This document shows, one piece after another, positions 1 to 64,000 of a stretch of DNA of 64,000 nt. Every line of letters starts with the position of its first letter. Within the stretch, counting starts at the first letter, position 1. The translations under genes and the position numbers were made by a program. The notes under the pieces are model-generated. The model worked only from the letters and a program-made list of their open reading frames with translations, was not told the DNA's origin and searched no databases. Source of the DNA: Gammaproteobacteria bacterium (GTDB lineage: Bacteria > Pseudomonadota > Gammaproteobacteria > JAADJB01); contig JAADJB010000033.1 in NCBI GenBank assembly GCA_013151035.1, positions 1 to 64,000 on the forward strand, read 5' to 3'.

Positions 1-296
1 TCAAAAGCCGTCTGCTTACCTGGCTTTACTTTGAAATGCCAAATGCCATCACTCTTTAAGTGATAAAAAGGATTAATAATATTATTGGCATCGTTACCTT
101 TTTTAAGTCTATCGAAGTGAGCATTAAAAGCTTCTTTTAACTTATCATTAATAACAAATTCATTCTTGATAACCTGACCATTTTTTATCAGATCGATTAC
201 TGCAAACAGCAAGCACACCTTATGCGGCTTTGGATAACCACTGGATCGATCAACATTTAAACTACTGAGTTTATTCTGATAAAAAGCATTGATCAC
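1..296 (-). CDS. HNH-type restriction endonuclease, N-terminal part (cut by window edge)
   Basis: About 98 N-terminal residues run off the left edge. Visible blocks are HKVCLLFAVIDLI near residue 26 and NPFYHLKSDGIWHF near residue 79. This pattern is typical of the N-terminal domain of COG3440-type predicted restriction endonucleases, related to the sulfur-binding domain of ScoMcrA-like enzymes that recognise phosphorothioated DNA. In such proteins an HNH nuclease domain follows, here outside the window. The start is a GTG at 294-296: an in-frame TAA lies directly upstream and a GGAG ribosome site sits 10 bases before it. Family recognition is from memory of the motif pattern; phosphorothioate specificity is inference. 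Confidence 0.6.
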   Translation of the reverse strand, partial: MINAFYQNKLSSLNVDRSSGYPKPHKVCLLFAVIDLIKNGQVIKNEFVINDKLKEAFNAHFDRLKKGNDANNIINPFYHLKSDGIWHFKVKPGKQTAF

Positions 297-346
297 TTAT
301 TTATTACTCCAATAAATCCAGATGTACTTTTAAATTAATTTAACGA

Positions 347-1032
347 TCAACCCGCTTCTAATTCCTTTAACTTCTTACCATCTTTTGTCTTCCAGGCAAT
401 GAGGCCATTTGCTGCCCCACCATGAATCATGGTTGCCGCCAGGCTTGGACTTGTAAACTCATGCTCTTTTGCAAAAAACAATCAGTCATCCTTTTGAACT
501 AAAATTCCTTTTTTATCAACGCCTCTCTTTGCACCTTAGCTCTCACTGCTGATTTCCTATCTTCTAAAATTGCTTCTGAACCTTCATATACCACAAAACC
601 ATTTTCAGTACGGTTACCATAGGCCGTCACATTTTTTATCTTACACACCAAGCGATTCTTAGCTACCTTATTACTAACACTAGGTATCGAAAATAAGCTC
701 GTTCCCATTACTGGTAACAACTTTAAGATACGATCTAAAAATATATCCATTTCTGCTTGATCAGCTTCTGGCAAACGTGCCCCACTACCCTGATTATTTT
801 GAATAATACCTTTACCCGCCCTATTGCCAATCTCAATTAATTTACCTTCAAGATATTTAATATGTGCCTTAGTTAGATTTTCATCTTTACTAACAAAGGC
901 AACAACCTGATTCCAGAATTCTTTATTTAAATGCTGTTTTAGTCGCTTCGTAACCTTCTCAGCTTCACCCACATAGACAGAGAGTTCGCCAGAATCAATA
1001 TCATTACCTATTAGAAAATAAACACCAGGACC
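347..1032 (-). pseudogene. Decayed GIY-YIG nuclease with DUF4357 C-terminal domain
   Basis: The longest intact stretch (499-1032) reads GVYFLIG and VYVGEAEKV, the GIY-YIG catalytic signature, followed by the KEFWNQVVAFVSKDENLTKAH block usual for GIY-YIG/DUF4357 proteins. A GTG at 972 would be a possible start but would cut off the catalytic motif. Upstream the frame is closed by TAA at 1033-1035 with no usable start, so about 50 family residues are missing. Downstream the frame ends at TAG 499-501. One extra base in the T6 run at 509-514 would restore LIKKGILVQKDD, then TGA at 482-484, then a good DUF4357 tail (HEFTSPSLAATMIHGG, ANGLIAWKTKDGKKL) ending at 347. Three lesions mark a dead gene, unless the homopolymer is a sequencing error. 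Confidence 0.75.
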
Positions 1033-1160
1033 TTATTTACTATTTCTGCTGCACCAAAACCATACAACCCGTTGTTTTATTTAAAATCTTATAAACCGTA
1101 CATATTAACACTATACATTAACACTTGATTTTATAGAGTTTAGGAGCCATGATGAACAAT

Positions 1161-1247
1161 AGACGGGTAAATCCTGTTATGTGCCTAGCATGTTCCCTTC
1201 CAGCGGTTGGCAAGAGTGCTTAGATTATGACATAACAGGGGCCGTCT
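1161..1247. repeat. 87-bp imperfect inverted repeat followed by a T-run
   Basis: Nested arms are AGACGG (1161-1166)/CCGTCT (1242-1247), CCTGTTATG (1173-1181)/CATAACAGG (1231-1239) and CCTAGCA (1184-1190)/TGCTTAG (1217-1223, one bulge). Six T follow on the plus strand (1247-1252). It lies in the 228-base gap between the DUF3800 gene and the GIY-YIG remnant. It could be a plus-strand terminator-like hairpin, a small structured RNA or a non-autonomous element end. Core-site order is GTT...AAC, the reverse of an integron attC site, so attC is unlikely. Nothing else is recognisable in 1033-1260. Confidence 0.6.
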
Positions 1248-1260
1248 TTTTTATGCCTGT

Positions 1261-1917
1261 CTATTTCCCTAAATACTCCGTTTCAAAAGCTATCTTACCT
1301 GCATAAAATTGATACCATTCAGTATCACTATGCTCATACTTACGATAAATACCCCAACAAAAAGAATCTACTGCTTGCAACCCTGAACTTGCTTTAGAGT
1401 CTTCATGATGAATGTATAATGGAATATTTAATGGTAATCGTCCTTCCAACTGATTAGCTAAATATTTATTAAAATCTTCAATTTCAACCTTATTCTTGCA
1501 CTTATCTACAATCATAGTTACCGCTGGATTAACTGAACTCAAATCAACCTTTTCTAATATAAAATTAGCAAGGTAATTATAAAGTTTCTTCCTACCAGCC
1601 TTATTAGTTAAATAGTCATAAACATTTCTTTTATTAAGCACAACTGTATAAATAGCCCAATCCTGATTTTTAATATGCCTGTAAAAATATTGTTTAGTCT
1701 TAATAGAATCACTCGTTGCATGCAATTCATCAACAACTCGCTTATTCTTCTTTTTATGGTTTACTTTATTTCTTAGCGTTTTACGAACAGATGTTTTAAA
1801 ACTTATTACAGCATCTTTGTTATAACAAACAAGCAAGGTAATTACGAATTTTTGTGATGGTTTTTTATTTTTATAATCAAACCCTAAATCACCTGACTCA
1901 TCTAGATAAATAAACAT
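1261..1917 (-). CDS. DUF3800 domain protein
   Basis: A 218-residue protein opening with FIYLDESGDLGF (residues 2-13), the acidic hallmark of DUF3800, a predicted RNase H-like fold family often found in mobile and defence regions. A second acidic segment, MIVDKCKN near residue 137, and HHEDSKASSGLQAVDSFCWGI near residues 170-190 fit the family's C-terminal half, including the D-S/A-x-GLQ-AD motif. The start ATG at 1917 has AAGGA six bases upstream. The gene stands alone with no partner on either side. The biochemical role of DUF3800 is not settled; nuclease activity is inference from fold. Base composition is AT-rich, in line with acquired DNA. Confidence 0.85.
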   Translation of the reverse strand: MFIYLDESGDLGFDYKNKKPSQKFVITLLVCYNKDAVISFKTSVRKTLRNKVNHKKKNKRVVDELHATSDSIKTKQYFYRHIKNQDWAIYTVVLNKRNVYDYLTNKAGRKKLYNYLANFILEKVDLSSVNPAVTMIVDKCKNKVEIEDFNKYLANQLEGRLPLNIPLYIHHEDSKASSGLQAVDSFCWGIYRKYEHSDTEWYQFYAGKIAFETEYLGK

Positions 1918-2111
1918 TTAACATCCTTGTTAATCACGGTTCTGGTTTGCCAACACCTTCACATGGAGAATGTTGCACCTCTTTTATCAGTTTTTTGCCA
2001 GTAGAGGTAATCATTCCAGGTGTGCTCTGAAAAATATGAGCTTCACTCGTCCAGGTACAGAATAGCGTACAATACAAACCCATGTGTAACAAGGAGTGAT
2101 ATGGAGGTACG

Positions 2112-2173
2112 GTATGCATTCCCACGCAGAGCATGGGAACGAGGACGGGGAATGCAGAGCGTGGGAACGAGGA
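2112..2173. repeat. REP-like palindromic repeat, full plus partial copy
   Basis: Copy 1 (2112-2144) contains the palindrome CCCACGCAGAGCATGGG followed by AACGAGG; a partial second copy (2149-2173) follows at once. The same element recurs at 3183-3230, 3577-3610 and, inverted, near 50510-50536. Small dispersed palindromes of this type are usually spread by REP-associated Y1 transposases; none is encoded in this window. The 1918-2208 interval holds nothing else recognisable. Confidence 0.8.
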
Positions 2174-2208
2174 ACCTTATGCGCGTGAATTCTCCATGCC
2201 AGACTAGC

Positions 2209-3096
2209 CTAATACCGCCCCGCCGCCTCATAAAAAAGACGCTCCAGAGGCGCATAACAACCATGTTTCATTGCATGTTCCATTGCTGCGTAATACATTG
2301 CTCTATTCTTACCATCCAGTATTGGCGGCATTAATCGGGCGTTCAGGCACTGCACCATTACCAGGGCGCGACCCACACGTCCGTTACCATCGCCAAAGGG
2401 ATGAATCAAAATAAAATATGCGTGTGCCCTGGCAATCGCCTCAAGCGTAACAGACTGTGCCTCTTTGTAGACCCACCGGTTTATTTCTTCTGCAATATCA
2501 TCCGGCTCTGTGGTTTGTACACCAACTAGTTGCCCCATGACACGTATTTTTCTGGAATAGAAGCCAGCATCATCAAAAATACCTCGCATAAAATCAGCAT
2601 GCAAGGTCTTGATGCCCTCCTCCGTGATTAACATCGGCTCACCGTTTTCCACAATCCGTTGCCAAAGCTGCCTGTGCGTTATAAAGGTATTGAAGCCTTC
2701 ATGAAAGGTCTGCCTGCTCATATTACCGGGCAGTTTTTTCTCATCAATAATCTTGTCAAAATCAGCCTTGCTAATATCCGTTTCAATCTCAAGCGTGCCA
2801 TAACTCAAGCGACGCAAAAAGGGGAGAAACAGCGCCTCATTGTGCGACATATCATCCGGTAACAAAACAGGCTCAAAGGATTGTCCGGGGTTATCCCACT
2901 CAGGAATCAACAAGTGCCTGCAATACAAAACATCAATATTCAGACGATTATCGGCAGAGATCGAATCAGGCCTGCTGCGCCAATTGAGAAGTGTCCTGCG
3001 AGAAATGCCTATTGCTTCCGATAGTTTTGTCGAATACTTAAAGACTACCTGTAGCTGGTCAAGCTTATCTATATAACTGAGTTTATTGTATTTCAT
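2209..3096 (-). CDS. Fic family protein (AMPylase/nucleotidyltransferase) with N-terminal HTH-like segment
   Basis: Fic proteins transfer AMP or another phosphate-containing group to target hydroxyls. The complete active motif HPFGDGNGRVGR is at residues 232-243, with catalytic His232. The N-terminal 35 residues contain AIGISRRTLLNWRSRP, a helix-turn-helix-like segment suggesting DNA binding. SYGTLEIET near residue 95 resembles, but does not match, the S/TxxxE(G/N) inhibitory motif of class II Fic proteins. ATG 3096 (295 aa) is used here; a TTG at 3111 has a better-spaced AAGG and is an alternative. A promoter with embedded palindrome lies upstream, so autoregulation is plausible. An orphan antitoxin-like gene is 139 bases upstream of the ATG; pairing is unproven. 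Confidence 0.85.
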   Translation of the reverse strand: MKYNKLSYIDKLDQLQVVFKYSTKLSEAIGISRRTLLNWRSRPDSISADNRLNIDVLYCRHLLIPEWDNPGQSFEPVLLPDDMSHNEALFLPFLRRLSYGTLEIETDISKADFDKIIDEKKLPGNMSRQTFHEGFNTFITHRQLWQRIVENGEPMLITEEGIKTLHADFMRGIFDDAGFYSRKIRVMGQLVGVQTTEPDDIAEEINRWVYKEAQSVTLEAIARAHAYFILIHPFGDGNGRVGRALVMVQCLNARLMPPILDGKNRAMYYAAMEHAMKHGCYAPLERLFYEAAGRY

Positions 3097-3129
3097 TGAA
3101 ATCACACCCAATATTCATTACCTTTTTAC

Positions 3130-3180
3130 AAGATAACAAATATGGGAAGTTATATCAATATATTGCTAATGACTTCCCAT
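3130..3180 (-). promoter_or_regulatory. Predicted fic promoter with overlapping 9-bp inverted repeat operator
   Basis: On the minus strand TTGATA (3153-3158), a 17-base spacer and TATCTT (3130-3135) form a sigma-70-like promoter. The inverted repeat ATGGGAAGT (3142-3150) / ACTTCCCAT (3172-3180) places one arm in the spacer and the other just upstream of the -35 box. An operator here would fit autoregulation by the HTH-like N-terminus of the Fic protein, which is inference. Confidence 0.55.
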
Positions 3181-3182
3181 TT

Positions 3183-3230
3183 ACATTCCCATGTAGAGTA
3201 TGCATTCCCACGCAGAGCATGGGAACGAGG
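3183..3230. repeat. REP-like palindromic repeat, one and a half copies
   Basis: A partial copy (ACATTCCCATGTAGAG from 3183) is followed by a full one with CCCACGCAGAGCATGGG and AACGAGG. It lies between the fic promoter and the stop codon of the RelB/DinJ-like gene and belongs to the family at 2112-2173. Confidence 0.8.
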
Positions 3231-3234
3231 AGGC

Positions 3235-3510
3235 TTATGCCTTAGAAGATTCTTCAATGTTTAGCTCTTCCTTAAGCGTATCTACTGTAACAGACTCCAT
3301 GTTTTTTCCTGTACGGGTCTCTTGCATGGCAGTTTGGGTCTCATCATTTGGCAAAACCACATCAAAGGGTAAGCCTCGCCTGTAAACCACCATGCTGGTG
3401 AAGATATTTACTGCATCGGTAAAATTAAGCCCTAATTGCGTCAATATCACCTTGGCCTCACTCAACTTTTCTGCATCAAGGCGCAAACTGGTTTGTACTT
3501 TGTTCGACAT
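3235..3510 (-). CDS. RelB/DinJ-like antitoxin, orphan
   Basis: A 91-residue protein whose first 50 residues (VQTSLRLDAEKLSEAKVILTQLGLNFTDAVNIF) match the ribbon-helix-helix start of the RelB/DinJ antitoxin family, which dimerises and binds operator DNA; a flexible acidic C-terminus normally wraps a RelE/YafQ toxin. Start ATG 3510 has GGGAG eight bases upstream. No RelE, YafQ or HicA gene follows; the next gene downstream on the strand is the Fic protein after a REP element. It may be an orphan left after toxin loss, or may act with a gene elsewhere. Confidence 0.75.
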   Translation of the reverse strand: MSNKVQTSLRLDAEKLSEAKVILTQLGLNFTDAVNIFTSMVVYRRGLPFDVVLPNDETQTAMQETRTGKNMESVTVDTLKEELNIEESSKA

Positions 3511-3542
3511 AATTAAGGCTCCCGACTTACCATATACTCAAT

Positions 3543-3564
3543 ATTATATACCATTTGGTGTATA
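3543..3564 (-). promoter_or_regulatory. -10 box and palindrome upstream of the RelB/DinJ-like gene
   Basis: The imperfect palindrome TATACCATTTGGTGTATA (3547-3564) overlaps a minus-strand TATAAT (3543-3548), 33 bases before the start codon. RelB-type antitoxins usually repress their own promoter through such palindromes; this assignment is by position only. No convincing -35 box was found. Confidence 0.4.
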
Positions 3565-3576
3565 AATAAAGGGTGC

Positions 3577-3651
3577 GGTATGCATTCCCACGCGGGGCGT
3601 GGGAACGAGGAGACAAAGACCAAACAATGGTGCGCAGTGCGCACCCTACCC
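3577..3651. repeat. Two dispersed palindromes: REP (CCCACGC type) and GGTGCGCAGTGCGCACC type
   Basis: Copy of the CCCACGCGGGGCGTGGG element at 3581-3603, then TGGTGCGCAGTGCGCACCC at 3629-3647. The second type runs into the last codons of the TRAP receptor gene and recurs at 17991, 19564, 33418, 50600 and 60226. Both are probably non-autonomous elements; their hairpins may also act as terminators. Confidence 0.7.
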
Positions 3652-4722
3652 TCTGGCATTCAAATATGCTCGCTCCGATACATCATGCCACGCCATAACC
3701 TGCTTCCTGAATTTTCGGAAGCTGTCATAGACCTCTTTTGATAATGGGTCGTTATTGGCAACATCGGCGACAACCTCATCGGAGATCTGACGCAGGCGAT
3801 TAAGGACATCATCGGGGAATTTTCTGAGATCAACCTTGTGCTTATTGACCAGGGTATCCAGGGCGGCGTTGTTGCGTGCGGTGTATTCGGCGAGCATATC
3901 CTGATTGGCAACACGACTGGCATTCTTTACGATGCTTTGCAGATCTTTGGGCAGGGCCTCGAAGGCTTCCTGGTTGATAAAGGCCTCGATGCTGCTGCCA
4001 GGCTCGTGCCAACCGGGGTAATAATAGTGTTTAGCCGCCTTGTATAGTCCAAATGCAAGATCATTATAAGGACCTACCCATTCGGTAGCATCAATGGTGC
4101 CGGATTGCAGGGCGGTAAATAACTCACCTCCGGGTAGGGAAACGGGGGTACCCCCGGCGCGGCGCAAGACCTCGCCGCCGAGTCCGGGGATGCGCATCTT
4201 CAACCCCTTGAGATCATCGATATTATTGATCTGTTTATTAAACCAGCCTCCCATCTGCACCCCGGTATTGCCCGCTGCGGTGGGGATCAGGCCGAAGGGT
4301 TTATAGACCTTTTCCCACAGCTCCATACCGCCACCATAATATAACCAGCTATTCATCTCCTGGGCGGTAAGACCAAAGGGAACCGAGGAAAAGAACTGTG
4401 CTGCCTCACTTTTGCCCTTCCAGTAATAGGCTCCACTATGCCCCATTTGTGCCGTTCCTCTGGAAACAGCGTCGAAAACCTCAAAAGCTGGCACTAACTC
4501 GTTGGCACCATAGACCTTAACCTGGATCCTGCCACCACTCATCTCAACAATCTTTTTAGCCAGATAATTAGCTCCAGTACCGAGCCCTGGAAAGTTTCTT
4601 GGCCAACTGGTGACCATCTTCCAGCGGATCTTTTTGGCGGCATGGACAGCGGGGGCGGCGAGTATGCCACTCACTGCAAGGGCGCTGCCGCTGGCCTTCT
4701 GGATAAAGTCACGTCTTTTCAT
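3646..4722 (-). CDS. TRAP transporter solute-binding protein, Tat-exported
   Basis: A 358-residue periplasmic receptor of the DctP superfamily, closest in pattern to the 2-oxoacid/mannitol-chloroaromatic subgroup (TakP, FcbT1; COG4663). The N-terminus MKRRDFIQKASG carries a twin-arginine motif (RRDFIQ, residues 3-8), a hydrophobic stretch and an APAVHA cleavage region, so export is through Tat. Family blocks include VTSWPRNFPGLGTG (residues 37-50) and GTIDATEWVGPYND (near 208-221), the latter holding ligand-contacting residues in TakP-type receptors. No DctQ or DctM membrane subunit is next to it, so the partner permease must be elsewhere. The C-terminus abuts a dispersed palindrome. Confidence 0.9.
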   Translation of the reverse strand: MKRRDFIQKASGSALAVSGILAAPAVHAAKKIRWKMVTSWPRNFPGLGTGANYLAKKIVEMSGGRIQVKVYGANELVPAFEVFDAVSRGTAQMGHSGAYYWKGKSEAAQFFSSVPFGLTAQEMNSWLYYGGGMELWEKVYKPFGLIPTAAGNTGVQMGGWFNKQINNIDDLKGLKMRIPGLGGEVLRRAGGTPVSLPGGELFTALQSGTIDATEWVGPYNDLAFGLYKAAKHYYYPGWHEPGSSIEAFINQEAFEALPKDLQSIVKNASRVANQDMLAEYTARNNAALDTLVNKHKVDLRKFPDDVLNRLRQISDEVVADVANNDPLSKEVYDSFRKFRKQVMAWHDVSERAYLNARG

Positions 4723-5034
4723 TAGATCTCCGTTGTATGGATCCCCGCATACGCGAGGATGACAAGTTCCTGGGGGTTCCGTTATTAAGGTTCGTCTGGT
4801 GCGTAGTACTCACCCTACATAAATACGCTACGCTAACCCGACCTACATGTAAATATTATCTACAAAATATAGATATTACCTCTTGCGTCGCAGTTAAATT
4901 GTGGCATTATAGTAAAAAATTAGGTTTAGCTCTTAATGCTATGATTAATAGGATAAAAAGGATTTTGCGAATTATATGCATGAGAATCCCTGGTCTTCAT
5001 TATCACTGAGCAAAAATTAACTGAGCACACGCCT
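4723..5034. other. Intergenic region with palindrome fragments and divergent promoter space
   Basis: This 312-base gap separates two divergent genes. It contains fragments of dispersed repeats: CCCCGCATACGCGAGGATGACAA near 4743, and GTGCGTAGTACTCACCCTAC near 4799 followed by a TACGCTACGCTAACCCGACC stretch. From about 4850 the DNA becomes AT-rich and presumably holds the promoter of the PAS-GGDEF-EAL gene. No convincing coding sequence is seen. Confidence 0.5.
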
Positions 5035-7938
5035 ATGTTAACAAATAATCTCGACGGACTTCGCGGTCGCTTTACTCTTTCTATTATTGCGGGTTTTGGG
5101 CTATCAATGGCGGCGGGTATTGCTGCTGCTATCCTGTTTAAAGCTCTCTCGCTGCCGGTTTTAATGGCATCATTACAAAGCTCGATATTTCCGCTCTATG
5201 TTATTGCGACCGTGGGCTGGGCGGCTATCCACTTCTCACGCTACCTAGGGCCTTTTATCTCCTGGTTACACCGTCACCCCGAAGGCGGTACAGCACCAAA
5301 TAACCTGCACCGCCACCTTGATCGCTTCGGGCGTGATTACTGGGGATTATTTCTGTTTTCCTCACTAGCAACACCGCTGGCCTGTTTGTTATCCGGGGGG
5401 GTCAGCCTGGCTGATATTGAGGTGACGAATATCATCTATTTCACCCTGCTACAATTAACGGCGGCGGTACTCATCGGGCTACCTGCCTATCTCGCAGCAC
5501 AAGATCGCCTTGGTCAGATTGTGGCTCACATGGGTCTGCACAAGGTACAACTCAGCATCAAATCCAAGATCATGTTACTCGGCGGCTTTGTCCCTCTGCT
5601 CTCATATTCCCTGTTATTGAACTACCACTGGACTCAAACCGGTACCCTGGACAGTTCGCTACTTTATATATGGGCAACACTGGCTATCACCACCCTCATT
5701 ATTACTGGTCTGTCGATTCAAGGCATGGCACAGGCTCTACGCCCGGTACAGATGATGCTCAGTCGTCATGGCGCATCAACGCGTAATGAACTGGCTCAAC
5801 TACGTGCCCAGTCAACCGATGAGATTGGTTACATGACACAAACCCTGGGCAAACTATTTCGTCGCCTGGGCGATCAGGAGTCTCATATCCGCACCGTAAT
5901 TGATGGTGCTGCCGAGGGTATTATCGTCATTGATAGCAAGGGTGTGATTGATAATTTCAACCCGGCTGCCGAACAACTGTTCGGTTATCTCTCACATGAG
6001 ATTGGTGGTCGCACCCTGTCCTGGTTACTACCCGACATCTTCGGTAAGGATAACCAAAAACCCAGGGGCATTACTCAAGCCATCGAGACCGCCGGACATC
6101 ATCGTAATGGTGATGCACTCTCAGTATCGGTGCGCGTTAGTGAAATGATGATTAGTGGCAAGCATATGTATACCTGCCTGGTCGCCGATATCTCCAAACG
6201 CAAAAGTGCCGAGAATCAATTAATGGATGCCGAAGCACGTTATCGGGATCTGGTGGAGACCGCACACGATCTGGTATGGAGTGCCGATGTGGATGGTAAC
6301 TGGACTTATCTTAATCGTGCCAGTTATGCCATCTATGGTCTGGAGCCAGGACAAATGCTGGGTCGCCCGATGTCTGATTTTTATTCTCTGGATCATGCCG
6401 ATGAAAACAATAAGGTGTTTGAAAGAATTACCCAGGGACATGAACTGGTGCAATATGAAACCGTGCATACCGATGCTAATGGCAAGCCTCATCACCTGAG
6501 TTTTAACGCCAAGGCACACTATGACAATGAAGGTAACATCATCCATATCAGTGGTACTGCACGAGACATCTCGGAACAAAAGGCCTTCCAGAAACAACTC
6601 GAATTCCAGGCCGAGCATGATGCCTTAACCGGTCTGTTTAATCGACGTTATTTTCAACAGGAACTGGAACGCACCGTATCACGCGTTGCCCGTAGTGGTA
6701 ATCCTTGCGCCCTGTGTTATATCGATCTTGATCAGTTCAAATATATTAATGATACCCTTGGTCATGCCGCCGGTGATCAACTGCTGATTGAGATTAGTAA
6801 GCTACTAATATCTTATGTTAGAGAAGGCGATCTACTGTCCCGTTTTGGTGGCGATGAATTTACCCTGTTACTGTATAACATCAATGCCGATGATCTCATG
6901 CTGGCCGCAGAAAACTTCCGTAGCCGTTTTGAAAAATATAAATTCTTCTACGACAGCAAGAGTTTTAACATTACCTGTAGCATCGGCATGGCGGTCATCG
7001 ACGGACAGACTAATTCCGCTGATGAGGTGCTTTCTCATGCCGACCTCGCCTGTAACATGGCCAAGACACAAGGGCGTAATTGCACCAATCTCTATAACCC
7101 CAGTCTGCGAGATAAAGACGGCATGGCTGAAGACATGGGCTGGGCTGCCAGAGTTCGTGAGATGTTGGAACATGATCGCTTCCAACTGGTTTACCAACCC
7201 ATTTTTTCGACTGATGATGGTCAGGTGCAGGACTATGAGGTACTGGTGCGCATGGTCTGCGAGGATGGTGGCGTTATTCTGCCCGGTGGCTTCATGCCTG
7301 CTGCCGAACGCTTTGGTTTAATCCACGCAGTGGATCGCTGGATTGTAAAACACGCCATACTAAAACTATCCGAACTACATAACAGTGGTCGCCAGGTCGC
7401 CTTCTCAATTAACCTTTCGGGTAAAGCCTTTGAGGATGAAACCCTGTTACCGATGATTCGTGATCTGATTACAGAGACACGCCTCGATCCCAAATGGATT
7501 ACCTTCGAGGTAACCGAGACCGCAGCGATTGCTAACATTAATGCCGCCACGACATTTATTCATGCACTCAAGGATATTGGTTGTCAGTTTGCGCTGGATG
7601 ATTTTGGTTCTGGTTTCTCATCCTTTGCCTACCTCAAACATCTCCCTGTCGACAGGCTCAAGATTGATGGCGCCTTTGTCCATGCTATGGCGAATGCACC
7701 GGTTGATCAAGCCATGGTTCAATCCATGAATCAGGTCGCCCATGCGCTGGGCAAGAAGACCGTTGCCGAACATGTTGAGGATGAAGCCACACTCAATCTA
7801 TTAAAAGAGTATGGTATCGACTTCGTGCAGGGTAATCATATCGGTATACCACAGAATTCACCCGAGGTGATCTCACTCGCCGGGTATAAAGAAAAAAGCC
7901 CGCTGGCTACGGTAGTAGCGTTACCATCCTCACGTTGA
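5035..7938 (+). CDS. Membrane PAS-PAS-GGDEF-EAL cyclic di-GMP protein
   Basis: A 967-residue inner-membrane signalling protein. The first ~235 residues hold several hydrophobic segments, then a HAMP-like linker, a PAS domain (~285-395), a second PAS with PAC (~400-520), a GGDEF domain and an EAL domain. The diguanylate cyclase motif GGDEF (from residue 605) is intact, and REGD five residues before it is an intact RxxD inhibitory site. The phosphodiesterase signature is EVL (residue 735), a tolerated EAL variant; NLSGKAF, EVTET, DDFGSG and KIDG keep the metal and catalytic residues, while the usual AEGVE is AEHVE. Both activities look possible. The gene is monocistronic. Confidence 0.93.
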   Translation: MLTNNLDGLRGRFTLSIIAGFGLSMAAGIAAAILFKALSLPVLMASLQSSIFPLYVIATVGWAAIHFSRYLGPFISWLHRHPEGGTAPNNLHRHLDRFGRDYWGLFLFSSLATPLACLLSGGVSLADIEVTNIIYFTLLQLTAAVLIGLPAYLAAQDRLGQIVAHMGLHKVQLSIKSKIMLLGGFVPLLSYSLLLNYHWTQTGTLDSSLLYIWATLAITTLIITGLSIQGMAQALRPVQMMLSRHGASTRNELAQLRAQSTDEIGYMTQTLGKLFRRLGDQESHIRTVIDGAAEGIIVIDSKGVIDNFNPAAEQLFGYLSHEIGGRTLSWLLPDIFGKDNQKPRGITQAIETAGHHRNGDALSVSVRVSEMMISGKHMYTCLVADISKRKSAENQLMDAEARYRDLVETAHDLVWSADVDGNWTYLNRASYAIYGLEPGQMLGRPMSDFYSLDHADENNKVFERITQGHELVQYETVHTDANGKPHHLSFNAKAHYDNEGNIIHISGTARDISEQKAFQKQLEFQAEHDALTGLFNRRYFQQELERTVSRVARSGNPCALCYIDLDQFKYINDTLGHAAGDQLLIEISKLLISYVREGDLLSRFGGDEFTLLLYNINADDLMLAAENFRSRFEKYKFFYDSKSFNITCSIGMAVIDGQTNSADEVLSHADLACNMAKTQGRNCTNLYNPSLRDKDGMAEDMGWAARVREMLEHDRFQLVYQPIFSTDDGQVQDYEVLVRMVCEDGGVILPGGFMPAAERFGLIHAVDRWIVKHAILKLSELHNSGRQVAFSINLSGKAFEDETLLPMIRDLITETRLDPKWITFEVTETAAIANINAATTFIHALKDIGCQFALDDFGSGFSSFAYLKHLPVDRLKIDGAFVHAMANAPVDQAMVQSMNQVAHALGKKTVAEHVEDEATLNLLKEYGIDFVQGNHIGIPQNSPEVISLAGYKEKSPLATVVALPSSR

Positions 7939-7942
7939 ACTC

Positions 7943-7976
7943 TGTCGGGTTACGCTGCGCTCAGCGTAACCCGACA
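7943..7976. terminator. Perfect 15-bp stem hairpin between convergent genes
   Basis: TGTCGGGTTACGCTG (7943-7957) pairs fully with CAGCGTAACCCGACA (7962-7976) around a 4-base loop. It lies between the stops of the PAS-GGDEF-EAL gene and uvrD. Neither strand has a T-run after the stem, so it is not a textbook intrinsic terminator. The sequence resembles a dispersed repeat, as at 28881. A bidirectional terminator role is likely but inferred. Confidence 0.6.
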
Positions 7977-7980
7977 AAAA

Positions 7981-10155
7981 CTACATCGGGGTAAGCTTGG
8001 CGTAGGATAAGACTAACCACTTGGCACCCGCATGAGCAAAATTGACCTGGGCACGGGCATGACTGCCTTGCCCTTCTAAACCGAGGATGACACCTTCACC
8101 AAATTTTTCATGATGCACACCCTGACCGATGCGTAAACCAGTCCCGGTATCCTCCAATGGAAAAGGAATGCTGGGCTGTGCCAGCACCTTGGCGGAATAT
8201 TGAGCGGCCTTATTCTGCACCCGAATATTCTCCAATAAATCCTGTGGGATCTCGCGTAAAAATTGTGAGGGTCGCGAAAAAGATTCCATACCATGTAAAC
8301 GTCTACGCTCAGCATGGCACAAGATGAGTACCTTACAGGCACGGGTCATGCCAACATAACAAAGCCGTCGTTCTTCTTCTAATCGAGCCGGATCATCCAT
8401 CGACATACGATGAGGAAACAAGCCATCCTCCAGACCACACAAAAATACTAGCGGAAATTCCAGACCCTTGGCGGAGTGCAAGGTCATCAACTGCACACAT
8501 TCTTCATTGGCTGAACCTTGTCCCTCACCGGCCTCAAGCACCGCGTAGGCAAGAAAAGCCAGTAGCGGAGTCAGGCCTTCAATATCTTCATTCGGTTCAA
8601 ACTGTCTGGCGGCACTAATTAACTCATCCAGGTTTTCAATGCGCGACTGACCCTTTTCACCCTTCTCCTTACCATAATGTTCACGTAGGCGACTGATCTC
8701 CAGCACATGCTCCATCTGTTCATCAAGCTGCAGTTCATCAATACCTTGTTTCATCTGCTGCAAAATATTGAGGAAACCTGTCAGAGCCTTACAAGCACGC
8801 CCATTCAATATCTTATTTTCAATAATTGACTGTACGGCCTGCATCAACGAGACCTCATGTTGTCTGGCATAATCTCGAACAGTTGCCACACTGCGTTCAC
8901 CAATACCTCGCGGCGGATGATTGACTACCCGTTCAAAGGCAGCATCATCATTATCATTCGCCACCAGGCGCAGATAAGCCAGTGCGTCCTTGATTTCTGC
9001 CCGCTCGAAGAAACGCTGACCACCATAAACCCGATAAGGGGTGCCAGCCTGTAATAATTTTTCTTCAAACACCCGCGACTGTGCATTAGAACGATAAAGG
9101 ATAGCGACATCACTACGCACATTGCCCTGTTCCAGCCAGGCCTGTATGCGTCCGATCACATAGATCGCCTCATCATATTCATTAAAGGCCGCGTACACTT
9201 GTACTGGATCACCCTGTTCACCATCGGTCCACAGGTTCTTGCCCAGACGACCTTCATTGTGTGTAATCAGCCCATTGGCAGCCGCAAGGATAGCTGCGGT
9301 AGAACGATAATTCTGTTCCAGACGAACGGTCTCGACGGCAGGAAAATCTTTGGAGAAACGATGGATATTTTCAATCTTTGCACCACGCCAACCATAGATC
9401 GACTGATCATCATCACCCACCACAAATAGATAGGATTGCTTACCGGCCAACAACTGTAGCCAGGCATACTGTATGGTGTTGGTATCCTGAAACTCATCGA
9501 CCAGAATATGCTGAAAACGTGACTGATAATGCGCTAACAAATCCGGGTGGTTCAACCAGATTTCATGCGCACGCAATAACATCTCGGCAAAATCAACCAG
9601 GCCACCACGATTACACAACGCCTCGTATTCCTCGTAGATGCGTACCTGTTGTTTCAGGAAAAGGTCTTCATGGTGATTAATGTGTGCCGGGCGTATGCCT
9701 TCATCCTTACGGCCATTAATAAAATGCTGCACCTGCCGCGCTGGCCACTTTTCTTCATCCAGCTCCATCGCCTTTAACAAGCGCCGAATCAATCGATATT
9801 GATCATCCGAATCCAGGATCTGAAAGGTCTGCGGCAACCCGGCCTCTTTCCAATGGGCGCGTAACAGGCGATGTGCCAGACCATGAAAAGTCCCCACCCA
9901 CATACCACCCACGGGGATACCAAGAATTTTTTCGATACGACCACGCATCTCGGCAGCCGCCTTGTTGGTAAAGGTCACAGCCAACACACCATAAGGTGAA
10001 ACATGCTCAACTTGTATCAACCAGGCGATACGATGTACCAGCACCCGGGTCTTGCCACTACCGGCACCCGCCAACACCAGCCGATGTGCCGGGGGCGCAC
10101 TAACGGCCTCACGTTGAGCATCGTTCAGGGAGTCGAGTAGGTATGAAACATCCAT
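7981..10155 (-). CDS. uvrD: DNA helicase II UvrD
   Basis: A 724-residue SF1A 3'-5' helicase for nucleotide excision and mismatch repair, close to the ~720 residues of E. coli UvrD. The opening DSLNDAQREAV is the Q-motif region; the Walker A AGAGSGKT is at residues 29-36; Walker B is VDEFQDT near 219; QSIYGWRGAKI, LEQNYRS and TLHSAKGLEF are helicase motifs III, IV and V. The C-terminal YAKLTPM end and VNFAHAGAKWLVLSYAKL block fit the Tudor-like tail that contacts RNA polymerase. Start is ATG 10155. It is monocistronic, convergent with the c-di-GMP gene. Confidence 0.97.
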   Translation of the reverse strand: MDVSYLLDSLNDAQREAVSAPPAHRLVLAGAGSGKTRVLVHRIAWLIQVEHVSPYGVLAVTFTNKAAAEMRGRIEKILGIPVGGMWVGTFHGLAHRLLRAHWKEAGLPQTFQILDSDDQYRLIRRLLKAMELDEEKWPARQVQHFINGRKDEGIRPAHINHHEDLFLKQQVRIYEEYEALCNRGGLVDFAEMLLRAHEIWLNHPDLLAHYQSRFQHILVDEFQDTNTIQYAWLQLLAGKQSYLFVVGDDDQSIYGWRGAKIENIHRFSKDFPAVETVRLEQNYRSTAAILAAANGLITHNEGRLGKNLWTDGEQGDPVQVYAAFNEYDEAIYVIGRIQAWLEQGNVRSDVAILYRSNAQSRVFEEKLLQAGTPYRVYGGQRFFERAEIKDALAYLRLVANDNDDAAFERVVNHPPRGIGERSVATVRDYARQHEVSLMQAVQSIIENKILNGRACKALTGFLNILQQMKQGIDELQLDEQMEHVLEISRLREHYGKEKGEKGQSRIENLDELISAARQFEPNEDIEGLTPLLAFLAYAVLEAGEGQGSANEECVQLMTLHSAKGLEFPLVFLCGLEDGLFPHRMSMDDPARLEEERRLCYVGMTRACKVLILCHAERRRLHGMESFSRPSQFLREIPQDLLENIRVQNKAAQYSAKVLAQPSIPFPLEDTGTGLRIGQGVHHEKFGEGVILGLEGQGSHARAQVNFAHAGAKWLVLSYAKLTPM

Positions 10156-10256
10156 CCATGTATCTTACCAGAATACACCGCCCGGAATGCAGGGAACCCG
10201 GCTTCTATGCTAAAATGCCTACAATAAAATGACTTTTAGCAGGATTTATAGACACC

Positions 10257-10796
10257 ATGCCGTCACAAGCCCCTCACTCTATGCAAATATTTTCCCGACT
10301 CATCTTCTGGAGTCGCTGGTTACAAGCCCCTCTCTATCTTGGTCTCATCATGGCTCAGGGGGTTTACGTCTATCACTTCTTTATTGAACTCTTTCATCTG
10401 GTAGCTGGTGCTGCAAGCCTGACCGAATCAGAGATTATGCTCATCGTGCTGGCATTGATTGATGTCGTGATGATCGCTAATTTGTTAATTATGGTCATCA
10501 TCGGTGGTTATGAAACCTTTGTCTCCCGGCTCAACCTGGAGGAACACCCGGATCACCCACAATGGCTTTCACATGTAAATGCCACCACCATGAAGATCAA
10601 GCTCTCCATGGCGTTAATTGGTATCTCCTCTATTCATCTGCTACAAACCTTTATTAATGCCGAAAAGATGGCCTATGAAACTATCATGTGGCAAGTGGTT
10701 ATTCATATCACCTTCTTGTTATCGGCCATCGCCATTGCCTATACTGATCACATTATGACACGCACCATGATTGAATCCGGTAATGCCACACACTAA
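10257..10796 (+). CDS. YqhA family membrane protein (UPF0114)
   Basis: A 179-residue integral membrane protein with about four hydrophobic segments. FSRLIFWSRWLQAPLYLGL at the start and NLLIMVIIGGYETFVSRL near residues 78-95 are strong hallmarks of the YqhA/UPF0114 family (TIGR00645). Function is unknown. Start ATG 10257 is used; ATG 10281 is an alternative close to the usual family start. Its end overlaps the start of the next gene by 14 bases, so it probably leads a three-gene transcription unit with a secreted protein and a TlpA-like thioredoxin. Confidence 0.88.
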   Translation: MPSQAPHSMQIFSRLIFWSRWLQAPLYLGLIMAQGVYVYHFFIELFHLVAGAASLTESEIMLIVLALIDVVMIANLLIMVIIGGYETFVSRLNLEEHPDHPQWLSHVNATTMKIKLSMALIGISSIHLLQTFINAEKMAYETIMWQVVIHITFLLSAIAIAYTDHIMTRTMIESGNATH

Positions 10797-11412
10797 TATA
10801 GTATGGGTGCCAACCTATGCATGCCTTATATTATTCATACTATCTGCAAACAACGCTTATAGTGCTGAAGCCAGTGACATTCTTGAACAAGAGGTCATTA
10901 ATGAATCCACTGGAATAGCGGGCTGGATCATCAAGGATGACACTTTCTTCCTGGAACTCAATCAGCGCGCGCCTCAACCCATGCGTGGTTTTTTTGAGGG
11001 TCGTGGTTTTAATAGCAAGATCGCCGATCAACTGGCTCGACACTGCACCTTTCAAGTTCATATACGCAATATTGCCGAGACCAGCAGCAATAATGAAATC
11101 ATTTCCGATATGGCGGATTGGCGTGTTATTCATAACAATCAGAGCCAACCCCCCATCCTCAAACAGGAATGGTTAAGCCGCTGGCAGTCTGCATCTGAAG
11201 AGATTAGCACCGCCGCACGCATCGCCTTTCGCTGGGCAACCTTTCCCAGCCCACAGGCCTTTTCTGCGGGTGATTTTAACTGGGGGCTGGCCACCTTTGG
11301 GCCGGCACCCGGTGAGCCCTTTGACCTTGAGATTCACTGGACGCTTAATGGTAATAAGCAACACTATCGAATCAACAACATGAGCTGTCCAATTGATCCT
11401 GCTGTGGAGTAA
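10783..11412 (+). CDS. Secreted protein of unknown function
   Basis: About 209 residues from ATG 10783, chosen because the more upstream candidate is a TTG deeper in the YqhA gene. Residues 5-26 (WVPTYACLILFILSANNAYSA) form a clear signal peptide with cleavage near Ala26. The mature part is soluble, rich in W, N and Q, with two cysteines (one in RHCTFQV, one in MSCPID near the C-terminus) that could form a disulfide. No family is recognised. It lies between a YqhA protein and a TlpA-like oxidoreductase, overlapping the former and four bases before the latter, so periplasmic redox handling of its cysteines is possible but unproven. Confidence 0.65.
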   Translation: MPHTNIVWVPTYACLILFILSANNAYSAEASDILEQEVINESTGIAGWIIKDDTFFLELNQRAPQPMRGFFEGRGFNSKIADQLARHCTFQVHIRNIAETSSNNEIISDMADWRVIHNNQSQPPILKQEWLSRWQSASEEISTAARIAFRWATFPSPQAFSAGDFNWGLATFGPAPGEPFDLEIHWTLNGNKQHYRINNMSCPIDPAVE

Positions 11413-11416
11413 CACC

Positions 11417-11920
11417 ATGAAACGACATTTCTTATTATTGCTGTGTCTGATGATAGCCTCTTTATCCGTCTATGCCCGAGGCTATATTAAGAAGATTGAT
11501 CCACCACAAACACCCCCTGGTTTCACCTTAATGGATCTTGATGGTGAGCCACACCAGCTCTCGGACTACCTCGGCAGTACGGTTATTGTCAGCTTCTGGG
11601 CGAGCTGGTGTCCCCCTTGTCGCAAAGAGATGCCTTCAATGGAACGGGCATGGCAACGACTCAAGGGTCAGGGGGTTCAATTCCTTGCCGTGAATGTGGG
11701 CGAGAATGAAGAAACCGTCTTTTTATTTACCGCCGACTACGACATCAGCTTTCCATTATTACTCGATCTTGATGGCAAAATTACTGAACAATGGCCAGTG
11801 CAAGGACTACCGACCACCTTTGTGCTTAATCCCGCAGGCAAGATTGTCTACCAGGCAGTGGGTGGACGCGAGTGGGATGAGCCTGAATTACTAAAACTGA
11901 TTAGATCCTTAAAACCTTAA
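11417..11920 (+). CDS. TlpA/ResA-like periplasmic thioredoxin
   Basis: A 167-residue exported thiol-disulfide oxidoreductase. ATG 11417 follows GGAG at eight bases. The N-terminal KRHFLLLLCLMIASLSVYARG is a signal peptide; the redox motif is WASWCPPC (near residues 60-67) followed by RKEMPSME, typical of TlpA/ResA. GLPTTFVL near residue 138 carries the conserved cis-proline (LPT). Such proteins reduce periplasmic disulfides, for example in cytochrome c maturation. It is the last gene of the YqhA unit. Its stop overlaps the stop of the convergent peroxiredoxin-like gene by four bases. Confidence 0.9.
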   Translation: MKRHFLLLLCLMIASLSVYARGYIKKIDPPQTPPGFTLMDLDGEPHQLSDYLGSTVIVSFWASWCPPCRKEMPSMERAWQRLKGQGVQFLAVNVGENEETVFLFTADYDISFPLLLDLDGKITEQWPVQGLPTTFVLNPAGKIVYQAVGGREWDEPELLKLIRSLKP

Positions 11921-12576
11921 ATCATAGAACGCAATGTATCAAGAATCTCTTCCGGCTCCATCCGCAGGGTGTAATTCTTTTCAACATACGCGGCTTTGAT
12001 ACTACCATCCGTTGCAATCACATAGCTGGCAGGTATCGGCAGGGTATAGGAATCATCACCATTAGCCGCAGGCACATTAATACCCCAATCAGCATACAGA
12101 GGACGCATCGCCTCATCCAGGCTAAATACCAAGCCATACTCTGTTGCCACCCGATTAGCTGGATCGGCTAATACCGTAATGGCAGGATCCATGTCCGTCA
12201 GATGATCGACTGTAACCTGAGCCTGTTCCGGTGAGATAAACACCAGACCGGCACCCAGATTTTTAATATCGCTCAAGGCCTCACGCAAAAACTGGAATTC
12301 AAGATTGCAAAAGGGACACCAACTGCCTCGATAAAAACTCAGCACCACCGGCCCTTTTGCCAATAGCTGTGACAAACTTACGCTGCCACCACGTATATCT
12401 TGCAAGGTGAATTCAGGTGCCTGTTCACCCTTACCCGGTGCCTGACTACCCACATCCGATGACAGCAAACGCTCCATACTTGCACCGACGATCTGCTTGA
12501 CTTCATCCGGCAACCCACCCATAAAATCATTCATCAAGGCGGCACTTGCATCCGCATAGTTTTTGTTAAAGGTCAT
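11917..12576 (-). CDS. Peroxiredoxin-like (AhpC/TSA family) protein
   Basis: A 219-residue thioredoxin-fold protein. FTLQDIRGGSVSLSQLL and VVLSFYRGSWCPFCNLE (near residues 75-110) mark the AhpC/TSA-like subgroup whose active site is YRGxWCPFC, with both cysteines in a CxxC. That subgroup is widespread in Proteobacteria and is presumed to reduce peroxides or thiols. ATG 12576 is chosen over an upstream extension because it follows an AGAGAG ribosome site and starts the conserved region. No signal peptide, so cytoplasmic. Divergent from the HD-GYP gene about 100 bases away. Confidence 0.88.
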   Translation of the reverse strand: MTFNKNYADASAALMNDFMGGLPDEVKQIVGASMERLLSSDVGSQAPGKGEQAPEFTLQDIRGGSVSLSQLLAKGPVVLSFYRGSWCPFCNLEFQFLREALSDIKNLGAGLVFISPEQAQVTVDHLTDMDPAITVLADPANRVATEYGLVFSLDEAMRPLYADWGINVPAANGDDSYTLPIPASYVIATDGSIKAAYVEKNYTLRMEPEEILDTLRSMI

Positions 12577-12677
12577 GATTATCGACTCTCTCTGAAAAAA
12601 TGTGTTTTCCCATACTACAATCTTGTCAGGCAAATAAAAACCCTATATGCCATATTAAAATACGTTAAAATCAACGC

Positions 12678-14327
12678 ATGACTCAAGCTCAAGATAATTT
12701 AGCTCAAGATAATTTTTTCAACAAAATTGAAAAGCTTAATGCGATTGGTATTGCCCTCTCTTCTGAAAAAGACCTGAAGAAACTAATGGAAAATATCTTG
12801 GTCGCCGCCAAGAGCATTACCAATGCAGATGGTGGCACCCTGTATTCAATGACCGAGGATAAAACCCTGAAGTTTGAGATCATCCATACCGATTCCCTGC
12901 AATTCAGTATGGGTGGAACCAGCGACAATCCCATTCCTTTTGCCGATCTTGAGACCCATAACGAGGAAAATCGGCCCAATAACCACCTTATTGCCTGTTG
13001 CTGTGCAAACAACAATACAATAATCAATATTACCGATGCCTATGATGAAGAGGACTTTGACTTCTCCGGTACGCGTGCCTTCGACAAAAAAACAGGTTAT
13101 CGCTCCAAGTCATTTCTCACCATCCCGATGCAGAATCACCATCAGGAAATCATCGGGGTACTACAGCTCATAAACAAGCTGGATAACGATGGCAATATCA
13201 TCAACTTTAATAAAGAGGATCAAAAATTAGCAGAGTCATTGACCTCTCAGGCCGCTATTGCCCTAACCAATAACAAGCTCATTGAAGAGCTCAAGATGCT
13301 GTTCGAGTCCTTTATCCAGTTAATTGCTACCGCCATTGATGAAAAATCCCCCTATACCGGGAAGCATTGCCGCCGTGTGCCTATCCTTACCATGATGTTA
13401 GCCGAAGAGGCTGATCAATCTGACAAGGACTACCTCAAAGACTTTCAACTATGCAAAAAAGAGCACTATGCCCTTGAGATTGCCGCCTGGCTGCATGACT
13501 GTGGCAAGATTGTAACCCCGGAGTATGTGGTTGATAAGGCTCAAAAACTGGAGACCATCTTTGATCGCATAGAGCTAGTCGATGCACGCTTTGATAATCT
13601 ACGACAAATCAACGAAAACAAGCACTTAAAGAAGCAAATAGAGCATCTTGAAGGCAAAATCACGGAAGATCAATACCAATCATTCAAGCTTGAGCAGCAA
13701 CAGCAATGTCAACAACTGGATTCAGACCAGGCCTTTGTCAGGGCATGCAATACAGGTGGGGAATTCATGTCAGCAGATGATCAGGCAAGGATTCAAGCCA
13801 TTGGTCAATACACACTAACGGATGACTCTAATTTGCTGACCGAGAACGAGATTAAAAACCTTAATATCACCAAGGGCACCTTAAATAATCAGGAACGCGA
13901 GATCATCAATAATCACATGGCAATGACCATCAAGATGCTAGAAGCACTGCCTTTTCCGGCGCACCTGCAGAATGTCCCCGAATATGCTGGCGGGCATCAC
14001 GAACAAATGAATGGTAAAGGTTATCCCAAAGGACTGCACCGGGAACAGATGTCGATACCCGCCCGAGTCATGGCTATTGCCGACATCTTTGAGGCTCTAA
14101 CCGCTAAAGATCGCCCCTATAAAGATGGCAAACCACTGTCCGTGGCCTTAACAATTTTAGGGAAAATGAAGCAGGAAGGGCATATCGACCCTGATTTATT
14201 CGATTTATTCATCGAAAACAAAGTCTATCTACGTTATGCCGAAGAGCATGTCGACCCATCACAGATTGATATCAGCGAACCATCCGAGATTCCCGGGTAC
14301 CCCTTCAACATGCCTGATCAGGCATGA
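12678..14327 (+). CDS. GAF domain plus HD-GYP phosphodiesterase with large insertion
   Basis: A 549-residue cytoplasmic protein. Residues ~15-195 form a GAF sensor (EKDLKKLMENILVAAKSITNADGGTLY...). An HD-GYP domain follows: HCRRVP near 233, the HD pair in WLHDCGK at 273-274, and HHEQMNGKGYP from 440. HD-GYP enzymes hydrolyse cyclic di-GMP. Two features are odd. The HD pair and the HHE motif lie about 166 residues apart, where roughly 60 is usual, so about 100 residues (a Q/E-rich helical region, ~295-395) are inserted. The canonical HHExxDGxGYP has N in place of D. Activity is likely but not certain. Confidence 0.9.
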   Translation: MTQAQDNLAQDNFFNKIEKLNAIGIALSSEKDLKKLMENILVAAKSITNADGGTLYSMTEDKTLKFEIIHTDSLQFSMGGTSDNPIPFADLETHNEENRPNNHLIACCCANNNTIINITDAYDEEDFDFSGTRAFDKKTGYRSKSFLTIPMQNHHQEIIGVLQLINKLDNDGNIINFNKEDQKLAESLTSQAAIALTNNKLIEELKMLFESFIQLIATAIDEKSPYTGKHCRRVPILTMMLAEEADQSDKDYLKDFQLCKKEHYALEIAAWLHDCGKIVTPEYVVDKAQKLETIFDRIELVDARFDNLRQINENKHLKKQIEHLEGKITEDQYQSFKLEQQQQCQQLDSDQAFVRACNTGGEFMSADDQARIQAIGQYTLTDDSNLLTENEIKNLNITKGTLNNQEREIINNHMAMTIKMLEALPFPAHLQNVPEYAGGHHEQMNGKGYPKGLHREQMSIPARVMAIADIFEALTAKDRPYKDGKPLSVALTILGKMKQEGHIDPDLFDLFIENKVYLRYAEEHVDPSQIDISEPSEIPGYPFNMPDQA

Positions 14328-14335
14328 AATGGTGC

Positions 14336-14566
14336 TTATAATGCAAGAATCTCTGGCTTCTTGCCAGAAAGGTAATCATTCAGACTAACGGTTGGCAGCT
14401 TAAGGCTATCCACCAGGGGATACATCTCACACTTCTCACAGGCGCGTAACATAGGCTGTGAACCCGCTGGCACCTTCCCTACGGGGCGATTTCTTAACTT
14501 TTGGCAATTTCCGGTTTGCATATAAGCCTGTTGCGGCACACAGTAAAACATCAAATCCTGGCTCAA
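14336..14566 (-). CDS. Small cysteine-containing hypothetical protein
   Basis: A 76-residue reading frame ending nine bases from the HD-GYP stop (convergent). It has a CEKCEMYP motif (CxxC) and two other cysteines, which may bind metal. A TTG at 14566 is preceded by a strong GGGGAGAG at good distance; ATG 14551 is the alternative. No family is recognised. The ribosome site and the cysteine pattern favour a real gene, but no homology could be tested. Confidence 0.45.
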   Translation of the reverse strand: MSQDLMFYCVPQQAYMQTGNCQKLRNRPVGKVPAGSQPMLRACEKCEMYPLVDSLKLPTVSLNDYLSGKKPEILAL

Positions 14567-15464
14567 GGTTCTCTCCCCATTATAAACTTGGTCATTATTC
14601 TTTAATTGCCAGCCTTAAAACGACTTTACTAGCAAAAAGCTTACCAAGTATACCATATTTTTGTGAAGATTATAATTCCATTTTATTTTCAGTGGGTTAG
14701 TACCCTATAATTAACACTTAATGGCTGAATATTGTGCAATTACAGAAAAATTGATCACAGGCAGCATATAAGTCACTTGCTATTTCAATATGTTATTAAC
14801 AAGCAGGGCAGCAATCCCTTGTTTATAGGTGGTTTTTGCTATACTTTAGTTGTGAGGATTATGGATAGTCGGAAAATGGTCGTGTTAGCACTGGGTTCTT
14901 CGCCGTTCATACAATGTTAGCCATCTAATGATATAGCATTCACTTTTACTGGCGTACTTTCAATACGAGATTCCTTTAAGCGTTATGGCATGGATGGTAA
15001 AGAGAATTTTTGAAGGTTACTTTGACAATTTCACAATAGAACGCAATGGCTAATCGGGTAAAGTATATAGCCCCTGGGGTTTTAAGTAGTCGAGCCACGG
15101 AGCTATTGGCTGATTCTGAAGACAGGTCAAAGAACTTCGACAGATCAATATCAACAGCAAAACATCAGCCTTGCTTAATGATGCCTTGTAGTTTCAAGGC
15201 GCGAAGGTATTTTTGATACAGGTCGTCAAATCGTTTTTGTTCAGCAGGTTTCATGCTAAACTCCCCTATAATCATTAAACTCGGATAGGTAACAGGGGCT
15301 CAGTACGGAATGTGGAGTCTTACTACCGCGTAACGGCTTCGTGCAAAAAGCCGTGCGCTGGTTATTAAAAACGTTATGTGTTTTCGAAGAACAATTTCAT
15401 TTTCGAACCGGTGAATTCGAATGTGTAAAGTTTAATATTTCACCAATTAACTTGAGAATATATT
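14567..15464. other. 898-base region with recombination debris and the csp leader
   Basis: No intact gene is seen. 14567-15100 is AT-rich with short frames only. 15120-15254 holds an integrase start next to a reverse-transcriptase-like fragment (separate entry). 15336-15381 contains a hairpin ACGGCTT/AAGCCGT inside a TAACG...CGTTA frame. 15382-15464 is the AT-rich leader of the cold-shock gene with repeated TTCGAA. Confidence 0.5.
15120..15254 (-). pseudogene. Truncated tyrosine-recombinase start joined to reverse-transcriptase-like fragment
   Basis: ATG 15254, with GGGGAG seven bases upstream, opens 29 codons beginning KPAEQKRFDDLYQKYLRALK, which resembles the first residues of XerC-like integrases found with IS91-type elements. 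TGA follows at 15165-15167. In the same frame, directly after the stop, comes FAVDIDLSKFFD, the catalytic RT motif seen in group II intron maturases (V-D-I-D-L-x-K-F-F-D). Both are fragments, so this is scar tissue of at least two mobile elements. Recognition rests on short motifs. Confidence 0.5.
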
Positions 15465-15671
15465 ATGAGTAAAGGTACAGTAAAGTGGTTCGATGCAGGA
15501 AAAGGTTTTGGTTTTATTACTCCTGAAGATGGCGGTAAAGATCTTTTCGTTCATCATTCAGAAATTCAAAGTGGTGGAGATTATGCATCCCTTAATGACG
15601 GACAAGCAGTAGAATTTGAAGTAGGCCAAGGTCAGAAAGGACCTTGTGCTAACAAAGTTGTAGCAATTTAG
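15465..15671 (+). CDS. CspA-family cold-shock protein
   Basis: A 68-residue single cold-shock domain. [22 protein letters not shown] covers the first strands with RNP1 (KGFGFI, residues 13-18); RNP2 is DLFVHHS (residues 26-32). These proteins bind single-stranded RNA and DNA and melt RNA structures. The length is normal for the family. The leader is about 80 bases, AT-rich, with no clear ribosome site beyond TTGAGAATA. A small Lys-rich gene follows 124 bases later. The paralogue (cspA, C, D, E) cannot be told. Confidence 0.95.
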
Positions 15672-15795
15672 TAATAAAAGCATAGCTTGGCCGGCGCAAA
15701 CGATGCGTCGTCAAGCTGGCTTCCAATTATGTGTCCGAGTTACCCACAATTGGTATATATTTAGTATCTTATCAATAAAGTCAAAGGAGAGATTT

Positions 15796-15900
15796 ATGGC
15801 TAAAGGTCAAGATTCAAAAAAGGCAGTTAAAAAGAAACCTGAAAAAACGTTGAAAGAAAAACGCGCAGAGAAAAAGGAAAAAAAGGTGAATAATCGATAG
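15796..15900 (+). CDS. 34-residue Lys-rich basic protein
   Basis: ATG 15796 has a very strong AAAGGAGAG ribosome site. The product MAKGQDSKKAVKKKPEKTL plus a KEKRAEKKEKK tail is highly basic (about 15 Lys/Arg of 34) with no hydrophobic segment. Short proteins with the MAKGQDSKK start occur near cold-shock genes in other Gammaproteobacteria, to my recollection. Nucleic-acid or ribosome association is a reasonable guess, not shown. Confidence 0.7.
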   Translation: MAKGQDSKKAVKKKPEKTLKEKRAEKKEKKVNNR

Positions 15901-16092
15901 CCGTTACACGTAAAGGGATAGTTAGTAGTGGTATCGGAGCTGAGAAATGAATTCAAATAACCGTTTAACGTGTTTCTAAGGGCGGTATAGCTGAGAGCTT
16001 TCATGGCAATAAACATCATTAACGTACAGGTACGCAATAGTGTACAAGAGAAACTCATCCAGCAAATTAGTATGTAATTAGCAGTAAAAAAC

Positions 16093-17931
16093 CTATTCCA
16101 CCGTCACCGACTTCGCCAGGTTGCGCGGCTGATCGACATCGGTCCCTTTCAGCACAGCCACATGGTAGGAAAGCAGTTGTAACGGGACGGTATAGACTAT
16201 CGGTGCCACGGCATCTGTCTCATCGACATCATCCACTTCAATAACATGAACGTAATCCTCTTCACTGATACCGGCATTTTGATCGGCAAAGACATAAAGC
16301 TCTCCACCACGGGCACGCACCTCTTGCAGGTTGGATTTCAGTTTTTCCAGTAGTGCATTATTGGGGGCGACGGCAATGACCGGCATATCGGCATCCACCA
16401 ATGCCAATGGCCCATGCTTTAATTCACCGGCAGCATAGGCCTCGGCATGAATATAGGAGATTTCCTTCAACTTCAGCGCACCCTCCATAGCCACCGGATA
16501 TTGCACCCCACGGCCAAGAAAAAGGGCATCCTGTTTATCGGCAAATCGTTCTGACAGGCGCTTGATCTGATCACTCAAAGTCAAGGTGTGTTCAATACGC
16601 GCAGGCAGGGCGATTAATTGCTGCACAATCTGTTTTTCTTTCTCCTGATCCAGACCATGATGCTTGCCAATCGCCACCACCATTAATAATAAAACCGTTA
16701 ACTGTGTAGTAAATGCCTTGGTCGATGCCACGCCAATCTCGGGGCCGGCACGGGTCATCATTACTAACTCGGATTCGCGTACCAGTGAACTCTCAGGCAC
16801 ATTGCAGATTGCCAGGGTATGTTGAAAACCCAGTTTTTTTGCCTCACGCAAAGCGGCCAGGGTATCTGCAGTCTCACCCGACTGCGATATGGTAACGAAC
16901 AGGGTGTTGGGGCGAACGACATGGCTACGATAACGAAATTCACTCGCCACCTCAATCTCACAAGGGACACCTGCCAACGCCTCAAGCCAATATTTTGTCA
17001 CCAGACCCGCGTGATAACTGGTGCCACAGGCAACAATTTGTACCTGCTGTATTTTTGCCAGAATCTCGCTGGCCCCTGGGCCAAAGGATTCACTGAGTAC
17101 ACAGCCATTGCCGAGTCGCCCTTCCAAGGCATCGGCAATCACCCTGGGTTGTTCATGAATCTCCTTCATCATATAGTGGCGATATTGACCACGCTCAACC
17201 GAATCCATGGATAGCTCGGATACCTTTTCCTGACGCTCTACCTTCGATCCGGTAACATCAAAGACCTGCATGCCCTCAGGTGTAAGATCAACGATATCCC
17301 CTTCTTCCAGAAAGACAAAACGCTGGGTAACCGGGAGCAAGGCCGGAACATCCGAAGCTATAAACATTTCACCAATACCCACACCGACGACCAGAGGGCT
17401 GCCACTGCGTGCCGCAATCAGACGACCGGGTTCTGCATTACTGATGACACCGAGACCATAGGCACCCTTCAAATCCTTAATAGTAGCCTGCACAGCCGCG
17501 AGTAAATCCATTCCCTGTTGCTGATGATAATGAATCTGATGGACAATCACCTCCGTATCGGTCTCCGAGGTAAACTCATAACCCTGCTTGAGCTGTTGCT
17601 CACGCAACTCATCATGGTTCTCAATGATACCGTTATGCACCACAGCCACATTATTACGACAGACATGGGGATGAGCATTAGCATCAGAGGGTTTACCATG
17701 GGTTGCCCAGCGGGTATGAGCAATACCGGTCACACCTTGCACCGGATTCTGCTCAATCGCAGCCTCCAATTGTGATACCTTACCCGTTGCACGAACACGC
17801 TGAATAGCCTGCGCATTATTAATTAATGCCACACCCGCAGAGTCATAGCCGCGATACTCCAGCCGCCGCAGACCTTCCAATAATATCGGTGTTACATCAC
17901 GCTGTGCTACTGCTCCAACAATCCCACACAT
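16093..17931 (-). CDS. glmS: Glutamine-fructose-6-phosphate aminotransferase GlmS
   Basis: A 612-residue enzyme making glucosamine-6-phosphate from fructose-6-phosphate and glutamine, the first step to UDP-GlcNAc for peptidoglycan and LPS. The N-terminal glutaminase starts [13 protein letters not shown] with nucleophile Cys2; [17 protein letters not shown] (near residue 73) binds glutamine. Two SIS sugar-isomerase domains follow (CGTSYHAG near 301, [10 protein letters not shown] near 348), ending in LAKSVTVE as in E. coli. It lies downstream of glmU on the same strand, separated by repeats. The usual glmUS neighbourhood after the atp operon is kept. Confidence 0.98.
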
Positions 17932-17955
17932 AAACTTTACCTTTTTACCGTAAAT

Positions 17956-18014
17956 TCGTCATTCCCGCGCAGGCGGGAATCCATTACAACCGTGGTGCGT
18001 GGTACGCACCCTAC
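17956..18014. repeat. Two dispersed palindromes in the glmU-glmS gap
   Basis: GTCATTCCCGCGCAGGCGGGAAT (17959-17981) is a hairpin with arms ATTCCCGC/GCGGGAAT; related fragments lie at 4743, 19664 and 56049. GGTGCGTGGTACGCACCCTACC (17993-18014) is a copy of the GTGCG type element. They separate the glmS start from a truncated copy of the three-hairpin repeat. Confidence 0.7.
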
Positions 18015-18032
18015 CCCTTGTTTCTACTTCAA

Positions 18033-18104
18033 GAGACAGGGATTACTCTTCTCTAACAGAGACCGTTGCCCGCAGGGATGCGGGCATCGAGCCTCGAACT
18101 CACC
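18033..18104 (+). repeat. Three-hairpin repeat, copy a (deleted derivative)
   Basis: The left arm (from GAGACAGG at 18033) and hairpin 1, GCCCGC[AGGGAT]GCGGGC (18068-18085), are present. Hairpin 2 and the right arm are missing; the sequence jumps to TCGAACTCACC, which in copy b follows the right arm. This is an internal deletion. It lies just beyond the glmU stop. The hexaloop conforms to the C[ANGGAN]G pattern shared by all copies. Confidence 0.8.
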
Positions 18105-18112
18105 AAGCACAA

Positions 18113-19477
18113 TCACTTCTTCTTAACCGGCCGCTTCCACCCAATAATATTCTTCTGCGATACCCGGCTAATACTCAACGTGCCCTCCGGCACATCACCC
18201 GTAATCGTCGCACCCGCACCCACGGTCGCCTTATCACCCACCGTCACCGGTGCCACCAACTGAGTATCCGAACCAATAAAGACATCATCACCGATAATGG
18301 TACGATGTTTATTAGCCCCATCATAATTACAGGTAATTGTACCCGCCCCAATATTCACCCGCTGGCCTATCGTAGTATCACCAATATAACTCAGATGATT
18401 AACCTTACTGCCACTACCAACATCAGATTTTTTAATCTCAACAAAATTACCCACATGGACATGATCAGCCAGATTCGCCTCCGGACGCAGACGCGCAAAA
18501 GGCCCGACCTTTGATGAGTGCCCCACCTTGGCATCCTCAATCACACAATTCTCCAGAATAATTACATCATCCTCAATGACTGAATTACGAATAACACAAT
18601 TGGCACCAATACGAACATTGTTACCAATAACAACATTGCCCTCCAGAATGACATTGATATCAATCTCGACATCCTGACCGGCACTCACAATGCCTCGAAC
18701 ATCAATCCGTGCAGGATCACGCAAGGCAACCCCTGCCATCATCAATTCAAGTGCCTGCTGCTTCTGATAATAACGTTCCAGATGTGCCAATTGTCTGCGA
18801 TCATTCACACCAAAGATCTCTTCCGGGTAATTCGGGTGTTCGGTAGACACCTCAATACCATCCGCCACTGCCATAGCAATGACATCCGTCAGATAATATT
18901 CACCTTGTGAATTGTTACTACTCAAGGCAGATACCCAGCGCTTCATATGCTTTGCCGGTGCCGCCATAAAACCAGTATTCACCTCGCTAATCTGCCGCTG
19001 CTCATCGCTGGCATCCTTATGCTCAATAATAGCCGTAACCTGCCCCTGTTCATTCCTGACAATACGACCATAACCAGTGGCATCATCCAGCCTGGCAGTT
19101 AATAGACCCATCGTCTTATCGTTACAGAGAGAATAGAGACGAGTAAGGGTGGCGTGACCAATCAATGGCACATCACCATAAAGAATCAACAGAGTATCCT
19201 CATCCGAGATGCCATCCAGCGCCTGTGCCACCGCATGCCCCGTACCCAATTGTTCCTTCTGTTCAAACCACTCCACCTCACGATGAGAGCTTGTATTAAT
19301 AACCTGCTCCCCACCGTGACCATAGACCACACGAATTTGATGCGCACCCACCGACTCGGCACAATCAATAACATGTTCCAGCATGGGGCGATCCGCCAGT
19401 TTATGCAGTACCTTGGGAAGAGAAGAACGCATACGCGTACCCTGACCAGCGGCCAGTATAATAATGCTTAAACCCAT
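18113..19477 (-). CDS. glmU: Bifunctional GlmU: GlcN-1-P acetyltransferase / GlcNAc-1-P uridylyltransferase
   Basis: A 454-residue cytoplasmic enzyme that completes UDP-GlcNAc synthesis. The N-terminal pyrophosphorylase has [18 protein letters not shown] (residues 8-25) and LYGDVPLI near 98; the C-terminal left-handed beta helix has hexapeptide repeats from ~250 and the acetyl-CoA site region [20 protein letters not shown] near 360-380. It ends in GWKRPVKKK like E. coli GlmU (456 aa). It is followed by glmS across a repeat-filled gap. Confidence 0.98.
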
Positions 19478-19888
19478 AACGTCTGAATATTCCTCATTAA
19501 TTGTATTATTTTATCAGCCTTGTAGCGACCAAGCATATACTATCTTAAGGAGGATTATCTATATTGGTGCGTGGTACGCACCCTACCGGGTGACACCAAT
19601 CCTGGGTAGGGTGCGCACCGCGCACCATTAATCTGCGGTTAAAGGTTTTTTACCAAAACATAGATCCCCGCATTCGTGAGGATGACAAAGATGAATGCCT
19701 GTAAGCAGCCAGCCGATTTCGACACACAGAGATAATATGGGTTCGTGAAACGCTTCGAGGGGACACAGCAGATAAAGCCTGCTATGTCCCCGGTCTGTGC
19801 CAGCCTAAAAGCATACAAATAAAAAATTGCATATTTTCACAATAGTAATACTATAATGGTATTACATTTCTATTGGGTGGTAATAATT
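19478..19888. other. 411-base intergenic region filled with dispersed repeats
   Basis: 19564-19585 (GGTGCGTGGTACGCACCC) and 19606-19627 (GGGTGCGCACCGCGCACC) are a face-to-face pair of the GTGCG-type palindrome. CCCCGCATTCGTGAGGATGACAA follows at 19664. 19691-19791 is copy A of the second repeat family. A TATAAT (19852-19857) with TTGCAT 19 bases upstream is a candidate promoter for the toxin-antitoxin pair. No gene is seen. Confidence 0.6.
19691..19791 (+). repeat. Second repeat family, copy A, with 33-base hairpin
   Basis: It begins GATGAATGCCTGTAAGCAGC, then CAGCCGATTTCGACACACAGAG, an AT-rich spacer with GGTTCGTGAAACGCTTCGA, and ends in a hairpin with GGGGACA (19759-19765) and TGTCCCC (19785-19791) around CAGCAGATAAAGCCTGCTA. 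Copy B (20968-21073) has the same flanks, but the hairpin interior is the reverse complement of this one. Confidence 0.7.
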
Positions 19889-20107
19889 ATGCGAGTCACG
19901 ACAAAAGGGCAAGTTACAATCCCTAGAAATATAAGAGAAGTTTTAGGTATCAGCCCTGAAACAGAAATAGACTTCATTGAAGAAAATGGAAAGTTTTTTT
20001 TAGTAAAAACGGATGCTCCAGTGGTTAAAAGAAAATTTAAAAAATTTAGGGGTATAGCCACGGCAAAAATGTCAACCAATGAAATAATGGATTTGACAAG
20101 AGAATAA
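19889..20107 (+). CDS. AbrB/SpoVT-type antitoxin (VapB-like)
   Basis: A 72-residue swapped-hairpin DNA-binding protein. MRVTTKGQVTIPRNIREVLGI (residues 1-21) is the classic AbrB/MazE start (K-G-Q-V-T-I-P). The C-terminal half (KKFRGIATAKMSTNEIMDLTRE) would be the toxin-binding tail. ATG 19889 is chosen over ATG 19856 because it starts the domain and has GGTGG upstream. It lies two bases before the PIN gene. AT-rich compared with the glm and atp genes, in line with acquisition. Confidence 0.88.
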   Translation: MRVTTKGQVTIPRNIREVLGISPETEIDFIEENGKFFLVKTDAPVVKRKFKKFRGIATAKMSTNEIMDLTRE

Positions 20108-20109
20108 TA

Positions 20110-20520
20110 ATGAATGGCGTTTTTGTAGATTCATGTGTTCTACTCGATTTATTTACTGATGATCCAAGCTGGGGAGAGTGGTCAGAAAATATACTTGAAC
20201 AGTATAGTCAGACAAACACTTTATACATTAACTCAATTGTTTATACAGAAGTTTCTATCGGTTTTAATAAAATTGAAGAAGTAGAAAAAGCAATTTCAAA
20301 TCTTGGTATAAAAGTTTTAGAAATTCCCAGGGAAGCATTATTTCTCACGGGTAAGGTGTTTTTAAAATATAGAAAAAACAAAGGAACAAAAAATGCACCA
20401 TTGCCAGATTTTTTTATTGGCGCACATGTTTCTGTAGAAAAGTTTAATTTAATAACAAGAGATATAAACAAATACAAAACATATTTTCCGCAGGTTAATC
20501 TTATTCATCCAGAGCATTAA
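20110..20520 (+). CDS. PIN-domain toxin (VapC-like)
   Basis: A 136-residue PIN-domain ribonuclease, the toxin of a type II pair with the preceding AbrB-type antitoxin. VFVDSCVLLDLF (residues 4-15) carries the first active-site Asp; SIVYTEV near 45 gives the Glu; LPDFFIGAHV (~99-108) and LITRDINKY (~115-123) give the C-terminal acidic residues. All four positions are kept, so it looks active. Such toxins usually cleave tRNA or rRNA. Codon use is very AT-rich. No transposase is adjacent. Confidence 0.9.
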   Translation: MNGVFVDSCVLLDLFTDDPSWGEWSENILEQYSQTNTLYINSIVYTEVSIGFNKIEEVEKAISNLGIKVLEIPREALFLTGKVFLKYRKNKGTKNAPLPDFFIGAHVSVEKFNLITRDINKYKTYFPQVNLIHPEH

Positions 20521-20551
20521 CTATGAGTGAATTATCAAAAAGATCGACGGT

Positions 20552-20695
20552 TTACTTTAAAGCTTGGGGGAAATTACCATTCGTATCGTAATACCTCAGA
20601 TTACCAAGTACCTTATAATACAGGTTAGCCATCGATGAAACCGTTATAGTGGTAATTAATATGGCCGCACTTACCAATGTCTTTAATGTCTTCAT
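20552..20695 (-). CDS. Possible 47-residue secreted peptide
   Basis: ATG 20695 opens a frame starting MKTLKTLVSAAILITTITV, a credible signal peptide ending near SSMA (residue 23), followed by a short polar part, NLYYKVLGNLRYYDTNGNF. No good ribosome site is seen (TTAAGTCAATAAA), and no family is recognised. The signal-peptide pattern is the only support. Confidence 0.35.
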   Translation of the reverse strand: MKTLKTLVSAAILITTITVSSMANLYYKVLGNLRYYDTNGNFPQALK

Positions 20696-20895
20696 TTTAT
20701 TGACTTAAGAGATGGACTTAAACTGATTCCCTAACCATCAATATTATTATTTATTCCCAAGGCTGAAACACGCAATAATCATACCGATAATAATTATACT
20801 AGCAATATCAAGAAGTTACCAGTTATTTGAATTTAACAGATAAATCAAAGTGTAAAGTGAATCGACGATATTACACTATCCGAGGCTGGGTGGTT

Positions 20896-20981
20896 ACAGA
20901 CAGACAGCAGGGTGTTGGCCGCAGGGATGCGGCCATCAAGCCCCCAGGGATGGGTTCACGGCGGCCCTGATGAATGTCTGT
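20896..20981 (+). repeat. Three-hairpin repeat, copy e (diverged outer arms)
   Basis: Hairpin 1 is GGCCGC[AGGGAT]GCGGCC and hairpin 2 is GCCC[AGGGAT]GGGT, followed by TTCACGGCG as in other copies. The outer arms differ from all other copies yet still pair at both ends (ACAGACA with TGTCTGT, CAGGG with CCCTG). The right arm is shared with the second repeat family. Confidence 0.75.
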
Positions 20982-21152
20982 AAGTAGCCAGCCGGTTTCG
21001 ACGCACAGAGCATTAATGAGGTTCGTGGAACTCTTCGAGGGGACATAAGCAAGGCTTTATCTGCTGTGTCCCCTTAAGCACGTACCACAGGCTCAGAAAT
21101 GTTGGCATGCGGGGATAACCCTGATGAATGCCTGTAAGCAGCCAGCCGGTTT
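20968..21152 (+). repeat. Second repeat family, copies B and C
   Basis: Copy B (20968-21073): GATGAATGTCTGTAAGTAGC, CAGCCGGTTTCGACGCACAG, GGTTCGTGGAACTCTTCGA, then hairpin GGGGACATAAGC...GCTGTGTCCCC (21039-21073). Copy C (21122-21152) keeps only GATGAATGCCTGTAAGCAGC and CAGCCGGTTTC. Compared with copy A the hairpin interior (AAGGCTTTATCTGC versus GATAAAGCCTGC) is inverted. Confidence 0.7.
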
Positions 21153-21167
21153 CATCACACCGGGGGG

Positions 21168-21650
21168 TTAATGCAAACCAGGATTAGTAACAACGCCACT
21201 CTTTAGCTCTTGTTCGGTTGCCTCTCGAATGGACCCAACCTTGACATGAAAGTTTACTGTCTTGCCGGCAAAGATATGATTACCATCAACCGTCAGTGTA
21301 TCATCATCAATCTTGCTAACATAAAAGGTGCGGCTTTCACCGTCCTCATTCTGCATCTCAACCTCGGCACCAATCTTACGGAACTCCTCGGGTACATTTT
21401 CAAGATCATCGGTAAAGGTTAAACCGGGATCATATTCCCCAAAACCATCTTCTGGAGCAAGACGCACATCAACACTATCACCTTCCTTACAGCCTTGTAA
21501 GGCAAGATCAACCTTGGCGAACAAACGGGTCTGTCCACCTTGCAGGTAGCTCACGGGTAGATCACTCTGTTCAAGGATCTCGCCATCCTCAGCACGAATG
21601 CTATAGGTGACGGAGATAATTCGATTTTTTGCTACACGTAGATTTGACAT
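21168..21650 (-). CDS. FKBP-type peptidyl-prolyl isomerase, SlyD/FkpB-like
   Basis: A 160-residue cytoplasmic prolyl isomerase and chaperone. The pattern ITVTYSIRAEDGEILEQSD-like start (residues 12-30), LQGCKEGDSVDVRLAPEDGFGEYDP (near 51-75) and VDGNHIFAGKTVNFHVKV (near 121-138) are SlyD hallmarks, with the IF insert domain between. The His/Cys-rich nickel-binding tail of E. coli SlyD is absent; it ends VVTNPGLH. It sits downstream of the atp operon, separated by a three-hairpin repeat. Confidence 0.92.
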   Translation of the reverse strand: MSNLRVAKNRIISVTYSIRAEDGEILEQSDLPVSYLQGGQTRLFAKVDLALQGCKEGDSVDVRLAPEDGFGEYDPGLTFTDDLENVPEEFRKIGAEVEMQNEDGESRTFYVSKIDDDTLTVDGNHIFAGKTVNFHVKVGSIREATEQELKSGVVTNPGLH

Positions 21651-21677
21651 AAATTTAATACTATCTCATTAACTCAA

Positions 21678-21791
21678 GAGACAGGGATTGCTCCTCTTTA
21701 GCAGAGACCCTTGCCCGCAGGGATGCGGGCATGGAGCCTACATGGATGTATTCACGGCGTGTCTCTGATAAACAGGAGTGATTCATGTCTC
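21678..21791 (+). repeat. Three-hairpin repeat, copy b (complete)
   Basis: The left arm 21678-21708 and right arm 21761-21791 pair at about 25 of 31 positions. Between them, hairpin 1 is GCCCGC[AGGGAT]GCGGGC and hairpin 2 is TAC[ATGGAT]GTA. It lies between atpC and the FKBP gene, on the strand opposite to both, and could also act as their transcriptional boundary. Confidence 0.85.
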
Positions 21792-21817
21792 GAACTTACC
21801 AGGACAGCCGTGGTTAA

Positions 21818-22243
21818 TTATACTTTTGCTTTCTCTTTTGCCCGACGAATCGCATGCAGTTGTGCCGCAGCTTGAATCAGATCTGACTTCGCCTTGGCGT
21901 AATCAAAGTCTTCCTGCTTATCCGCCAGAATTTTTTCAGCCCTTTCCTTCGCCTCCAGTGCCGCCGCTTCATCAATATCCTTGGCACGCAAAGCGGTATC
22001 GGCTAACACCGTAACGACATGCGGTTGCACCTCAAGCAGACCACCCGAGACATAGAAAAACTGTTCCTCGCCATTCTCGGTTTGCACACGAACCTCACCC
22101 GGCTTCAAACGAGTCAACATCGGTGTGTGTCTGGGTGCAATACCCACCTCACCCATCTCGGCAGGTGCAAATACCATCGTTGCCAGGCCAGAAAAAATAC
22201 CCGCCTCGGCACTTACAATATCAACATGTATGGTCATTGGCAT
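21818..22243 (-). CDS. atpC: ATP synthase F1 subunit epsilon
   Basis: About 141 residues from ATG 22243 (GGAG eight bases upstream). [18 protein letters not shown] starts the N-terminal beta sandwich, and the C-terminal helices carry the regulatory hairpin ([17 protein letters not shown]). Epsilon joins gamma to the c-ring and can inhibit ATP hydrolysis. Last gene of the atp operon, 24 bases after atpD. Confidence 0.96.
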
Positions 22244-22267
22244 CTTTACAACTCCATTACCCACTGC

Positions 22268-23689
<1,422 letters not shown>

Positions 23690-23706
23690 TTACTGCTTAC
23701 CTGCGA

Positions 23707-24567
23707 CTATACTGCCGCTGCCCCACTGACAATCTCAGAGATTTCCTGAGTAATCGCAGCCTGTCGAGCCTTGTTATAAACCAGTTGTAATTCATCGATC
23801 ATATCACCGGCATTATCTGATGCCGCCTTCATGGCAACCATACGCGCGGATTGCTCACTGGCCTGATTCTCAACCACGCCCTGATACACCAGTGATTCGA
23901 TATAGCGCATCATCAACGCATCCATCACCTCTTTGGAATCGGGTTCGTAGATATAATCCCAGTGATGCTTGAGATTTTCATCCTCTACTCGCTGTATCGG
24001 TATCAACTGCTTAACCGTGGGCGACTGCGTCATAGTATTAACAAAATCATTATGTGCAATATACAAGGCATCAATCCGACCCTCGTTATGTGCATCCAGC
24101 ATCACCTTCACACTACCAATCAAGTCCTGAATACTGACCTGATCCTTAATCTGTGTCACCTTGGCAACAATATTGCCACCGTAACGCTTGAAGAACTGTG
24201 CCGCCTTGGAGCCGAATACAGTTAGATCAACCTCATAACCCTTAGCATTCCATTCTGCCATGGATCTGGCCACGGTCTTGAACAAATTGGTATTCAAACC
24301 ACCACACAGGCCACGATCGGTCGAGACCACGATCAAACCCACGCGCTTGATCTCTCGTTCCTGTAAATAAGGATGATGATATTCCGGGTGCGCCAGTGAC
24401 AGATGCGCCAATACATTGCTCATCTTTTCCGCATAAGGTCGGGAGGCCTGCATGCGTTCCTGTGCCTTACGCATCTTGCTTGCGGCAACCATCTCCATCG
24501 CCTTGGTGATCTTCTGAGTATTCTTGATACTCTTGATCTGGGTGCGTATTTCTTTTGCGCCAGCCAT
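23707..24567 (-). CDS. atpG: ATP synthase F1 subunit gamma (central shaft)
   Basis: A 286-residue shaft subunit. [20 protein letters not shown] (residues 5-24) is the N-terminal coiled-coil helix, and the C-terminal helix ends [29 protein letters not shown] (near 84-92) is a family hallmark. Length matches E. coli (287). It begins three bases after atpA ends, suggesting coupled translation. Confidence 0.98.
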
Positions 24568-24570
24568 TAT

Positions 24571-26112
24571 CTACCAGGCTCCATTGGCCATAAAATCATC
24601 CATCAAGGCGGTTAAACCGGTCTTCACTTCATCGGTGTAATCCGCTTCTGAATTGATCTTGTCCATCAAGGCTGAGTGATTGCTGGCCGCATAACTGTGT
24701 AGCGCAGCTTCATAGTCAACCACCTTGGTGGGTTCGACCTTATCAATATAACCCTCATTGACAGCAAACAGAGACAGTGACATCTCGGCTACACTCAAAG
24801 GCGCATACTGTTTCTGCTTCATCAGTTCGGTTACTCGCTGACCACGTTCCAACTGGGCACGGGTAATATCATCCAGATCCGAGGCAAACTGTGCAAAGGC
24901 TGCCAGCTCACGATACTGCGCCAGTGCCAGACGCACACCACCACCTAGCTTCTTAACAATCTTGGTCTGTGCTGCACCACCCACACGAGACACAGAAAGA
25001 CCGGCATCAATCGCTGGACGAATACCGGCATTAAACAGATCACTCTCCAGGAAGATCTGACCATCGGTAATTGAGATCACATTGGTAGGAACGAAGGCAG
25101 ATACGTCACCCGCCTGGGTCTCAATAATAGGCAGCGCGGTTAGTGAACCGGTCTTGCCCTTGACCTCACCATTGGTGAGCTTTTCAACCTCTTCCGCATT
25201 AATCCGTGCCGCACGTTCCAGCAGACGTGAATGAAGATAGAACACATCACCCGGATAGGCCTCACGACCGGGTGGACGACGTAACAATAGAGAAACCTGA
25301 CGATAGGCCCACGCCTGTTTAGTCAGATCATCATAAACAATCAGCGCATCTTCACCACGATCACGGAAATATTCACCCATGGTACAACCGGCGTAAGGCG
25401 CGATAAACTGCAAGGCAGCCGATTCAGCTGCAGCCGCAGCCACCACAATGGTATGCTCCATCGCACCGTGTTCTTCCAGCTTTCTAACCACCGCAGAGAT
25501 AGAAGAATTCTTCTGACCAATCGCCACGTAGATACACTTAATGCCGGTACCCTTCTGATTGATGATGGCATCAAGTGCCACCGCCGTCTTACCCGTCTGG
25601 CGATCACCAATAATTAATTCACGCTGACCACGACCTACCGGCACCATCGCATCAATGGCCTTCAGCCCGGTTTGTACCGGCTGATCAACTGACTTACGAC
25701 TAATTACACCCGGTGCAATCTTTTCAATCGGTGCCGTCATTGTGGTCGCAATATCACCCTTACCATCAATCGGATTACCCAGCGCATCTACCACGCGACC
25801 CAGCAAGGCCTCACCCACTGGCACCTCCAGGATATTGCCGGTACAACGCACCGTATCACCTTCCGAGATATGCTTGTAATCACCCAGTACCACCGCACCG
25901 ACTGAATCACGTTCCAGGTTCAGTGCCATACCAATGGTATTACCCGGCATTTCAATCATCTCGCCTGACATCACATCAGACAGACCATGGATACGTGCGA
26001 TACCGTCGGTTAAACTAATGACCGTACCTTCTGTACGCGCTTCTGAACCGATATCAAAGTTTTCAATTCGACTTTTAATCAGTTCACTAATTTCAGATGG
26101 TTTGAGTTGCAT
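24571..26112 (-). CDS. atpA: ATP synthase F1 subunit alpha
   Basis: A 513-residue non-catalytic nucleotide-binding subunit, identical in length to E. coli Atp[20 protein letters not shown] starts it, Walker [10 protein letters not shown] is near 169-177, and the C-terminal helical domain follows ~380. The arginine finger lies in the conserved [15 protein letters not shown] (~365-379). Confidence 0.98.
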
Positions 26113-26125
26113 TTACTATTTTCCT

Positions 26126-26662
26126 CTAATGGATCAGGGCGCTTGCCAAGCGATTAAGCTTGCCCTGTGCCGAACCGTCAATTACTAAATCACCTGCCTG
26201 TATAATGGCACCGCCGATCAATGTTTCATCGGTCTTACATTCCAGGTGTATCTCTCGTCCTAATTTAACCTTTAAGGCATTACATATACTCGTCTTCTGC
26301 TGTTCCGTTGCTGGACGTGCGGTAATCAATTGAGCATCAATAGAACCCGCTGCACGGTTACGCTCAACCTCATACAAATGAGCCATATCCGGTAACAATG
26401 CAATTCGTTGATTAAGCAACAATAACCGCACCAGGTTTAACCCCGCTTCAGGGAGATCATCACCCAATATACCACTGAACAATTCGAGCTTTTGCTCATT
26501 GCTCACCCGGGGATTACCCAGAAAGCTAACCGCCTCTGCATCGGCAGCAATCAGAGCCAGCCCCTGCAATATATCCGACCATGAGTCCAAGCTATCCGTA
26601 GACTGTGCCAGATCAAAGATGGCCTGCACATAAGGACGCGCAATGGTTGTATTTTCAGCCAT
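26126..26662 (-). CDS. atpH: ATP synthase F1 subunit delta
   Basis: A 178-residue stator protein joining F1 to subunit b. The helical N-terminal domain starts TTIARPYVQAIFDLAQ; the C-terminal motif GGAIIQAGDLVIDGSAQGKLNRL (~149-171) is the family signature. It is 14 bases after atpF and 13 bases before atpA. Confidence 0.97.
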   Translation of the reverse strand: MAENTTIARPYVQAIFDLAQSTDSLDSWSDILQGLALIAADAEAVSFLGNPRVSNEQKLELFSGILGDDLPEAGLNLVRLLLLNQRIALLPDMAHLYEVERNRAAGSIDAQLITARPATEQQKTSICNALKVKLGREIHLECKTDETLIGGAIIQAGDLVIDGSAQGKLNRLASALIH

Positions 26663-26676
26663 AAACTTTTAAACCC

Positions 26677-27147
26677 TTACAGTTCCGCAACCAGCTTGGT
26701 TAACATGGCATCATGAGCGGCATCATCAATCTCACGCTCTAATACCCGGGTCGCACCAATAACAGCAAGACTGGCAACCTGACCACGTAACTCTTCACGC
26801 GCACGATGGACTTCCTGATCAATCTCGCCACGCGCCGCCTGCACAATGCGCTGACCCTCTACGCGGGCATCATCCTTGGATGCCTCAACAAGCTCAGCAG
26901 CACGTTTTTCAGCACGGGCAATAATCTCATTCGCCTGCTGCTTGGCCTCATGAATGGTACCGATTGCCTTCTTCTGTGCCAACTCATGCTCATGCATGCC
27001 ACGCTCAGCCGCTGCCAAACCATCAGCAATCGTCTTCTTGCGTTCGTCCATCGCCTGCATAATGGGTGGCCACACAAACTTCATGCAGAACCACACAAAG
27101 AATACAAACGATATTGCCTGGCCGATTAAGGTTGCATTAATATTCAT
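26677..27147 (-). CDS. atpF: ATP synthase Fo subunit b
   Basis: A 156-residue peripheral-stalk subunit of E. coli length. One membrane helix (TLIGQAISFVFFVWFCMKFV, residues 6-25) is followed by a long charged coiled coil. GQAISFVFFVWFCMKFVWPPI matches the family start. It anchors delta and alpha against rotation. Confidence 0.97.
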   Translation of the reverse strand: MNINATLIGQAISFVFFVWFCMKFVWPPIMQAMDERKKTIADGLAAAERGMHEHELAQKKAIGTIHEAKQQANEIIARAEKRAAELVEASKDDARVEGQRIVQAARGEIDQEVHRAREELRGQVASLAVIGATRVLEREIDDAAHDAMLTKLVAEL

Positions 27148-27202
27148 TCTATTACCTCATAACCCTTTCTGATAAACCACACATCAGGATTAATAAATGG
27201 TT

Positions 27203-27454
<252 letters not shown>

Positions 27455-27495
27455 CTACTTGGATAAAATTATAAATTAAAGTTAAAAATTAAAAA

Positions 27496-28347
<852 letters not shown>

Positions 28348-28701
28348 CTATTTTTTCCTGTCAAAAAAACCTGCAAGAATCAGGGCAACCTGACCCACTA
28401 CAAAACCTGTTAATAAACCTGTTGGCTCAAGCGCTAAAGGCCCAAACCCCAATATCAGTAGCCCGATTATAGCGACCATACGCTCAATAAATGAGAGATA
28501 AAAGTTGCGCAGGTGACGTTGAGCATCCTGTGGATCCAACTGTTTACATCGCGCCGACCGCCAGACCATCAATAAGATACTGGTGATCGCAATCAATCCC
28601 CCAAACAATACGGCTTGAGCCAGCGACAACCCTCTGTACCAGAGCGAAAACATAACCGCTGTAGCAATAAAAATTATCTGTAATCTTAATATGTTACGCA
28701 T
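28348..28701 (-). CDS. atpI: ATP synthase subunit I (assembly factor)
   Basis: About 117 residues from ATG 28701, starting MRNILRLQIIFIATAVMF; an upstream TTG would extend it without family support. Four hydrophobic segments fit AtpI/UncI, which helps c-ring assembly. It is the first gene of the atp operon, three bases before atpB. Confidence 0.85.
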   Translation of the reverse strand: MRNILRLQIIFIATAVMFSLWYRGLSLAQAVLFGGLIAITSILLMVWRSARCKQLDPQDAQRHLRNFYLSFIERMVAIIGLLILGFGPLALEPTGLLTGFVVGQVALILAGFFDRKK

Positions 28702-28880
28702 GAAATACCCGTTATTGCGCAACGCTTGTTTGTACTTAAGGCGCAAAAAACCACGCCTTAAACCTACAAGACGGCGCAAGTATAAAGAGTTACGAAACCA
28801 AGGTCAATGATAGGCTAATAAAAAAATTTTATGAGGTATAAGCTAAATTATAGTTTGCTAATATAGGTGACAGGATTTTG

Positions 28881-28925
28881 TTGGGTTACGGCTGCGCCTC
28901 AGCGTGCCCTTTGGGTAAACCCAAC
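28881..28925. repeat. Dispersed TTGGGTT...AACCCAA hairpin repeat
   Basis: TTGGGTTACGGCTGCGCCTC (28881-28900) is followed by AGCGTGCCC and GGGTAAACCCAACCTAC. It resembles the hairpin at 7943-7976. It ends ten bases beyond the parB stop and may terminate parB transcription. Confidence 0.55.
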
Positions 28926-28934
28926 CTACAAGTC

Positions 28935-29801
28935 TTAACGAATGCGTTCCAATACACCGTCTAGCTCTTCCAGGCTATTATAACTAATCGTTAATTTCCC
29001 TTTACCTTTACGGCTGTGCTGAATCTTCACCATAGCACCCAGCTTTTCTGATAATTCCTGTTCCAGATGCAGGGTATTGGTATCCCCAGCGGGCTTCTTC
29101 GCTGGCTTACTCTCTTTATTCAAGCGATTCTTTACTAAGGCCTCGGTCTGTCTAACGGATAAACCCTTAGCAACAATATCAATCGCCAGCTCTCTTTGCC
29201 CCTGGGCATCGAGCGGCAACAAGGCACGAGCATGACCCATCTCCAGCTCACCTCGGTCAATATGCTGTTTCACCTGACCATCCAGATCCAACAAACGCAA
29301 CAAATTACTAACCGTGGTACGGGAACGACCTACCGCAGCCGCAGCCTCTTTATGAGTCATATCAAATTCTTCAATCAGACGTTGCAGTGCACGCGCCTCT
29401 TCCAGTGGATTCAAATCCTCACGCTGGATGTTCTCAATCAGCGCCATGGCAATGGCAGCCTTGTCCTCAACCTGCCGAATCACAACCGGGATCTCATCCA
29501 AACCAGCAATCTGAGCTGCACGCCAACGCCGCTCACCGGCAATAATCTCGTAACGCCCCTTATCAATCAAACGTACAACAATAGGCTGCACCACACCCTG
29601 GGCGCGAATCGAATCCGCCAGATCATCCAGTGACTCAGTATGCATATTATGGCGTGGCTGATAGACCCCGCGTTGAATCACATCCAGCGGCAAGGCGCGT
29701 AATTCACCCTCGACTCGAGACTGTTCAACCGGAACATTCGGTGACGAACCACTCAGCAAGGCATCCAACCCACGCCCTAAACCTCTTTTTTTAACTGCCA
29801 T
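28935..29801 (-). CDS. parB: Chromosome partitioning protein ParB
   Basis: A 288-residue parS-binding CTPase. KKRGLGRGLDALL (residues 4-16) is the usual start, GERRWRAAQIAGL (~89-101) is the CTP-binding GERRW motif, THKEAAAAVGRSRTTVSNLLRLL (~151-173) is the DNA-binding HTH, and the C-terminus is the dimerisation domain. Two parS sites lie in recF. It follows parA with a gap of 170 bases occupied by a three-hairpin repeat. Confidence 0.97.
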   Translation of the reverse strand: MAVKKRGLGRGLDALLSGSSPNVPVEQSRVEGELRALPLDVIQRGVYQPRHNMHTESLDDLADSIRAQGVVQPIVVRLIDKGRYEIIAGERRWRAAQIAGLDEIPVVIRQVEDKAAIAMALIENIQREDLNPLEEARALQRLIEEFDMTHKEAAAAVGRSRTTVSNLLRLLDLDGQVKQHIDRGELEMGHARALLPLDAQGQRELAIDIVAKGLSVRQTEALVKNRLNKESKPAKKPAGDTNTLHLEQELSEKLGAMVKIQHSRKGKGKLTISYNSLEELDGVLERIR

Positions 29802-29866
29802 AGATTCTATACCACCATCCTGTTAACCACTTAACTGCTACCCACCAACCGCTCACATAACGACTA

Positions 29867-29980
29867 GAGACAGGGATTGCCTATCTTTATCAGAGACCGT
29901 TGGCCGCATGGACGCGGCCATCGAGCCACCATGGATGGTTTCACGGCGTGTCTCTGATAAAGATAGGCAATTCATGTCTC
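29867..29980 (+). repeat. Three-hairpin repeat, copy c (best-paired)
   Basis: Arms 29867-29897 and 29950-29980 pair at 28 of 31 positions. Hairpin 1 is GGCCGC[ATGGAC]GCGGCC and hairpin 2 is CACC[ATGGAT]GGTT. The right arm overlaps the parA 3' end: parA's last codons GAG ACA TGA are the end of the repeat read on the other strand. It interrupts the parA-parB gap. Confidence 0.9.
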
Positions 29981-30754
29981 GGATTTAACGTCCTCTTCAC
30001 GCCGCAAAACCTCTCCCGCCAACGCCAGATAAGCCACCGCCCCACGCGAACTCTTGTCATAATCCAACACCGGCACACCATGACTCGGTGCCTCCGCCAG
30101 ACGCACATTACGCGGAATAATTGTACGATAAACGGTATCACCAAAGTGTTGCAACAGTTGATCCGATACCTCATTGGCAAGATTATTCCGCGCATCAAAC
30201 ATCGTGCGTAACAAACCTTGTAGACGTAAACCAGGATTAATACTGGAACGCACCTGTTCAATAGTGTCCAATAATGAGGTTAACCCCTCCAGCGCATAAT
30301 ATTCACACTGTATAGGAACCAACACACCATGTGCAGCGGTTAATGCGTTCAAGGTCAACAGGCTTAATGAGGGCGGGCAATCAATGACAATATAATCATA
30401 TTCATCCTGCACCTCAGCCAGTGCTGATTTAAGGCGTAATTCACGACCCGGCTCATTCATCAAACGGACTTCAGCGGCGGTAAGATCTCCACTACCCGCC
30501 AACAGATGATAATCAACCGCCTCATTAACCACCCGAGCCTTACGAATACTGGTCTCGTTCAATAAGACCTCATAACCGGTTAACTCGACCTCGTACTTAT
30601 CGGTACCACTACCCATAGTCGCATTACCTTGCGGATCCAGATCAACCAATAACACCCTGCGCTTGGTTAAAGCCAGGGCAGCTGCCAGATTAACACTGGT
30701 GGTGGTCTTACCCACACCGCCTTTTTGATTCACTACTGCAATGATCTTTGCCAT
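29972..30754 (-). CDS. parA: Chromosome partitioning ATPase ParA (Soj)
   Basis: A 260-residue deviant Walker ATPase. KGGVGKTTTSVNLA (residues 11-24) is the P-loop with signature Lys, VLLVDLDPQGNAT (~34-46) is the A' motif, and YIVIDCPPSLSLLT (~112-125) is Walker B. It forms nucleoid gradients that move ParB-parS. It starts five bases after rsmG ends. The last three codons come from the three-hairpin repeat. Confidence 0.97.
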   Translation of the reverse strand: MAKIIAVVNQKGGVGKTTTSVNLAAALALTKRRVLLVDLDPQGNATMGSGTDKYEVELTGYEVLLNETSIRKARVVNEAVDYHLLAGSGDLTAAEVRLMNEPGRELRLKSALAEVQDEYDYIVIDCPPSLSLLTLNALTAAHGVLVPIQCEYYALEGLTSLLDTIEQVRSSINPGLRLQGLLRTMFDARNNLANEVSDQLLQHFGDTVYRTIIPRNVRLAEAPSHGVPVLDYDKSSRGAVAYLALAGEVLRREEDVKSET

Positions 30755-30759
30755 CTTAT

Positions 30760-31443
30760 TCAGCAGCCTTCTTCATCGGTATAGCGCATGATAACAAGAT
30801 GTCTCTCTGCATCCAGGAAGGGAACATCCAGCGTGACAACCTCTTCCACTACACTTTGATCTTCCAGCGCCTCAATCTCGGTCATTGGATAGACACCCTT
30901 CATCGCCAACAGTTGCACGTCACTATTACAAACACGCGCTGCCAATTGAACCATCGTGTCCAGGGACAAAAGTGCTCGGCTGATAATAACGTCTACCTTT
31001 TCCTCTGGCTTATATTCCTCATCACGCGCACTCACCACAGTCACATTATCCAGTTCCAGCTCAGCCACCACCTGTTTGACAAAGCGCAGCTTTTTGTCAC
31101 TGGAATCGAGTAAAATCAAGTGGTTATCTGGACATGCCAGTGCCAGAACAATACCCGGCAGACCCGCACCTGTACCCACATCCAGCACGCGGCCAGAATC
31201 CAGATAAGGCACCACCGCCAGACTATCGAGGATATGCCGAATCACCATATCATAAGGCTTTCTAACCGCCGTCAGGTTATAAATACGATTCCACTTGACC
31301 AGCATATCCACATAGGCCAACAGCTTTTTCTGTGCCTCATCGCTGACCACCAGGTTTGAAAATTCAATTCCTTTACGCAACAAAGAGGCATAATTGCCTT
31401 CACTACTACGGCCTGACGACCTTTTTCTCATCGATGGATGCAA
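30760..31443 (-). CDS. rsmG: 16S rRNA m7G527 methyltransferase RsmG
   Basis: A 227-residue SAM-dependent methyltransferase. WNRIYNLTAVR (~52-62), VLDVGTGAGLPGIVLA (SAM motif I, ~88-103) and VVSARDEEY are RsmG hallmarks. The start is uncertain: TTG 31443 has GAGG six bases upstream, while ATG 31431 has none. It lies between mnmG (12 bases) and parA (five bases), the standard gidA-gidB-par operon. Confidence 0.95.
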   Translation of the reverse strand: MHPSMRKRSSGRSSEGNYASLLRKGIEFSNLVVSDEAQKKLLAYVDMLVKWNRIYNLTAVRKPYDMVIRHILDSLAVVPYLDSGRVLDVGTGAGLPGIVLALACPDNHLILLDSSDKKLRFVKQVVAELELDNVTVVSARDEEYKPEEKVDVIISRALLSLDTMVQLAARVCNSDVQLLAMKGVYPMTEIEALEDQSVVEEVVTLDVPFLDAERHLVIMRYTDEEGC

Positions 31444-31455
31444 GACTGACCTCTT

Positions 31456-33348
31456 TTACGCACTCTTACGCAGTGCAATACCATTTTTCTTAAGGTGAAC
31501 CAGCAGCAAAGAAATAGCCGCTGGTGTGACACCCGGAATACGCCCCGCCTGACCAACAGTCAACGGACGGTGCGCCTGAAACTTTTCCTCTACCTCGGAA
31601 GACAGCCCCTTGATTAACGTATAATCCAGATCATCGGGTAGAACATACTCTTCATATTTCTGCAGACGTTTAATCTCGGCATCCTGACGCTGAATATAAC
31701 CCGCATACCGAGCCTGAATCTCAACCTGTTCTGCAACCTGCCTATCATCAACGCCTGGGCCCACATCGTCAAGTGCCATTAGCTGTTGATAATCAATCTC
31801 TGGACGCGCCAATAACTCAGCAATGCGCTGCACCGATGATATCGGTGTCGCAAACCACTGTTGAATCTGTTGTGCCTGTTGGGTTCCCGGATGGACCAGA
31901 ATACCCTGCAAACGCTGTTGTTCATTATCAATGGCTTCACGTTTAAGTTCAAAGGATTTCCAGTGAACATCATCAACAAGACCCAGTGCCTTTGCCTGCG
32001 ATGTTAAACGCAGGTCCGCATTATCCTCACGTAAACGCAAGCGGTACTCCGCACGACTGGTAAACATACGGTACGGCTCACTAGTACCACAGGTAATTAA
32101 ATCATCAATCAAAACACCGAGATAGGCCTCGTCCCGGCGTGGATACCAGGCCTCTTGTTGCTGCACCTGACGTGCCGCATTCAGACCGGCCAACAGGCCT
32201 TGAGCTGCCGCCTCTTCATAACCTGTGGTGCCATTAATCTGCCCGGCAAAATAGAGCCCCTTAATAAAACGGGTTTCTAGCGAATATTGCAGGTCACGCG
32301 GATCAAAGAAATCATACTCAATAGCATAACCCGGACGCGTGATATGTGCCTGTTCCAGACCGGGGATAGAACGTACCAGATCACACTGTACATCAAAGGG
32401 CAGACTGGTCGAGATCCCGTTAGGATAAACCTCATGGGTCGTCAGCCCCTCCGGTTCAAGAAAGATCTGATGCGAATCACGCCCGGAAAAACGTACCACC
32501 TTATCCTCAATCGAGGGACAATAACGCGGCCCAACCCCTTCAATCACACCGCTATACATCGGTGAACGTGGCAGACCATTACGGATAATCGCATGGGTCT
32601 GTTCCGTGGTTGCAGTAATAAAACAGGACAGCTGTTGCGGGTGATCTTGCGGCTTACCGCGAAAAGAAAATAATGGTACCGGCTGATCCCCTGGCTGCTC
32701 TTGCAGGCCCGAATAATCAATCGTACGCCCATCAATCCTTGGCGGTGTACCGGTCTTTAAACGTCCCACCCGAAACGGCAACTCACGCAGACGTTGAGAC
32801 AAGGCATTAGCCGGTGGATCACCGGCACGTCCACCTTCCGCATTTGACTCACCAATATGGATGCGCCCGCCTAAAAAAGTACCTACCGTCAAGACCACAG
32901 CCGGAGCCATAAAGCGCAAGCCCATGCTGGTTATCACACCACAAACTCGTTCACCCTCAACGATCAGATCATCCACGGATTGTTGAAATAGGGTTAGATT
33001 GGGCTGATTTTCCAGCGTGGAACGAACAATATTCCGATACAAGATGCGATCTGCCTGAGCACGGGTTGCCCGCACCGCCGGGCCCTTAGTGGCATTTAAT
33101 ATACGAAACTGAATACCCGCCACATCCGCCGCATGTGCCATCAGACCACCCATAGCATCAATCTCGCGCACTAGATGTCCCTTGCCAATACCACCGATAG
33201 CCGGATTACAGCTCATCTGCCCCAGGGTATCAATATTGTGGGTTAATAATAACGTGCGCGCACCCATACGCGCAGCCGCCAACGCCGCCTCGGTACCCGC
33301 ATGACCGCCACCCACAATAATGACCTCAAAGGAATCTTGATAACGCAC
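31456..33348 (-). CDS. mnmG: tRNA uridine-5-carboxymethylaminomethyl enzyme MnmG (GidA)
   Basis: A 630-residue FAD protein that with MnmE installs cmnm5 at tRNA U34. The FAD site [20 protein letters not shown] (residues 10-29), [21 protein letters not shown] (~49-69) and [19 protein letters not shown] (~196-214) are invariant family blocks. Length is as in E. coli (629). It leads the mnmG-rsmG-parAB unit. Confidence 0.98.
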
Positions 33349-33417
33349 TTGAATCTTTCCTAACTATAGAACAGATGTATTTTATACTAATTCATAGGCT
33401 TATAACCAAAATAGTTG

Positions 33418-33480
33418 TTGGTGCGTGGTACGCACCCTACCAAAACCATAACACTTCCGTAGGGTGCGCACTGCGCACCA
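33418..33480. repeat. Inverted pair of GTGCG-type palindromes
   Basis: GGTGCGTGGTACGCACCCTACC (33420-33441) and GTAGGGTGCGCACTGCGCACCA (33459-33480) face each other across a 17-base spacer, as at 19564-19627. They occupy the divergent gap between mnmG and the moxR gene. Confidence 0.75.
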
Positions 33481-33543
33481 CATGCCTAAACCGGAATAGA
33501 GTCAAGACTTGACCTCATCCACACTTTGCATAAAACTAGAACG

Positions 33544-34458
33544 ATGCTAAAAGAAAAGATTGATGAAGGTATCCGCCAAGCCAGTGAGATTATCCTCGGC
33601 AAAGAAAAAAAGATTCGCCTGGCACTCGCTTGTCTACTGGCTCGGGGCCACCTGCTGATTGAGGATCTACCCGGCATTGGTAAGACCACCTTGTCGCATG
33701 TACTGGCGAGTATCCTCGGTCTGAAATATCAACGTATCCAATTCACCAGCGACTTATTACCCGCTGACATCCTCGGCGTATCCATCTACGAAGCCGAGAA
33801 TCAATCCTTCCGTTTTCACCCTGGGCCCATCTTTGCCCAAATGATTCTCGCCGATGAGATCAACCGTGCCACACCCAAGGCACAAAGTGCTCTACTTGAG
33901 GCGATGGAGGAACAGCAAGTATCAATTGAAGGTAGTAGCTATCCTCTGCCACAACCCTTTTTTATTATTGCCACCCAAAATCCAAACGATCAGGTCGGTA
34001 CCTTTCCGCTACCCGAGTCACAACTGGATCGCTTTATGATGCGTATTGAACTCGGTTATCCGGATGCCAATGCAGAACGAGCCTTGCTCAATGGCCATCA
34101 ACATCGTGATCTCATACCGCAACTGAAGGCTGTCATTAACACCGCTGAGTTACTACAGATTCAAGCCGAAATTCGAAATATTACAGTTAGCCCAGCTATT
34201 ATCGAATATCTGCAAGTCATCCTCGATTTTAGTCGCAACAGTCCGCTGTATCTACATGGCCTGTCACCACGTGCCGGGCTTGCAATCTTACACTGTGCCC
34301 AGTCCTGGGCCTGGCTCCATAAACGAGGGTATGTGTTGCCTGAAGATATCCAGCAAGTGCTCCCTTATATCAGCCAGCATCGATTGCAGGCAACAGACCC
34401 CTCGACCCAACAAGGTGATACCCTGATCAATCCCTTACTGGAACTGCCTGTTCCCTAA
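33544..34458 (+). CDS. MoxR-family AAA+ ATPase
   Basis: A 304-residue AAA+ chaperone-like ATPase. LIEDLPGIGKTTLSHVLA (~37-54) is Walker A, MILADEINRATPKAQSALLEAMEE (~100-123) is the Walker B and MoxR signature, and FIIATQNPNDQVGTFPLPESQLDRF (sensor 1) follows. ATG 33544 is used; an upstream TTG is less likely. It leads a moxR-DUF58-transglutaminase cluster, a common arrangement thought to aid folding or activation of partners, here on an insert between mnmG and mnmE. Confidence 0.93.
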   Translation: MLKEKIDEGIRQASEIILGKEKKIRLALACLLARGHLLIEDLPGIGKTTLSHVLASILGLKYQRIQFTSDLLPADILGVSIYEAENQSFRFHPGPIFAQMILADEINRATPKAQSALLEAMEEQQVSIEGSSYPLPQPFFIIATQNPNDQVGTFPLPESQLDRFMMRIELGYPDANAERALLNGHQHRDLIPQLKAVINTAELLQIQAEIRNITVSPAIIEYLQVILDFSRNSPLYLHGLSPRAGLAILHCAQSWAWLHKRGYVLPEDIQQVLPYISQHRLQATDPSTQQGDTLINPLLELPVP

Positions 34459-34475
34459 CCGACTATTGAAATTCT

Positions 34476-35468
34476 ATGCCAAGCCCTATCAGGAATACCT
34501 TGTCCCGAATGATGAAGAAACGACAAGCCAATAGTCACCATGGCCCTGTCACCCTCCACGGTCGACAAATATTTATCCTGCCAACCCGAGCAGGTCTTGG
34601 CTTTGGTCTACTCATCACCCTGTTACTCATTGGTGCCATTAATTACAACAACAACCTGATCTATATACTCACCTTCACCCTGTCTGGCCTATTTTTTATC
34701 GCCATGTTACACACCTATCGCAACCTGCTTGGCCTGCAACTTACCGTGCAACAAACCGAACATTGTTTTAGCGGTGCCCAGGTTGCCTTTCATCTACAGA
34801 TACAACACCCGAATAACCGGATACTGCACAGCTCTATTGAACTAAATAACCCACAGAGTAATTCTCTTATTACCCAGGTCATAGCAAACCAACCCAGCCA
34901 CTTGATTATCTATCTACCCGGAACCCAAAGAGGACAAGTGACACTGGGAATAATAACTCTATCGACACAATTCCCACTGGGTATTTTTCGTGCCTGGTCC
35001 AATATTTATTTTACTATCAATGCCTATGTCTACCCGAAACCAGCACCCCTCAATACCCCTTATCCCTACATGAGTGGAGGTCAATCCAGCGGTCTCACCA
35101 ACACCAACGGAGGTGATGATTTTTACGGTCTACGTCCACATCAAGCAAGCGACTCTCTACATCACATACACTGGAAGATTGCAGCCCGCAGTGGCAAACT
35201 GATGACCAAGATTTTTTCCGAAGATCAATCCCATATCCTATTACTGGATTGGGATCATATTGCAGAAACAAATCTGGAGAAAAAACTCAGTCTGTTATGT
35301 CGCTGGATACTGGATGCCCATCAGCAGGCTATTCCCTTTGGTCTAAATATACCTGGACACCGAATAAAACCGGATAGCGGAATTAACCATCGTGATCAGT
35401 GCCTACGCGCACTGGCCTGTTATGACACAACATCAGTTAACTCAAGAGATATGAGGGGCTCTTCTTGA
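34476..35468 (+). CDS. DUF58 protein with repeat-derived C-terminus
   Basis: A 330-residue DUF58 protein of the MoxR-associated type. Two membrane helices (~38-80) precede a beta-sandwich region and a conserved segment with GDDFYGLRPHQASDSLHHIHWKIAARSGKL (~208-237), the DUF58 signature (R-x-Y-x-x-G-D-x-x-x-x-I-x-W-x). The last residues SRDMRGSS and the stop codon fall inside the left arm of three-hairpin repeat copy d (from 35446), so the original 3' end has been replaced. Confidence 0.9.
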   Translation: MPSPIRNTLSRMMKKRQANSHHGPVTLHGRQIFILPTRAGLGFGLLITLLLIGAINYNNNLIYILTFTLSGLFFIAMLHTYRNLLGLQLTVQQTEHCFSGAQVAFHLQIQHPNNRILHSSIELNNPQSNSLITQVIANQPSHLIIYLPGTQRGQVTLGIITLSTQFPLGIFRAWSNIYFTINAYVYPKPAPLNTPYPYMSGGQSSGLTNTNGGDDFYGLRPHQASDSLHHIHWKIAARSGKLMTKIFSEDQSHILLLDWDHIAETNLEKKLSLLCRWILDAHQQAIPFGLNIPGHRIKPDSGINHRDQCLRALACYDTTSVNSRDMRGSS

Positions 35469-35559
35469 ACAGAGACCGTTGCCCGCATGGACGCGGGCAT
35501 CGAGCCTACACGGATGTATTCACGGCGTGTCTCTGATCAAGAGGAGCCACTCATGTCTC
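35446..35559 (+). repeat. Three-hairpin repeat, copy d
   Basis: Arms 35446-35476 and 35529-35559 pair at 27 of 31 positions. Hairpin 1 is GCCCGC[ATGGAC]GCGGGC and hairpin 2 is TAC[ACGGAT]GTA. It starts within the DUF58 coding sequence, provides its stop codon (35466-35468), and fills the gap before the transglutaminase gene. It is the only copy on the sense strand of an operon. Confidence 0.9.
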
Positions 35560-35584
35560 AAACCTGCATGATACGATATAACAA

Positions 35585-37549
35585 ATGAAAACACTGAACC
35601 TGATTCTATTACCAAAAACCTGGTATACCTTCATCGGCATATCGACCCTAAGTGTTCTACCCCATCTTCTTCAATTCCCTGTTTATTTAATCATTGCCTG
35701 GTTAGGGATTACCGCAGCGACCCTTTACCTTGCACAAAATAAAAAACAAAAGGTCGCCGGCATTATCAAACTGCTGCTACTTATTCTTATCACCGTACTA
35801 TTATATAAAACCTTCGGCACCCTGATCGGAGCAACAGCAGGAACCGCGCTATTATTATTTGCCCTTGCGCTAAAGCTCATTGAATCAACTACAAAACGTG
35901 ATTTACTTATTCTTATTTTCCTCAATTATTTTATAATCGCCACCGAATTTATTCTATATCAACAATTATTCACCAGCCTGTACCTGTTTTTGTGTGTCGT
36001 TTTACTCACCGCATTCTGGGTCTACAGTAACGAACGCGTCGCCCTGCAACCTTATCCATATTATCTACGCTACGCAGTAAAATTATTATTACAGACCTTA
36101 CCTATTATCATCATCCTGTTTGTCTTCTTTCCAAGATTACCCACACCCCTGTGGAGCCTGCCGAAAGATCCCTACAAAGGAATCAGTGGCTTTGAAGAAA
36201 ACATGAAACCAGGTAGTCTGCAATCTATCGCACAATCACCCGCTATTGCCTTTTATGTTGAATTCACTGATCAAACCCCAATACCGAGTATGCGTTACTG
36301 GCGTGGCTCGGTTCTTGATCACATCGCACACGGTGAATGGTCATCATCCATCAAGGTTAATGAACAAAAATTTCCTGATGAAATGCAGGCTATGATTCAA
36401 CCACACGGTGTGGAGATTAATTACCATATTACCCTGCAACCCCATAACCAATACTGGATATTTGCTCTCGATATGCCAACAAGCATCCCGGTTAATGCAC
36501 TCTATCGACAAGGCTTTCAGGTTCGAAGTATTGATCCTTTACGATCCGTACAACGATTCAAACTATCATCCTCACCTTTTTATCGGACTAAAAACAAAGA
36601 TCCCTGGTTAATCAAACAGGCGCTACAACTACCCAAAGATTTTAGTCCACGAATAAATACATTAGCCCTGCAACTAAAACAGGGTACGCAAACAAAATTA
36701 GAGAGGATTAATTCTGTCCTTACCTGGTTTCGTGATAATGATTTTGCCTACACGCTTGAACCACCCATTACCCAGGAACATGCTATTGAGGAATTTTTAT
36801 TTGAACATCAGCAGGGATATTGTGAATACTATGCTTCCGCCTTTACTCTGTTAATGCGTGCGATGGGTGTACCCACACGGATAGTGACCGGTTATCAAGG
36901 GGGTGAGTTTAATCCGGTCGCCAGCCACTTTATTGTTCGCCAATGGGATGCACATGCGTGGACTGAGGTTTGGATGGATAGTATGGGTTGGGTGCGTATT
37001 GACCCCACCGCAAATATTGCACCCAACCGTATTCAATTTCCTGTATCAAAATTACGCAACAATAATTTTTATGGTCAGGATAATAATTTCACTTATACCC
37101 TGCTGGAAAAGATTAATTTTATTCGGGATAAACTTAACTTTCAGTGGGATCAATGGATTGTTGGCTACAATCAAAAACAGCAAAATAATCTATTATCAAA
37201 ATTCGGTATTGATCAACCTTCATGGCAATATCTTTCCCAAATACTGACTGTCGGATTTATCCTGAGTCTGTTATTAAGCAGTTTATTTATACTCTATCAA
37301 CGTATGGAAAAACAGGATGTCATTCAGCAAGATTATAAAAAATTCTGTAAAAAATTATCCGCAAAAGGACTGGTTCTATTTAAAAATGAGGGGCCTCAGG
37401 ATCTTTGTCAACGTGCGGCAATTAAATTCACCGATCAACAACAACGTATAAAAATAATTATTAAACTGTATATACAGCTACGCTATCAACTAACAAAAAA
37501 TAGTGATGTTATTTCAAGATTTCATAAAGAGGTTAATAATTTTTCCTGA
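35585..37549 (+). CDS. Membrane transglutaminase-like protein (TgpA/DUF3488-DUF4129 type)
   Basis: A 654-residue protein with about six N-terminal membrane helices (to ~200), a periplasmic transglutaminase core and a C-terminal helix (~555-575) followed by a DUF4129-like tail. The catalytic triad fits Cys413 (GYCEYYA), His457 (DAHAWTEVW) and Asp473 (IDPTA), all present. Family member TgpA of Pseudomonas aeruginosa is needed for viability, but its substrate is unclear. It is third in the moxR-DUF58 cluster, 116 bases after DUF58 with a repeat in between. Confidence 0.92.
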   Translation: MKTLNLILLPKTWYTFIGISTLSVLPHLLQFPVYLIIAWLGITAATLYLAQNKKQKVAGIIKLLLLILITVLLYKTFGTLIGATAGTALLLFALALKLIESTTKRDLLILIFLNYFIIATEFILYQQLFTSLYLFLCVVLLTAFWVYSNERVALQPYPYYLRYAVKLLLQTLPIIIILFVFFPRLPTPLWSLPKDPYKGISGFEENMKPGSLQSIAQSPAIAFYVEFTDQTPIPSMRYWRGSVLDHIAHGEWSSSIKVNEQKFPDEMQAMIQPHGVEINYHITLQPHNQYWIFALDMPTSIPVNALYRQGFQVRSIDPLRSVQRFKLSSSPFYRTKNKDPWLIKQALQLPKDFSPRINTLALQLKQGTQTKLERINSVLTWFRDNDFAYTLEPPITQEHAIEEFLFEHQQGYCEYYASAFTLLMRAMGVPTRIVTGYQGGEFNPVASHFIVRQWDAHAWTEVWMDSMGWVRIDPTANIAPNRIQFPVSKLRNNNFYGQDNNFTYTLLEKINFIRDKLNFQWDQWIVGYNQKQQNNLLSKFGIDQPSWQYLSQILTVGFILSLLLSSLFILYQRMEKQDVIQQDYKKFCKKLSAKGLVLFKNEGPQDLCQRAAIKFTDQQQRIKIIIKLYIQLRYQLTKNSDVISRFHKEVNNFS

Positions 37550-37561
37550 TAGGAAGCTATT

Positions 37562-38008
37562 TTATTTAACCCGTAATAACACCTTAACGGAATCATCGAT
37601 ACTACTGCTATCAATATAACCCAGACTCCCGATAGTCGACGAGACATAGGCCTTGACCTCCTTATCATCCCCTACAATACGCGGCGGTTTTTTCTTACCC
37701 GAAAATATCATCTTGCCCCAATAGGCTCTAATCTGACTCTCACTTCTACCCAGGATCTGTTTATTAAAGTGTATTCTAATCAAATTCTTCGCATTCTGAT
37801 CAACGGGTATCACACTATTACCATCTGGAAATTTTTTGTTTCTTACCATAAATATTGATTTAATCTGTTTGACGGTAAGACTATCAATCTCTGTCGCTGG
37901 ATTTGTAATGACAGCAATATCGGCTAATACCAATGAATGAAAAAACAGTCCTATGGCAAGAATAAAACCAGGCCATATAAAACAAGATCCTTTTCTATTA
38001 TGTATCAT
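37562..38008 (-). CDS. PstS-like small periplasmic substrate-binding protein
   Basis: About 148 residues. A signal peptide (CFIWPGFILAIGLFFHSLVLA) precedes IAVITNPATEIDSLTVKQIKSIFMVRNKKFPDG, typical of the short phosphate-ABC-like binding proteins; the RAYWGKMIFSGKKKPP block near residue 100 also fits. ATG 38008 is chosen because GGAG lies upstream; ATG 38023 overlaps the porin stop as TGATG and is the alternative. The gene is coupled to the porin, as in other Gammaproteobacteria; ligand unknown. Confidence 0.8.
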   Translation of the reverse strand: MIHNRKGSCFIWPGFILAIGLFFHSLVLADIAVITNPATEIDSLTVKQIKSIFMVRNKKFPDGNSVIPVDQNAKNLIRIHFNKQILGRSESQIRAYWGKMIFSGKKKPPRIVGDDKEVKAYVSSTIGSLGYIDSSSIDDSVKVLLRVK

Positions 38009-38022
38009 TGCCCCCTGCTCCA

Positions 38023-39090
38023 TCAAAACAATACATCTACGGCAATACCCACCATCTTGACATCCTTACCCGGTGCATTCTTAAACAAACCTGTACCCTG
38101 ATCTGTTCTTATCTTGCTCAACTCAAACTTGATATCCATATTTGGCATCCAGTCATAACGCAAACCTAGCGTTGTCATTGATTGCTCAACGGGACTGGCT
38201 GTACCCAAACCCTTCTCATAATACTGGTAGGATATATGCGGCATAATATCACCGAATTGATAACCCAGAGTGCCATACCAGGATCGCGCCTTACCCTGAC
38301 GAAAAGCTCCCATACCCACATCAGCCCATTCCAGGTAACCAATAAAATTATCGATATGGATACGCGTACCCAAAGTTTTTACTGAATGTAGCTGGCCTGT
38401 CACTAATGGCAGGCTACCGGAGGTATCATCCATGGTACCCCTGTACCAGGAGCCCTGTAACAAGATCTGATCATTCCACTCACCATTAACGGTTAAACCA
38501 ACGACATTATTAACATCCATAAACTCCAGGCTATTACGACCCACATACAGATCTGCACTTAATAGCCAGTCCTCCGTCGGTACCTCCCAGTATAAACTGG
38601 CACCGGAATAAGCCTCTCGCGTCACCGTTGCCCCAATCATCTCCTCACCATAATAAAGCTGTGGTACTACAATCCACGGATAGGTATAACCAACACTACG
38701 GTATTCATTAACAATACCGATAGGGTTTTTGAGTTTACCCGCACGCAGGGTCAGTTCATCAGTTGCCCGTATTGCAATAAAACCCCAATCAAGATGAACC
38801 GAATAATTCTCCTCTGACCGGGAAGAAAGAAACTGAGTAGCCAAACTTATCCTGTTATTAATCTGCGCATTAATATTCAAACCAATACGATTACCATACC
38901 AGCTACCCTTATCGGTAACACCCGCCCCACTATCATTGTAAAAAGGTTCTGTTGAGTTACTCTTTTGAAAGGCAGCACTGGCAAAGCCCGTTATACTAAA
39001 CTTATCAGCCCAGTCTTCCGCATAAAGGGATGGTGATAACATCAGGACACCCATCATTGCAGAAACAAGTGTCGCTCTTCTTAAATACAT
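38023..39090 (-). CDS. Outer membrane porin-like beta barrel
   Basis: A 355-residue protein with signal peptide (VSAMMGVLMLSPSLYA) and many alternating beta strands, ending VGIAVDVLF with C-terminal Phe, the BAM recognition feature. Contains GKLKNPIGIVNEYRSVGYTYP (~115), reminiscent of phosphate-type or general porins. Its stop overlaps the PstS-like start by one base (TGATG) if ATG 38023 is used. The pair probably acts together in uptake, ligand unknown. Confidence 0.8.
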   Translation of the reverse strand: MYLRRATLVSAMMGVLMLSPSLYAEDWADKFSITGFASAAFQKSNSTEPFYNDSGAGVTDKGSWYGNRIGLNINAQINNRISLATQFLSSRSEENYSVHLDWGFIAIRATDELTLRAGKLKNPIGIVNEYRSVGYTYPWIVVPQLYYGEEMIGATVTREAYSGASLYWEVPTEDWLLSADLYVGRNSLEFMDVNNVVGLTVNGEWNDQILLQGSWYRGTMDDTSGSLPLVTGQLHSVKTLGTRIHIDNFIGYLEWADVGMGAFRQGKARSWYGTLGYQFGDIMPHISYQYYEKGLGTASPVEQSMTTLGLRYDWMPNMDIKFELSKIRTDQGTGLFKNAPGKDVKMVGIAVDVLF

Positions 39091-39135
39091 ACTATGACCA
39101 TCTCCTTTTACTGCACGAGGATGACTCGTGAAGTC

Positions 39136-39711
39136 TTATTTTTTAACAAAACAGGTCAAAATAACAATCTTTTGTCCATTCACTCGCCCCTCAATATGCT
39201 CCGGGTTATCCGCCACTAGAGAGATCCCGCGTACCGCTGTACCGCGCTTGGCAGTGAAGCCTGCCCCTTTCACATTTAAATCCTTAATCAATGTAACCGT
39301 ATCACCCGCAGAAAGCACCACACCATTACTATCGATATGCCTGACCTCATCTTCAGGGGGCTGTCCTTCAACAACATCCTGTGCCCATATCATTGTTTCA
39401 TCATCCAGATACAACGTATCCAACAGATCCTGCGGCCAACCCTCTGCGCTTAAACGAGTCAGCATTCGCCATGCCATCACCTGCACCGCCGACACTTGAG
39501 TCCACATACTATCACTAAGACAACGCCAGTGATTAACATCAACCTTTTCCGGTGCTTCGATTTGTTCATAACAGGTATTACAAATCAATATACATTGATC
39601 CACTGTAGCCGTATCAACCGGAGGCACCTCATACACACGGAGGTCATCGGTAGCACCACACAATTCACATTTTGATTCACTACGATTTTTTAATTCTGTT
39701 TCTATACCCAT
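39136..39711 (-). CDS. PhnA/YjdM family zinc-ribbon protein
   Basis: A 191-residue protein. An N-terminal zinc ribbon has CELCGA (~15-20) and CNTCYEQ (~46-52); the C-terminal PhnA domain has VVLSAGDTVTLIKDLNVKGAGFTAKRGT (~131-158) and RGISLVADNPEHIEGRVNGQKIVILT. Despite the name, PhnA is not established as a phosphonate enzyme. It stands alone, 30 bases upstream of the mnmE stop. Confidence 0.92.
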   Translation of the reverse strand: MGIETELKNRSESKCELCGATDDLRVYEVPPVDTATVDQCILICNTCYEQIEAPEKVDVNHWRCLSDSMWTQVSAVQVMAWRMLTRLSAEGWPQDLLDTLYLDDETMIWAQDVVEGQPPEDEVRHIDSNGVVLSAGDTVTLIKDLNVKGAGFTAKRGTAVRGISLVADNPEHIEGRVNGQKIVILTCFVKK

Positions 39712-39740
39712 ACTTTATCCAACTATTTAAATAAGCTAAA

Positions 39741-41093
39741 TTATTTCCCTATACAAAAACTGGAAAAGATCCTACCCAATAAGTCATCACTACTAAATTC
39801 ACCTGTAATCTCATTCAAGGCATGTTGCGCCTGATGTAGCTCTTCTGCCAACAGTTCACCAGCACGCTGTTGCGTGAGCTGTTGATGCCCGGATTGTACT
39901 GATAACTGTGCTCGACGTAAGGCATCCAAGTGTCTGCGCCGAGCAATAAATTCACCCTCATGCCGTCCTTCATAACCCACTAACTGCTCCAGATGTTGCC
40001 GTAACAAATCAACACCCTGCCCTGTTTTTGCCGATAAAAAAATACTGGTTTCATTATCGCCTTCCAGTATCTCCGCCTTCTTTCCCGTCTGATCAATCTT
40101 GTTAAGTACACGAGTATAGGGGATATGCTGAGGAAAACGATCAACAATCCCTTTATCTTCCTCACTAAACCCCTTGTTATCATCTATCAGCAATAATATT
40201 CTGTCGGCGCTTTCAATCTCAGACCAGGCACGGCGCACACCCTCCTGCTCAACAATATCATCGCTCTCACGCAGACCTGCCGTATCAATAATATGCAAGG
40301 GCAAGCCATTAATATTAATCGCCTCACGCAATATATCCCGGGTTGTCCCTGCCTGCTCAGTAACAATCGCGCTATCCCGACCACTCAAACAATTAAGCAA
40401 ACTGGACTTACCCGCATTCGGACAGCCCGCAATAACAACCGTCATGCCTTCCCGTAGCAAACAACCCTGCCCGGTTCGACTAATCAATTCATCAAGCGCC
40501 TGCTCCAGTGCGTTCAGTTGCTTGACAATACCCTCATCCGCCAGGAAATCAATCTCCTCCTCAGGAAAATCAATCGCTGCCTCAACATACATGCGTAACT
40601 CCACCAGTTTTGCTAACAAATCATGTATATAACTAGAAAATTCACCCTTGAGGGAACGCAAGGCCGCCCTTGCCGCCTGCACACTACCCGCCTCAATCAG
40701 GTCTGAAATTGCCTCAGCCTGAGCCAGATCCAATTTATCATTAATAAATGCACGTTCTGAAAACTCACCGGGCCGCGCCATACGCACACCCAATGAAAGC
40801 ACGCGTTCCAGCAACATATCCATGATGACAGGACCACCATGTCCCTGTAGTTCCAGGACAGATTCTCCGGTAAAAGAGTGGGGTGCAGGAAAATAAAGCG
40901 CAATACCTCGATCCAGGGGATCACCTTGTTGATCTAGAAAATCAACAAGATCAGCATATCGGGGAGACAATATTTTACCCAGCAACAGCTGTTGAATATC
41001 AGGAACCCTGGGGCCAGAGACACGAATAATTGAAACCCCACCTCGACCTGGCGGGGTTGCTAATGCAGCAATAGTATCTGTAGTGTTACTCAT
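39741..41093 (-). CDS. mnmE: tRNA modification GTPase MnmE (TrmE)
   Basis: A 450-residue GTPase partner of MnmG. The N-terminal tetrahydrofolate-binding domain starts [22 protein letters not shown]; the G domain has [12 protein letters not shown] (~223), TAGTTRDIL and DTAGLR; NKID is at ~338; it ends FCIGK, the catalytic C-terminal cysteine motif. In the origin block it follows a PilZ gene after yidC. Confidence 0.98.
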
Positions 41094-41132
41094 AGCACGT
41101 ATTCTATCGGGCTATGAGAGAAAAACGAATAA

Positions 41133-41453
41133 TTAATTAAGTCTCGCTTCTTCCATGGATAATGGAAAAGCCTTTATAAACTCCATACCCAGGGTAAAGG
41201 TACCCTCTCCGATTGACCGATGCCAAAGTATCCTGGCAAGAGCCCCAAAACCAGGGCCATCAAAACGAACGACAGAAAGCTTATCCTTGCTTGGCAAGGT
41301 ATCGGTTTCAATAACAAGCTGGGTTCCACCTGCCGAAAGATCACAGGTCTTTACAAAATAATACAGGCCGTCACAATTCAAGGTACCTTCTGCGCCCAAA
41401 CTGATACGATCATAAATTCTTCGGTTAATGCTTTCTTGTTGTAAATTACTCAT
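41133..41453 (-). CDS. Single PilZ-domain protein
   Basis: About 106 residues from ATG 41453. RRIYDR (~11-16) provides the c-di-GMP-binding RxxxR and DLSAGG (~40-45) the (D/N)xSxxG motif, so c-di-GMP binding is likely. As a stand-alone domain it would be an adaptor. It sits between yidC and mnmE, which are normally adjacent, so it is an insertion into the conserved block. Confidence 0.9.
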   Translation of the reverse strand: MSNLQQESINRRIYDRISLGAEGTLNCDGLYYFVKTCDLSAGGTQLVIETDTLPSKDKLSVVRFDGPGFGALARILWHRSIGEGTFTLGMEFIKAFPLSMEEARLN

Positions 41454-41550
41454 AACCACCACCCTTTATTCAAACGAACATCGCCTTTTTTCTACGCCCT
41501 TAGTATACATACTAGATCATCGAAGAAAAAAATCAAACGCATAAACCATA

Positions 41551-43224
41551 TTACGATGTTAACGAATGACTACCCGTCCCCACCTTGCGGGTAATAACCC
41601 ACTGTTGTGAGATTGATAAAACATTATTCACGACCCAGTACAATACCAGACCCGATGGGAAGAAGGCAAAGAAAACGGTAAAGATAAAGGGCAACAACAT
41701 CATCACCTTAGCCTGAATCGGATCCATCGGTGGTGGATTCAGCTTCTGCTGAATAAACATCGAGATACCCATAAGCAATGGCAACACATAATAAGGGTCT
41801 TTTGTTGCTAAATCACTGATCCAGAAGATAAAAGGTGCCTGCCTTAACTCGACTGCCTCCAGTAAAACCCAGTATAAAGAGATAAATACCGGAATCTGTA
41901 CCAAAATAGGTAAACAACCACCAAGAGGGTTAATCTTCTCGGTCTTGTAGATATCCATCATCGCCTTATGCATACCCTGCTTGTCATCGCCAAAACGATC
42001 CTTCAGAGCCTTCAAGCGTGGGGTAATACGACGCATATTCGCCATCGAACGATAACTGGTCTCAGATAGTTTATAAAAGATCCCCTTGATCAATACTGTC
42101 AAAAGGATAATAGACCAACCCCAATTACCGACCATGGAATGAATATTCTTTAACAACCAGAAGATCGGCTGGGCAATCACAGTAAATACCCCGTAATCCA
42201 CGGTCAACTCCAGACCCTCTGCAATTGTTACCAGCTTATCCTGATCCTTTGGCCCAATATACAGTTTACGTTTAAAAGAAAACTCACCACCATCTTCAAT
42301 CTTCTGACTTGGGCCAACACTACCAATAATATAGCGTGGATTGTTTAACGCCTTGGTATAAAAAAGGTTTTTTTCATTTTTATCGGGTATCCAGGCACTA
42401 AAAAAGTAATGCTGGACCATCGCAACCCAGCCATTTGCAACCGTTTTACTCAGATTTTTCTCAACCATGTCATCAAAGGCTATTTTTTCATATTTATCCT
42501 CAGGGCTATAAATAACCCCACCGGTATAGATATAAATAAATCTGGAGTCTGCAGAAGTATCGGGCTCAGAGCGCTGTAATTGGCTGTATTGATTACCCTT
42601 CCATGTCGTACCCGTTTCATTTAGAACCCGATGCTCCACATCAATCAAGTATTCGCCTTCATAAAAGGTGTAGGTCTTGATGACCTCCAGACCTTCTGGA
42701 CTCGTCCAGTATAATGGGACCTTTAATGTACCCGCACCCGCTGTTAACTGATATTGATCCTGCCGAGATTGATAACGAATATGATGACTGGGCTTTATTT
42801 TTCCAGCAGAATTAAGCCCGGATTGAGCAACAAACAGCCCTGGTAAGGTTTCCCTCATTAAGGAAAAAGGTTCGCTTTCGCCATTAACCTCAACCGTATA
42901 ATCTCTTAGTCCCGCATAACGAATATCGCCACCTAAGGTATCGATCTCTATATCCAGCACATCAGTAACAACATGGATACGCGATAAGCTATTTAACTCA
43001 CTTCTAAGAGGTGCCACATCGACCGATGGTGCGCCATCCAGTAACGCAATATCGTCACCCCCAACACCCGGCAGATCATCAATCTGTATGGGACTACCCC
43101 GCTCTACCGCATCCTGTACCACAACAATCTCAGGTGGCGGTGCATAATCCTTCTGCCAGGCATCCCATAACATCAAGCTAACAAAAGAAAGGGCAATAAA
43201 TAAGATTAATCGTTGATTTTCCAT
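41551..43224 (-). CDS. yidC: Membrane protein insertase YidC
   Basis: About 557 residues from ATG 43224 (MENQRLILFIALSFVSLMLW, as in the family); the earlier in-frame codons overlap yidD and lack family similarity. The first helix, a large periplasmic domain (~60-340) and the C-terminal core (WGWSIILLTVLIKGIFYKLSE, GGCLPILVQIPVFISLYWVL) are clear. Inserts and folds inner-membrane proteins with or without Sec. Confidence 0.97.
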   Translation of the reverse strand: MENQRLILFIALSFVSLMLWDAWQKDYAPPPEIVVVQDAVERGSPIQIDDLPGVGGDDIALLDGAPSVDVAPLRSELNSLSRIHVVTDVLDIEIDTLGGDIRYAGLRDYTVEVNGESEPFSLMRETLPGLFVAQSGLNSAGKIKPSHHIRYQSRQDQYQLTAGAGTLKVPLYWTSPEGLEVIKTYTFYEGEYLIDVEHRVLNETGTTWKGNQYSQLQRSEPDTSADSRFIYIYTGGVIYSPEDKYEKIAFDDMVEKNLSKTVANGWVAMVQHYFFSAWIPDKNEKNLFYTKALNNPRYIIGSVGPSQKIEDGGEFSFKRKLYIGPKDQDKLVTIAEGLELTVDYGVFTVIAQPIFWLLKNIHSMVGNWGWSIILLTVLIKGIFYKLSETSYRSMANMRRITPRLKALKDRFGDDKQGMHKAMMDIYKTEKINPLGGCLPILVQIPVFISLYWVLLEAVELRQAPFIFWISDLATKDPYYVLPLLMGISMFIQQKLNPPPMDPIQAKVMMLLPFIFTVFFAFFPSGLVLYWVVNNVLSISQQWVITRKVGTGSHSLTS

Positions 43225-43231
43225 AGGCCTA

Positions 43232-43462
43232 CTAATGAGAATGAGTCTGTTTTTCCGGGACGGGATCGATGCCCCCTTCATGCCACGGGTGACAACGACC
43301 GATACGTCGTATCATCAACCATGAGCCGCGCAACACACCGTAACGCTGAATAGAGGTTATCGCATAACTGGAACACGTTGGATAAAAACGACAGTTTGAT
43401 CCCAGTAATGGGCTAAATAAATAACGGTATATCTTGATCAGAAATATTAAAATTGTTTGCAT
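43232..43462 (-). CDS. yidD: Membrane protein insertion efficiency factor YidD
   Basis: A 76-residue amphipathic protein. YRYLFSPLLGSNCRFYPTCS (~13-32) with CRFxPTCSxYA is the family hallmark, and RCHPWHEGGIDPVPEK ends it. It overlaps rnpA by 16 bases and reaches within eight bases of yidC, in the standard order. Confidence 0.97.
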   Translation of the reverse strand: MQTILIFLIKIYRYLFSPLLGSNCRFYPTCSSYAITSIQRYGVLRGSWLMIRRIGRCHPWHEGGIDPVPEKQTHSH

Positions 43463-43812
43463 GATTGAATACGCACCCAGTTCCTCTCCAATATTTTCTG
43501 CAATACCTGATTGTTATTGCTAGCCATATTTGCTCGAGCAACAACAATAATGTCGATGCCCTTCAATATGGATTGATTATGACGGAAGCTTTCCCTCGCT
43601 ACACGCTTGATCCGATTACGATCGACCGCCTTTTTTACATTTTTTTTGGCTATAGCCAAACCTAAACGAGATATCCCATATGTATTTTTTGTCGCAATAA
43701 TCAGCATTGTTTTTTCATGAAAACGAATGCCTGTGTTAAATACATTGCGGTATTCAGAGGGCTTCAATAAACGCTGGCATCTGGAAAAATGAAAACGATG
43801 TGCTACTAACAA
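43447..43812 (-). CDS. rnpA: Ribonuclease P protein component
   Basis: A 121-residue basic protein. RLGLAIAKKNVKKAVDRNRIKRVARESFR (~50-78) contains the RNR motif for binding RNase P RNA. Start is taken as TTG 43812, as no upstream ATG exists and the region matches the family start. It overlaps yidD and follows rpmH by 28 bases. Confidence 0.95.
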   Translation of the reverse strand: MLVAHRFHFSRCQRLLKPSEYRNVFNTGIRFHEKTMLIIATKNTYGISRLGLAIAKKNVKKAVDRNRIKRVARESFRHNQSILKGIDIIVVARANMASNNNQVLQKILERNWVRIQSCKQF

Positions 43813-43840
43813 AGGTCTTCAGCCCGCGCTATCAATGACT

Positions 43841-43975
43841 CTAGGCAGATAAACGTGCGCGGCCTTTTGCCCGACGAGCCTTGATTATAAGACGTCCATT
43901 TTTTGTGCTCATACGAGCACGAAAACCATGATTGCGTTTACGCTTAAGGTTACTAGGTTGAAATGTTCTTTTCAT
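43841..43975 (-). CDS. rpmH: Large ribosomal subunit protein bL34
   Basis: A 44-residue protein: [20 protein letters not shown] at the start, then [10 protein letters not shown] and a basic tail ending RARLSA. Length and sequence are typical of L34. It is the first gene of the minus rpmH-rnpA-yidD-yidC unit, with a promoter at 44053-44081. Confidence 0.98.
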
Positions 43976-44052
43976 CGTGTTGACTGCCAATAGCTAAAAA
44001 TTAATAAGGTTGAAGCATACCACCCCATCCAGAGTGGTGCCGGAGACGCGCA

Positions 44053-44081
44053 ATTCTAGTGTGTATGCTCACGGGAGTCAA
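44053..44081 (-). promoter_or_regulatory. Sigma-70 promoter of rpmH operon
   Basis: On the minus strand TTGACT (44076-44081), a 17-base spacer and TAGAAT (44053-44058) closely match consensus. Transcription would start near 44046, giving a ~70-base leader before rpmH. Confidence 0.75.
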
Positions 44082-44213
44082 GGGGATTACCCGCATCGGG
44101 GAAGAGCAGACTTTGGGTTAACAGGATATGTAATATATTAATTCTGGATTACTCACCGTAACAGGTTTAGACTTTCTCTCCTTGCCATTAATAATTATTA
44201 TCTGGGGTTTTGC

Positions 44214-45548
44214 GTGCCTGTCATGTTGTGGAATAAAAGCCTGAAATGTCTGGAAAATGAATTACCTGAACAGGAATTCAACACCTGGATAAGACCATTA
44301 CATGCCATCGAAGAACAAACATCCATTCGTTTATTAGCACCCAATCGTTTTGTCCTGGATTATGTCAATAATAATTTTATTGATATTATTCAAAAGGTTA
44401 TTAAAGATCTTTGTACTGATTTTGTGCCTGATATCCAGCTTGAAATTGGCACACGTCAAGTTGAGAAAAAAACTAATCTAGTTACACCGATACAATCCGG
44501 AAACACAATAACTAATATTTCATCACTCAATAACGGCCTGAATTCAAGCTATACTTTCAATAATTTTGTTGAGGGAAAATCCAACCAGATGGCGCGTGCC
44601 GCTGCCTTACAGATATCAGAAAATCCTGGTAAGGCCTTCAATCCCTTGTATCTTTATGGCGGTGTTGGTTTAGGAAAAACTCATTTAATGCACGCCGTTG
44701 GCAATTTTTTAATTGAAAAAAACCCGAATATTCGAGTTAAATATCTGCATTCTGAAAAATTTGTTGGTGATATGGTCAAGGCCTTACAACATAACACCAT
44801 TAATGAATTTAAGCGTTTATATCGATCCGTTGATGCCTTGCTCATTGATGACATTCAGTTTTTTGCTGGAAAAGAACGGTCACAAGAAGAATTTTTCCAT
44901 ACTTTCAATGCCTTACTAGAAGGTAATCAACAAATCATTCTTACTTGTGATCGTTATCCTAAAGAAGTTAATGGCCTGGAAGAACGTCTGAAATCACGTT
45001 TTGGCTGGGGACTGACCCAGGCCATTGAACCCCCTGAACTTGAAACACGTGTGGCTATCTTGATGAATAAAGCTCACCAGGCCAATATTGATCTACCTTC
45101 GGATGTTGCTTTTTTCATCGCTGAACGTATTCAATCCAATATTCGTGAATTAGAAGGGGCCTTACGTCGAGTTATCGCTAATTCCCGTTTCACCAATCAA
45201 GCCATTAATCTAAGTTTTACCAAAGAGGCCTTGAGGGACCTTTTGGCGATACGCGATCGATTAATATCCATTGAAAACATACAAAAAATCGTTGTTGATT
45301 ATTATAAAATCCGTATCTCAGATATGTTATCGCCTAAACGTAGCCGATCCATTGCCCGACCTCGACAGATTGCAATGGCATTAGCAAAAGAACTGACAAC
45401 CCATAGCCTACCAGAAATTGGTAATGCCTTTGGTGGTAGAGATCATTCAACCGTTATTCATGCATGCAAGAAAGTAGTTGAATTACGAGGAAGTGATTCC
45501 AGAGTAATGGACGACTATAACAACCTATTAAGAACACTATCAACATGA
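44214..45548 (+). CDS. dnaA: Chromosomal replication initiator DnaA
   Basis: A 444-residue initiator starting at GTG 44214, as in E. coli, with GGGG upstream. [21 protein letters not shown] is domain [14 protein letters not shown] (~149-161) is Walker [25 protein letters not shown] (~209-232) is Walker B and sensor region, and [15 protein letters not shown] (~418-432) is the DNA-binding HTH signature of domain IV. The AAA+ ATPase opens oriC at nearby DnaA boxes. Confidence 0.98.
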
Positions 45549-45769
45549 TGTGGATAACTTGTGGGTAATATTTTCATTCAAACATTAAGCAAATTTGTTA
45601 ACATTTTATCAACATATTATAATGGTGCTTATGATAGGGGTTATTACTATATGCAACCAATTGAAAATAATGGTGTTTTTGTGGTTATCAACAGAAAACG
45701 GCGAGACTAATAATAGTAATAGGTTTTATATAATATACTTATATTAATATATAGAGATCAGGAAAGAAT
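45549..45769. other. Putative oriC: DnaA boxes and AT-rich DUE between dnaA and dnaN
   Basis: TGTGGATAA (45549-45557) is a perfect DnaA box in reverse orientation, TGTGGGTAA (45560-45568) has one mismatch, and two TTATCAACA (45606-45614, 45685-45693) each have one. An AT-rich stretch with TATATAATATACTTATATTA lies at 45728-45760, suited to unwinding. Location between dnaA and dnaN is a usual origin site. GC skew could not be computed here. Confidence 0.7.
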
Positions 45770-46867
45770 ATGAAATTTACAATTCAACGAGAAACCTTTT
45801 TAAAACCTTTACAACATGTAACAGGTGTAGTTGAACGTAGATCGACTATGCCTATATTGGCAAATATATTAATTAAGGCCAAAGGTAATAAATTAAATTT
45901 AACAGCAACCGATCTGGAGGTTGAACTTTCTTCCGAGGTAGAAACAGAGATTAAGGAAGAAGGGGAGATTACGGTACCAGCACGTAAATTACTGGATATT
46001 TGTCGAACTTTACCAGAAGGGGCTAATCTTAATGTTAGTCAAAAAGACGATCATATTATTATTCGTTCAGCTAAGAGTCGTTTTTCCTTATCCTGTTTAC
46101 CGGCAACTGATTTTCCAATTGTAGAAAATATTGTGAGTGCAAAATCCTTTGTTATTGCACAAGAAGATTTAAAAAGTGTAATAGAATCAACGCACTTCTC
46201 TATGGCTCAACAAGATGTTCGTTATTATCTGAATGGTTTAATGTTTGAATTATCCAGTGAAAGATTACGTACAGTGGCTACTGATGGACATCGTTTAGCA
46301 TTGGGTGATTTTGAAATTGCGATAGATGATGTTGAAGAACCTTACCAGGTTATTGTTCCTCGTAAGGGTATTCAGGAATTATTACGTTTATTAGAAGAGG
46401 GTGAGGCAAAGGTAGAGATTGGTAGTAATCATATTCGTATTTATTCAGAAAACACACGTTTTACCTCTAAATTGATTGATGGGCGTTTTCCAGATTACCA
46501 GCGAGTTGTTCCTAAAGGCGGTGATAAAAATGTGATTGTTGAGCGTGATATTTTGCGTCAGGCTTTGACTAGAACCTCTATTCTTTCTAATGAAAAATAT
46601 AAGGGAATCAGGTTCTTACTGGAATCCGGGTTATTAAAAATACAGGCGCATAATCCTGAGCAGGAAGAGGCTGAAGAGGAGATAGAAATTGATTATCAGG
46701 GAGAATCTTTAGAGATTGGTTTTAACGTAACCTATTTGTTAGATGCTTTATCAGCGGTAACCTCAGATCAAGTTCAGATGATATTAAGTGATACTAATAG
46801 CAGTTGTTTGGTTAAATCACCGGTTACAGAGGCTTATAAATACGTTGTTATGCCGATGAGACTTTAG
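45770..46867 (+). CDS. dnaN: DNA polymerase III beta clamp
   Basis: A 365-residue sliding clamp with start AGGAAAG upstream. MKFTIQRETFLKPLQHVTGVVERRSTMPIL opens the first of three clamp folds; ATDGHRLAL (~172-180) and the final YVVMPMRL are hallmarks; length matches E. coli (366). It tethers Pol III to DNA. Confidence 0.98.
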   Translation: MKFTIQRETFLKPLQHVTGVVERRSTMPILANILIKAKGNKLNLTATDLEVELSSEVETEIKEEGEITVPARKLLDICRTLPEGANLNVSQKDDHIIIRSAKSRFSLSCLPATDFPIVENIVSAKSFVIAQEDLKSVIESTHFSMAQQDVRYYLNGLMFELSSERLRTVATDGHRLALGDFEIAIDDVEEPYQVIVPRKGIQELLRLLEEGEAKVEIGSNHIRIYSENTRFTSKLIDGRFPDYQRVVPKGGDKNVIVERDILRQALTRTSILSNEKYKGIRFLLESGLLKIQAHNPEQEEAEEEIEIDYQGESLEIGFNVTYLLDALSAVTSDQVQMILSDTNSSCLVKSPVTEAYKYVVMPMRL

Positions 46868-46882
46868 TTTGTTCTTTGTTAT

Positions 46883-47953
46883 ATGGCATTAAAATATCTA
46901 TCTATTCAAAATTTCCGTAATTTCAAAACCCTGAATCTGGAATTATCCGAGGGATTTAATTATTTTGTAGGGGCGAATGGGGCAGGGAAGACCAGTATTC
47001 TAGAATCAATTTATTATTTAGGCCACGCCCGATCCTTTCGTACACGTAAATTTGAAAAAATAGTACAACATGAGACAAGTAGTTTTATTGTGCATGGAAA
47101 AATCGATGATCCAAACAAAGGCGTTTTTTCGGTTGGCATAGAGAGTAAGAAAGGGAAACAAAAAATCCACATCAATGGTCAGTCGGTACAACAGGTAGCG
47201 AGTCTTGCCAGCAAAATACCCATTCAGTTAATTGACCCTGATAGTCATAATCTATTGCAGGGGGGCCCTAAATTCAGGCGACGCTTCCTGGATTGGGGAG
47301 TGTTTCACGTGGAACCCTCCTTTTTTTTGGTTTGGCAACGCTTTATGCGGGCATTACGACAAAGGAATGCGGTTTTAAGAACCAGGGCAGGGCAGGCGCA
47401 GATTTCTGCTTGGGATAATGAGATATCTGAATCAGCAGAAAAATTACATCAATTAAGATCATCCTATATTAATAACTTCTCTAATTTATTGATATGTAAT
47501 ATAAAAAAAATATTTGATTGTGATAGTGTCGATATTCAGTATCGCTCTGGATGGGCAGAATCAAGTGATTATCAAGCCTATTTACAAGATAATATAGATA
47601 AGGATATGGATAAGGGTTTTACCCGATACGGCCCCCATCGTGCCGATCTTGTGCTTACAATCAATGATAGACCGGTACAAGAATATATTTCACGGGGGCA
47701 GCAGAAGTTATTAACAATTGCGATGTTAATCACCCAGGCGGTATTGTTTTCAAATGTAACCAACAAACAGTGTTTGTTTTTGGTTGATGATTTATCCGCT
47801 GAATTGGATGAGGAGCATCGTCGTAGGGTTTTAAGTGAGTTAGCTGAATTAAATGCCCAGGTTTTTATTACGACTGTTAATGAAGAGGATGTTGTTTTAT
47901 TAGATCTTCCACAGAAAAAAGTGTTTCACGTGAAACATGGAATAGTTGTTTGA
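46883..47953 (+). CDS. recF: DNA replication and repair protein RecF
   Basis: A 356-residue ABC-type ATPase loading RecA at gaps with RecOR. Walker A is GANGAGKTSILE (~31-42), the signature region is SRGQQKLL (~274), and LFLVDDLSAELDEEHR (~300-315) is Walker B. The gene contains two parS sites within its coding sequence, at 47301 and 47922, the second near its 3' end. Confidence 0.97.
   Translation: MALKYLSIQNFRNFKTLNLELSEGFNYFVGANGAGKTSILESIYYLGHARSFRTRKFEKIVQHETSSFIVHGKIDDPNKGVFSVGIESKKGKQKIHINGQSVQQVASLASKIPIQLIDPDSHNLLQGGPKFRRRFLDWGVFHVEPSFFLVWQRFMRALRQRNAVLRTRAGQAQISAWDNEISESAEKLHQLRSSYINNFSNLLICNIKKIFDCDSVDIQYRSGWAESSDYQAYLQDNIDKDMDKGFTRYGPHRADLVLTINDRPVQEYISRGQQKLLTIAMLITQAVLFSNVTNKQCLFLVDDLSAELDEEHRRRVLSELAELNAQVFITTVNEEDVVLLDLPQKKVFHVKHGIVV
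47301..47316. promoter_or_regulatory. parS site (variant) in recF
   Basis: TGTTTCACGTGGAACC differs from the consensus TGTTTCACGTGAAACA at two positions; the variant form occurs as a functional parS near origins in other bacteria. ParB should bind here. Confidence 0.75.
47922..47937. promoter_or_regulatory. parS site (perfect) in recF
   Basis: TGTTTCACGTGAAACA is an exact 16-base match to the universal chromosomal parS palindrome, encoding codons near the recF end (FHVKHG). It is a loading site for ParB CTPase clamps. Confidence 0.92.
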
Positions 47954-48055
47954 TTTTAGATCTGAGCGTTCTTAGGTTAAACCGGCGTAAGCAGGGTATA
48001 AGTGTTACAATGACCGGAGAATCTTTGGTCAATTATATATTTTAGGTAGGCATAA

Positions 48056-50482
<2,427 letters not shown>

Positions 50483-50509
50483 ATTGCATATTTAAGGTAA
50501 ATATTATTT

Positions 50510-50613
50510 CGTTCCCATGCTCTGCGTGGGAATGCAGATGGTGGTATACAAGTATCGAGTGAGGTATGAGTTCCCACGGAGGACCATGGGAACTAGATAC
50601 AATGCGCACCCTA
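50510..50613. repeat. REP elements downstream of gyrB
   Basis: CGTTCCCATGCTCTGCGTGG (50510-50529) is an inverted copy of the CCCACGC element; TTCCCACGGAGGACCATGGGAA (50571-50592) is a diverged copy; GCGCACCCTACC (50602-50613) is part of the GTGCG type. They separate gyrB from the convergent plsC. Confidence 0.7.
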
Positions 50614-50616
50614 CCA

Positions 50617-51333
50617 TTAAGAGAGCTCTATCACCTTATTCTCAATCCACTCCTCTGCCATTTTAACAATTTCCTTTGCTTTCATGCCGGTGGTTGGCAT
50701 ACAGGGTCCAATCACAACCCGGATGGTTCCCGGATGTTTGATAAAACCACGGCGTGGCCAGTATAGACCGGCGTTGTGTGCAATGGGGACAATCGGAGAG
50801 TGGGTCTTTTGTGCCAAGAGTCCAGCACCGGGGTGGTAGATGGCTTTTTTACCCGGTGCGGTGCGTGTGCCTTCCGGAAAAATCATGAGCCAACGGCCTT
50901 GTTTGAGTCGGGTTGAGCCTTGTTTAATCATGTGGTTTAGTGCCTGGCGACCAGCTTTACGATCGATTGCAACCGGTTCCATACAGGCGAGCCCCCAACC
51001 AAAGAAGGGGATTCGTAGTAGTTCCTGTTTTAACACCCAAGACAAGGGAGGCAGGAAGGCTTGAAAGGCAATGGTTTCCCAGGCAGATTGGTGTTTGGCG
51101 AGAAAGATGGCGTTTTTTTCCGGTAGGTTTTCCAGCCCTTCAACCTGATAATCCAGTTTACAGAGATATTTCAGTGCCGACAGGTTGATATGTATCCAGG
51201 CTCTGTCCATACGAATACGCACATAAAAAGGCATCAGGTAGAGGGGTATCAGAAGGATTGAAAACAGGATGGTGGATATAACAAGAACCAGCCAGTAGAG
51301 CAGGGAGCGTACAAATAACATGGATTCAAACAA
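50617..51333 (-). CDS. plsC: 1-acyl-sn-glycerol-3-phosphate acyltransferase (PlsC-like)
   Basis: A 238-residue membrane acyltransferase that makes phosphatidic acid, or a related lysophospholipid acyltransferase. The active-site motif is HQSAWE (His81, HX4E rather than HX4D), a form seen in Pseudomonas-type homologues beside gyrB; FPEGTR (~155-160) binds the phosphate. Three hydrophobic stretches at the N-terminus. It lies three bases after gmhB ends. Confidence 0.9.
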   Translation of the reverse strand: MFESMLFVRSLLYWLVLVISTILFSILLIPLYLMPFYVRIRMDRAWIHINLSALKYLCKLDYQVEGLENLPEKNAIFLAKHQSAWETIAFQAFLPPLSWVLKQELLRIPFFGWGLACMEPVAIDRKAGRQALNHMIKQGSTRLKQGRWLMIFPEGTRTAPGKKAIYHPGAGLLAQKTHSPIVPIAHNAGLYWPRRGFIKHPGTIRVVIGPCMPTTGMKAKEIVKMAEEWIENKVIELS

Positions 51334-51336
51334 CCA

Positions 51337-51879
51337 TTACTGGTTAATTAAAAAATTAGTGTAACTGGCGAGATCATCAAACACAGGATAGTGGTCAGGA
51401 TTTTCCAGTTTGTTCAGGGTGCGTTTTCCTTTTCCTGTGCGCACCAGAATGGCTTGTGCATCAGCGGCTTCAGCGGCTTGTAAATCACGTAATGAATCAC
51501 CAATGACAGGGGTTTGATGCAAATCAACGTGCAGGCGATTGGCAATATTATGCAGCAGTCCCGGTTTAGGTTTACGGCAATCACAGTGATCTTTTGGCCC
51601 GTGTGGACAAAAGAATATCGCCTCGATTTTACCGCCGAGCCCGGCAAGCGCACAATGCATCTTTTCATGGATTCGCATGAGGGTATCAAGGGTAAAAAGT
51701 TCTCTGGCAATACCGGATTGATTGGTGGCGATCACAACACGATAACCGGCGTGGTTTAGGCGTGCAATGGCTTCGAGGCTACCATCAATGGGTATCCATT
51801 CTGACGGGGATTTGATGAAGTCATCTGAATCCTGATTGATAACACCATCCCGATCCAGAATTATCAGTTTTTTTGCCAT
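51337..51879 (-). CDS. gmhB: D-glycero-beta-D-manno-heptose-1,7-bisphosphate 7-phosphatase GmhB
   Basis: About 180 residues from ATG 51879. HAD motifs: LDRDGVIN (~7-14), ATNQSGI (~51-57), and CPHGPKDHCDCRKPKPG (~90-106) with the zinc-binding cysteines of GmhB. Makes heptose-1-phosphate for LPS core. Its ATG overlaps the MazG-like stop (TAATG), so translation is probably coupled. Confidence 0.95.
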   Translation of the reverse strand: MAKKLIILDRDGVINQDSDDFIKSPSEWIPIDGSLEAIARLNHAGYRVVIATNQSGIARELFTLDTLMRIHEKMHCALAGLGGKIEAIFFCPHGPKDHCDCRKPKPGLLHNIANRLHVDLHQTPVIGDSLRDLQAAEAADAQAILVRTGKGKRTLNKLENPDHYPVFDDLASYTNFLINQ

Positions 51880-52223
51880 TAGCAATCCCTGAATTCCGAT
51901 ACTCGAATGCGACCATCAATCATGCGTGATTCTCGTTGCATAATTTTTTCCATCTTGTTCCAGAAGGCCTGGTTCAAATCAAAGTTGGCAGCGATGGCGG
52001 TACCCATAATTAGGATTAACAGGTCGGCACATTCCTCCGAGAGTTCATCAATGCCTTTTCCCTTTGTCACACAGGCGGCAATCTCACCGAGTTCCTCTGA
52101 CATCAAGGCAATGCGGTAGGGCATATCTTCACCACCCTTTTCCTTGAACTGATGTTTGTCATGGAATGCCTGTACCGCCTCCAGCATGGAAGAGTAATTG
52201 TTTTTATGGTTTGTCTCATTCAT
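51879..52223 (-). CDS. MazG-like nucleotide pyrophosphohydrolase
   Basis: A 114-residue all-alpha NTP pyrophosphatase-like protein. MSEELGEIAACV (~41-52) and EECADLLILIMG (~63-74) give the ExxE and ExxD metal motifs of MazG-type enzymes that hydrolyse NTP or dNTP to NMP. It lies between glyS (13 bases) and gmhB (overlapping), in an operon otherwise conserved in Pseudomonas. Confidence 0.85.
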   Translation of the reverse strand: MNETNHKNNYSSMLEAVQAFHDKHQFKEKGGEDMPYRIALMSEELGEIAACVTKGKGIDELSEECADLLILIMGTAIAANFDLNQAFWNKMEKIMQRESRMIDGRIRVSEFRDC

Positions 52224-52236
52224 ATTTTAAGGTTCC

Positions 52237-54324
52237 TTAATCACTGATTGATTGTAGGACAGAGATATCAGAAACTTGTAGAAACAGGTCTGCCAGTTGA
52301 TTTAATAGTGCCAGGCGATTGCCGCGTAGGGCATCATCTTTATCCATCACCATGACCTGATCAAAGAATTGGTCAACAGGGTCACGCAACTCAGCTAAGG
52401 TAGTGAGTGCACGGGTATAATCACCTTGTTCCAGCATCGGTGTGACCTGAGGATAAAGTGCCTCCAGGGCTGCGAATAATCTTTGTTCAGCGGCTTCCTT
52501 TAATAAGTCACTATTAACCTGAGCGGGTATGGCTTCATCGGTTTTGCGCAGGATATTACGAATTCTTTTGTTGGCGGCAGCCAGGGTCTCGGCCTCAGGT
52601 AATTTAATAAATTCATTACAAGCCAGGATGCGTTGATTAAAATCCAGAGGGCGTACGGGTTTAAGTTGATAGACCGATTCAAAGATATCCGGGCGTGTTC
52701 CCTTTTCTGCATACCAGGCACGTAGACGTTCCAGCATAAAATCAAAAACGCTGACCACTAATTGATCATCGTGTAAATCAGCATCCAGTTGATCGGCGGC
52801 TTGTTGTAATAATACCTGTAGATCCAGATCCAGTTCACACTCGATAATAATACGCAATACACTCAGTGCTGCACGGCGTAATGCAAACGGATCTTTATCT
52901 CCCGTGGGTGCCTGACCTAAGGAAAATATCCCGATCAAGGTATCAATACGATCTGCCAGGGCAAGGGTCTGACCAATCGCGGATACGGGTAATTCACCAC
53001 CGGCATTGCGTGGCATATATTGCTCGTTCAGTGCATTAGCAACCTCGGTATTCTCACCATCTTCCAGCGCATAGTAGCGTCCCATCGTGCCTTGCAGGTC
53101 AGGGAACTCACCCACCATATCGGTTAAAAGATCACATTTTGCTAACTGTGCTGCACGTTGAGCATGTTCTGTATTGGCACCGATATGACTAGCAATGGTC
53201 TGTGCCAGTTTAGCGACACGTTTTTGTTTGGCACCAATACTACCTAGCTTTTTCTGGAAGATAATATTATCCAGGGCAGCAACGCGCTGTGCCAGACTTT
53301 GTTTTTTATCTTGCTGCCAGAAGAAGACGGCATCGGCGAGGCGAGGTCGAATAACACGTTCATTACCGGATTGTATCTGTGCCGGATCTTTACTCTCAAT
53401 ATTGGCAATGGTAATAAAGTGAGGCAATAGTTTTCCATCCTGATCCAGTAGAGGAAAATATTTTTGATGATCTTGCATGGATGAGATTAGTGCTTCCGCC
53501 GGGATCTCAAGAAAGGCCTCGTCAAAACTGCCATGTATGGCTACCGGCCATTCAACCAGAGCTGTAACCTCATTCAATAAATCTGGGTCAATATGGGCTG
53601 TGCCCTTCAGTTCATTTGCGGTGGCATTAATCTGTTGCAGAATATTTGCTTTGCGCTTATCCATATCAGCAATAACCCATGCCTGTTCAGCCAGTATGGA
53701 TTCATAGTTGGCTGGCTGATCAATACGAATAGGTGCAGGGTGATGAAAGCGATGACCGTGGGTTTCACGAGCGGAGTCAATACCAAGAATATTGGTCTCG
53801 ATGACCTCATCGCCGAACAGTATCAGAACCCAGTGTACCGGACGCACAAACTCATCTTTTTTATCAGCCCAGCGCATACGCTTGGGAATAGGGAGTTTGT
53901 TTAATGCATTTTTAATAATATCAGGTATGAGTGCTGTTGTAGTCTGTCCTTGTTCGGTATTACGATAAACTAGCCAGGTCCCTTTTTTTTCGGTTTGCTG
54001 TTCTAGTTGTTCAACCTCAACACCACAGGATTTTGCAAACCCAAGAGCCGCCCGGGTTGGGCAACCCTCGTCATCAAAGGCAGCCGCAAGCGCAGGGCCC
54101 TTGCGTAAAACCTCCTGACTTTCTTGTGCCGATTGCAGGCCTGAAACCAGAATGGCAAGTCGTCTGGGTGTGGCAAAACTTTTGCTGGTGCTATACCTCA
54201 GTTTTGCTTTATCCAGTGCTTGACAGATTTCATTGGCAAAGACAGTGGATAACCGTTGCAGTGCCTTGGGAGGAAGTTCCTCGGTACCAATCTCTATGAG
54301 TAAATCATTATTCTCGTTGGTCAT
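52237..54324 (-). CDS. glyS: Glycyl-tRNA synthetase beta subunit
   Basis: A 695-residue beta chain of the bacterial tetrameric glycyl-tRNA synthetase. LLIEIGTEELPPKALQRL (~9-26), FATPRRLAILV (~50-60), LGSIGAKQKRVAKLA (~355) and the final anticodon-binding domain are typical. Length as in E. coli (689). It follows glyQ by 13 bases. Confidence 0.97.
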   Translation of the reverse strand: MTNENNDLLIEIGTEELPPKALQRLSTVFANEICQALDKAKLRYSTSKSFATPRRLAILVSGLQSAQESQEVLRKGPALAAAFDDEGCPTRAALGFAKSCGVEVEQLEQQTEKKGTWLVYRNTEQGQTTTALIPDIIKNALNKLPIPKRMRWADKKDEFVRPVHWVLILFGDEVIETNILGIDSARETHGHRFHHPAPIRIDQPANYESILAEQAWVIADMDKRKANILQQINATANELKGTAHIDPDLLNEVTALVEWPVAIHGSFDEAFLEIPAEALISSMQDHQKYFPLLDQDGKLLPHFITIANIESKDPAQIQSGNERVIRPRLADAVFFWQQDKKQSLAQRVAALDNIIFQKKLGSIGAKQKRVAKLAQTIASHIGANTEHAQRAAQLAKCDLLTDMVGEFPDLQGTMGRYYALEDGENTEVANALNEQYMPRNAGGELPVSAIGQTLALADRIDTLIGIFSLGQAPTGDKDPFALRRAALSVLRIIIECELDLDLQVLLQQAADQLDADLHDDQLVVSVFDFMLERLRAWYAEKGTRPDIFESVYQLKPVRPLDFNQRILACNEFIKLPEAETLAAANKRIRNILRKTDEAIPAQVNSDLLKEAAEQRLFAALEALYPQVTPMLEQGDYTRALTTLAELRDPVDQFFDQVMVMDKDDALRGNRLALLNQLADLFLQVSDISVLQSISD

Positions 54325-54337
54325 TTTAATGCTCGGT

Positions 54338-55240
54338 TTATGACGATTTTAACATCGGGAAGCCTTTTTCTTCACGGCTTTCATAATAGGTTTGGGCGAC
54401 GGCTCGGGACAGGGAGCGAACGCGTAATATATAACGTTGTCGTTCGGTCACAGAAATGGCCTTGCGTGTATCCAGCAGGTTAAAGGTGTGTGAGGCCTTG
54501 AGTACCATTTCATAGGCCGGTAGCGGTAAACCTTGTTCAATGAGTGACTGGCTTTCACTTTCACAGGTATCAAACCACTGAAACAGCGATTCAATATTGG
54601 CGTGTTCAAAGTTGTAGGTCGACATCTCGACTTCATTTTGATGAAAGACATCATGGTAGGTCACAGGGCCATCCGGGCCATGAGTCCAGATCAGATCATA
54701 GACACTTTCTACACCTTGCAGATACATGGCGATACGTTCCAGCCCGTAGGTGATTTCACCGGTTACGGGACGACAGTCCAGTCCACCGACTTGTTGGAAA
54801 TAGGTGAATTGGGTGACCTCCATACCATTGAGCCATACCTCCCAGCCCAGACCCCAGGCACCCAGTGTAGGGGATTCCCAGTTATCTTCAACAAAACGGA
54901 TATCGTGAACAAGAGGATCAATGCCCAGTTGCTTTAATGATTCCAGGTAATACTCCTGGATCTTTAACGGGGAGGGTTTGAGGATAACCTGAAATTGATA
55001 ATAGTGTTGCAGCCGGTTAGGGTTTTCGCCATAGCGCCCATCGGTGGGTCGTCGGGAGGGTTGCACATAGGCAGCACGCCAGGGTTCAGGGCCAATCGAG
55101 CGCAGAAAAGTGGAGGGATGAAAGGTACCGGCACCCACTTCCATATCAAGCGGTTGTATCAGTGTACAACCTTGTTTGGCCCAGTATTGCTGCAGTGCCA
55201 TTATCAGGCCCTGAAAGGTTTTTACATCGGGATTAGTCAT
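54338..55240 (-). CDS. glyQ: Glycyl-tRNA synthetase alpha subunit
   Basis: A 300-residue alpha catalytic chain. [33 protein letters not shown] (~8-40), [23 protein letters not shown] (~62-84) and [10 protein letters not shown] (~165) are invariant blocks. It is the first gene of the glyQ-glyS-mazG-gmhB-plsC unit. Confidence 0.98.
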
Positions 55241-55259
55241 TGAGTATGCAGTACAAAAA

Positions 55260-55298
55260 GGTTATCAGTGATAACCGGTGCCGCCGGGAGCGGCACCG
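55260..55298. terminator. Tandem hairpins downstream of outer membrane protein gene
   Basis: CGGTGCCGC (55276-55284) / GCGGCACCG (55290-55298), a 9-bp stem, and GGTTATC (55260-55266) / GATAACC (55270-55276). Placed between an outer membrane protein stop and glyQ, on minus reading the GC hairpin first. No strong T-run follows, so it may be a boundary rather than a classic terminator. Confidence 0.5.
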
Positions 55299-55312
55299 GG
55301 CAAGCAAGGTTT

Positions 55313-55855
55313 TTAGAATTTGAGAGCAATACCGACATTAAACATGCTGACAGGAATAGCCGTGTTGTAACGTTCCCATTCTGCTCGTAGTTGAAGGACA
55401 GAGTTGATGCCGTATTGCATGCCAATACCAAAGGCAAGGTCGGTGCCATCGTTGGAATCATTACGTGTGGTGAGAGTATCACGCAGATCCTGATCCCAGA
55501 AAATGACACCACCCTTGGCAAAGACACTGACGTCTTTGTTGAAGTAATGGCTGGCAGTCCCCATAAAGTAAAAACCTTCGGTTTCCATGTCGATTGCCTT
55601 AGTAGCGCTTCTTTCATTTTGATCACCAAGATCAACCCAACCAGTATCAAAACCAAAGATTTCAGAAAATAGCTGGTCGTGACCACCGGAAAATTTCCAG
55701 CCGGTACCACTTTCTTTTACCGGACCGGCAACCGTATTATCATCAACGTTCGCCTGCCCATAAGACAGACCAACGTAAATACCAGCATTAGCGGTAGTTG
55801 CACCTAGGGCGGTCGCTAAAATCATGCCTTGTATGGCTATTTTATAATTTTTCAT
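55313..55855 (-). CDS. Small outer membrane beta-barrel protein
   Basis: About 180 residues from ATG 55855, with GGAGG six bases upstream. A signal peptide (IQGMILATALGATTANA) precedes GIYVGLSYGQANVDD, typical of OmpA-like/OmpW-like 8-stranded barrels, and the protein ends NVGIALKF with C-terminal Phe. Function unknown. It could be a stable surface protein; no partner genes adjoin. Confidence 0.8.
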   Translation of the reverse strand: MKNYKIAIQGMILATALGATTANAGIYVGLSYGQANVDDNTVAGPVKESGTGWKFSGGHDQLFSEIFGFDTGWVDLGDQNERSATKAIDMETEGFYFMGTASHYFNKDVSVFAKGGVIFWDQDLRDTLTTRNDSNDGTDLAFGIGMQYGINSVLQLRAEWERYNTAIPVSMFNVGIALKF

Positions 55856-56116
55856 TGTTTCCTCCATCAGATATACACTGAGATTTTTTGTAAAATTATG
55901 CACTGTACCCGCTCTAAAACAGCGGACACAGATTTACTTGTGACGTGATTGTAACAGCATTAATCCAATAACCCTACTTTAGTATGAGGGAAAATTAGGT
56001 GGATTTTGTTAGAATAGTCGAATTACATGAAAATATCAGCTTTTGAGTTGTCATCCTCGCGCCTGCGCGGGAATGACAACAAATAGCAAATGACGAGTTA
56101 ACGAGGCAGTAATGGT

Positions 56117-57160
56117 ATGACAAAAAAACGTAAGGCAGTTGCCTTGATATCCGGGGGACTGGATTCATTGTTGGCGGCAAGGGTAATGCAGGAACAAGGC
56201 ATTCATGTGGAGGGGATTAACTTCTACACGGGGTTTTGTGTTGAGGGGCATACTCATGCTATCCGCAAAAAGGATAAGAATAAGCCAAAACGTAATAATG
56301 CCCTGTGGTCAGCCGAGCAGTTGGGTATTAAACTACATATCGTTGATATTATCGAAGAGTACAAGGATGTATTGATCAATCCCAAGCATGGTTATGGTGC
56401 TAATCTAAATCCTTGTTTAGATTGTAAAATATTCATGGTTAAGAAGGCTCAGGAGTGGATTGAAGAGCATGATTTTGATTTTATTATTACCGGAGAGGTG
56501 GTTGGTCAACGACCTAAATCACAACGTAAGGACACCATGCCGGTGATTGCCGCTCAATCCGGTGCTGAGGACAGGTTGTTACGACCCTTATGTGCAAAAA
56601 ATCTCCCGGAAACCTTGCCAGAACGAGAGGGTTGGGTAAAAAGGGAGGAATTACTCGGTTTTAGTGGTCGAACGCGTAAGCCACAAATAGCCTTAGCCAA
56701 GCACTTTGGTTTTGAGGACTATGCCCAGCCAGCGGGGGGCTGTTGTTTTCTGACGGATGAAAAATACAGTAATAAGCTGGTTGATTTATGGCAAAACCGG
56801 GGCTGTAAGGAATATGAGATTGATGACATTATGATGCTTAAAGTGGGGAGACATATCAGGCCTGCGGCTAATTTTAAGCTGATTGTAGGAAGAGAAGAGG
56901 GTGAAAACCGATTCTTAGAGGGATATAAGAAGAGTTTTACCTATTTTCATGTGATAGATTTTAATGGCCCATTGGTTCTGCTTGATGGTTCAGCGAGTGA
57001 GGAGGATCTGATCCTGGCAGCCAGAATTATTGGTCGCTTTAGTCAGGGTAAAGATGCCGAACAGATACAGGTTAAGATGGTGCAAGTGGACGGGCTGGAA
57101 CGGGTGTTCGAGGTCAAACCCTTGCCGGCATCCGAATTTCCGCAGGCGTGGTATCTATGA
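56117..57160 (+). CDS. PP-loop ATP-pyrophosphatase, ThiI/MnmA-like
   Basis: A 347-residue tRNA-thiolation-like enzyme. The PP-loop is SGGLDSLLA (~12-20); NPCLDCKIFM (~99-108) is a CxxC reminiscent of MnmA; PAGGCCFLTDEKYSNKL (~206-222) adds two cysteines and a motif seen in this COG0482-like family; a C-terminal NFACT-R-like region follows. The next gene is a TusA-like sulfur carrier overlapping it (ATGA), so a sulfur relay is inferred. Substrate unknown. Confidence 0.8.
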   Translation: MTKKRKAVALISGGLDSLLAARVMQEQGIHVEGINFYTGFCVEGHTHAIRKKDKNKPKRNNALWSAEQLGIKLHIVDIIEEYKDVLINPKHGYGANLNPCLDCKIFMVKKAQEWIEEHDFDFIITGEVVGQRPKSQRKDTMPVIAAQSGAEDRLLRPLCAKNLPETLPEREGWVKREELLGFSGRTRKPQIALAKHFGFEDYAQPAGGCCFLTDEKYSNKLVDLWQNRGCKEYEIDDIMMLKVGRHIRPAANFKLIVGREEGENRFLEGYKKSFTYFHVIDFNGPLVLLDGSASEEDLILAARIIGRFSQGKDAEQIQVKMVQVDGLERVFEVKPLPASEFPQAWYL

Positions 57161-57402
57161 TAACTCATCAGATTGATGCGCGTTTTATGCTTTGTCCACT
57201 GCCCGTCATCAGAACGCAGGATATGATTAAGGATTTGCCTACGGGGGATTTACTGGAAATCACCTGTACTGATCCTGGTGCCTTGCATGATATCCCGGCC
57301 TGGTGCCGAGTGCATGGTCATGAAGTTGTTGATACTCTGGAACAGGATAACGAGATTATTATTACCGTCAGGGCGATACAGGAAGAGGTTCCTGAAAAAT
57401 AA
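57157..57402 (+). CDS. TusA-like sulfur carrier protein
   Basis: An 81-residue sulfurtransferase carrier from ATG 57157. DARFMLCPLPVIRTQ (residues 7-21) contains the family CPxP with Cys13 as persulfide site. It overlaps the PP-loop gene by four bases and the CDF start by one base. In the operon it probably gives sulfur to the PP-loop enzyme. Confidence 0.88.
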   Translation: MITHQIDARFMLCPLPVIRTQDMIKDLPTGDLLEITCTDPGALHDIPAWCRVHGHEVVDTLEQDNEIIITVRAIQEEVPEK

Positions 57403-58541
57403 TGAACAGGATGACCAAACATTACCCGGAGGTACGCAAGGTAACCATTGTTGGTTTGTTGGTTAATTTGGTTTTGAGCGTTATCAAAGTAATGGGTGGC
57501 TGGTTGTTACATTCCCAGGCGTTGGTTGCCGATGGTATTCATTCGCTCTCTGATCTGATTACTGATTTTATGGTGCTCTATGCGGCAAAGCACTCGCATC
57601 GTGAAGCGGATGAAAATCACCCTTATGGGCATGGTCGTATTGAGACCCTGGCAACCGTTGCCCTGGGTATTTTATTGTTGCTGGTTGCTATCGGGATTGC
57701 CTATGATGCGGTGAGTCGTTTATTCCATCCGGAAACCTTATTGATACCTGGTGCGTTGACCCTGGTGATCGCTATTATATCGGTATTGAGTAAGGAGGCC
57801 TTATATTGGTATACGATGAATGCTGCTAACAAGGTGCGTTCACCTATATTAAAGGCGAATGCCTGGCATCATCGTTCGGATGCCATCTCTTCTATCGTGG
57901 TGTTGGTGGGCATCCTAGGTACGATGTCGGGTTTGGCGTATCTGGATGCGATTGCTGCGGTGGGTGTTGCCTTGATGATTGCAAAAATTGCTATTGATCT
58001 GGGTATGAATAGTTTGTATGAGTTGATTGATACGGCCTTGAACAGGGATGAGGTTAATGAGATTCGCGCTGCTATTTTGAATATTTACGGTGTCCGTTCG
58101 TTGCACATGTTGAGGAGTCGACGTAGTGGCGGTGATGTCTTGATTGATCTACATCTACAGGTTGATTCAACCCTGAGTGTCTCGGAGGGGCATCAGATTG
58201 GCGAGGCGGTGCGTCTTCGTTTGCAGGGGGAGTTTGAGGATATCTCTGATGTGACGGTGCATATTGATCCAGAGGATGATGAGGAAAATTCACCTTCGGA
58301 GGGTTTGCCTTTACGTGCTGAGGTGACGCAAGATTTACAAAAGCAGTGGTCGGGTATTATTGATTTTGATCAGATAAAAAAAATCACCTTGCATTATCTG
58401 AGTGGTAAGGTGCATATTGATGTGGTTTTACCTATTCATCTACTGGATAATATTGAGTCAGCTGATGATTTATCATCGCAACTGGTCGAGAAGGCGCGTG
58501 AATTGGTTGTGGTTGGAGAAGTGAAGGTATATTATCGCTAA
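57402..58541 (+). CDS. Cation diffusion facilitator (FieF/MamM-like)
   Basis: A 379-residue divalent-metal/proton antiporter with about six membrane helices. Metal sites: HSLSD (His47, Asp51) and HHRSD (~152-156) match HxxxD/DxxxD sites of FieF-type CDFs. A cytoplasmic C-terminal domain follows, here extended by ~70 residues beyond the usual. Its start overlaps the TusA stop (TAATG). Metal type (Fe, Zn, Mn) not told; extended tail is odd. Confidence 0.92.
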   Translation: MNRMTKHYPEVRKVTIVGLLVNLVLSVIKVMGGWLLHSQALVADGIHSLSDLITDFMVLYAAKHSHREADENHPYGHGRIETLATVALGILLLLVAIGIAYDAVSRLFHPETLLIPGALTLVIAIISVLSKEALYWYTMNAANKVRSPILKANAWHHRSDAISSIVVLVGILGTMSGLAYLDAIAAVGVALMIAKIAIDLGMNSLYELIDTALNRDEVNEIRAAILNIYGVRSLHMLRSRRSGGDVLIDLHLQVDSTLSVSEGHQIGEAVRLRLQGEFEDISDVTVHIDPEDDEENSPSEGLPLRAEVTQDLQKQWSGIIDFDQIKKITLHYLSGKVHIDVVLPIHLLDNIESADDLSSQLVEKARELVVVGEVKVYYR

Positions 58542-58617
58542 ACCTGTTTAAGCGGGTTTGCATCAAAATAGCGCCTATAGAGGAGGCTGCGCCCCTTTTT
58601 AGGTCGTTTATGACTGA

Positions 58618-58635
58618 TTTCTGATTGATCAGAAA
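58618..58635. promoter_or_regulatory. Perfect 8-bp inverted repeat upstream of glnA
   Basis: TTTCTGATTGATCAGAAA is symmetric with a 2-base spacer. It lies about 50 bases before the sigma-54-like promoter and could be a regulator site or the end hairpin of the CDF operon. It does not match the NtrC consensus. Confidence 0.45.
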
Positions 58636-58668
58636 TGTAACTATTTGATTTCGTAGCTTAGGCATATA

Positions 58669-58684
58669 TGGCATAATTTATGCA
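58669..58684 (+). promoter_or_regulatory. Sigma-54-type promoter of glnA
   Basis: TGGCATAATTTATGCA fits TGGCAC-N5-TTGCA with invariant GG and GC at exact spacing and two mismatches elsewhere. Transcription would begin near 58695, ~30 bases before the ATG, with GGAGGGG as ribosome site. With ntrBC downstream, NtrC-dependent expression is expected. Confidence 0.7.
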
Positions 58685-58725
58685 CTATTAAGTAGAGTTT
58701 CTAAAATAATATTTGGAGGGGCACA

Positions 58726-60135
58726 ATGTCCGCAACTAAAGTTATCAAGCAAATTAAGGACAAGGGGATCAAGTTTGTTGATCTTCGTTTTACAGATACC
58801 ATTGGTAAAGAACAGCATGTAACGATGCCATCGAATGTCGTTAATGCAAAATTCTTTAAAGAAGGCAAGATGTTTGATGGTTCAAGCATCGCTGGCTGGA
58901 AGGGTATTAACGAATCAGACATGGTGTTGTTACCTGATTCAACCAGCGCTTTTATTGATCCATTCATGGATGAGCCAACCATCATTATCCGTTGTGATAT
59001 CCTGGAGCCAAGCACCATGAAGGGTTATGAGCGTGATCCACGTTCTATTGCTCGTCGTGCCGAGGCTTATTTAAAATCAACCAAGATTGGTGATACTGCT
59101 TTCTTTGGTCCTGAGCCAGAATTTTTTATCCTTGATGATGTGCGTTGGGGATCGAATATGCAGGGTTCCTTCTATAAGGTGAACTCTGATGAGGCATGCT
59201 GGAATTCAGAGCACGTCTTTGAAGATGGCAACATTGGTCATCGTCCTGGTGTGAAGGGTGGTTATTTCCCTGTTCCTCCCGTTGATTCCCTGCATGATAT
59301 TCGTGCCTCCATGTGTATGGCAATGGAAGAGATGGGTCTGAAGGTTGAGGTGCATCACCATGAGGTAGCCACAGCCGGTCAGTGTGAGATTGGTACCGAG
59401 TTTAATACCTTGTTGAAGAAGGCTGATGAGGTTCAAATCCTGAAGTATGCAGTACACAATATTGCTCACATCTACGGTAAGACAGCAACCTTCATGCCGA
59501 AGCCAGTAGTGGGTGATAATGGTAGTGGTATGCATGTTCACATGTCGATTGGCAAGGCAGGCAAGAATATCTTCTCAGGTAACAAGTATGGTGGTCTGTC
59601 CGAGAAGGCATTGTATTATATTGGTGGTATCTTCAAACATGCGCGTGCATTAAATGCCTTTACCAATGCCAGTACCAATAGTTACAAGCGTCTGGTTCCT
59701 GGTTTTGAGGCACCTGTTATGTTGGCTTATTCAGCGCGTAACCGTTCTGCTTCTGTGCGTATTCCATTTGATTCAAATGTCAAGGCACGTCGTATTGAGG
59801 TGCGTTTCCCTGATCCAACAGCGAATCCATACCTGGCATTTGCTGCCTTGTTGATGGCAGGCCTTGATGGTATCAAGAACAAGATTCATCCGGGTGAAGC
59901 GATGGATAAGGATCTTTATGATCTGCCACCAGAAGAAGAGAAGAAGATCAAGACCGTGAGTACTTCTCTCGAGATGGCACTGCAAGAGCTGGATAAGGAT
60001 CGTAAGTTCCTGACTGCAGGTGGTGTATTTACAGATGATACGATCGATGCCTATATTAAATTGAAGATGGCAGATGTCACTCGTTTGAACATGACAACTC
60101 ATCCTGATGAGTTTGATATGTATTACAGCTTGTAA
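58726..60135 (+). CDS. glnA: Glutamine synthetase type I
   Basis: A 469-residue ammonia-assimilating enzyme, E. coli length. [17 protein letters not shown] (~48-64), the ATP-binding region [25 protein letters not shown] (~245-269), and NLY-like adenylylation site [12 protein letters not shown] (Tyr ~398) show a GlnE-regulated class I-beta enzyme. Followed by a terminator and then DUF4124-ntrBC. Confidence 0.98.
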
Positions 60136-60152
60136 CAGATTGGCTGTAGATA

Positions 60153-60184
60153 AAAAACGCCTTCAGATGGAGGCGTTTTTTTTT
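60153..60184 (+). terminator. Intrinsic terminator after glnA
   Basis: AAAAACGCCT (60153-60162), loop TCAGATGG, AGGCGTTTTT (60171-60180) and a continued T-run to 60184. A classic rho-independent terminator, so ntrBC must rely on read-through or their own promoter. Confidence 0.92.
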
Positions 60185-60225
60185 GCTTTTTAATGGAGGA
60201 CAGCGCACACTATTTGCCATTGCCT

Positions 60226-60252
60226 TAAGGTAGGGTGCGTATTACGCACCAT
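60226..60252. repeat. GTGCG-type palindrome upstream of the DUF4124 gene
   Basis: AGGTAGGGTGCGTATTACGC plus ACCATG belongs to the element family at 33418 and elsewhere. It lies directly before the DUF4124 gene's ribosome site. Confidence 0.65.
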
Positions 60253-60268
60253 GTTCTGGAGATTATCA

Positions 60269-60802
60269 ATGAAGAAAAACTCGATAGGTTTATGGCTACT
60301 ATTATTATTGCCATTGCTGGCTAATGCCGAGATTTATAAAGGTATTGATGCTGATGGACATGTCATGTTTAGTGATCGTCCTATGGCAGGTTCCGAGCCG
60401 ATAAAATTAAAACCGGTGACGACTTATACCTATAAGGCACCCGTAGTAAAACGGAAGCTGAAATCTGATAAGCATCCTACCGATTTTGTTTATCAAAAAC
60501 TGACCTTGCTTAGTCCATTAAATAAACAAACAATCCGTAGTCAGGAGGGGATTGTTAATATTCAGTTTAGCACTGTTCCTGCCTTGAAAAAGAAAAAGGG
60601 ACATTTCTATCAAATCATACTGGATGATAAGGTGTTGGTTGATGAGCTAACAGAGGCACAATATGCGTTGAGTAATATCGATCGGGGTGAGCACCGGTTA
60701 AGTATTCGCTTGCTGGATAGTGATGGTAAGTTATTAATTGAGAGTGAGCAAAATATATTCTATATAAGAAAACACTCGGTTTTGTTCAGGAAGCCTGGAT
60801 GA
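60269..60802 (+). CDS. DUF4124 domain secreted protein
   Basis: About 177 residues from ATG 60269, with GGAG eight bases upstream. A signal peptide (IGLWLLLLLPLLANA) precedes EIYKGIDADGHVMFSDRPM, the DUF4124 motif. A gene of this type lies between glnA and ntrB in Pseudomonas as well. Function unknown. It is ten bases before ntrB. Confidence 0.9.
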   Translation: MKKNSIGLWLLLLLPLLANAEIYKGIDADGHVMFSDRPMAGSEPIKLKPVTTYTYKAPVVKRKLKSDKHPTDFVYQKLTLLSPLNKQTIRSQEGIVNIQFSTVPALKKKKGHFYQIILDDKVLVDELTEAQYALSNIDRGEHRLSIRLLDSDGKLLIESEQNIFYIRKHSVLFRKPG

Positions 60803-60811
60803 AGTTTTTTT

Positions 60812-61888
60812 ATGTTAAATAAAGAGGGTGAAAAACGTATTCTTGAGGGTTTAACAACAGCCATTATTTTGCTGGATAGTGATTATCGTTTGTTATATAT
60901 CAATCCAGCGGGTGAGCATATGCTGGCATATAGTTTTAGTCGTGTGGCAGGTATTCGTTTAGGTGAGTTGATCAAGAATATTGCACAGCAGGATTATCAT
61001 CTACAACGAGCCTTAACTAGAAAACATCCCTATACTGAGCGTGAATTATCACTGGAGTTATCGAGTGGTGAGCGTTTGACAGTGGACTGGACGGTAACGC
61101 CCTTGCTTGAGCCTGAGTGTGATACGGTGCTATTACTGGAATTGACACAGGTGGATCGACACATACAAATATCCAGAGAAGAAAATTTATTAGTGCAACA
61201 GGATGCTGCGCGAGAGTTATTAAGAGGTGTGGCACATGAGGTTAAAAATCCGCTCGGTGGTTTAAGAGGTGCGGCACAGTTGTTGGAGATGGAGCTTGAT
61301 AGTGATGAGCTGAGGGAATATACCCGTATTATTATTGGTGAGGCAGATCGTCTGCGTAGTCTGGTGGATCGTATGTTGGGCCCTAATCGTTTACCGAAAA
61401 GGGTCGAGGTTAATATTCATCAAATACTGGAGCATGTGCGTAGCCTGGTATTGGCAGAAGGTCGTGAGGGTCTGGATATTACTCGGGATTATGATCCGAG
61501 TATTCCTGATTTTTTTGCCGCACCGGAATTATTGATACAAGCCATATTAAATGTGGTTAGAAATGCAGCACAGGCAATAGAGAGCACGGGTGAGGCGGGT
61601 TGTATTACGCTTAGAACCCGGGCGCAACGTCAGTTTACTATTGGTCATAAACGACATAAGTTAGTGGTAAGAATCGAAGTTATTGATAATGGGCCAGGTA
61701 TTGCCGAGGCAATGATCGAAAAGGTTTTTTATCCAATGATTACGGATCGTGCCGAGGGGACAGGTTTAGGTTTAAGTATTGCACAGTCGTTGATTCATCT
61801 GCACGGTGGTTTGATTGAATGTGAGAGTGAACCTAGTCATACCGTGTTCAGAATACAGATGCCGTTGGAGAGTGAAGAAGATGAGTAA
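60812..61888 (+). CDS. glnL: Nitrogen regulation sensor kinase NtrB (GlnL)
   Basis: A 358-residue cytoplasmic kinase. A PAS domain (~10-120), the phosphoacceptor VAHEVKNPLGGLRGAAQLLE (~141-160, His in HEVKNP), and ATPase motifs NVVRNAAQAIE (~248), DNGPGIAEAM (~290) and GTGLGLSIAQSL (~318). Controls NtrC according to PII/glutamine state. Its stop overlaps the ntrC start by eight bases. Confidence 0.97.
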   Translation: MLNKEGEKRILEGLTTAIILLDSDYRLLYINPAGEHMLAYSFSRVAGIRLGELIKNIAQQDYHLQRALTRKHPYTERELSLELSSGERLTVDWTVTPLLEPECDTVLLLELTQVDRHIQISREENLLVQQDAARELLRGVAHEVKNPLGGLRGAAQLLEMELDSDELREYTRIIIGEADRLRSLVDRMLGPNRLPKRVEVNIHQILEHVRSLVLAEGREGLDITRDYDPSIPDFFAAPELLIQAILNVVRNAAQAIESTGEAGCITLRTRAQRQFTIGHKRHKLVVRIEVIDNGPGIAEAMIEKVFYPMITDRAEGTGLGLSIAQSLIHLHGGLIECESEPSHTVFRIQMPLESEEDE

Positions 61889-63290
61889 ATTAATTAAGGC
61901 GTGGGTGATCGATGATGATCATTCGATTCGCTGGGTGCTGGAAAAGGCTTTGAAAAAGGCGGGGATAGAGGTGCTCTGTTTTGAATCGGCCAGTGGTATT
62001 ATCGATACCCTGGAACAGGATCAGCCGGATGTCCTGATCTCGGATATTCGTATGCCGGGAATTGATGGGCTGGAGTTATTAAGTGATATACAGCAACACT
62101 TTCCTGAGTTGCCAGTGATTATTATGACAGCACACTCCGATCTTGATAGTGCGGTCTCTGCCTATCATGGTGGTGCCTTTGAATATTTACCCAAGCCCTT
62201 TGATATTGATGAGGCGGTTGCGTTGGTGAAACGTGCCGCTGAACATCGGCGTAGACAACAAGTTGCGGGTGATGAAGCACTGGTAATAGAACAGGTGCCC
62301 GAGATTATCGGTGAGGCACCTGCGATGCAGGAGGTGTTTCGGGCAATTGGGCGTTTGTCTCGTTCTAATATCACTGTGCTCATTAATGGTGAATCAGGAA
62401 CAGGAAAGGAGTTGGTTGCATTGGCATTGCATCGCCATAGTCCGCGCGCCAATGAGCCCTTTATTGCATTAAACACGGCGGCAATACCGAAGGATTTACT
62501 CGAGTCGGAATTGTTTGGTCATGAAAGGGGGGCCTTCACAGGTGCGCAGGCGCGACGTATCGGGCGTTTTGAGCAGGCTGATAACGGTACTTTATTCCTC
62601 GATGAGATTGGTGATATGCCTGCTGAATTGCAGACGCGTTTATTGCGTGTGCTTGCCGATGGTGAATTTTATCGTGTGGGTGGACACACGCCGGTTAAGG
62701 TTGATGTGCGTATTATTGCGGCTACTCACCAGAATATCGAACAACGGGTGCAGGATGGACTCTTCCGTGAGGACCTGTTTCATCGCTTGAATGTGATTCG
62801 TATACACATGCCGGCATTGCGTGAGCGTAGAGAGGATATTGCCATATTAATGCAGCACTTTTTAATCATGGCAGCTAATGAACTGCGTGTTGAAGCCAAA
62901 TCCCTGATAACTGAGACGGAGAATTACTTGAGTCAGTTAGAGTGGCCGGGTAATGTCAGGCAGTTGGAAAATTTGTGTCGTTGGTTAACGGTCATGGCAT
63001 CGGGTCAGGAGATTCAGATTGAGGATCTACCACCGGAATTAAAGGTTGAGGGTGGTGTAGAAAAGGTATCGCTCCGATCATGGGATGAGGGTTTAAAGAA
63101 CTGGGCAGAACAGCAATTGAGTAGCGGTAATGAAGGTATCCTTAATGAGGTAACACCCTTGTTTGAGCGGGTGATGATAGAAGCGGCATTAAAATATACC
63201 TCGGGTAGACGACAGGATGCCGCACGTTTACTCGGCTGGGGTAGAAACACACTGACGCGTAAAATCAAGGAACTGGATCTGGAGCCATAA
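61881..63290 (+). CDS. glnG: Nitrogen regulator NtrC (GlnG)
   Basis: About 469 residues from ATG 61881, E. coli length. Receiver domain with [10 protein letters not shown] (Asp ~54), AAA+ domain with [11 protein letters not shown] (~166) and the sigma-54 contact GAFTGA (~215), and a Fis-type HTH ([20 protein letters not shown]) at the end. Activates sigma-54 promoters such as glnA under nitrogen limitation. Its stop is directly adjacent to the convergent MshQ-like stop. Confidence 0.97.
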
Positions 63291-64000
63291 TTAGTTTTCC
63301 GTCCAGCTACTATTTTCTACAACGGCCTGTCCGAGAAGTGCCTGGGCAACCTCGGCAGTAAAGTCGATATTAACACCGGATTGCAGGTCAACACTACCGC
63401 CAATGAGGATGGCTCCGGTGAGATTAACCCCTGACTCAAGGGTAACCTCATCGGCGCTTTCACCAACAATCAAGCCTTTGATAATGGCGTTTTGTTTGAT
63501 CTCTACCTCGGCATCAGGATAGAGGTTTATCCATAAATCAGAGGCATTGCCATTGGTATTCCATTGACCATTTTCGTGTATATCAAGATCATCACCAATA
63601 TGAATATTGACGATACCCTCAGGCGAAATAATCAGGGTAGCTGATGATGATATATCGAATTCATTAATATAGTAATCACCAGGAGCCAGGGTTACGGTAG
63701 CATTTTGACCAATCTCCAGTTCATTAATGAGATAGGTGGCATTGCTATCGGTAAAGGTTAAGGTGCCATATTGATTGATGGATATCTCGTTATATTGCCC
63801 ATTACCCAGTGTTAGATTGCTTATATCTTCATAATCACAGTTTGAACAACTGGCATATTGAAATGCACCAAGGGTAGCCAGGATAACATCTTCACTATTT
63901 GGGTCTTGAGGATTGTATAGATTGCGATCATCCAGTTCTGCCGTGACCAGGACGGTATTACAGCTATTATTATTTTCATCGCCGTCATCGCCGTCATCGC
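63291..64000 (-). CDS. MshQ-like surface protein, C-terminal part (cut by window edge)
   Basis: A continuous frame covers the last 236 or so residues up to the right edge, with no start inside. It opens with a DDGDDGDE repeat, has CSNC near 65, and then a beta-helix-like series (LTFTDSNATYLINELEIG, NATVTLAPGDYYINEFDI, SATLIISPEGIVNIHIGDD) ending ILIGGSVDLQSGVNIDF. This ladder of N/D-rich strands matches MSHA-pilus MshQ and related surface proteins. Five tandem GATGACGGC-type units form the acidic repeat at the edge. Confidence 0.65.
   Translation of the reverse strand, partial: DDGDDGDENNNSCNTVLVTAELDDRNLYNPQDPNSEDVILATLGAFQYASCSNCDYEDISNLTLGNGQYNEISINQYGTLTFTDSNATYLINELEIGQNATVTLAPGDYYINEFDISSSATLIISPEGIVNIHIGDDLDIHENGQWNTNGNASDLWINLYPDAEVEIKQNAIIKGLIVGESADEVTLESGVNLTGAILIGGSVDLQSGVNIDFTAEVAQALLGQAVVENSSWTEN

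Follow-up and report, generated by a model that had tools for sequence, protein, structure and literature searches.

The window analysed here, a 64,000-nucleotide stretch of a gammaproteobacterial contig, carries five plus-strand copies of a palindromic repeat whose hairpin loops resemble those recognized by CsrA/RsmA proteins, which raises the question of whether this repeat is a mobile DNA element, an RNA ligand or both. From its fold and the covariation of its stems, the constancy of its loops, the folding bias of the GGA strand, and its copy number, genomic orientation and distribution, we favour, with a little better than even confidence, a mobile palindromic repeat of non-autonomous, MITE/REP-like type with a conserved CsrA-type RNA module; we infer that such a repeat would move, that its GGA strand would be transcribed and that CsrA would bind the transcript.

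The five copies in the window and their fold

All five positions given in a preliminary description were confirmed (Table 1). The architecture proposed there, an outer stem enclosing hairpin 1 and hairpin 2, applies to copies b, c and d with the family's own arms; the remaining two differ. Copy a is truncated, with hairpin 2 and the entire 3' arm deleted and hence no outer stem, and the right-end sequence TCGAACTCACCAAGCAC directly follows its hairpin 1. Copy e shares only the core with the family; its outer arms (ACAGACA/TGTCTGT) are unrelated to those of the other copies and belong to a different repeat, found again at 19680 and 21113, and its fold extends to approximately 20881-20998. The 31-nt outer arms of copy c are near-perfect (94% complementary). 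Copy b is flanked by two minus-strand genes and lies immediately downstream of the atpC-like ORF, copy c is antisense to both flanking ORFs (parA-like and parB-like), and copy d is sense to both of its neighbours, two plus-strand ORFs.

Table 1. Coordinates of the repeat copies and their parts in the window
Feature	Position	Strand	Description
Copy a	18033-18094	+	truncated
Copy a, 5' arm	18033-18063	+	
Copy a, hairpin 1	18064-18089	+	loop AGGGAT
Copy e	20896-20982	+	two-hairpin core; CM match 20901-20976, 73.8 bits
Copy e, hairpin 1	20913-20938	+	loop AGGGAT
Copy e, hairpin 2	20940-20962	+	loop AGGGAT
Copy b	21678-21791	+	full element, 114 nt; CM match 21697-21772, 88.3 bits
Copy b, 5' arm	21678-21708	+	
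Copy b, hairpin 1	21709-21734	+	loop AGGGAT
Copy b, hairpin 2	21736-21758	+	loop ATGGAT
Copy b, 3' arm	21761-21791	+	
Copy c	29867-29980	+	full element; CM 90.8 bits
Copy c, hairpin 1	29898-29923	+	loop ATGGAC
Copy c, hairpin 2	29925-29947	+	loop ATGGAT
Copy d	35446-35559	+	full element; CM 86.4 bits
Copy d, hairpin 1	35477-35502	+	loop ATGGAC
Copy d, hairpin 2	35504-35526	+	loop ACGGAT

Hairpin 1 had been described as a 6-bp stem; the stem is real, but its length is about 10 bp, with a C(G/C)TTGCCCGC/GCGGGCATC(G/C)G-like sequence. In the modelled fold, hairpin 2 probably extends into GCC...TTCAC...GGC to form a three-way junction. RNA fold z-scores lie far beyond chance (-6.6 for copy b, -9.0 for c and -5.6 for e). 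The covarying stems first noticed among the five copies also hold with more copies: among 41 aligned copies, of which 38 come from other bacteria and 3 from the window, double compensatory changes were present at 22 of 28 pairs, and the covariation score was 0.677, compared with 0.17 after shuffling; with the partners slid it did not exceed 0.154. The outer stem, which covaries over at least 12 bp, and the hairpin 1 stem vary by lineage, yet 91% of cells still pair and double changes number 316.

The ratio of G-U pairs to A-C mismatches was 62:16 with one copy per locus (GU excess at 37 loci, AC excess at 6; p=1.6e-6), 146:36 in the outer stems of the source-genome copies and 66:22 in the outer stem from a model-based alignment. 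Thus, with G-U pairs three to four times as frequent as A-C mismatches, the GGA strand is the folding strand. An earlier outer-stem count of 48:44 was discarded because fixed offsets had put copies whose hairpin 1 is longer out of register.

Constant GGA loops and csrA in the hosts

The loops read ANGGAY, with any second base and T the most frequent. Class-wide, GGA is kept in 139 of 143 hairpin 1 loops and in 143 of 143 hairpin 2 loops, which bears out the CsrA-type ANGGAN loops of the preliminary description. It is also present in hairpin 2 of all 31 copies outside the seed pattern, and in hairpin 1 it persists despite altered loop size (AGGAT, AGGAC) and closing pair (A-T, G-C). Like CsrA/RsmA-binding RNA, the repeat thus presents GGA in hairpin loops, and these loops match the published SELEX consensus for CsrA, RUACARGGAUGU (PMC7652899); an exact UACARGGAUGU is found in hairpin 2 of 15 of 77 copies from the source genome and 13 of 125 from others. 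In 90 of 118 cases the two GGAs are 23 nt apart, and the two constrained loops look like paired CsrA/RsmA sites of the kind that one CsrA dimer could bridge. In addition, some copies, in the source genome and in a Cellvibrionaceae MAG, contain a nested extra module with two further GGA hairpins, inside either hairpin 1 or hairpin 2.

The source genome has csrA (C27:8783-8938, MLILTRR...VHREEI), almost unchanged from the E. coli-like sequence and retaining the RNA-binding residues L4 and R44. The gene was found in 74 of the 75 element-bearing genomes, the other having elements and no detected csrA. Among 46 genomes lacking csrA, one carries the element (p=3e-4 without phylogenetic correction), an association in which phylogeny and genome size are confounders.

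CsrA binding by the repeat is plausible from its sequence. A transcript of the GGA strand would form a three-way junction with a long outer stem of free sequence, in which hairpin 1, C...C[ANGGAY]G...G, would be followed by a linker A and by hairpin 2, GCC NN C[ANGGAY]G NN UUYAC GGC. One CsrA dimer might bridge the two loops, 23 nt apart, and on a transcribed copy CsrA would either act locally on the carrier RNA or be titrated.

Copy number, orientation and rival readings

The palindromic repeat unit of 114 bp is present in ~107 copies in the 2.4-Mb source genome (115 CM matches at E<0.01), including full-length gapless copies with a common extended end sequence, and of 370 gammaproteobacterial genomes sampled, 75 contain its core (~20% of the class); the family is therefore far larger than the five copies initially described. 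Presence across the class is patchy, with large lineage-specific expansions: at least 111 copies in S. maltophilia, at least 150 in each of two Xanthomonas genomes and 137 in Saccharospirillum. The search of phages and plasmids gave no convincing match and one IMG/VR contig. The repeat shares with MITEs a multicopy, non-coding nature and terminal inverted repeats (31-nt arms with an imperfect extension into the flanks). No target duplication or parent transposon was seen in the flanks examined or when 845 kb were scanned for solo ends, which returned only truncated or internally deleted copies; with relatives no nearer than the class level for comparison, no empty site was demonstrated. Inspection of the shared end sequence by eye revealed no conserved promoter-like block.

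Of the 88 source-genome copies in tandem-gene gaps, 77 run antisense to the genes on both sides, and therefore the operon mRNA carries the complementary strand. GC skew is negative on the GGA strand of 95 of 107 copies (89%, p=3e-17), and this polarity of a near-palindromic repeat persists in convergent and divergent gaps (17 of 18 copies), where transcription favours neither orientation. Replication strand predicts orientation better than gene direction does (Fisher p=3e-4), which rules out transcription alone as the cause; in the source genome, orientation is set mainly by replication strand. Replication polarity was absent from S. maltophilia, Xanthomonas, Arenimonas and Saccharospirillum and from the class sample (97 of 177), so a universal polarity is ruled out. 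Gene context showed no sense bias class-wide, and in other genomes convergent gaps outnumbered divergent ones as hosts (22 versus 10).

Such strong polarity leaves room for some DNA-level process, and the rival that survives best, raised in outline in the preliminary description and given here a limited but real chance, is that the hairpins arise in DNA that is single-stranded at the replication fork and that a transposase or another DNA enzyme recognizes their ANGGAY loops, with no RNA role. Long palindromes of free sequence would suit cruciform or hairpin DNA, and the inverted pairs that are frequent in other genomes, mostly 80-230 bp apart (22 '-+' versus 6 '+-'), resemble REP dimers. However, the excess of G-U over A-C on the GGA strand fits RNA and is less expected for DNA, the polarity is missing outside the source genome in the groups named above, and neither a constant GTAG tag nor, in 845 kb, a parent transposon was found. 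Moreover, the lagging-strand template that this polarity would expose is the complement rather than the GGA strand, which is the opposite of what would suit known single-strand transposases, for example those of IS200/IS605.

We consider it improbable that the ~100 copies form a dedicated dispersed sponge, jointly maintained as transcripts that titrate CsrA. Of the earlier CsrA interpretation, the loops and the covariation stand, and this further step is not supported in the source genome: since most copies there are antisense in operon gaps, a bulk sponge role is unlikely in that genome, and the patchy presence and lineage expansions are more in keeping with mobile DNA than with a regulator that is maintained. 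The consensus-like loops, their pairing and spacing, the additional GGA hairpins and the presence of csrA would all suit a sponge, as would a pull-down with RsmA, RsmE and RsmI of P. putida that recovered intergenic regions beside ISPpu8, one of them described as a long palindrome, which may belong to this family (PMC7937890). Equally doubtful is a 3'-UTR or operon hairpin like YPAL, ERIC or BIME, whose mRNA-strand fold would block decay or be cut by RNase III and so tune its neighbours, the loop being incidental: short tandem-gene gaps host the source-genome copies, convergent gaps are commoner than divergent ones elsewhere, and a stable fold (-51 to -70 kcal/mol) is also obtained for the mRNA-sense strand, which is the strand of the Ysr224 model, but the invariant GGA loops amid freely changing stems and the folding bias of the other strand are left unaccounted for.

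Counting against the mobile repeat with a CsrA-type module, which we still prefer, are the antisense bias, the class-wide lack of sense bias, the lack of a promoter-like block and the modelling of Ysr224 on the opposite strand. As a more tentative extension, which we hold to be possible although not probable, a class-wide mobile repeat family would spread CsrA sites and thereby rewire or buffer the Csr network, and in some hosts, the source bacterium included, the fork would orient insertions so that the CsrA-binding strand stays off the main transcripts. If CsrA does bind, genomes with at least 100 copies would carry hundreds of mobile CsrA sites, a selfish repeat would be linked to global regulation, and one easily tested ligand would be common to Xanthomonas, Stenotrophomonas, Marinobacter and numerous marine genera.

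Comparison with known systems

The repeat shares with ERIC, YPAL (likened by description only) and REP/BIME elements (PMC3733652) a short, non-coding, intergenic and palindromic nature, tens to hundreds of copies and, in some hosts, common dimers; it differs in forming a three-way junction, in which two loops are constant and the stems free, and in its replication-strand polarity in the source genome. REPs carry a terminal GTAG or CGTC tag on a single hairpin (PMC3733652), and identity with them was rejected, since GTAG is not constant and CGTC was seen by eye near hairpin 1 in some lineages only. CsrB, CsrC and RsmX/Y/Z likewise combine several short hairpins per molecule with GGA in the loops, but they are stand-alone sRNA genes, whereas the repeat is dispersed and has no visible promoter of its own.

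Rfam gave no family at gathering level at the window copies. The consensus of the Yersinia sRNA Ysr224 (RF02770), once reverse-complemented, aligns with the repeat as GCGCCagGGATGGCGC...GAGCCTACATGGATGTATTTACGGCGT, although this model represents the opposite strand, has NUCCNU loops and scores 24.8 bits against a gathering threshold of 70. Alike in architecture is the TwoAYGGAY RNA motif (RF01731; PMC2864571), in which a long, poorly conserved outer stem encloses two neighbouring hairpins with AYGGAY-type loops, as in our repeat, and whose reported hosts include gammaproteobacteria. Two Marinobacter elements align across the entire RF01731 model, but they score 35.2 and 33.0 bits and the source-genome copies at most 22, below the gathering threshold of 43 bits. 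In addition, hairpin 2 of the repeat has a fixed GCC/UUYAC/GGC base that is missing from the RF01731 consensus, and the repeat is dispersed and high-copy. TwoAYGGAY has itself been suggested as a CsrA ligand, its binding being so far proposed (PMC4333381), and with this precedent the CsrA-ligand reading of the present repeat is not new in kind.

Fold and loops of the repeat

The repeat is a 114-nt palindrome in which an outer stem and two hairpins meet at a three-way junction. All five copies named in the preliminary description were located where it had placed them, all on the + strand (see table); however, two are family copies only in part, as copy e has the common core with different outer arms, found again at 19680 and 21113, and copy a lacks hairpin 2 and the 3' arm. 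The arm repeat of copy e forms a second element family in the source genome, with or without the GGA core. RNA folding of copies b, c and e gave the three-way junction that had been proposed (z-scores -6.6, -9.0 and -5.6), and each strand is able to fold, as expected of a palindrome.

The covariation claimed for the stems was borne out in a 41-row alignment, where standard pairs filled 90.6% of cells (63.4% when shuffled), 316 cells had changed on both sides (90 when shuffled) and sliding the pair partners abolished the signal. Between genera, the outer stem differs wholly in sequence while complementarity is kept. The GGA loops, too, are kept well beyond the five copies, in hairpin 1 of 139 and hairpin 2 of all 143 distinct copies, counts that come from a covariance model itself favouring GGA-type loops. 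Among 31 copies outside the search pattern, GGA was present in hairpin 1 of 30 and hairpin 2 of 31, and thus its constancy is not a search-pattern artefact. In hairpin 1, both loop size and closing pair change around a constant GGA (CAGGATG, AAGGGATT, GAGGGACC, GGGGACC), and 90 of 118 copies have a GGA-to-GGA distance of 23 nt.

Because a G-U pair on one strand is an A-C mismatch on the other, a bias between them marks the fold that is kept. On the GGA strand, whose loops read ANGGAY, G-U pairs outnumbered A-C mismatches by 66:22 in the outer stem and 27:8 in hairpin 1; once each locus was represented by a single copy, 37 loci showed a GU excess and 6 an AC excess (p=1.6e-6), and the source-genome outer stems gave 146:36, counts partly common to related copies. 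This bias says that it is the fold of the GGA strand that is preserved. The simplest reason is RNA; folding of single-stranded DNA, which the preliminary description had imagined being recognised by a transposase, would be a less simple one.

A nested insert adding two further hairpins is present in some copies of the source genome and in one from a Cellvibrionaceae genome; the insert-bearing copies probably descend from few events. In two distant lineages the module occupies the loop of either hairpin 1 or hairpin 2; once, at locus L187, it lies apart from the usual core.

Features of the window and of related loci
Feature	Location	Remarks
Copy a	window 18033	
Copy e	window 20896	
Copies b, c, d	window 21678, 29867, 35446	full 114-nt elements; mutual alignment gapless
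Repeat with arms that make the copy e outer stem	window 19680-19765, 21020-21160	
Replication origin region	window 43800-44214	GC skew changes sign
DUF3800-V RNA (Rfam RF02964)	window 1155-1251	45.4 bits, above cut-off
Dispersed repeat TGCATTCCCACGCAGAGCATGGGAACGA	window 2107, 3193, 3573, 50509 (-)	four copies
Short palindromic repeat TGGTGCGTGGTACGCACCCTACC	window 3623, 17988, 19560, 19604 (-), 33414	also adjoins repeat copies in other contigs
csrA	source-genome contig C27:8783-8938	
Nested module	loci L089:4034-4158; L183:8915; L184:8888; L187:1649 (- strand)	~50 nt: CATGGATG hairpin, TAGA, GCAGGAGC hairpin
Second two-AYGGAY element type	Marinobacter locus L092:6215-6340 (-)	nearer RF01731 (35.2 bits), weakly matched by R1

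Copy number and host range

A blastn-type search found at least 40 copies in the source genome (2.40 Mb, 54 contigs), and R1, a covariance model made from three window copies and 38 from other bacteria, gave 115 matches there at E<0.01, of which about 107 are strong. Full copies share a further ~15-20 nt per side (tgtcccgttaactcaa...gaacttaccaggcat), an imperfect extension of the terminal inverted repeat. At least 120 stretches in GTDB genomes match the pattern GAGCCNNCANGGAYGNNTTYACRGCG; among the matches listed, titles are gammaproteobacterial, save two named only Proteobacteria, and the hosts are Xanthomonas, Stenotrophomonas, Arenimonas, Marinobacter, Microbulbifer, Rheinheimera, Cellvibrio, Alteromonas, Shewanella, Methylococcaceae and others. 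At E<=1e-6, the element was matched in at least 75 of 370 class genomes, each at least 90% complete, a lower bound because scoring was limited to 13 candidates per genome. Copy number is at least 111 in S. maltophilia D457, at least 150 in each of two Xanthomonas and 137 in Saccharospirillum. The element carrying the loop pair behaves like mobile DNA.

Inverted pairs of copies are frequent in xanthomonads and other hosts (L068, L079, L104, L107, L132, L148 and others); the two members are mostly separated by 80-230 bp, and their GGA strands usually face outward (22 '-+' vs 6 '+-').

Orientation and the sponge reading

For 107 source-genome copies, placed by crude ORF calling, tandem gaps held 72 antisense and 5 sense copies among leading-strand genes, and 5 antisense and 6 sense among lagging-strand genes. 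The GGA strand lay on the negative-skew side in 17 of the 18 copies from convergent or divergent gaps and in 95 of the 107 copies overall (p=3e-17). Transcription alone was ruled out as the cause of orientation (p=3e-4). The window is consistent with this genome-wide polarity: GC skew is -0.147 left and +0.135 right of 44 kb, the origin is flanked by rnpA/yidC/mnmE-like ORFs on - and dnaA/dnaN/recF/gyrB-like ORFs on + (identities resting on gene order and lengths), and all five copies lie to its left, at most 26 kb away, reading +, so that the GGA strand is the lagging nascent strand (leading template).

Replication-strand polarity was absent in the other hosts of the same family examined, whose only gene-context preference was for convergent over divergent gaps; polarity is thus a property of the source lineage. 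Replication-coupled insertion is a possible cause there; alternatively, copies may be lost when the strand that folds better serves as the lagging template.

The dispersed CsrA sponge proposed earlier is not a natural reading in the source genome, since operon mRNA carries the complement of the GGA strand. Outside the source genome, roughly half the copies follow a gene in sense orientation, so that local CsrA action or CsrA titration may take place in those hosts.

CsrA and known relatives

The source genome encodes CsrA, as a CsrA-binding role presupposed, with L4 and R44 in place. csrA was detected in 324 of 370 class genomes and, comparing the listed genome handles of element and csrA matches, in 74 of 75 element-bearing genomes (Fisher p=3e-4, a statistic that ignores phylogeny and small genomes); no csrA was found in one genome (G184, 98% complete) that contains 9 or more elements. 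The CsrA SELEX consensus is RUACARGGAUGU, with GGA mostly in a hairpin loop (PMC7652899); exact UACARGGAUGU occurs in hairpin 2 of 15 of 77 source-genome copies and 13 of 125 others. The two loops appear to be under selection as a CsrA-type pair and are predicted sites. In P. putida, all three Rsm proteins pulled down intergenic regions beside ISPpu8, one of which is described there as long and palindromic (PMC7937890), an independent lead that may concern the element family.

An Rfam search at the five copies gave no family at gathering level. Our literature search, with subscription papers mostly outside its scope, found no published account of the family as a dispersed repeat, which is weak evidence of novelty. 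When reverse-complemented, Ysr224 (RF02770) reads as the element, which suggests that at least the non-GGA strand is transcribed in Yersinia. TwoAYGGAY (RF01731), earlier proposed as a CsrA ligand (PMC4333381), shares the element's plan; end-to-end alignments of two Marinobacter elements to it score 35 and 33 bits, and source-genome copies reach 22 bits, all below the cut-off of 43. The element would work like TwoAYGGAY but is a non-member by that family's own test. Known CsrA-sequestering RNAs carry many GGA hairpins per molecule, as would the copies with the nested insert.

Follow-up and report, generated by a model that had tools for sequence, protein, structure and literature searches.

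Three overlapping genes, all read from the plus strand, lie at positions 56117-58541 of the window, by which we mean the whole 64,000-nucleotide stretch of gammaproteobacterial DNA that was analysed (Table 1). The first encodes a protein which we call PP-NFACT, the second a small protein of a distinct TusA subtype and the third a CDF transporter. The sharing of stop and start codons at both junctions, described in an earlier note made from the letters alone, is indeed present, as ATGA at 57157-57160 and as TAATG at 57400-57404. At the loci of other genomes the junction between PP-NFACT and TusA is an exact 4-base overlap (ATGA, GTGA or TTGA) in 25 of 58 and stays within 30 bases in 47 of 58, while that between TusA and CDF stays within 30 bases in 27 of 34. 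Since such tight junctions recur in these other loci, the overlap exceeds chance and is a property of the gene families.

Table 1. Features of the PP-NFACT, TusA and CDF locus, in window coordinates
Feature	Position	Strand	Details
PP-NFACT gene (gene 1)	56117..57160	+	347 aa; PP-loop ATPase/sulfurtransferase core, about residues 1-240, and NFACT-R_2, residues 244-346
PP-loop motif SGGLDS, residues 12-17 (adenylation site)	56150..56167	+	S12, G13, G14, L15, D16 and S17 invariant in 36 aligned homologues
C100-L-D-C103 (CxxC) of PP-NFACT	56414..56425	+	Invariant; aligned to the genome's own MnmA and to 2der
C209-C210 of PP-NFACT	56741..56746	+	C210 invariant; aligned to the second catalytic Cys of MnmA (GxCF)
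NFACT-R_2 domain (PF18297) of PP-NFACT	56846..57154	+	E=4.8e-34; fold match to 5h3w and RqcH 8s1u
TusA subtype gene (gene 2), DIPAWCR-GH motif, persulfide carrier candidate	57157..57402	+	81 aa from ATG at 57157; PF01206 E=9e-21, alignment, separate score class
Cys13 of CPxP in TusA subtype, expected persulfide-bearing residue	57193..57195	+	C13, P14 and P16 invariant in 20 sequences
CDF transporter gene (gene 3), YiiP/FieF-like	57402..58541	+	379 aa; predicted site H47/D51/H156/D160
CDF C-terminal extension, residues 300-379, probably a second, diverged ZT_dimer-like alpha-beta domain	58299..58538	+	
glnA, conserved downstream neighbour	58726..60135	+	Context, outside the system
glyS and glyQ, conserved upstream neighbours	52237..55240	-	Context

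Domain composition of the three proteins

The PP-loop core of PP-NFACT is followed at the C-terminus by an NFACT-R_2 domain, which matched the full Pfam profile with 117 bits against a gathering score of 26.9. The core itself is almost equally similar to the Pfam domains ThiI (PF02568, 46.5 bits) and tRNA_Me_trans/MnmA (PF03054, 42.9 bits). With the curated models it reached 44.6 bits for ThiI (TIGR00342), over the PP-loop part only, where the cut-off is 264.5, and 41-46 bits for MnmA (TIGR00420/PRK00143), where the cut-offs are 237-284; because these scores lie far under both, PP-NFACT belongs to neither family. The CxxC (C100, C103) and CC (C209, C210) motifs noticed earlier were recovered in the translation, and SGGLDS, C100, C103 and C210 did not vary among 36 homologues, the most distant of which is 46% identical, the three conserved cysteines showing the CxxC plus C layout of CxxC-C sulfurtransferases. 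When aligned with the 364-aa MnmA of the same genome, C103 corresponds to the first and C210 to the second catalytic cysteine, C100 falls on the Asp of DxxC-type MnmA, and SGGxDS and both MnmA catalytic cysteines are thus retained in the aligned columns. An AlphaFold model (mean pLDDT 91) matched MnmA, ThiI, TtuA with [4Fe-4S] and LarE with [4Fe-4S], and its C-terminal part matched the NFACT-R domains of FbpS and RqcH. The proper term for this gene is thiolation (sulfurtransferase)-like and not "thiolase-like", as it had been labelled. Divergent PP-NFACT proteins of 46-53% identity were noticed in three genomes devoid of the TusA subtype (L061, L062 and L063, from G103, G054 and G094), which possibly represent a subfamily with another sulfur donor.

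The product of gene 2 matched the TusA Pfam family (PF01206) with 73.9 bits, above the gathering score, and carries the conserved CPxP. It shares this persulfide motif and the TusA fold family with E. coli TusA, but scored 42.8 bits with the TusA equivalog model (PRK00299; curated cut-off 78), bears the motif DIPAWCR-GH which marks its subtype, and is paired with PP-NFACT rather than with TusBCD-TusE. A profile of the subtype separated cleanly, with members at 95 bits or above and other TusA proteins at 77 bits or below.

Gene 3 encodes a CDF protein (TIGR01297, 256 bits; cut-off 82.35), with YiiP/FieF as its best PDB matches in both sequence and fold. It differs from YiiP in its metal site, predicted by alignment as given in Table 1 where YiiP has DD-HD, and in an extra domain at the C-terminus. 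The extended C-terminus reported earlier for this exporter was borne out as a conserved extension, kept across the family with H331, Y332 and G335 invariant, folded as beta-beta-alpha-beta in the structure model and collinear with the ZT_dimer region of the same protein (hhalign, 71 columns, E=2e-4). Because it is conserved in the family and collinear with that region, the extension is probably another domain of the ZT_dimer kind, in diverged form.

Pairing of the genes across genomes

The earlier note had made its reading depend on the three genes keeping company elsewhere, and a gene neighbourhood survey demonstrated that they do. The order glyQS (on the opposite strand), PP-NFACT, TusA, often CDF, glnA, DUF4124 and ntrBC recurs across gammaproteobacterial families; of 58 gammaproteobacterial loci, 48 have TusA after PP-NFACT and about 31 have the three genes together. 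At the level of families PP-NFACT was found in 70 of 143 and the TusA subtype in 66, with 65 in common (Fisher p=2e-33), and the two co-occur even where they lie on separate contigs or are some 29 kb from each other; the subtype was missing from five of the 70 families with PP-NFACT. One locus (L229, G089:C12) holds the TusA subtype, CDF, glnA, DUF4124 and ntrBC and no PP-NFACT, in a genome which is 76% complete.

The CDF gene is associated with PP-NFACT as well, being present in 57 of 70 families with it versus 17 of 73 without it (p=2e-12). It remains adjacent to TusA in five genomes where PP-NFACT has moved (G126, G140, G074, G092 and G096), and the series PP-NFACT, TusA, CDF occurs without a nearby glnA in another class of the phylum (L331, L332, L334, L336 and L328). 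On the other side, 13 of the 70 families with PP-NFACT lack CDF and 17 families without PP-NFACT retain it, five of them (G015, G079, G087, G042 and G073) directly upstream of glnA and with neither PP-NFACT nor TusA. In one locus (L230, G030:C1:274000-286000, at about 6318-6896) CDF is intact, while PP-NFACT and TusA next to it have decayed to fragments that contain stop codons and match in part; PP-NFACT is full-length in three relatives belonging to the same family. Because CDF is absent from the former 13 and present in the latter 17 families, and in view of the decay in G030, the functional unit, as judged from these distributions, is PP-NFACT with TusA, and CDF is an old, frequent but optional partner. 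The coupling to a metal exporter proposed in the earlier note thus stands as a statistical association that extends behind TusA into another class, and falls as a fixed one in the same 13 and 17 families. No mechanism joining sulfur transfer and metal export was found in this analysis.

Distribution with respect to ThiI and RudS

ThiI is the enzyme which thiolates bacterial tRNA at position 8 and is treated as the 4-thiouridine (s4U) enzyme; genomes without ThiI are read as being without s4U, which serves as a near-UV sensor and tRNA stabiliser. Among 329 gammaproteobacterial genomes PP-NFACT was present in 164 and ThiI in 28, and no genome had both where 14 were expected (p=1e-9 by genome and 2e-8 by genus, statistics which ignore relatedness); no family had both either. 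ThiI occurred in nine of the 143 families sampled, as against 70 for PP-NFACT. A wider draw of 249 genomes of the phylum gave NFACT-R_2 in 29, ThiI in 77 and both in none (p=1e-5, again ignoring relatedness). An rpoB tree covering 70 of these genomes showed at least 10 changes of the ThiI state on supported branches and at least 11 switches of the ThiI/PP-NFACT states, with the members of sister pairs differing (G007/G162, G056/G313); since the genomes share descent, strictly independent pairs, about six informative ones at most, gave a median p=0.06. In two genomes thiI divergently adjoins glnA, in the place held elsewhere by PP-NFACT and TusA (L211 in G162, L228 in G161), and G007, the rpoB sister of G162, has the PP-NFACT-TusA neighbourhood. 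For an in-place exchange of thiI for PP-NFACT, these two divergent loci, the only ones beside glnA among the ThiI loci examined, are supportive at most. Replacement of TtcA was rejected, as TtcA is present in 60 of the 70 families with PP-NFACT and there is no exclusion, and so, for the genome of the window, was replacement of MnmA, of which that genome has a separate copy. TtcA scores in G000 to G142 formed two classes separated by a gap from about 234 to about 318 bits, with the genome of the window in the lower one, which suggests two TtcA subfamilies in Gammaproteobacteria.

RudS is a desulfidase that takes the sulfur of 4-thiouridine out of tRNA; it mostly accompanies ThiI, but groups with RudS and without ThiI also exist, for which either ThiI homologues of other architecture or a lack of s4U has been suggested (PMC11417400). 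If PP-NFACT makes s4U, RudS in ThiI-less genomes should therefore track PP-NFACT, and this prediction was tested in the first 24 ThiI-less genomes with and the first 24 without PP-NFACT, in numeric order, all at least 95% complete and at least 1 Mb in size. DUF1722 was found in 12 of the 24 genomes with PP-NFACT versus none of the 24 without, and full TudS-DUF1722 RudS in 11 versus none (p=2e-4), nine of these being called by Pfam scan and two (G034 and G036) by reading of ORFs. RudS was missing from 13 of the 24 ThiI-less genomes with PP-NFACT, that of the window among them. The DUF1722 match of G022 was left out of the count, as it belongs to a Pyr_excise/DUF1722-like protein. A pyrimidine-dimer-glycosylase-like protein (Pyr_excise) with a partial C-terminal DUF1722 match, and no RudS, is encoded at L350:1357-2067 on the minus strand in a genome with PP-NFACT.

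Proposed reaction, alternatives and significance

We argue, with a probability of roughly three in four, that PP-NFACT acts with the adjacent TusA subtype as a pair which thiolates tRNA and makes 4-thiouridine, most likely at U8, where ThiI is absent. The tRNA would be held by the NFACT-R domain while the PP-loop adenylates C4 of the uridine at the expense of ATP; the TusA subtype would carry persulfide sulfur from a cysteine desulfurase, and this sulfur may then move via the C100/C103/C210 centre and displace AMP. The centre probably holds an Fe-S cluster, [4Fe-4S] or else [3Fe-4S], like those of TtuA and of CxxC-C MnmA, that of Thermus carrying [4Fe-4S] (PMC8584467). As an optional neighbour, CDF would perhaps keep Zn2+ or Fe2+ off the thiol-rich centre. 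The part played by a PP-loop enzyme and a TusA-like carrier in RNA thiolation, put forward earlier, is well supported and has been narrowed to tRNA 4-thiouridine formation as a substitute for ThiI.

Against s4U as the product counts the catalytic core, which is as similar to the C2-thiolating MnmA as to ThiI. The shared descent of the genomes, the carriers without RudS and the five families with PP-NFACT but no TusA subtype weigh against our reading as well. The near-equal domain scores for ThiI and MnmA, together with the alignment to MnmA across both catalytic cysteines, would suit a pair that thiolates RNA elsewhere, be it tRNA or rRNA, and yields C2-thiouridine or thiocytidine, with the avoidance of ThiI being lineage history; a ribosome-linked target is conceivable since the corresponding domain of RqcH, NFACT-R, is located on the ribosome close to the A-site finger (PMC8012679). 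However, the MnmA and TtcA sites are already served in the same genomes, the exclusion of ThiI recurs over the supported changes in the tree, and RudS, which is specific to s4U, tracks PP-NFACT, and we consider thiolation at another site unlikely. A cofactor could be thiolated instead of RNA, in the manner of LarE and with NFACT-R in another role, as the PP-NFACT model also matches LarE; yet LarE is one among several model matches, NFACT-R_2 carries an annotation as an RNA-binding domain, and the distribution of ThiI and RudS indicates tRNA, which makes a cofactor target very improbable.

A single module of all three genes, in which CDF clears the metal of the carrier or balances the cofactor for the Fe-S site, would account for the association of CDF with PP-NFACT and for its adjacency to TusA both where PP-NFACT has moved and where glnA is absent in another class. 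It would also agree with the reported influence of TusA on iron homeostasis in E. coli (PMC11302051). The families having one without the other, the CDF genes standing alone before glnA and the intact CDF beside decayed partners in G030 speak against it, and we regard such a module as quite unlikely.

With ThiI, PP-NFACT shares the PP-loop core, the expected product, the occasional place beside glnA and a mutually exclusive distribution; unlike ThiI, it starts with the PP-loop, has no THUMP, NFLD or rhodanese domain, and possesses a C-terminal NFACT-R_2, a three-cysteine centre and a dedicated TusA. With the CxxC-C subtype of MnmA (tRNA 2-thiouridine(34) synthase) it agrees in the fold of the core, in SGGxDS, in the two catalytic cysteines and in the CxxC-C layout, but it lacks the MnmA C-terminal domains and scores 46 bits where the cut-off is 284. 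TtuA, LarE and archaeal CxxC-type ThiI are likewise PP-loop enzymes with three cysteines, theirs holding [4Fe-4S] or [3Fe-4S], but they use other RNA-binding modules and sulfur donors. With the NFACT proteins (RqcH/Rqc2, FbpA) the NFACT-R domain is common, whereas NFACT-N, HhH and coiled coil are absent from PP-NFACT. Our literature search found no paper tying NFACT-R to ThiI, PP-loop or TusA; Burroughs and Aravind (2014) may mention NFACT-R fused to thiouridine-synthase-like domains, possibly with a prediction of thiouridine synthesis.

The first two genes thus likely represent a widespread, unstudied replacement of ThiI. It is also probable that PP-NFACT and its dedicated TusA constitute a second, ThiI-independent family of bacterial 4-thiouridine synthases, with an Fe-S sulfur-transfer centre and tRNA binding by NFACT-R, which is present in about half of gammaproteobacterial families and would be the source, in bacteria without ThiI, of the s4U removed by RudS. 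PP-NFACT would offer a simple test case of how another RNA-binding domain and a TusA donor may replace THUMP and rhodanese. If it makes s4U, part of the puzzle of RudS without ThiI (PMC11417400) could be explained, and many bacteria counted as ThiI-less would possess the near-UV sensor and tRNA stabiliser after all.
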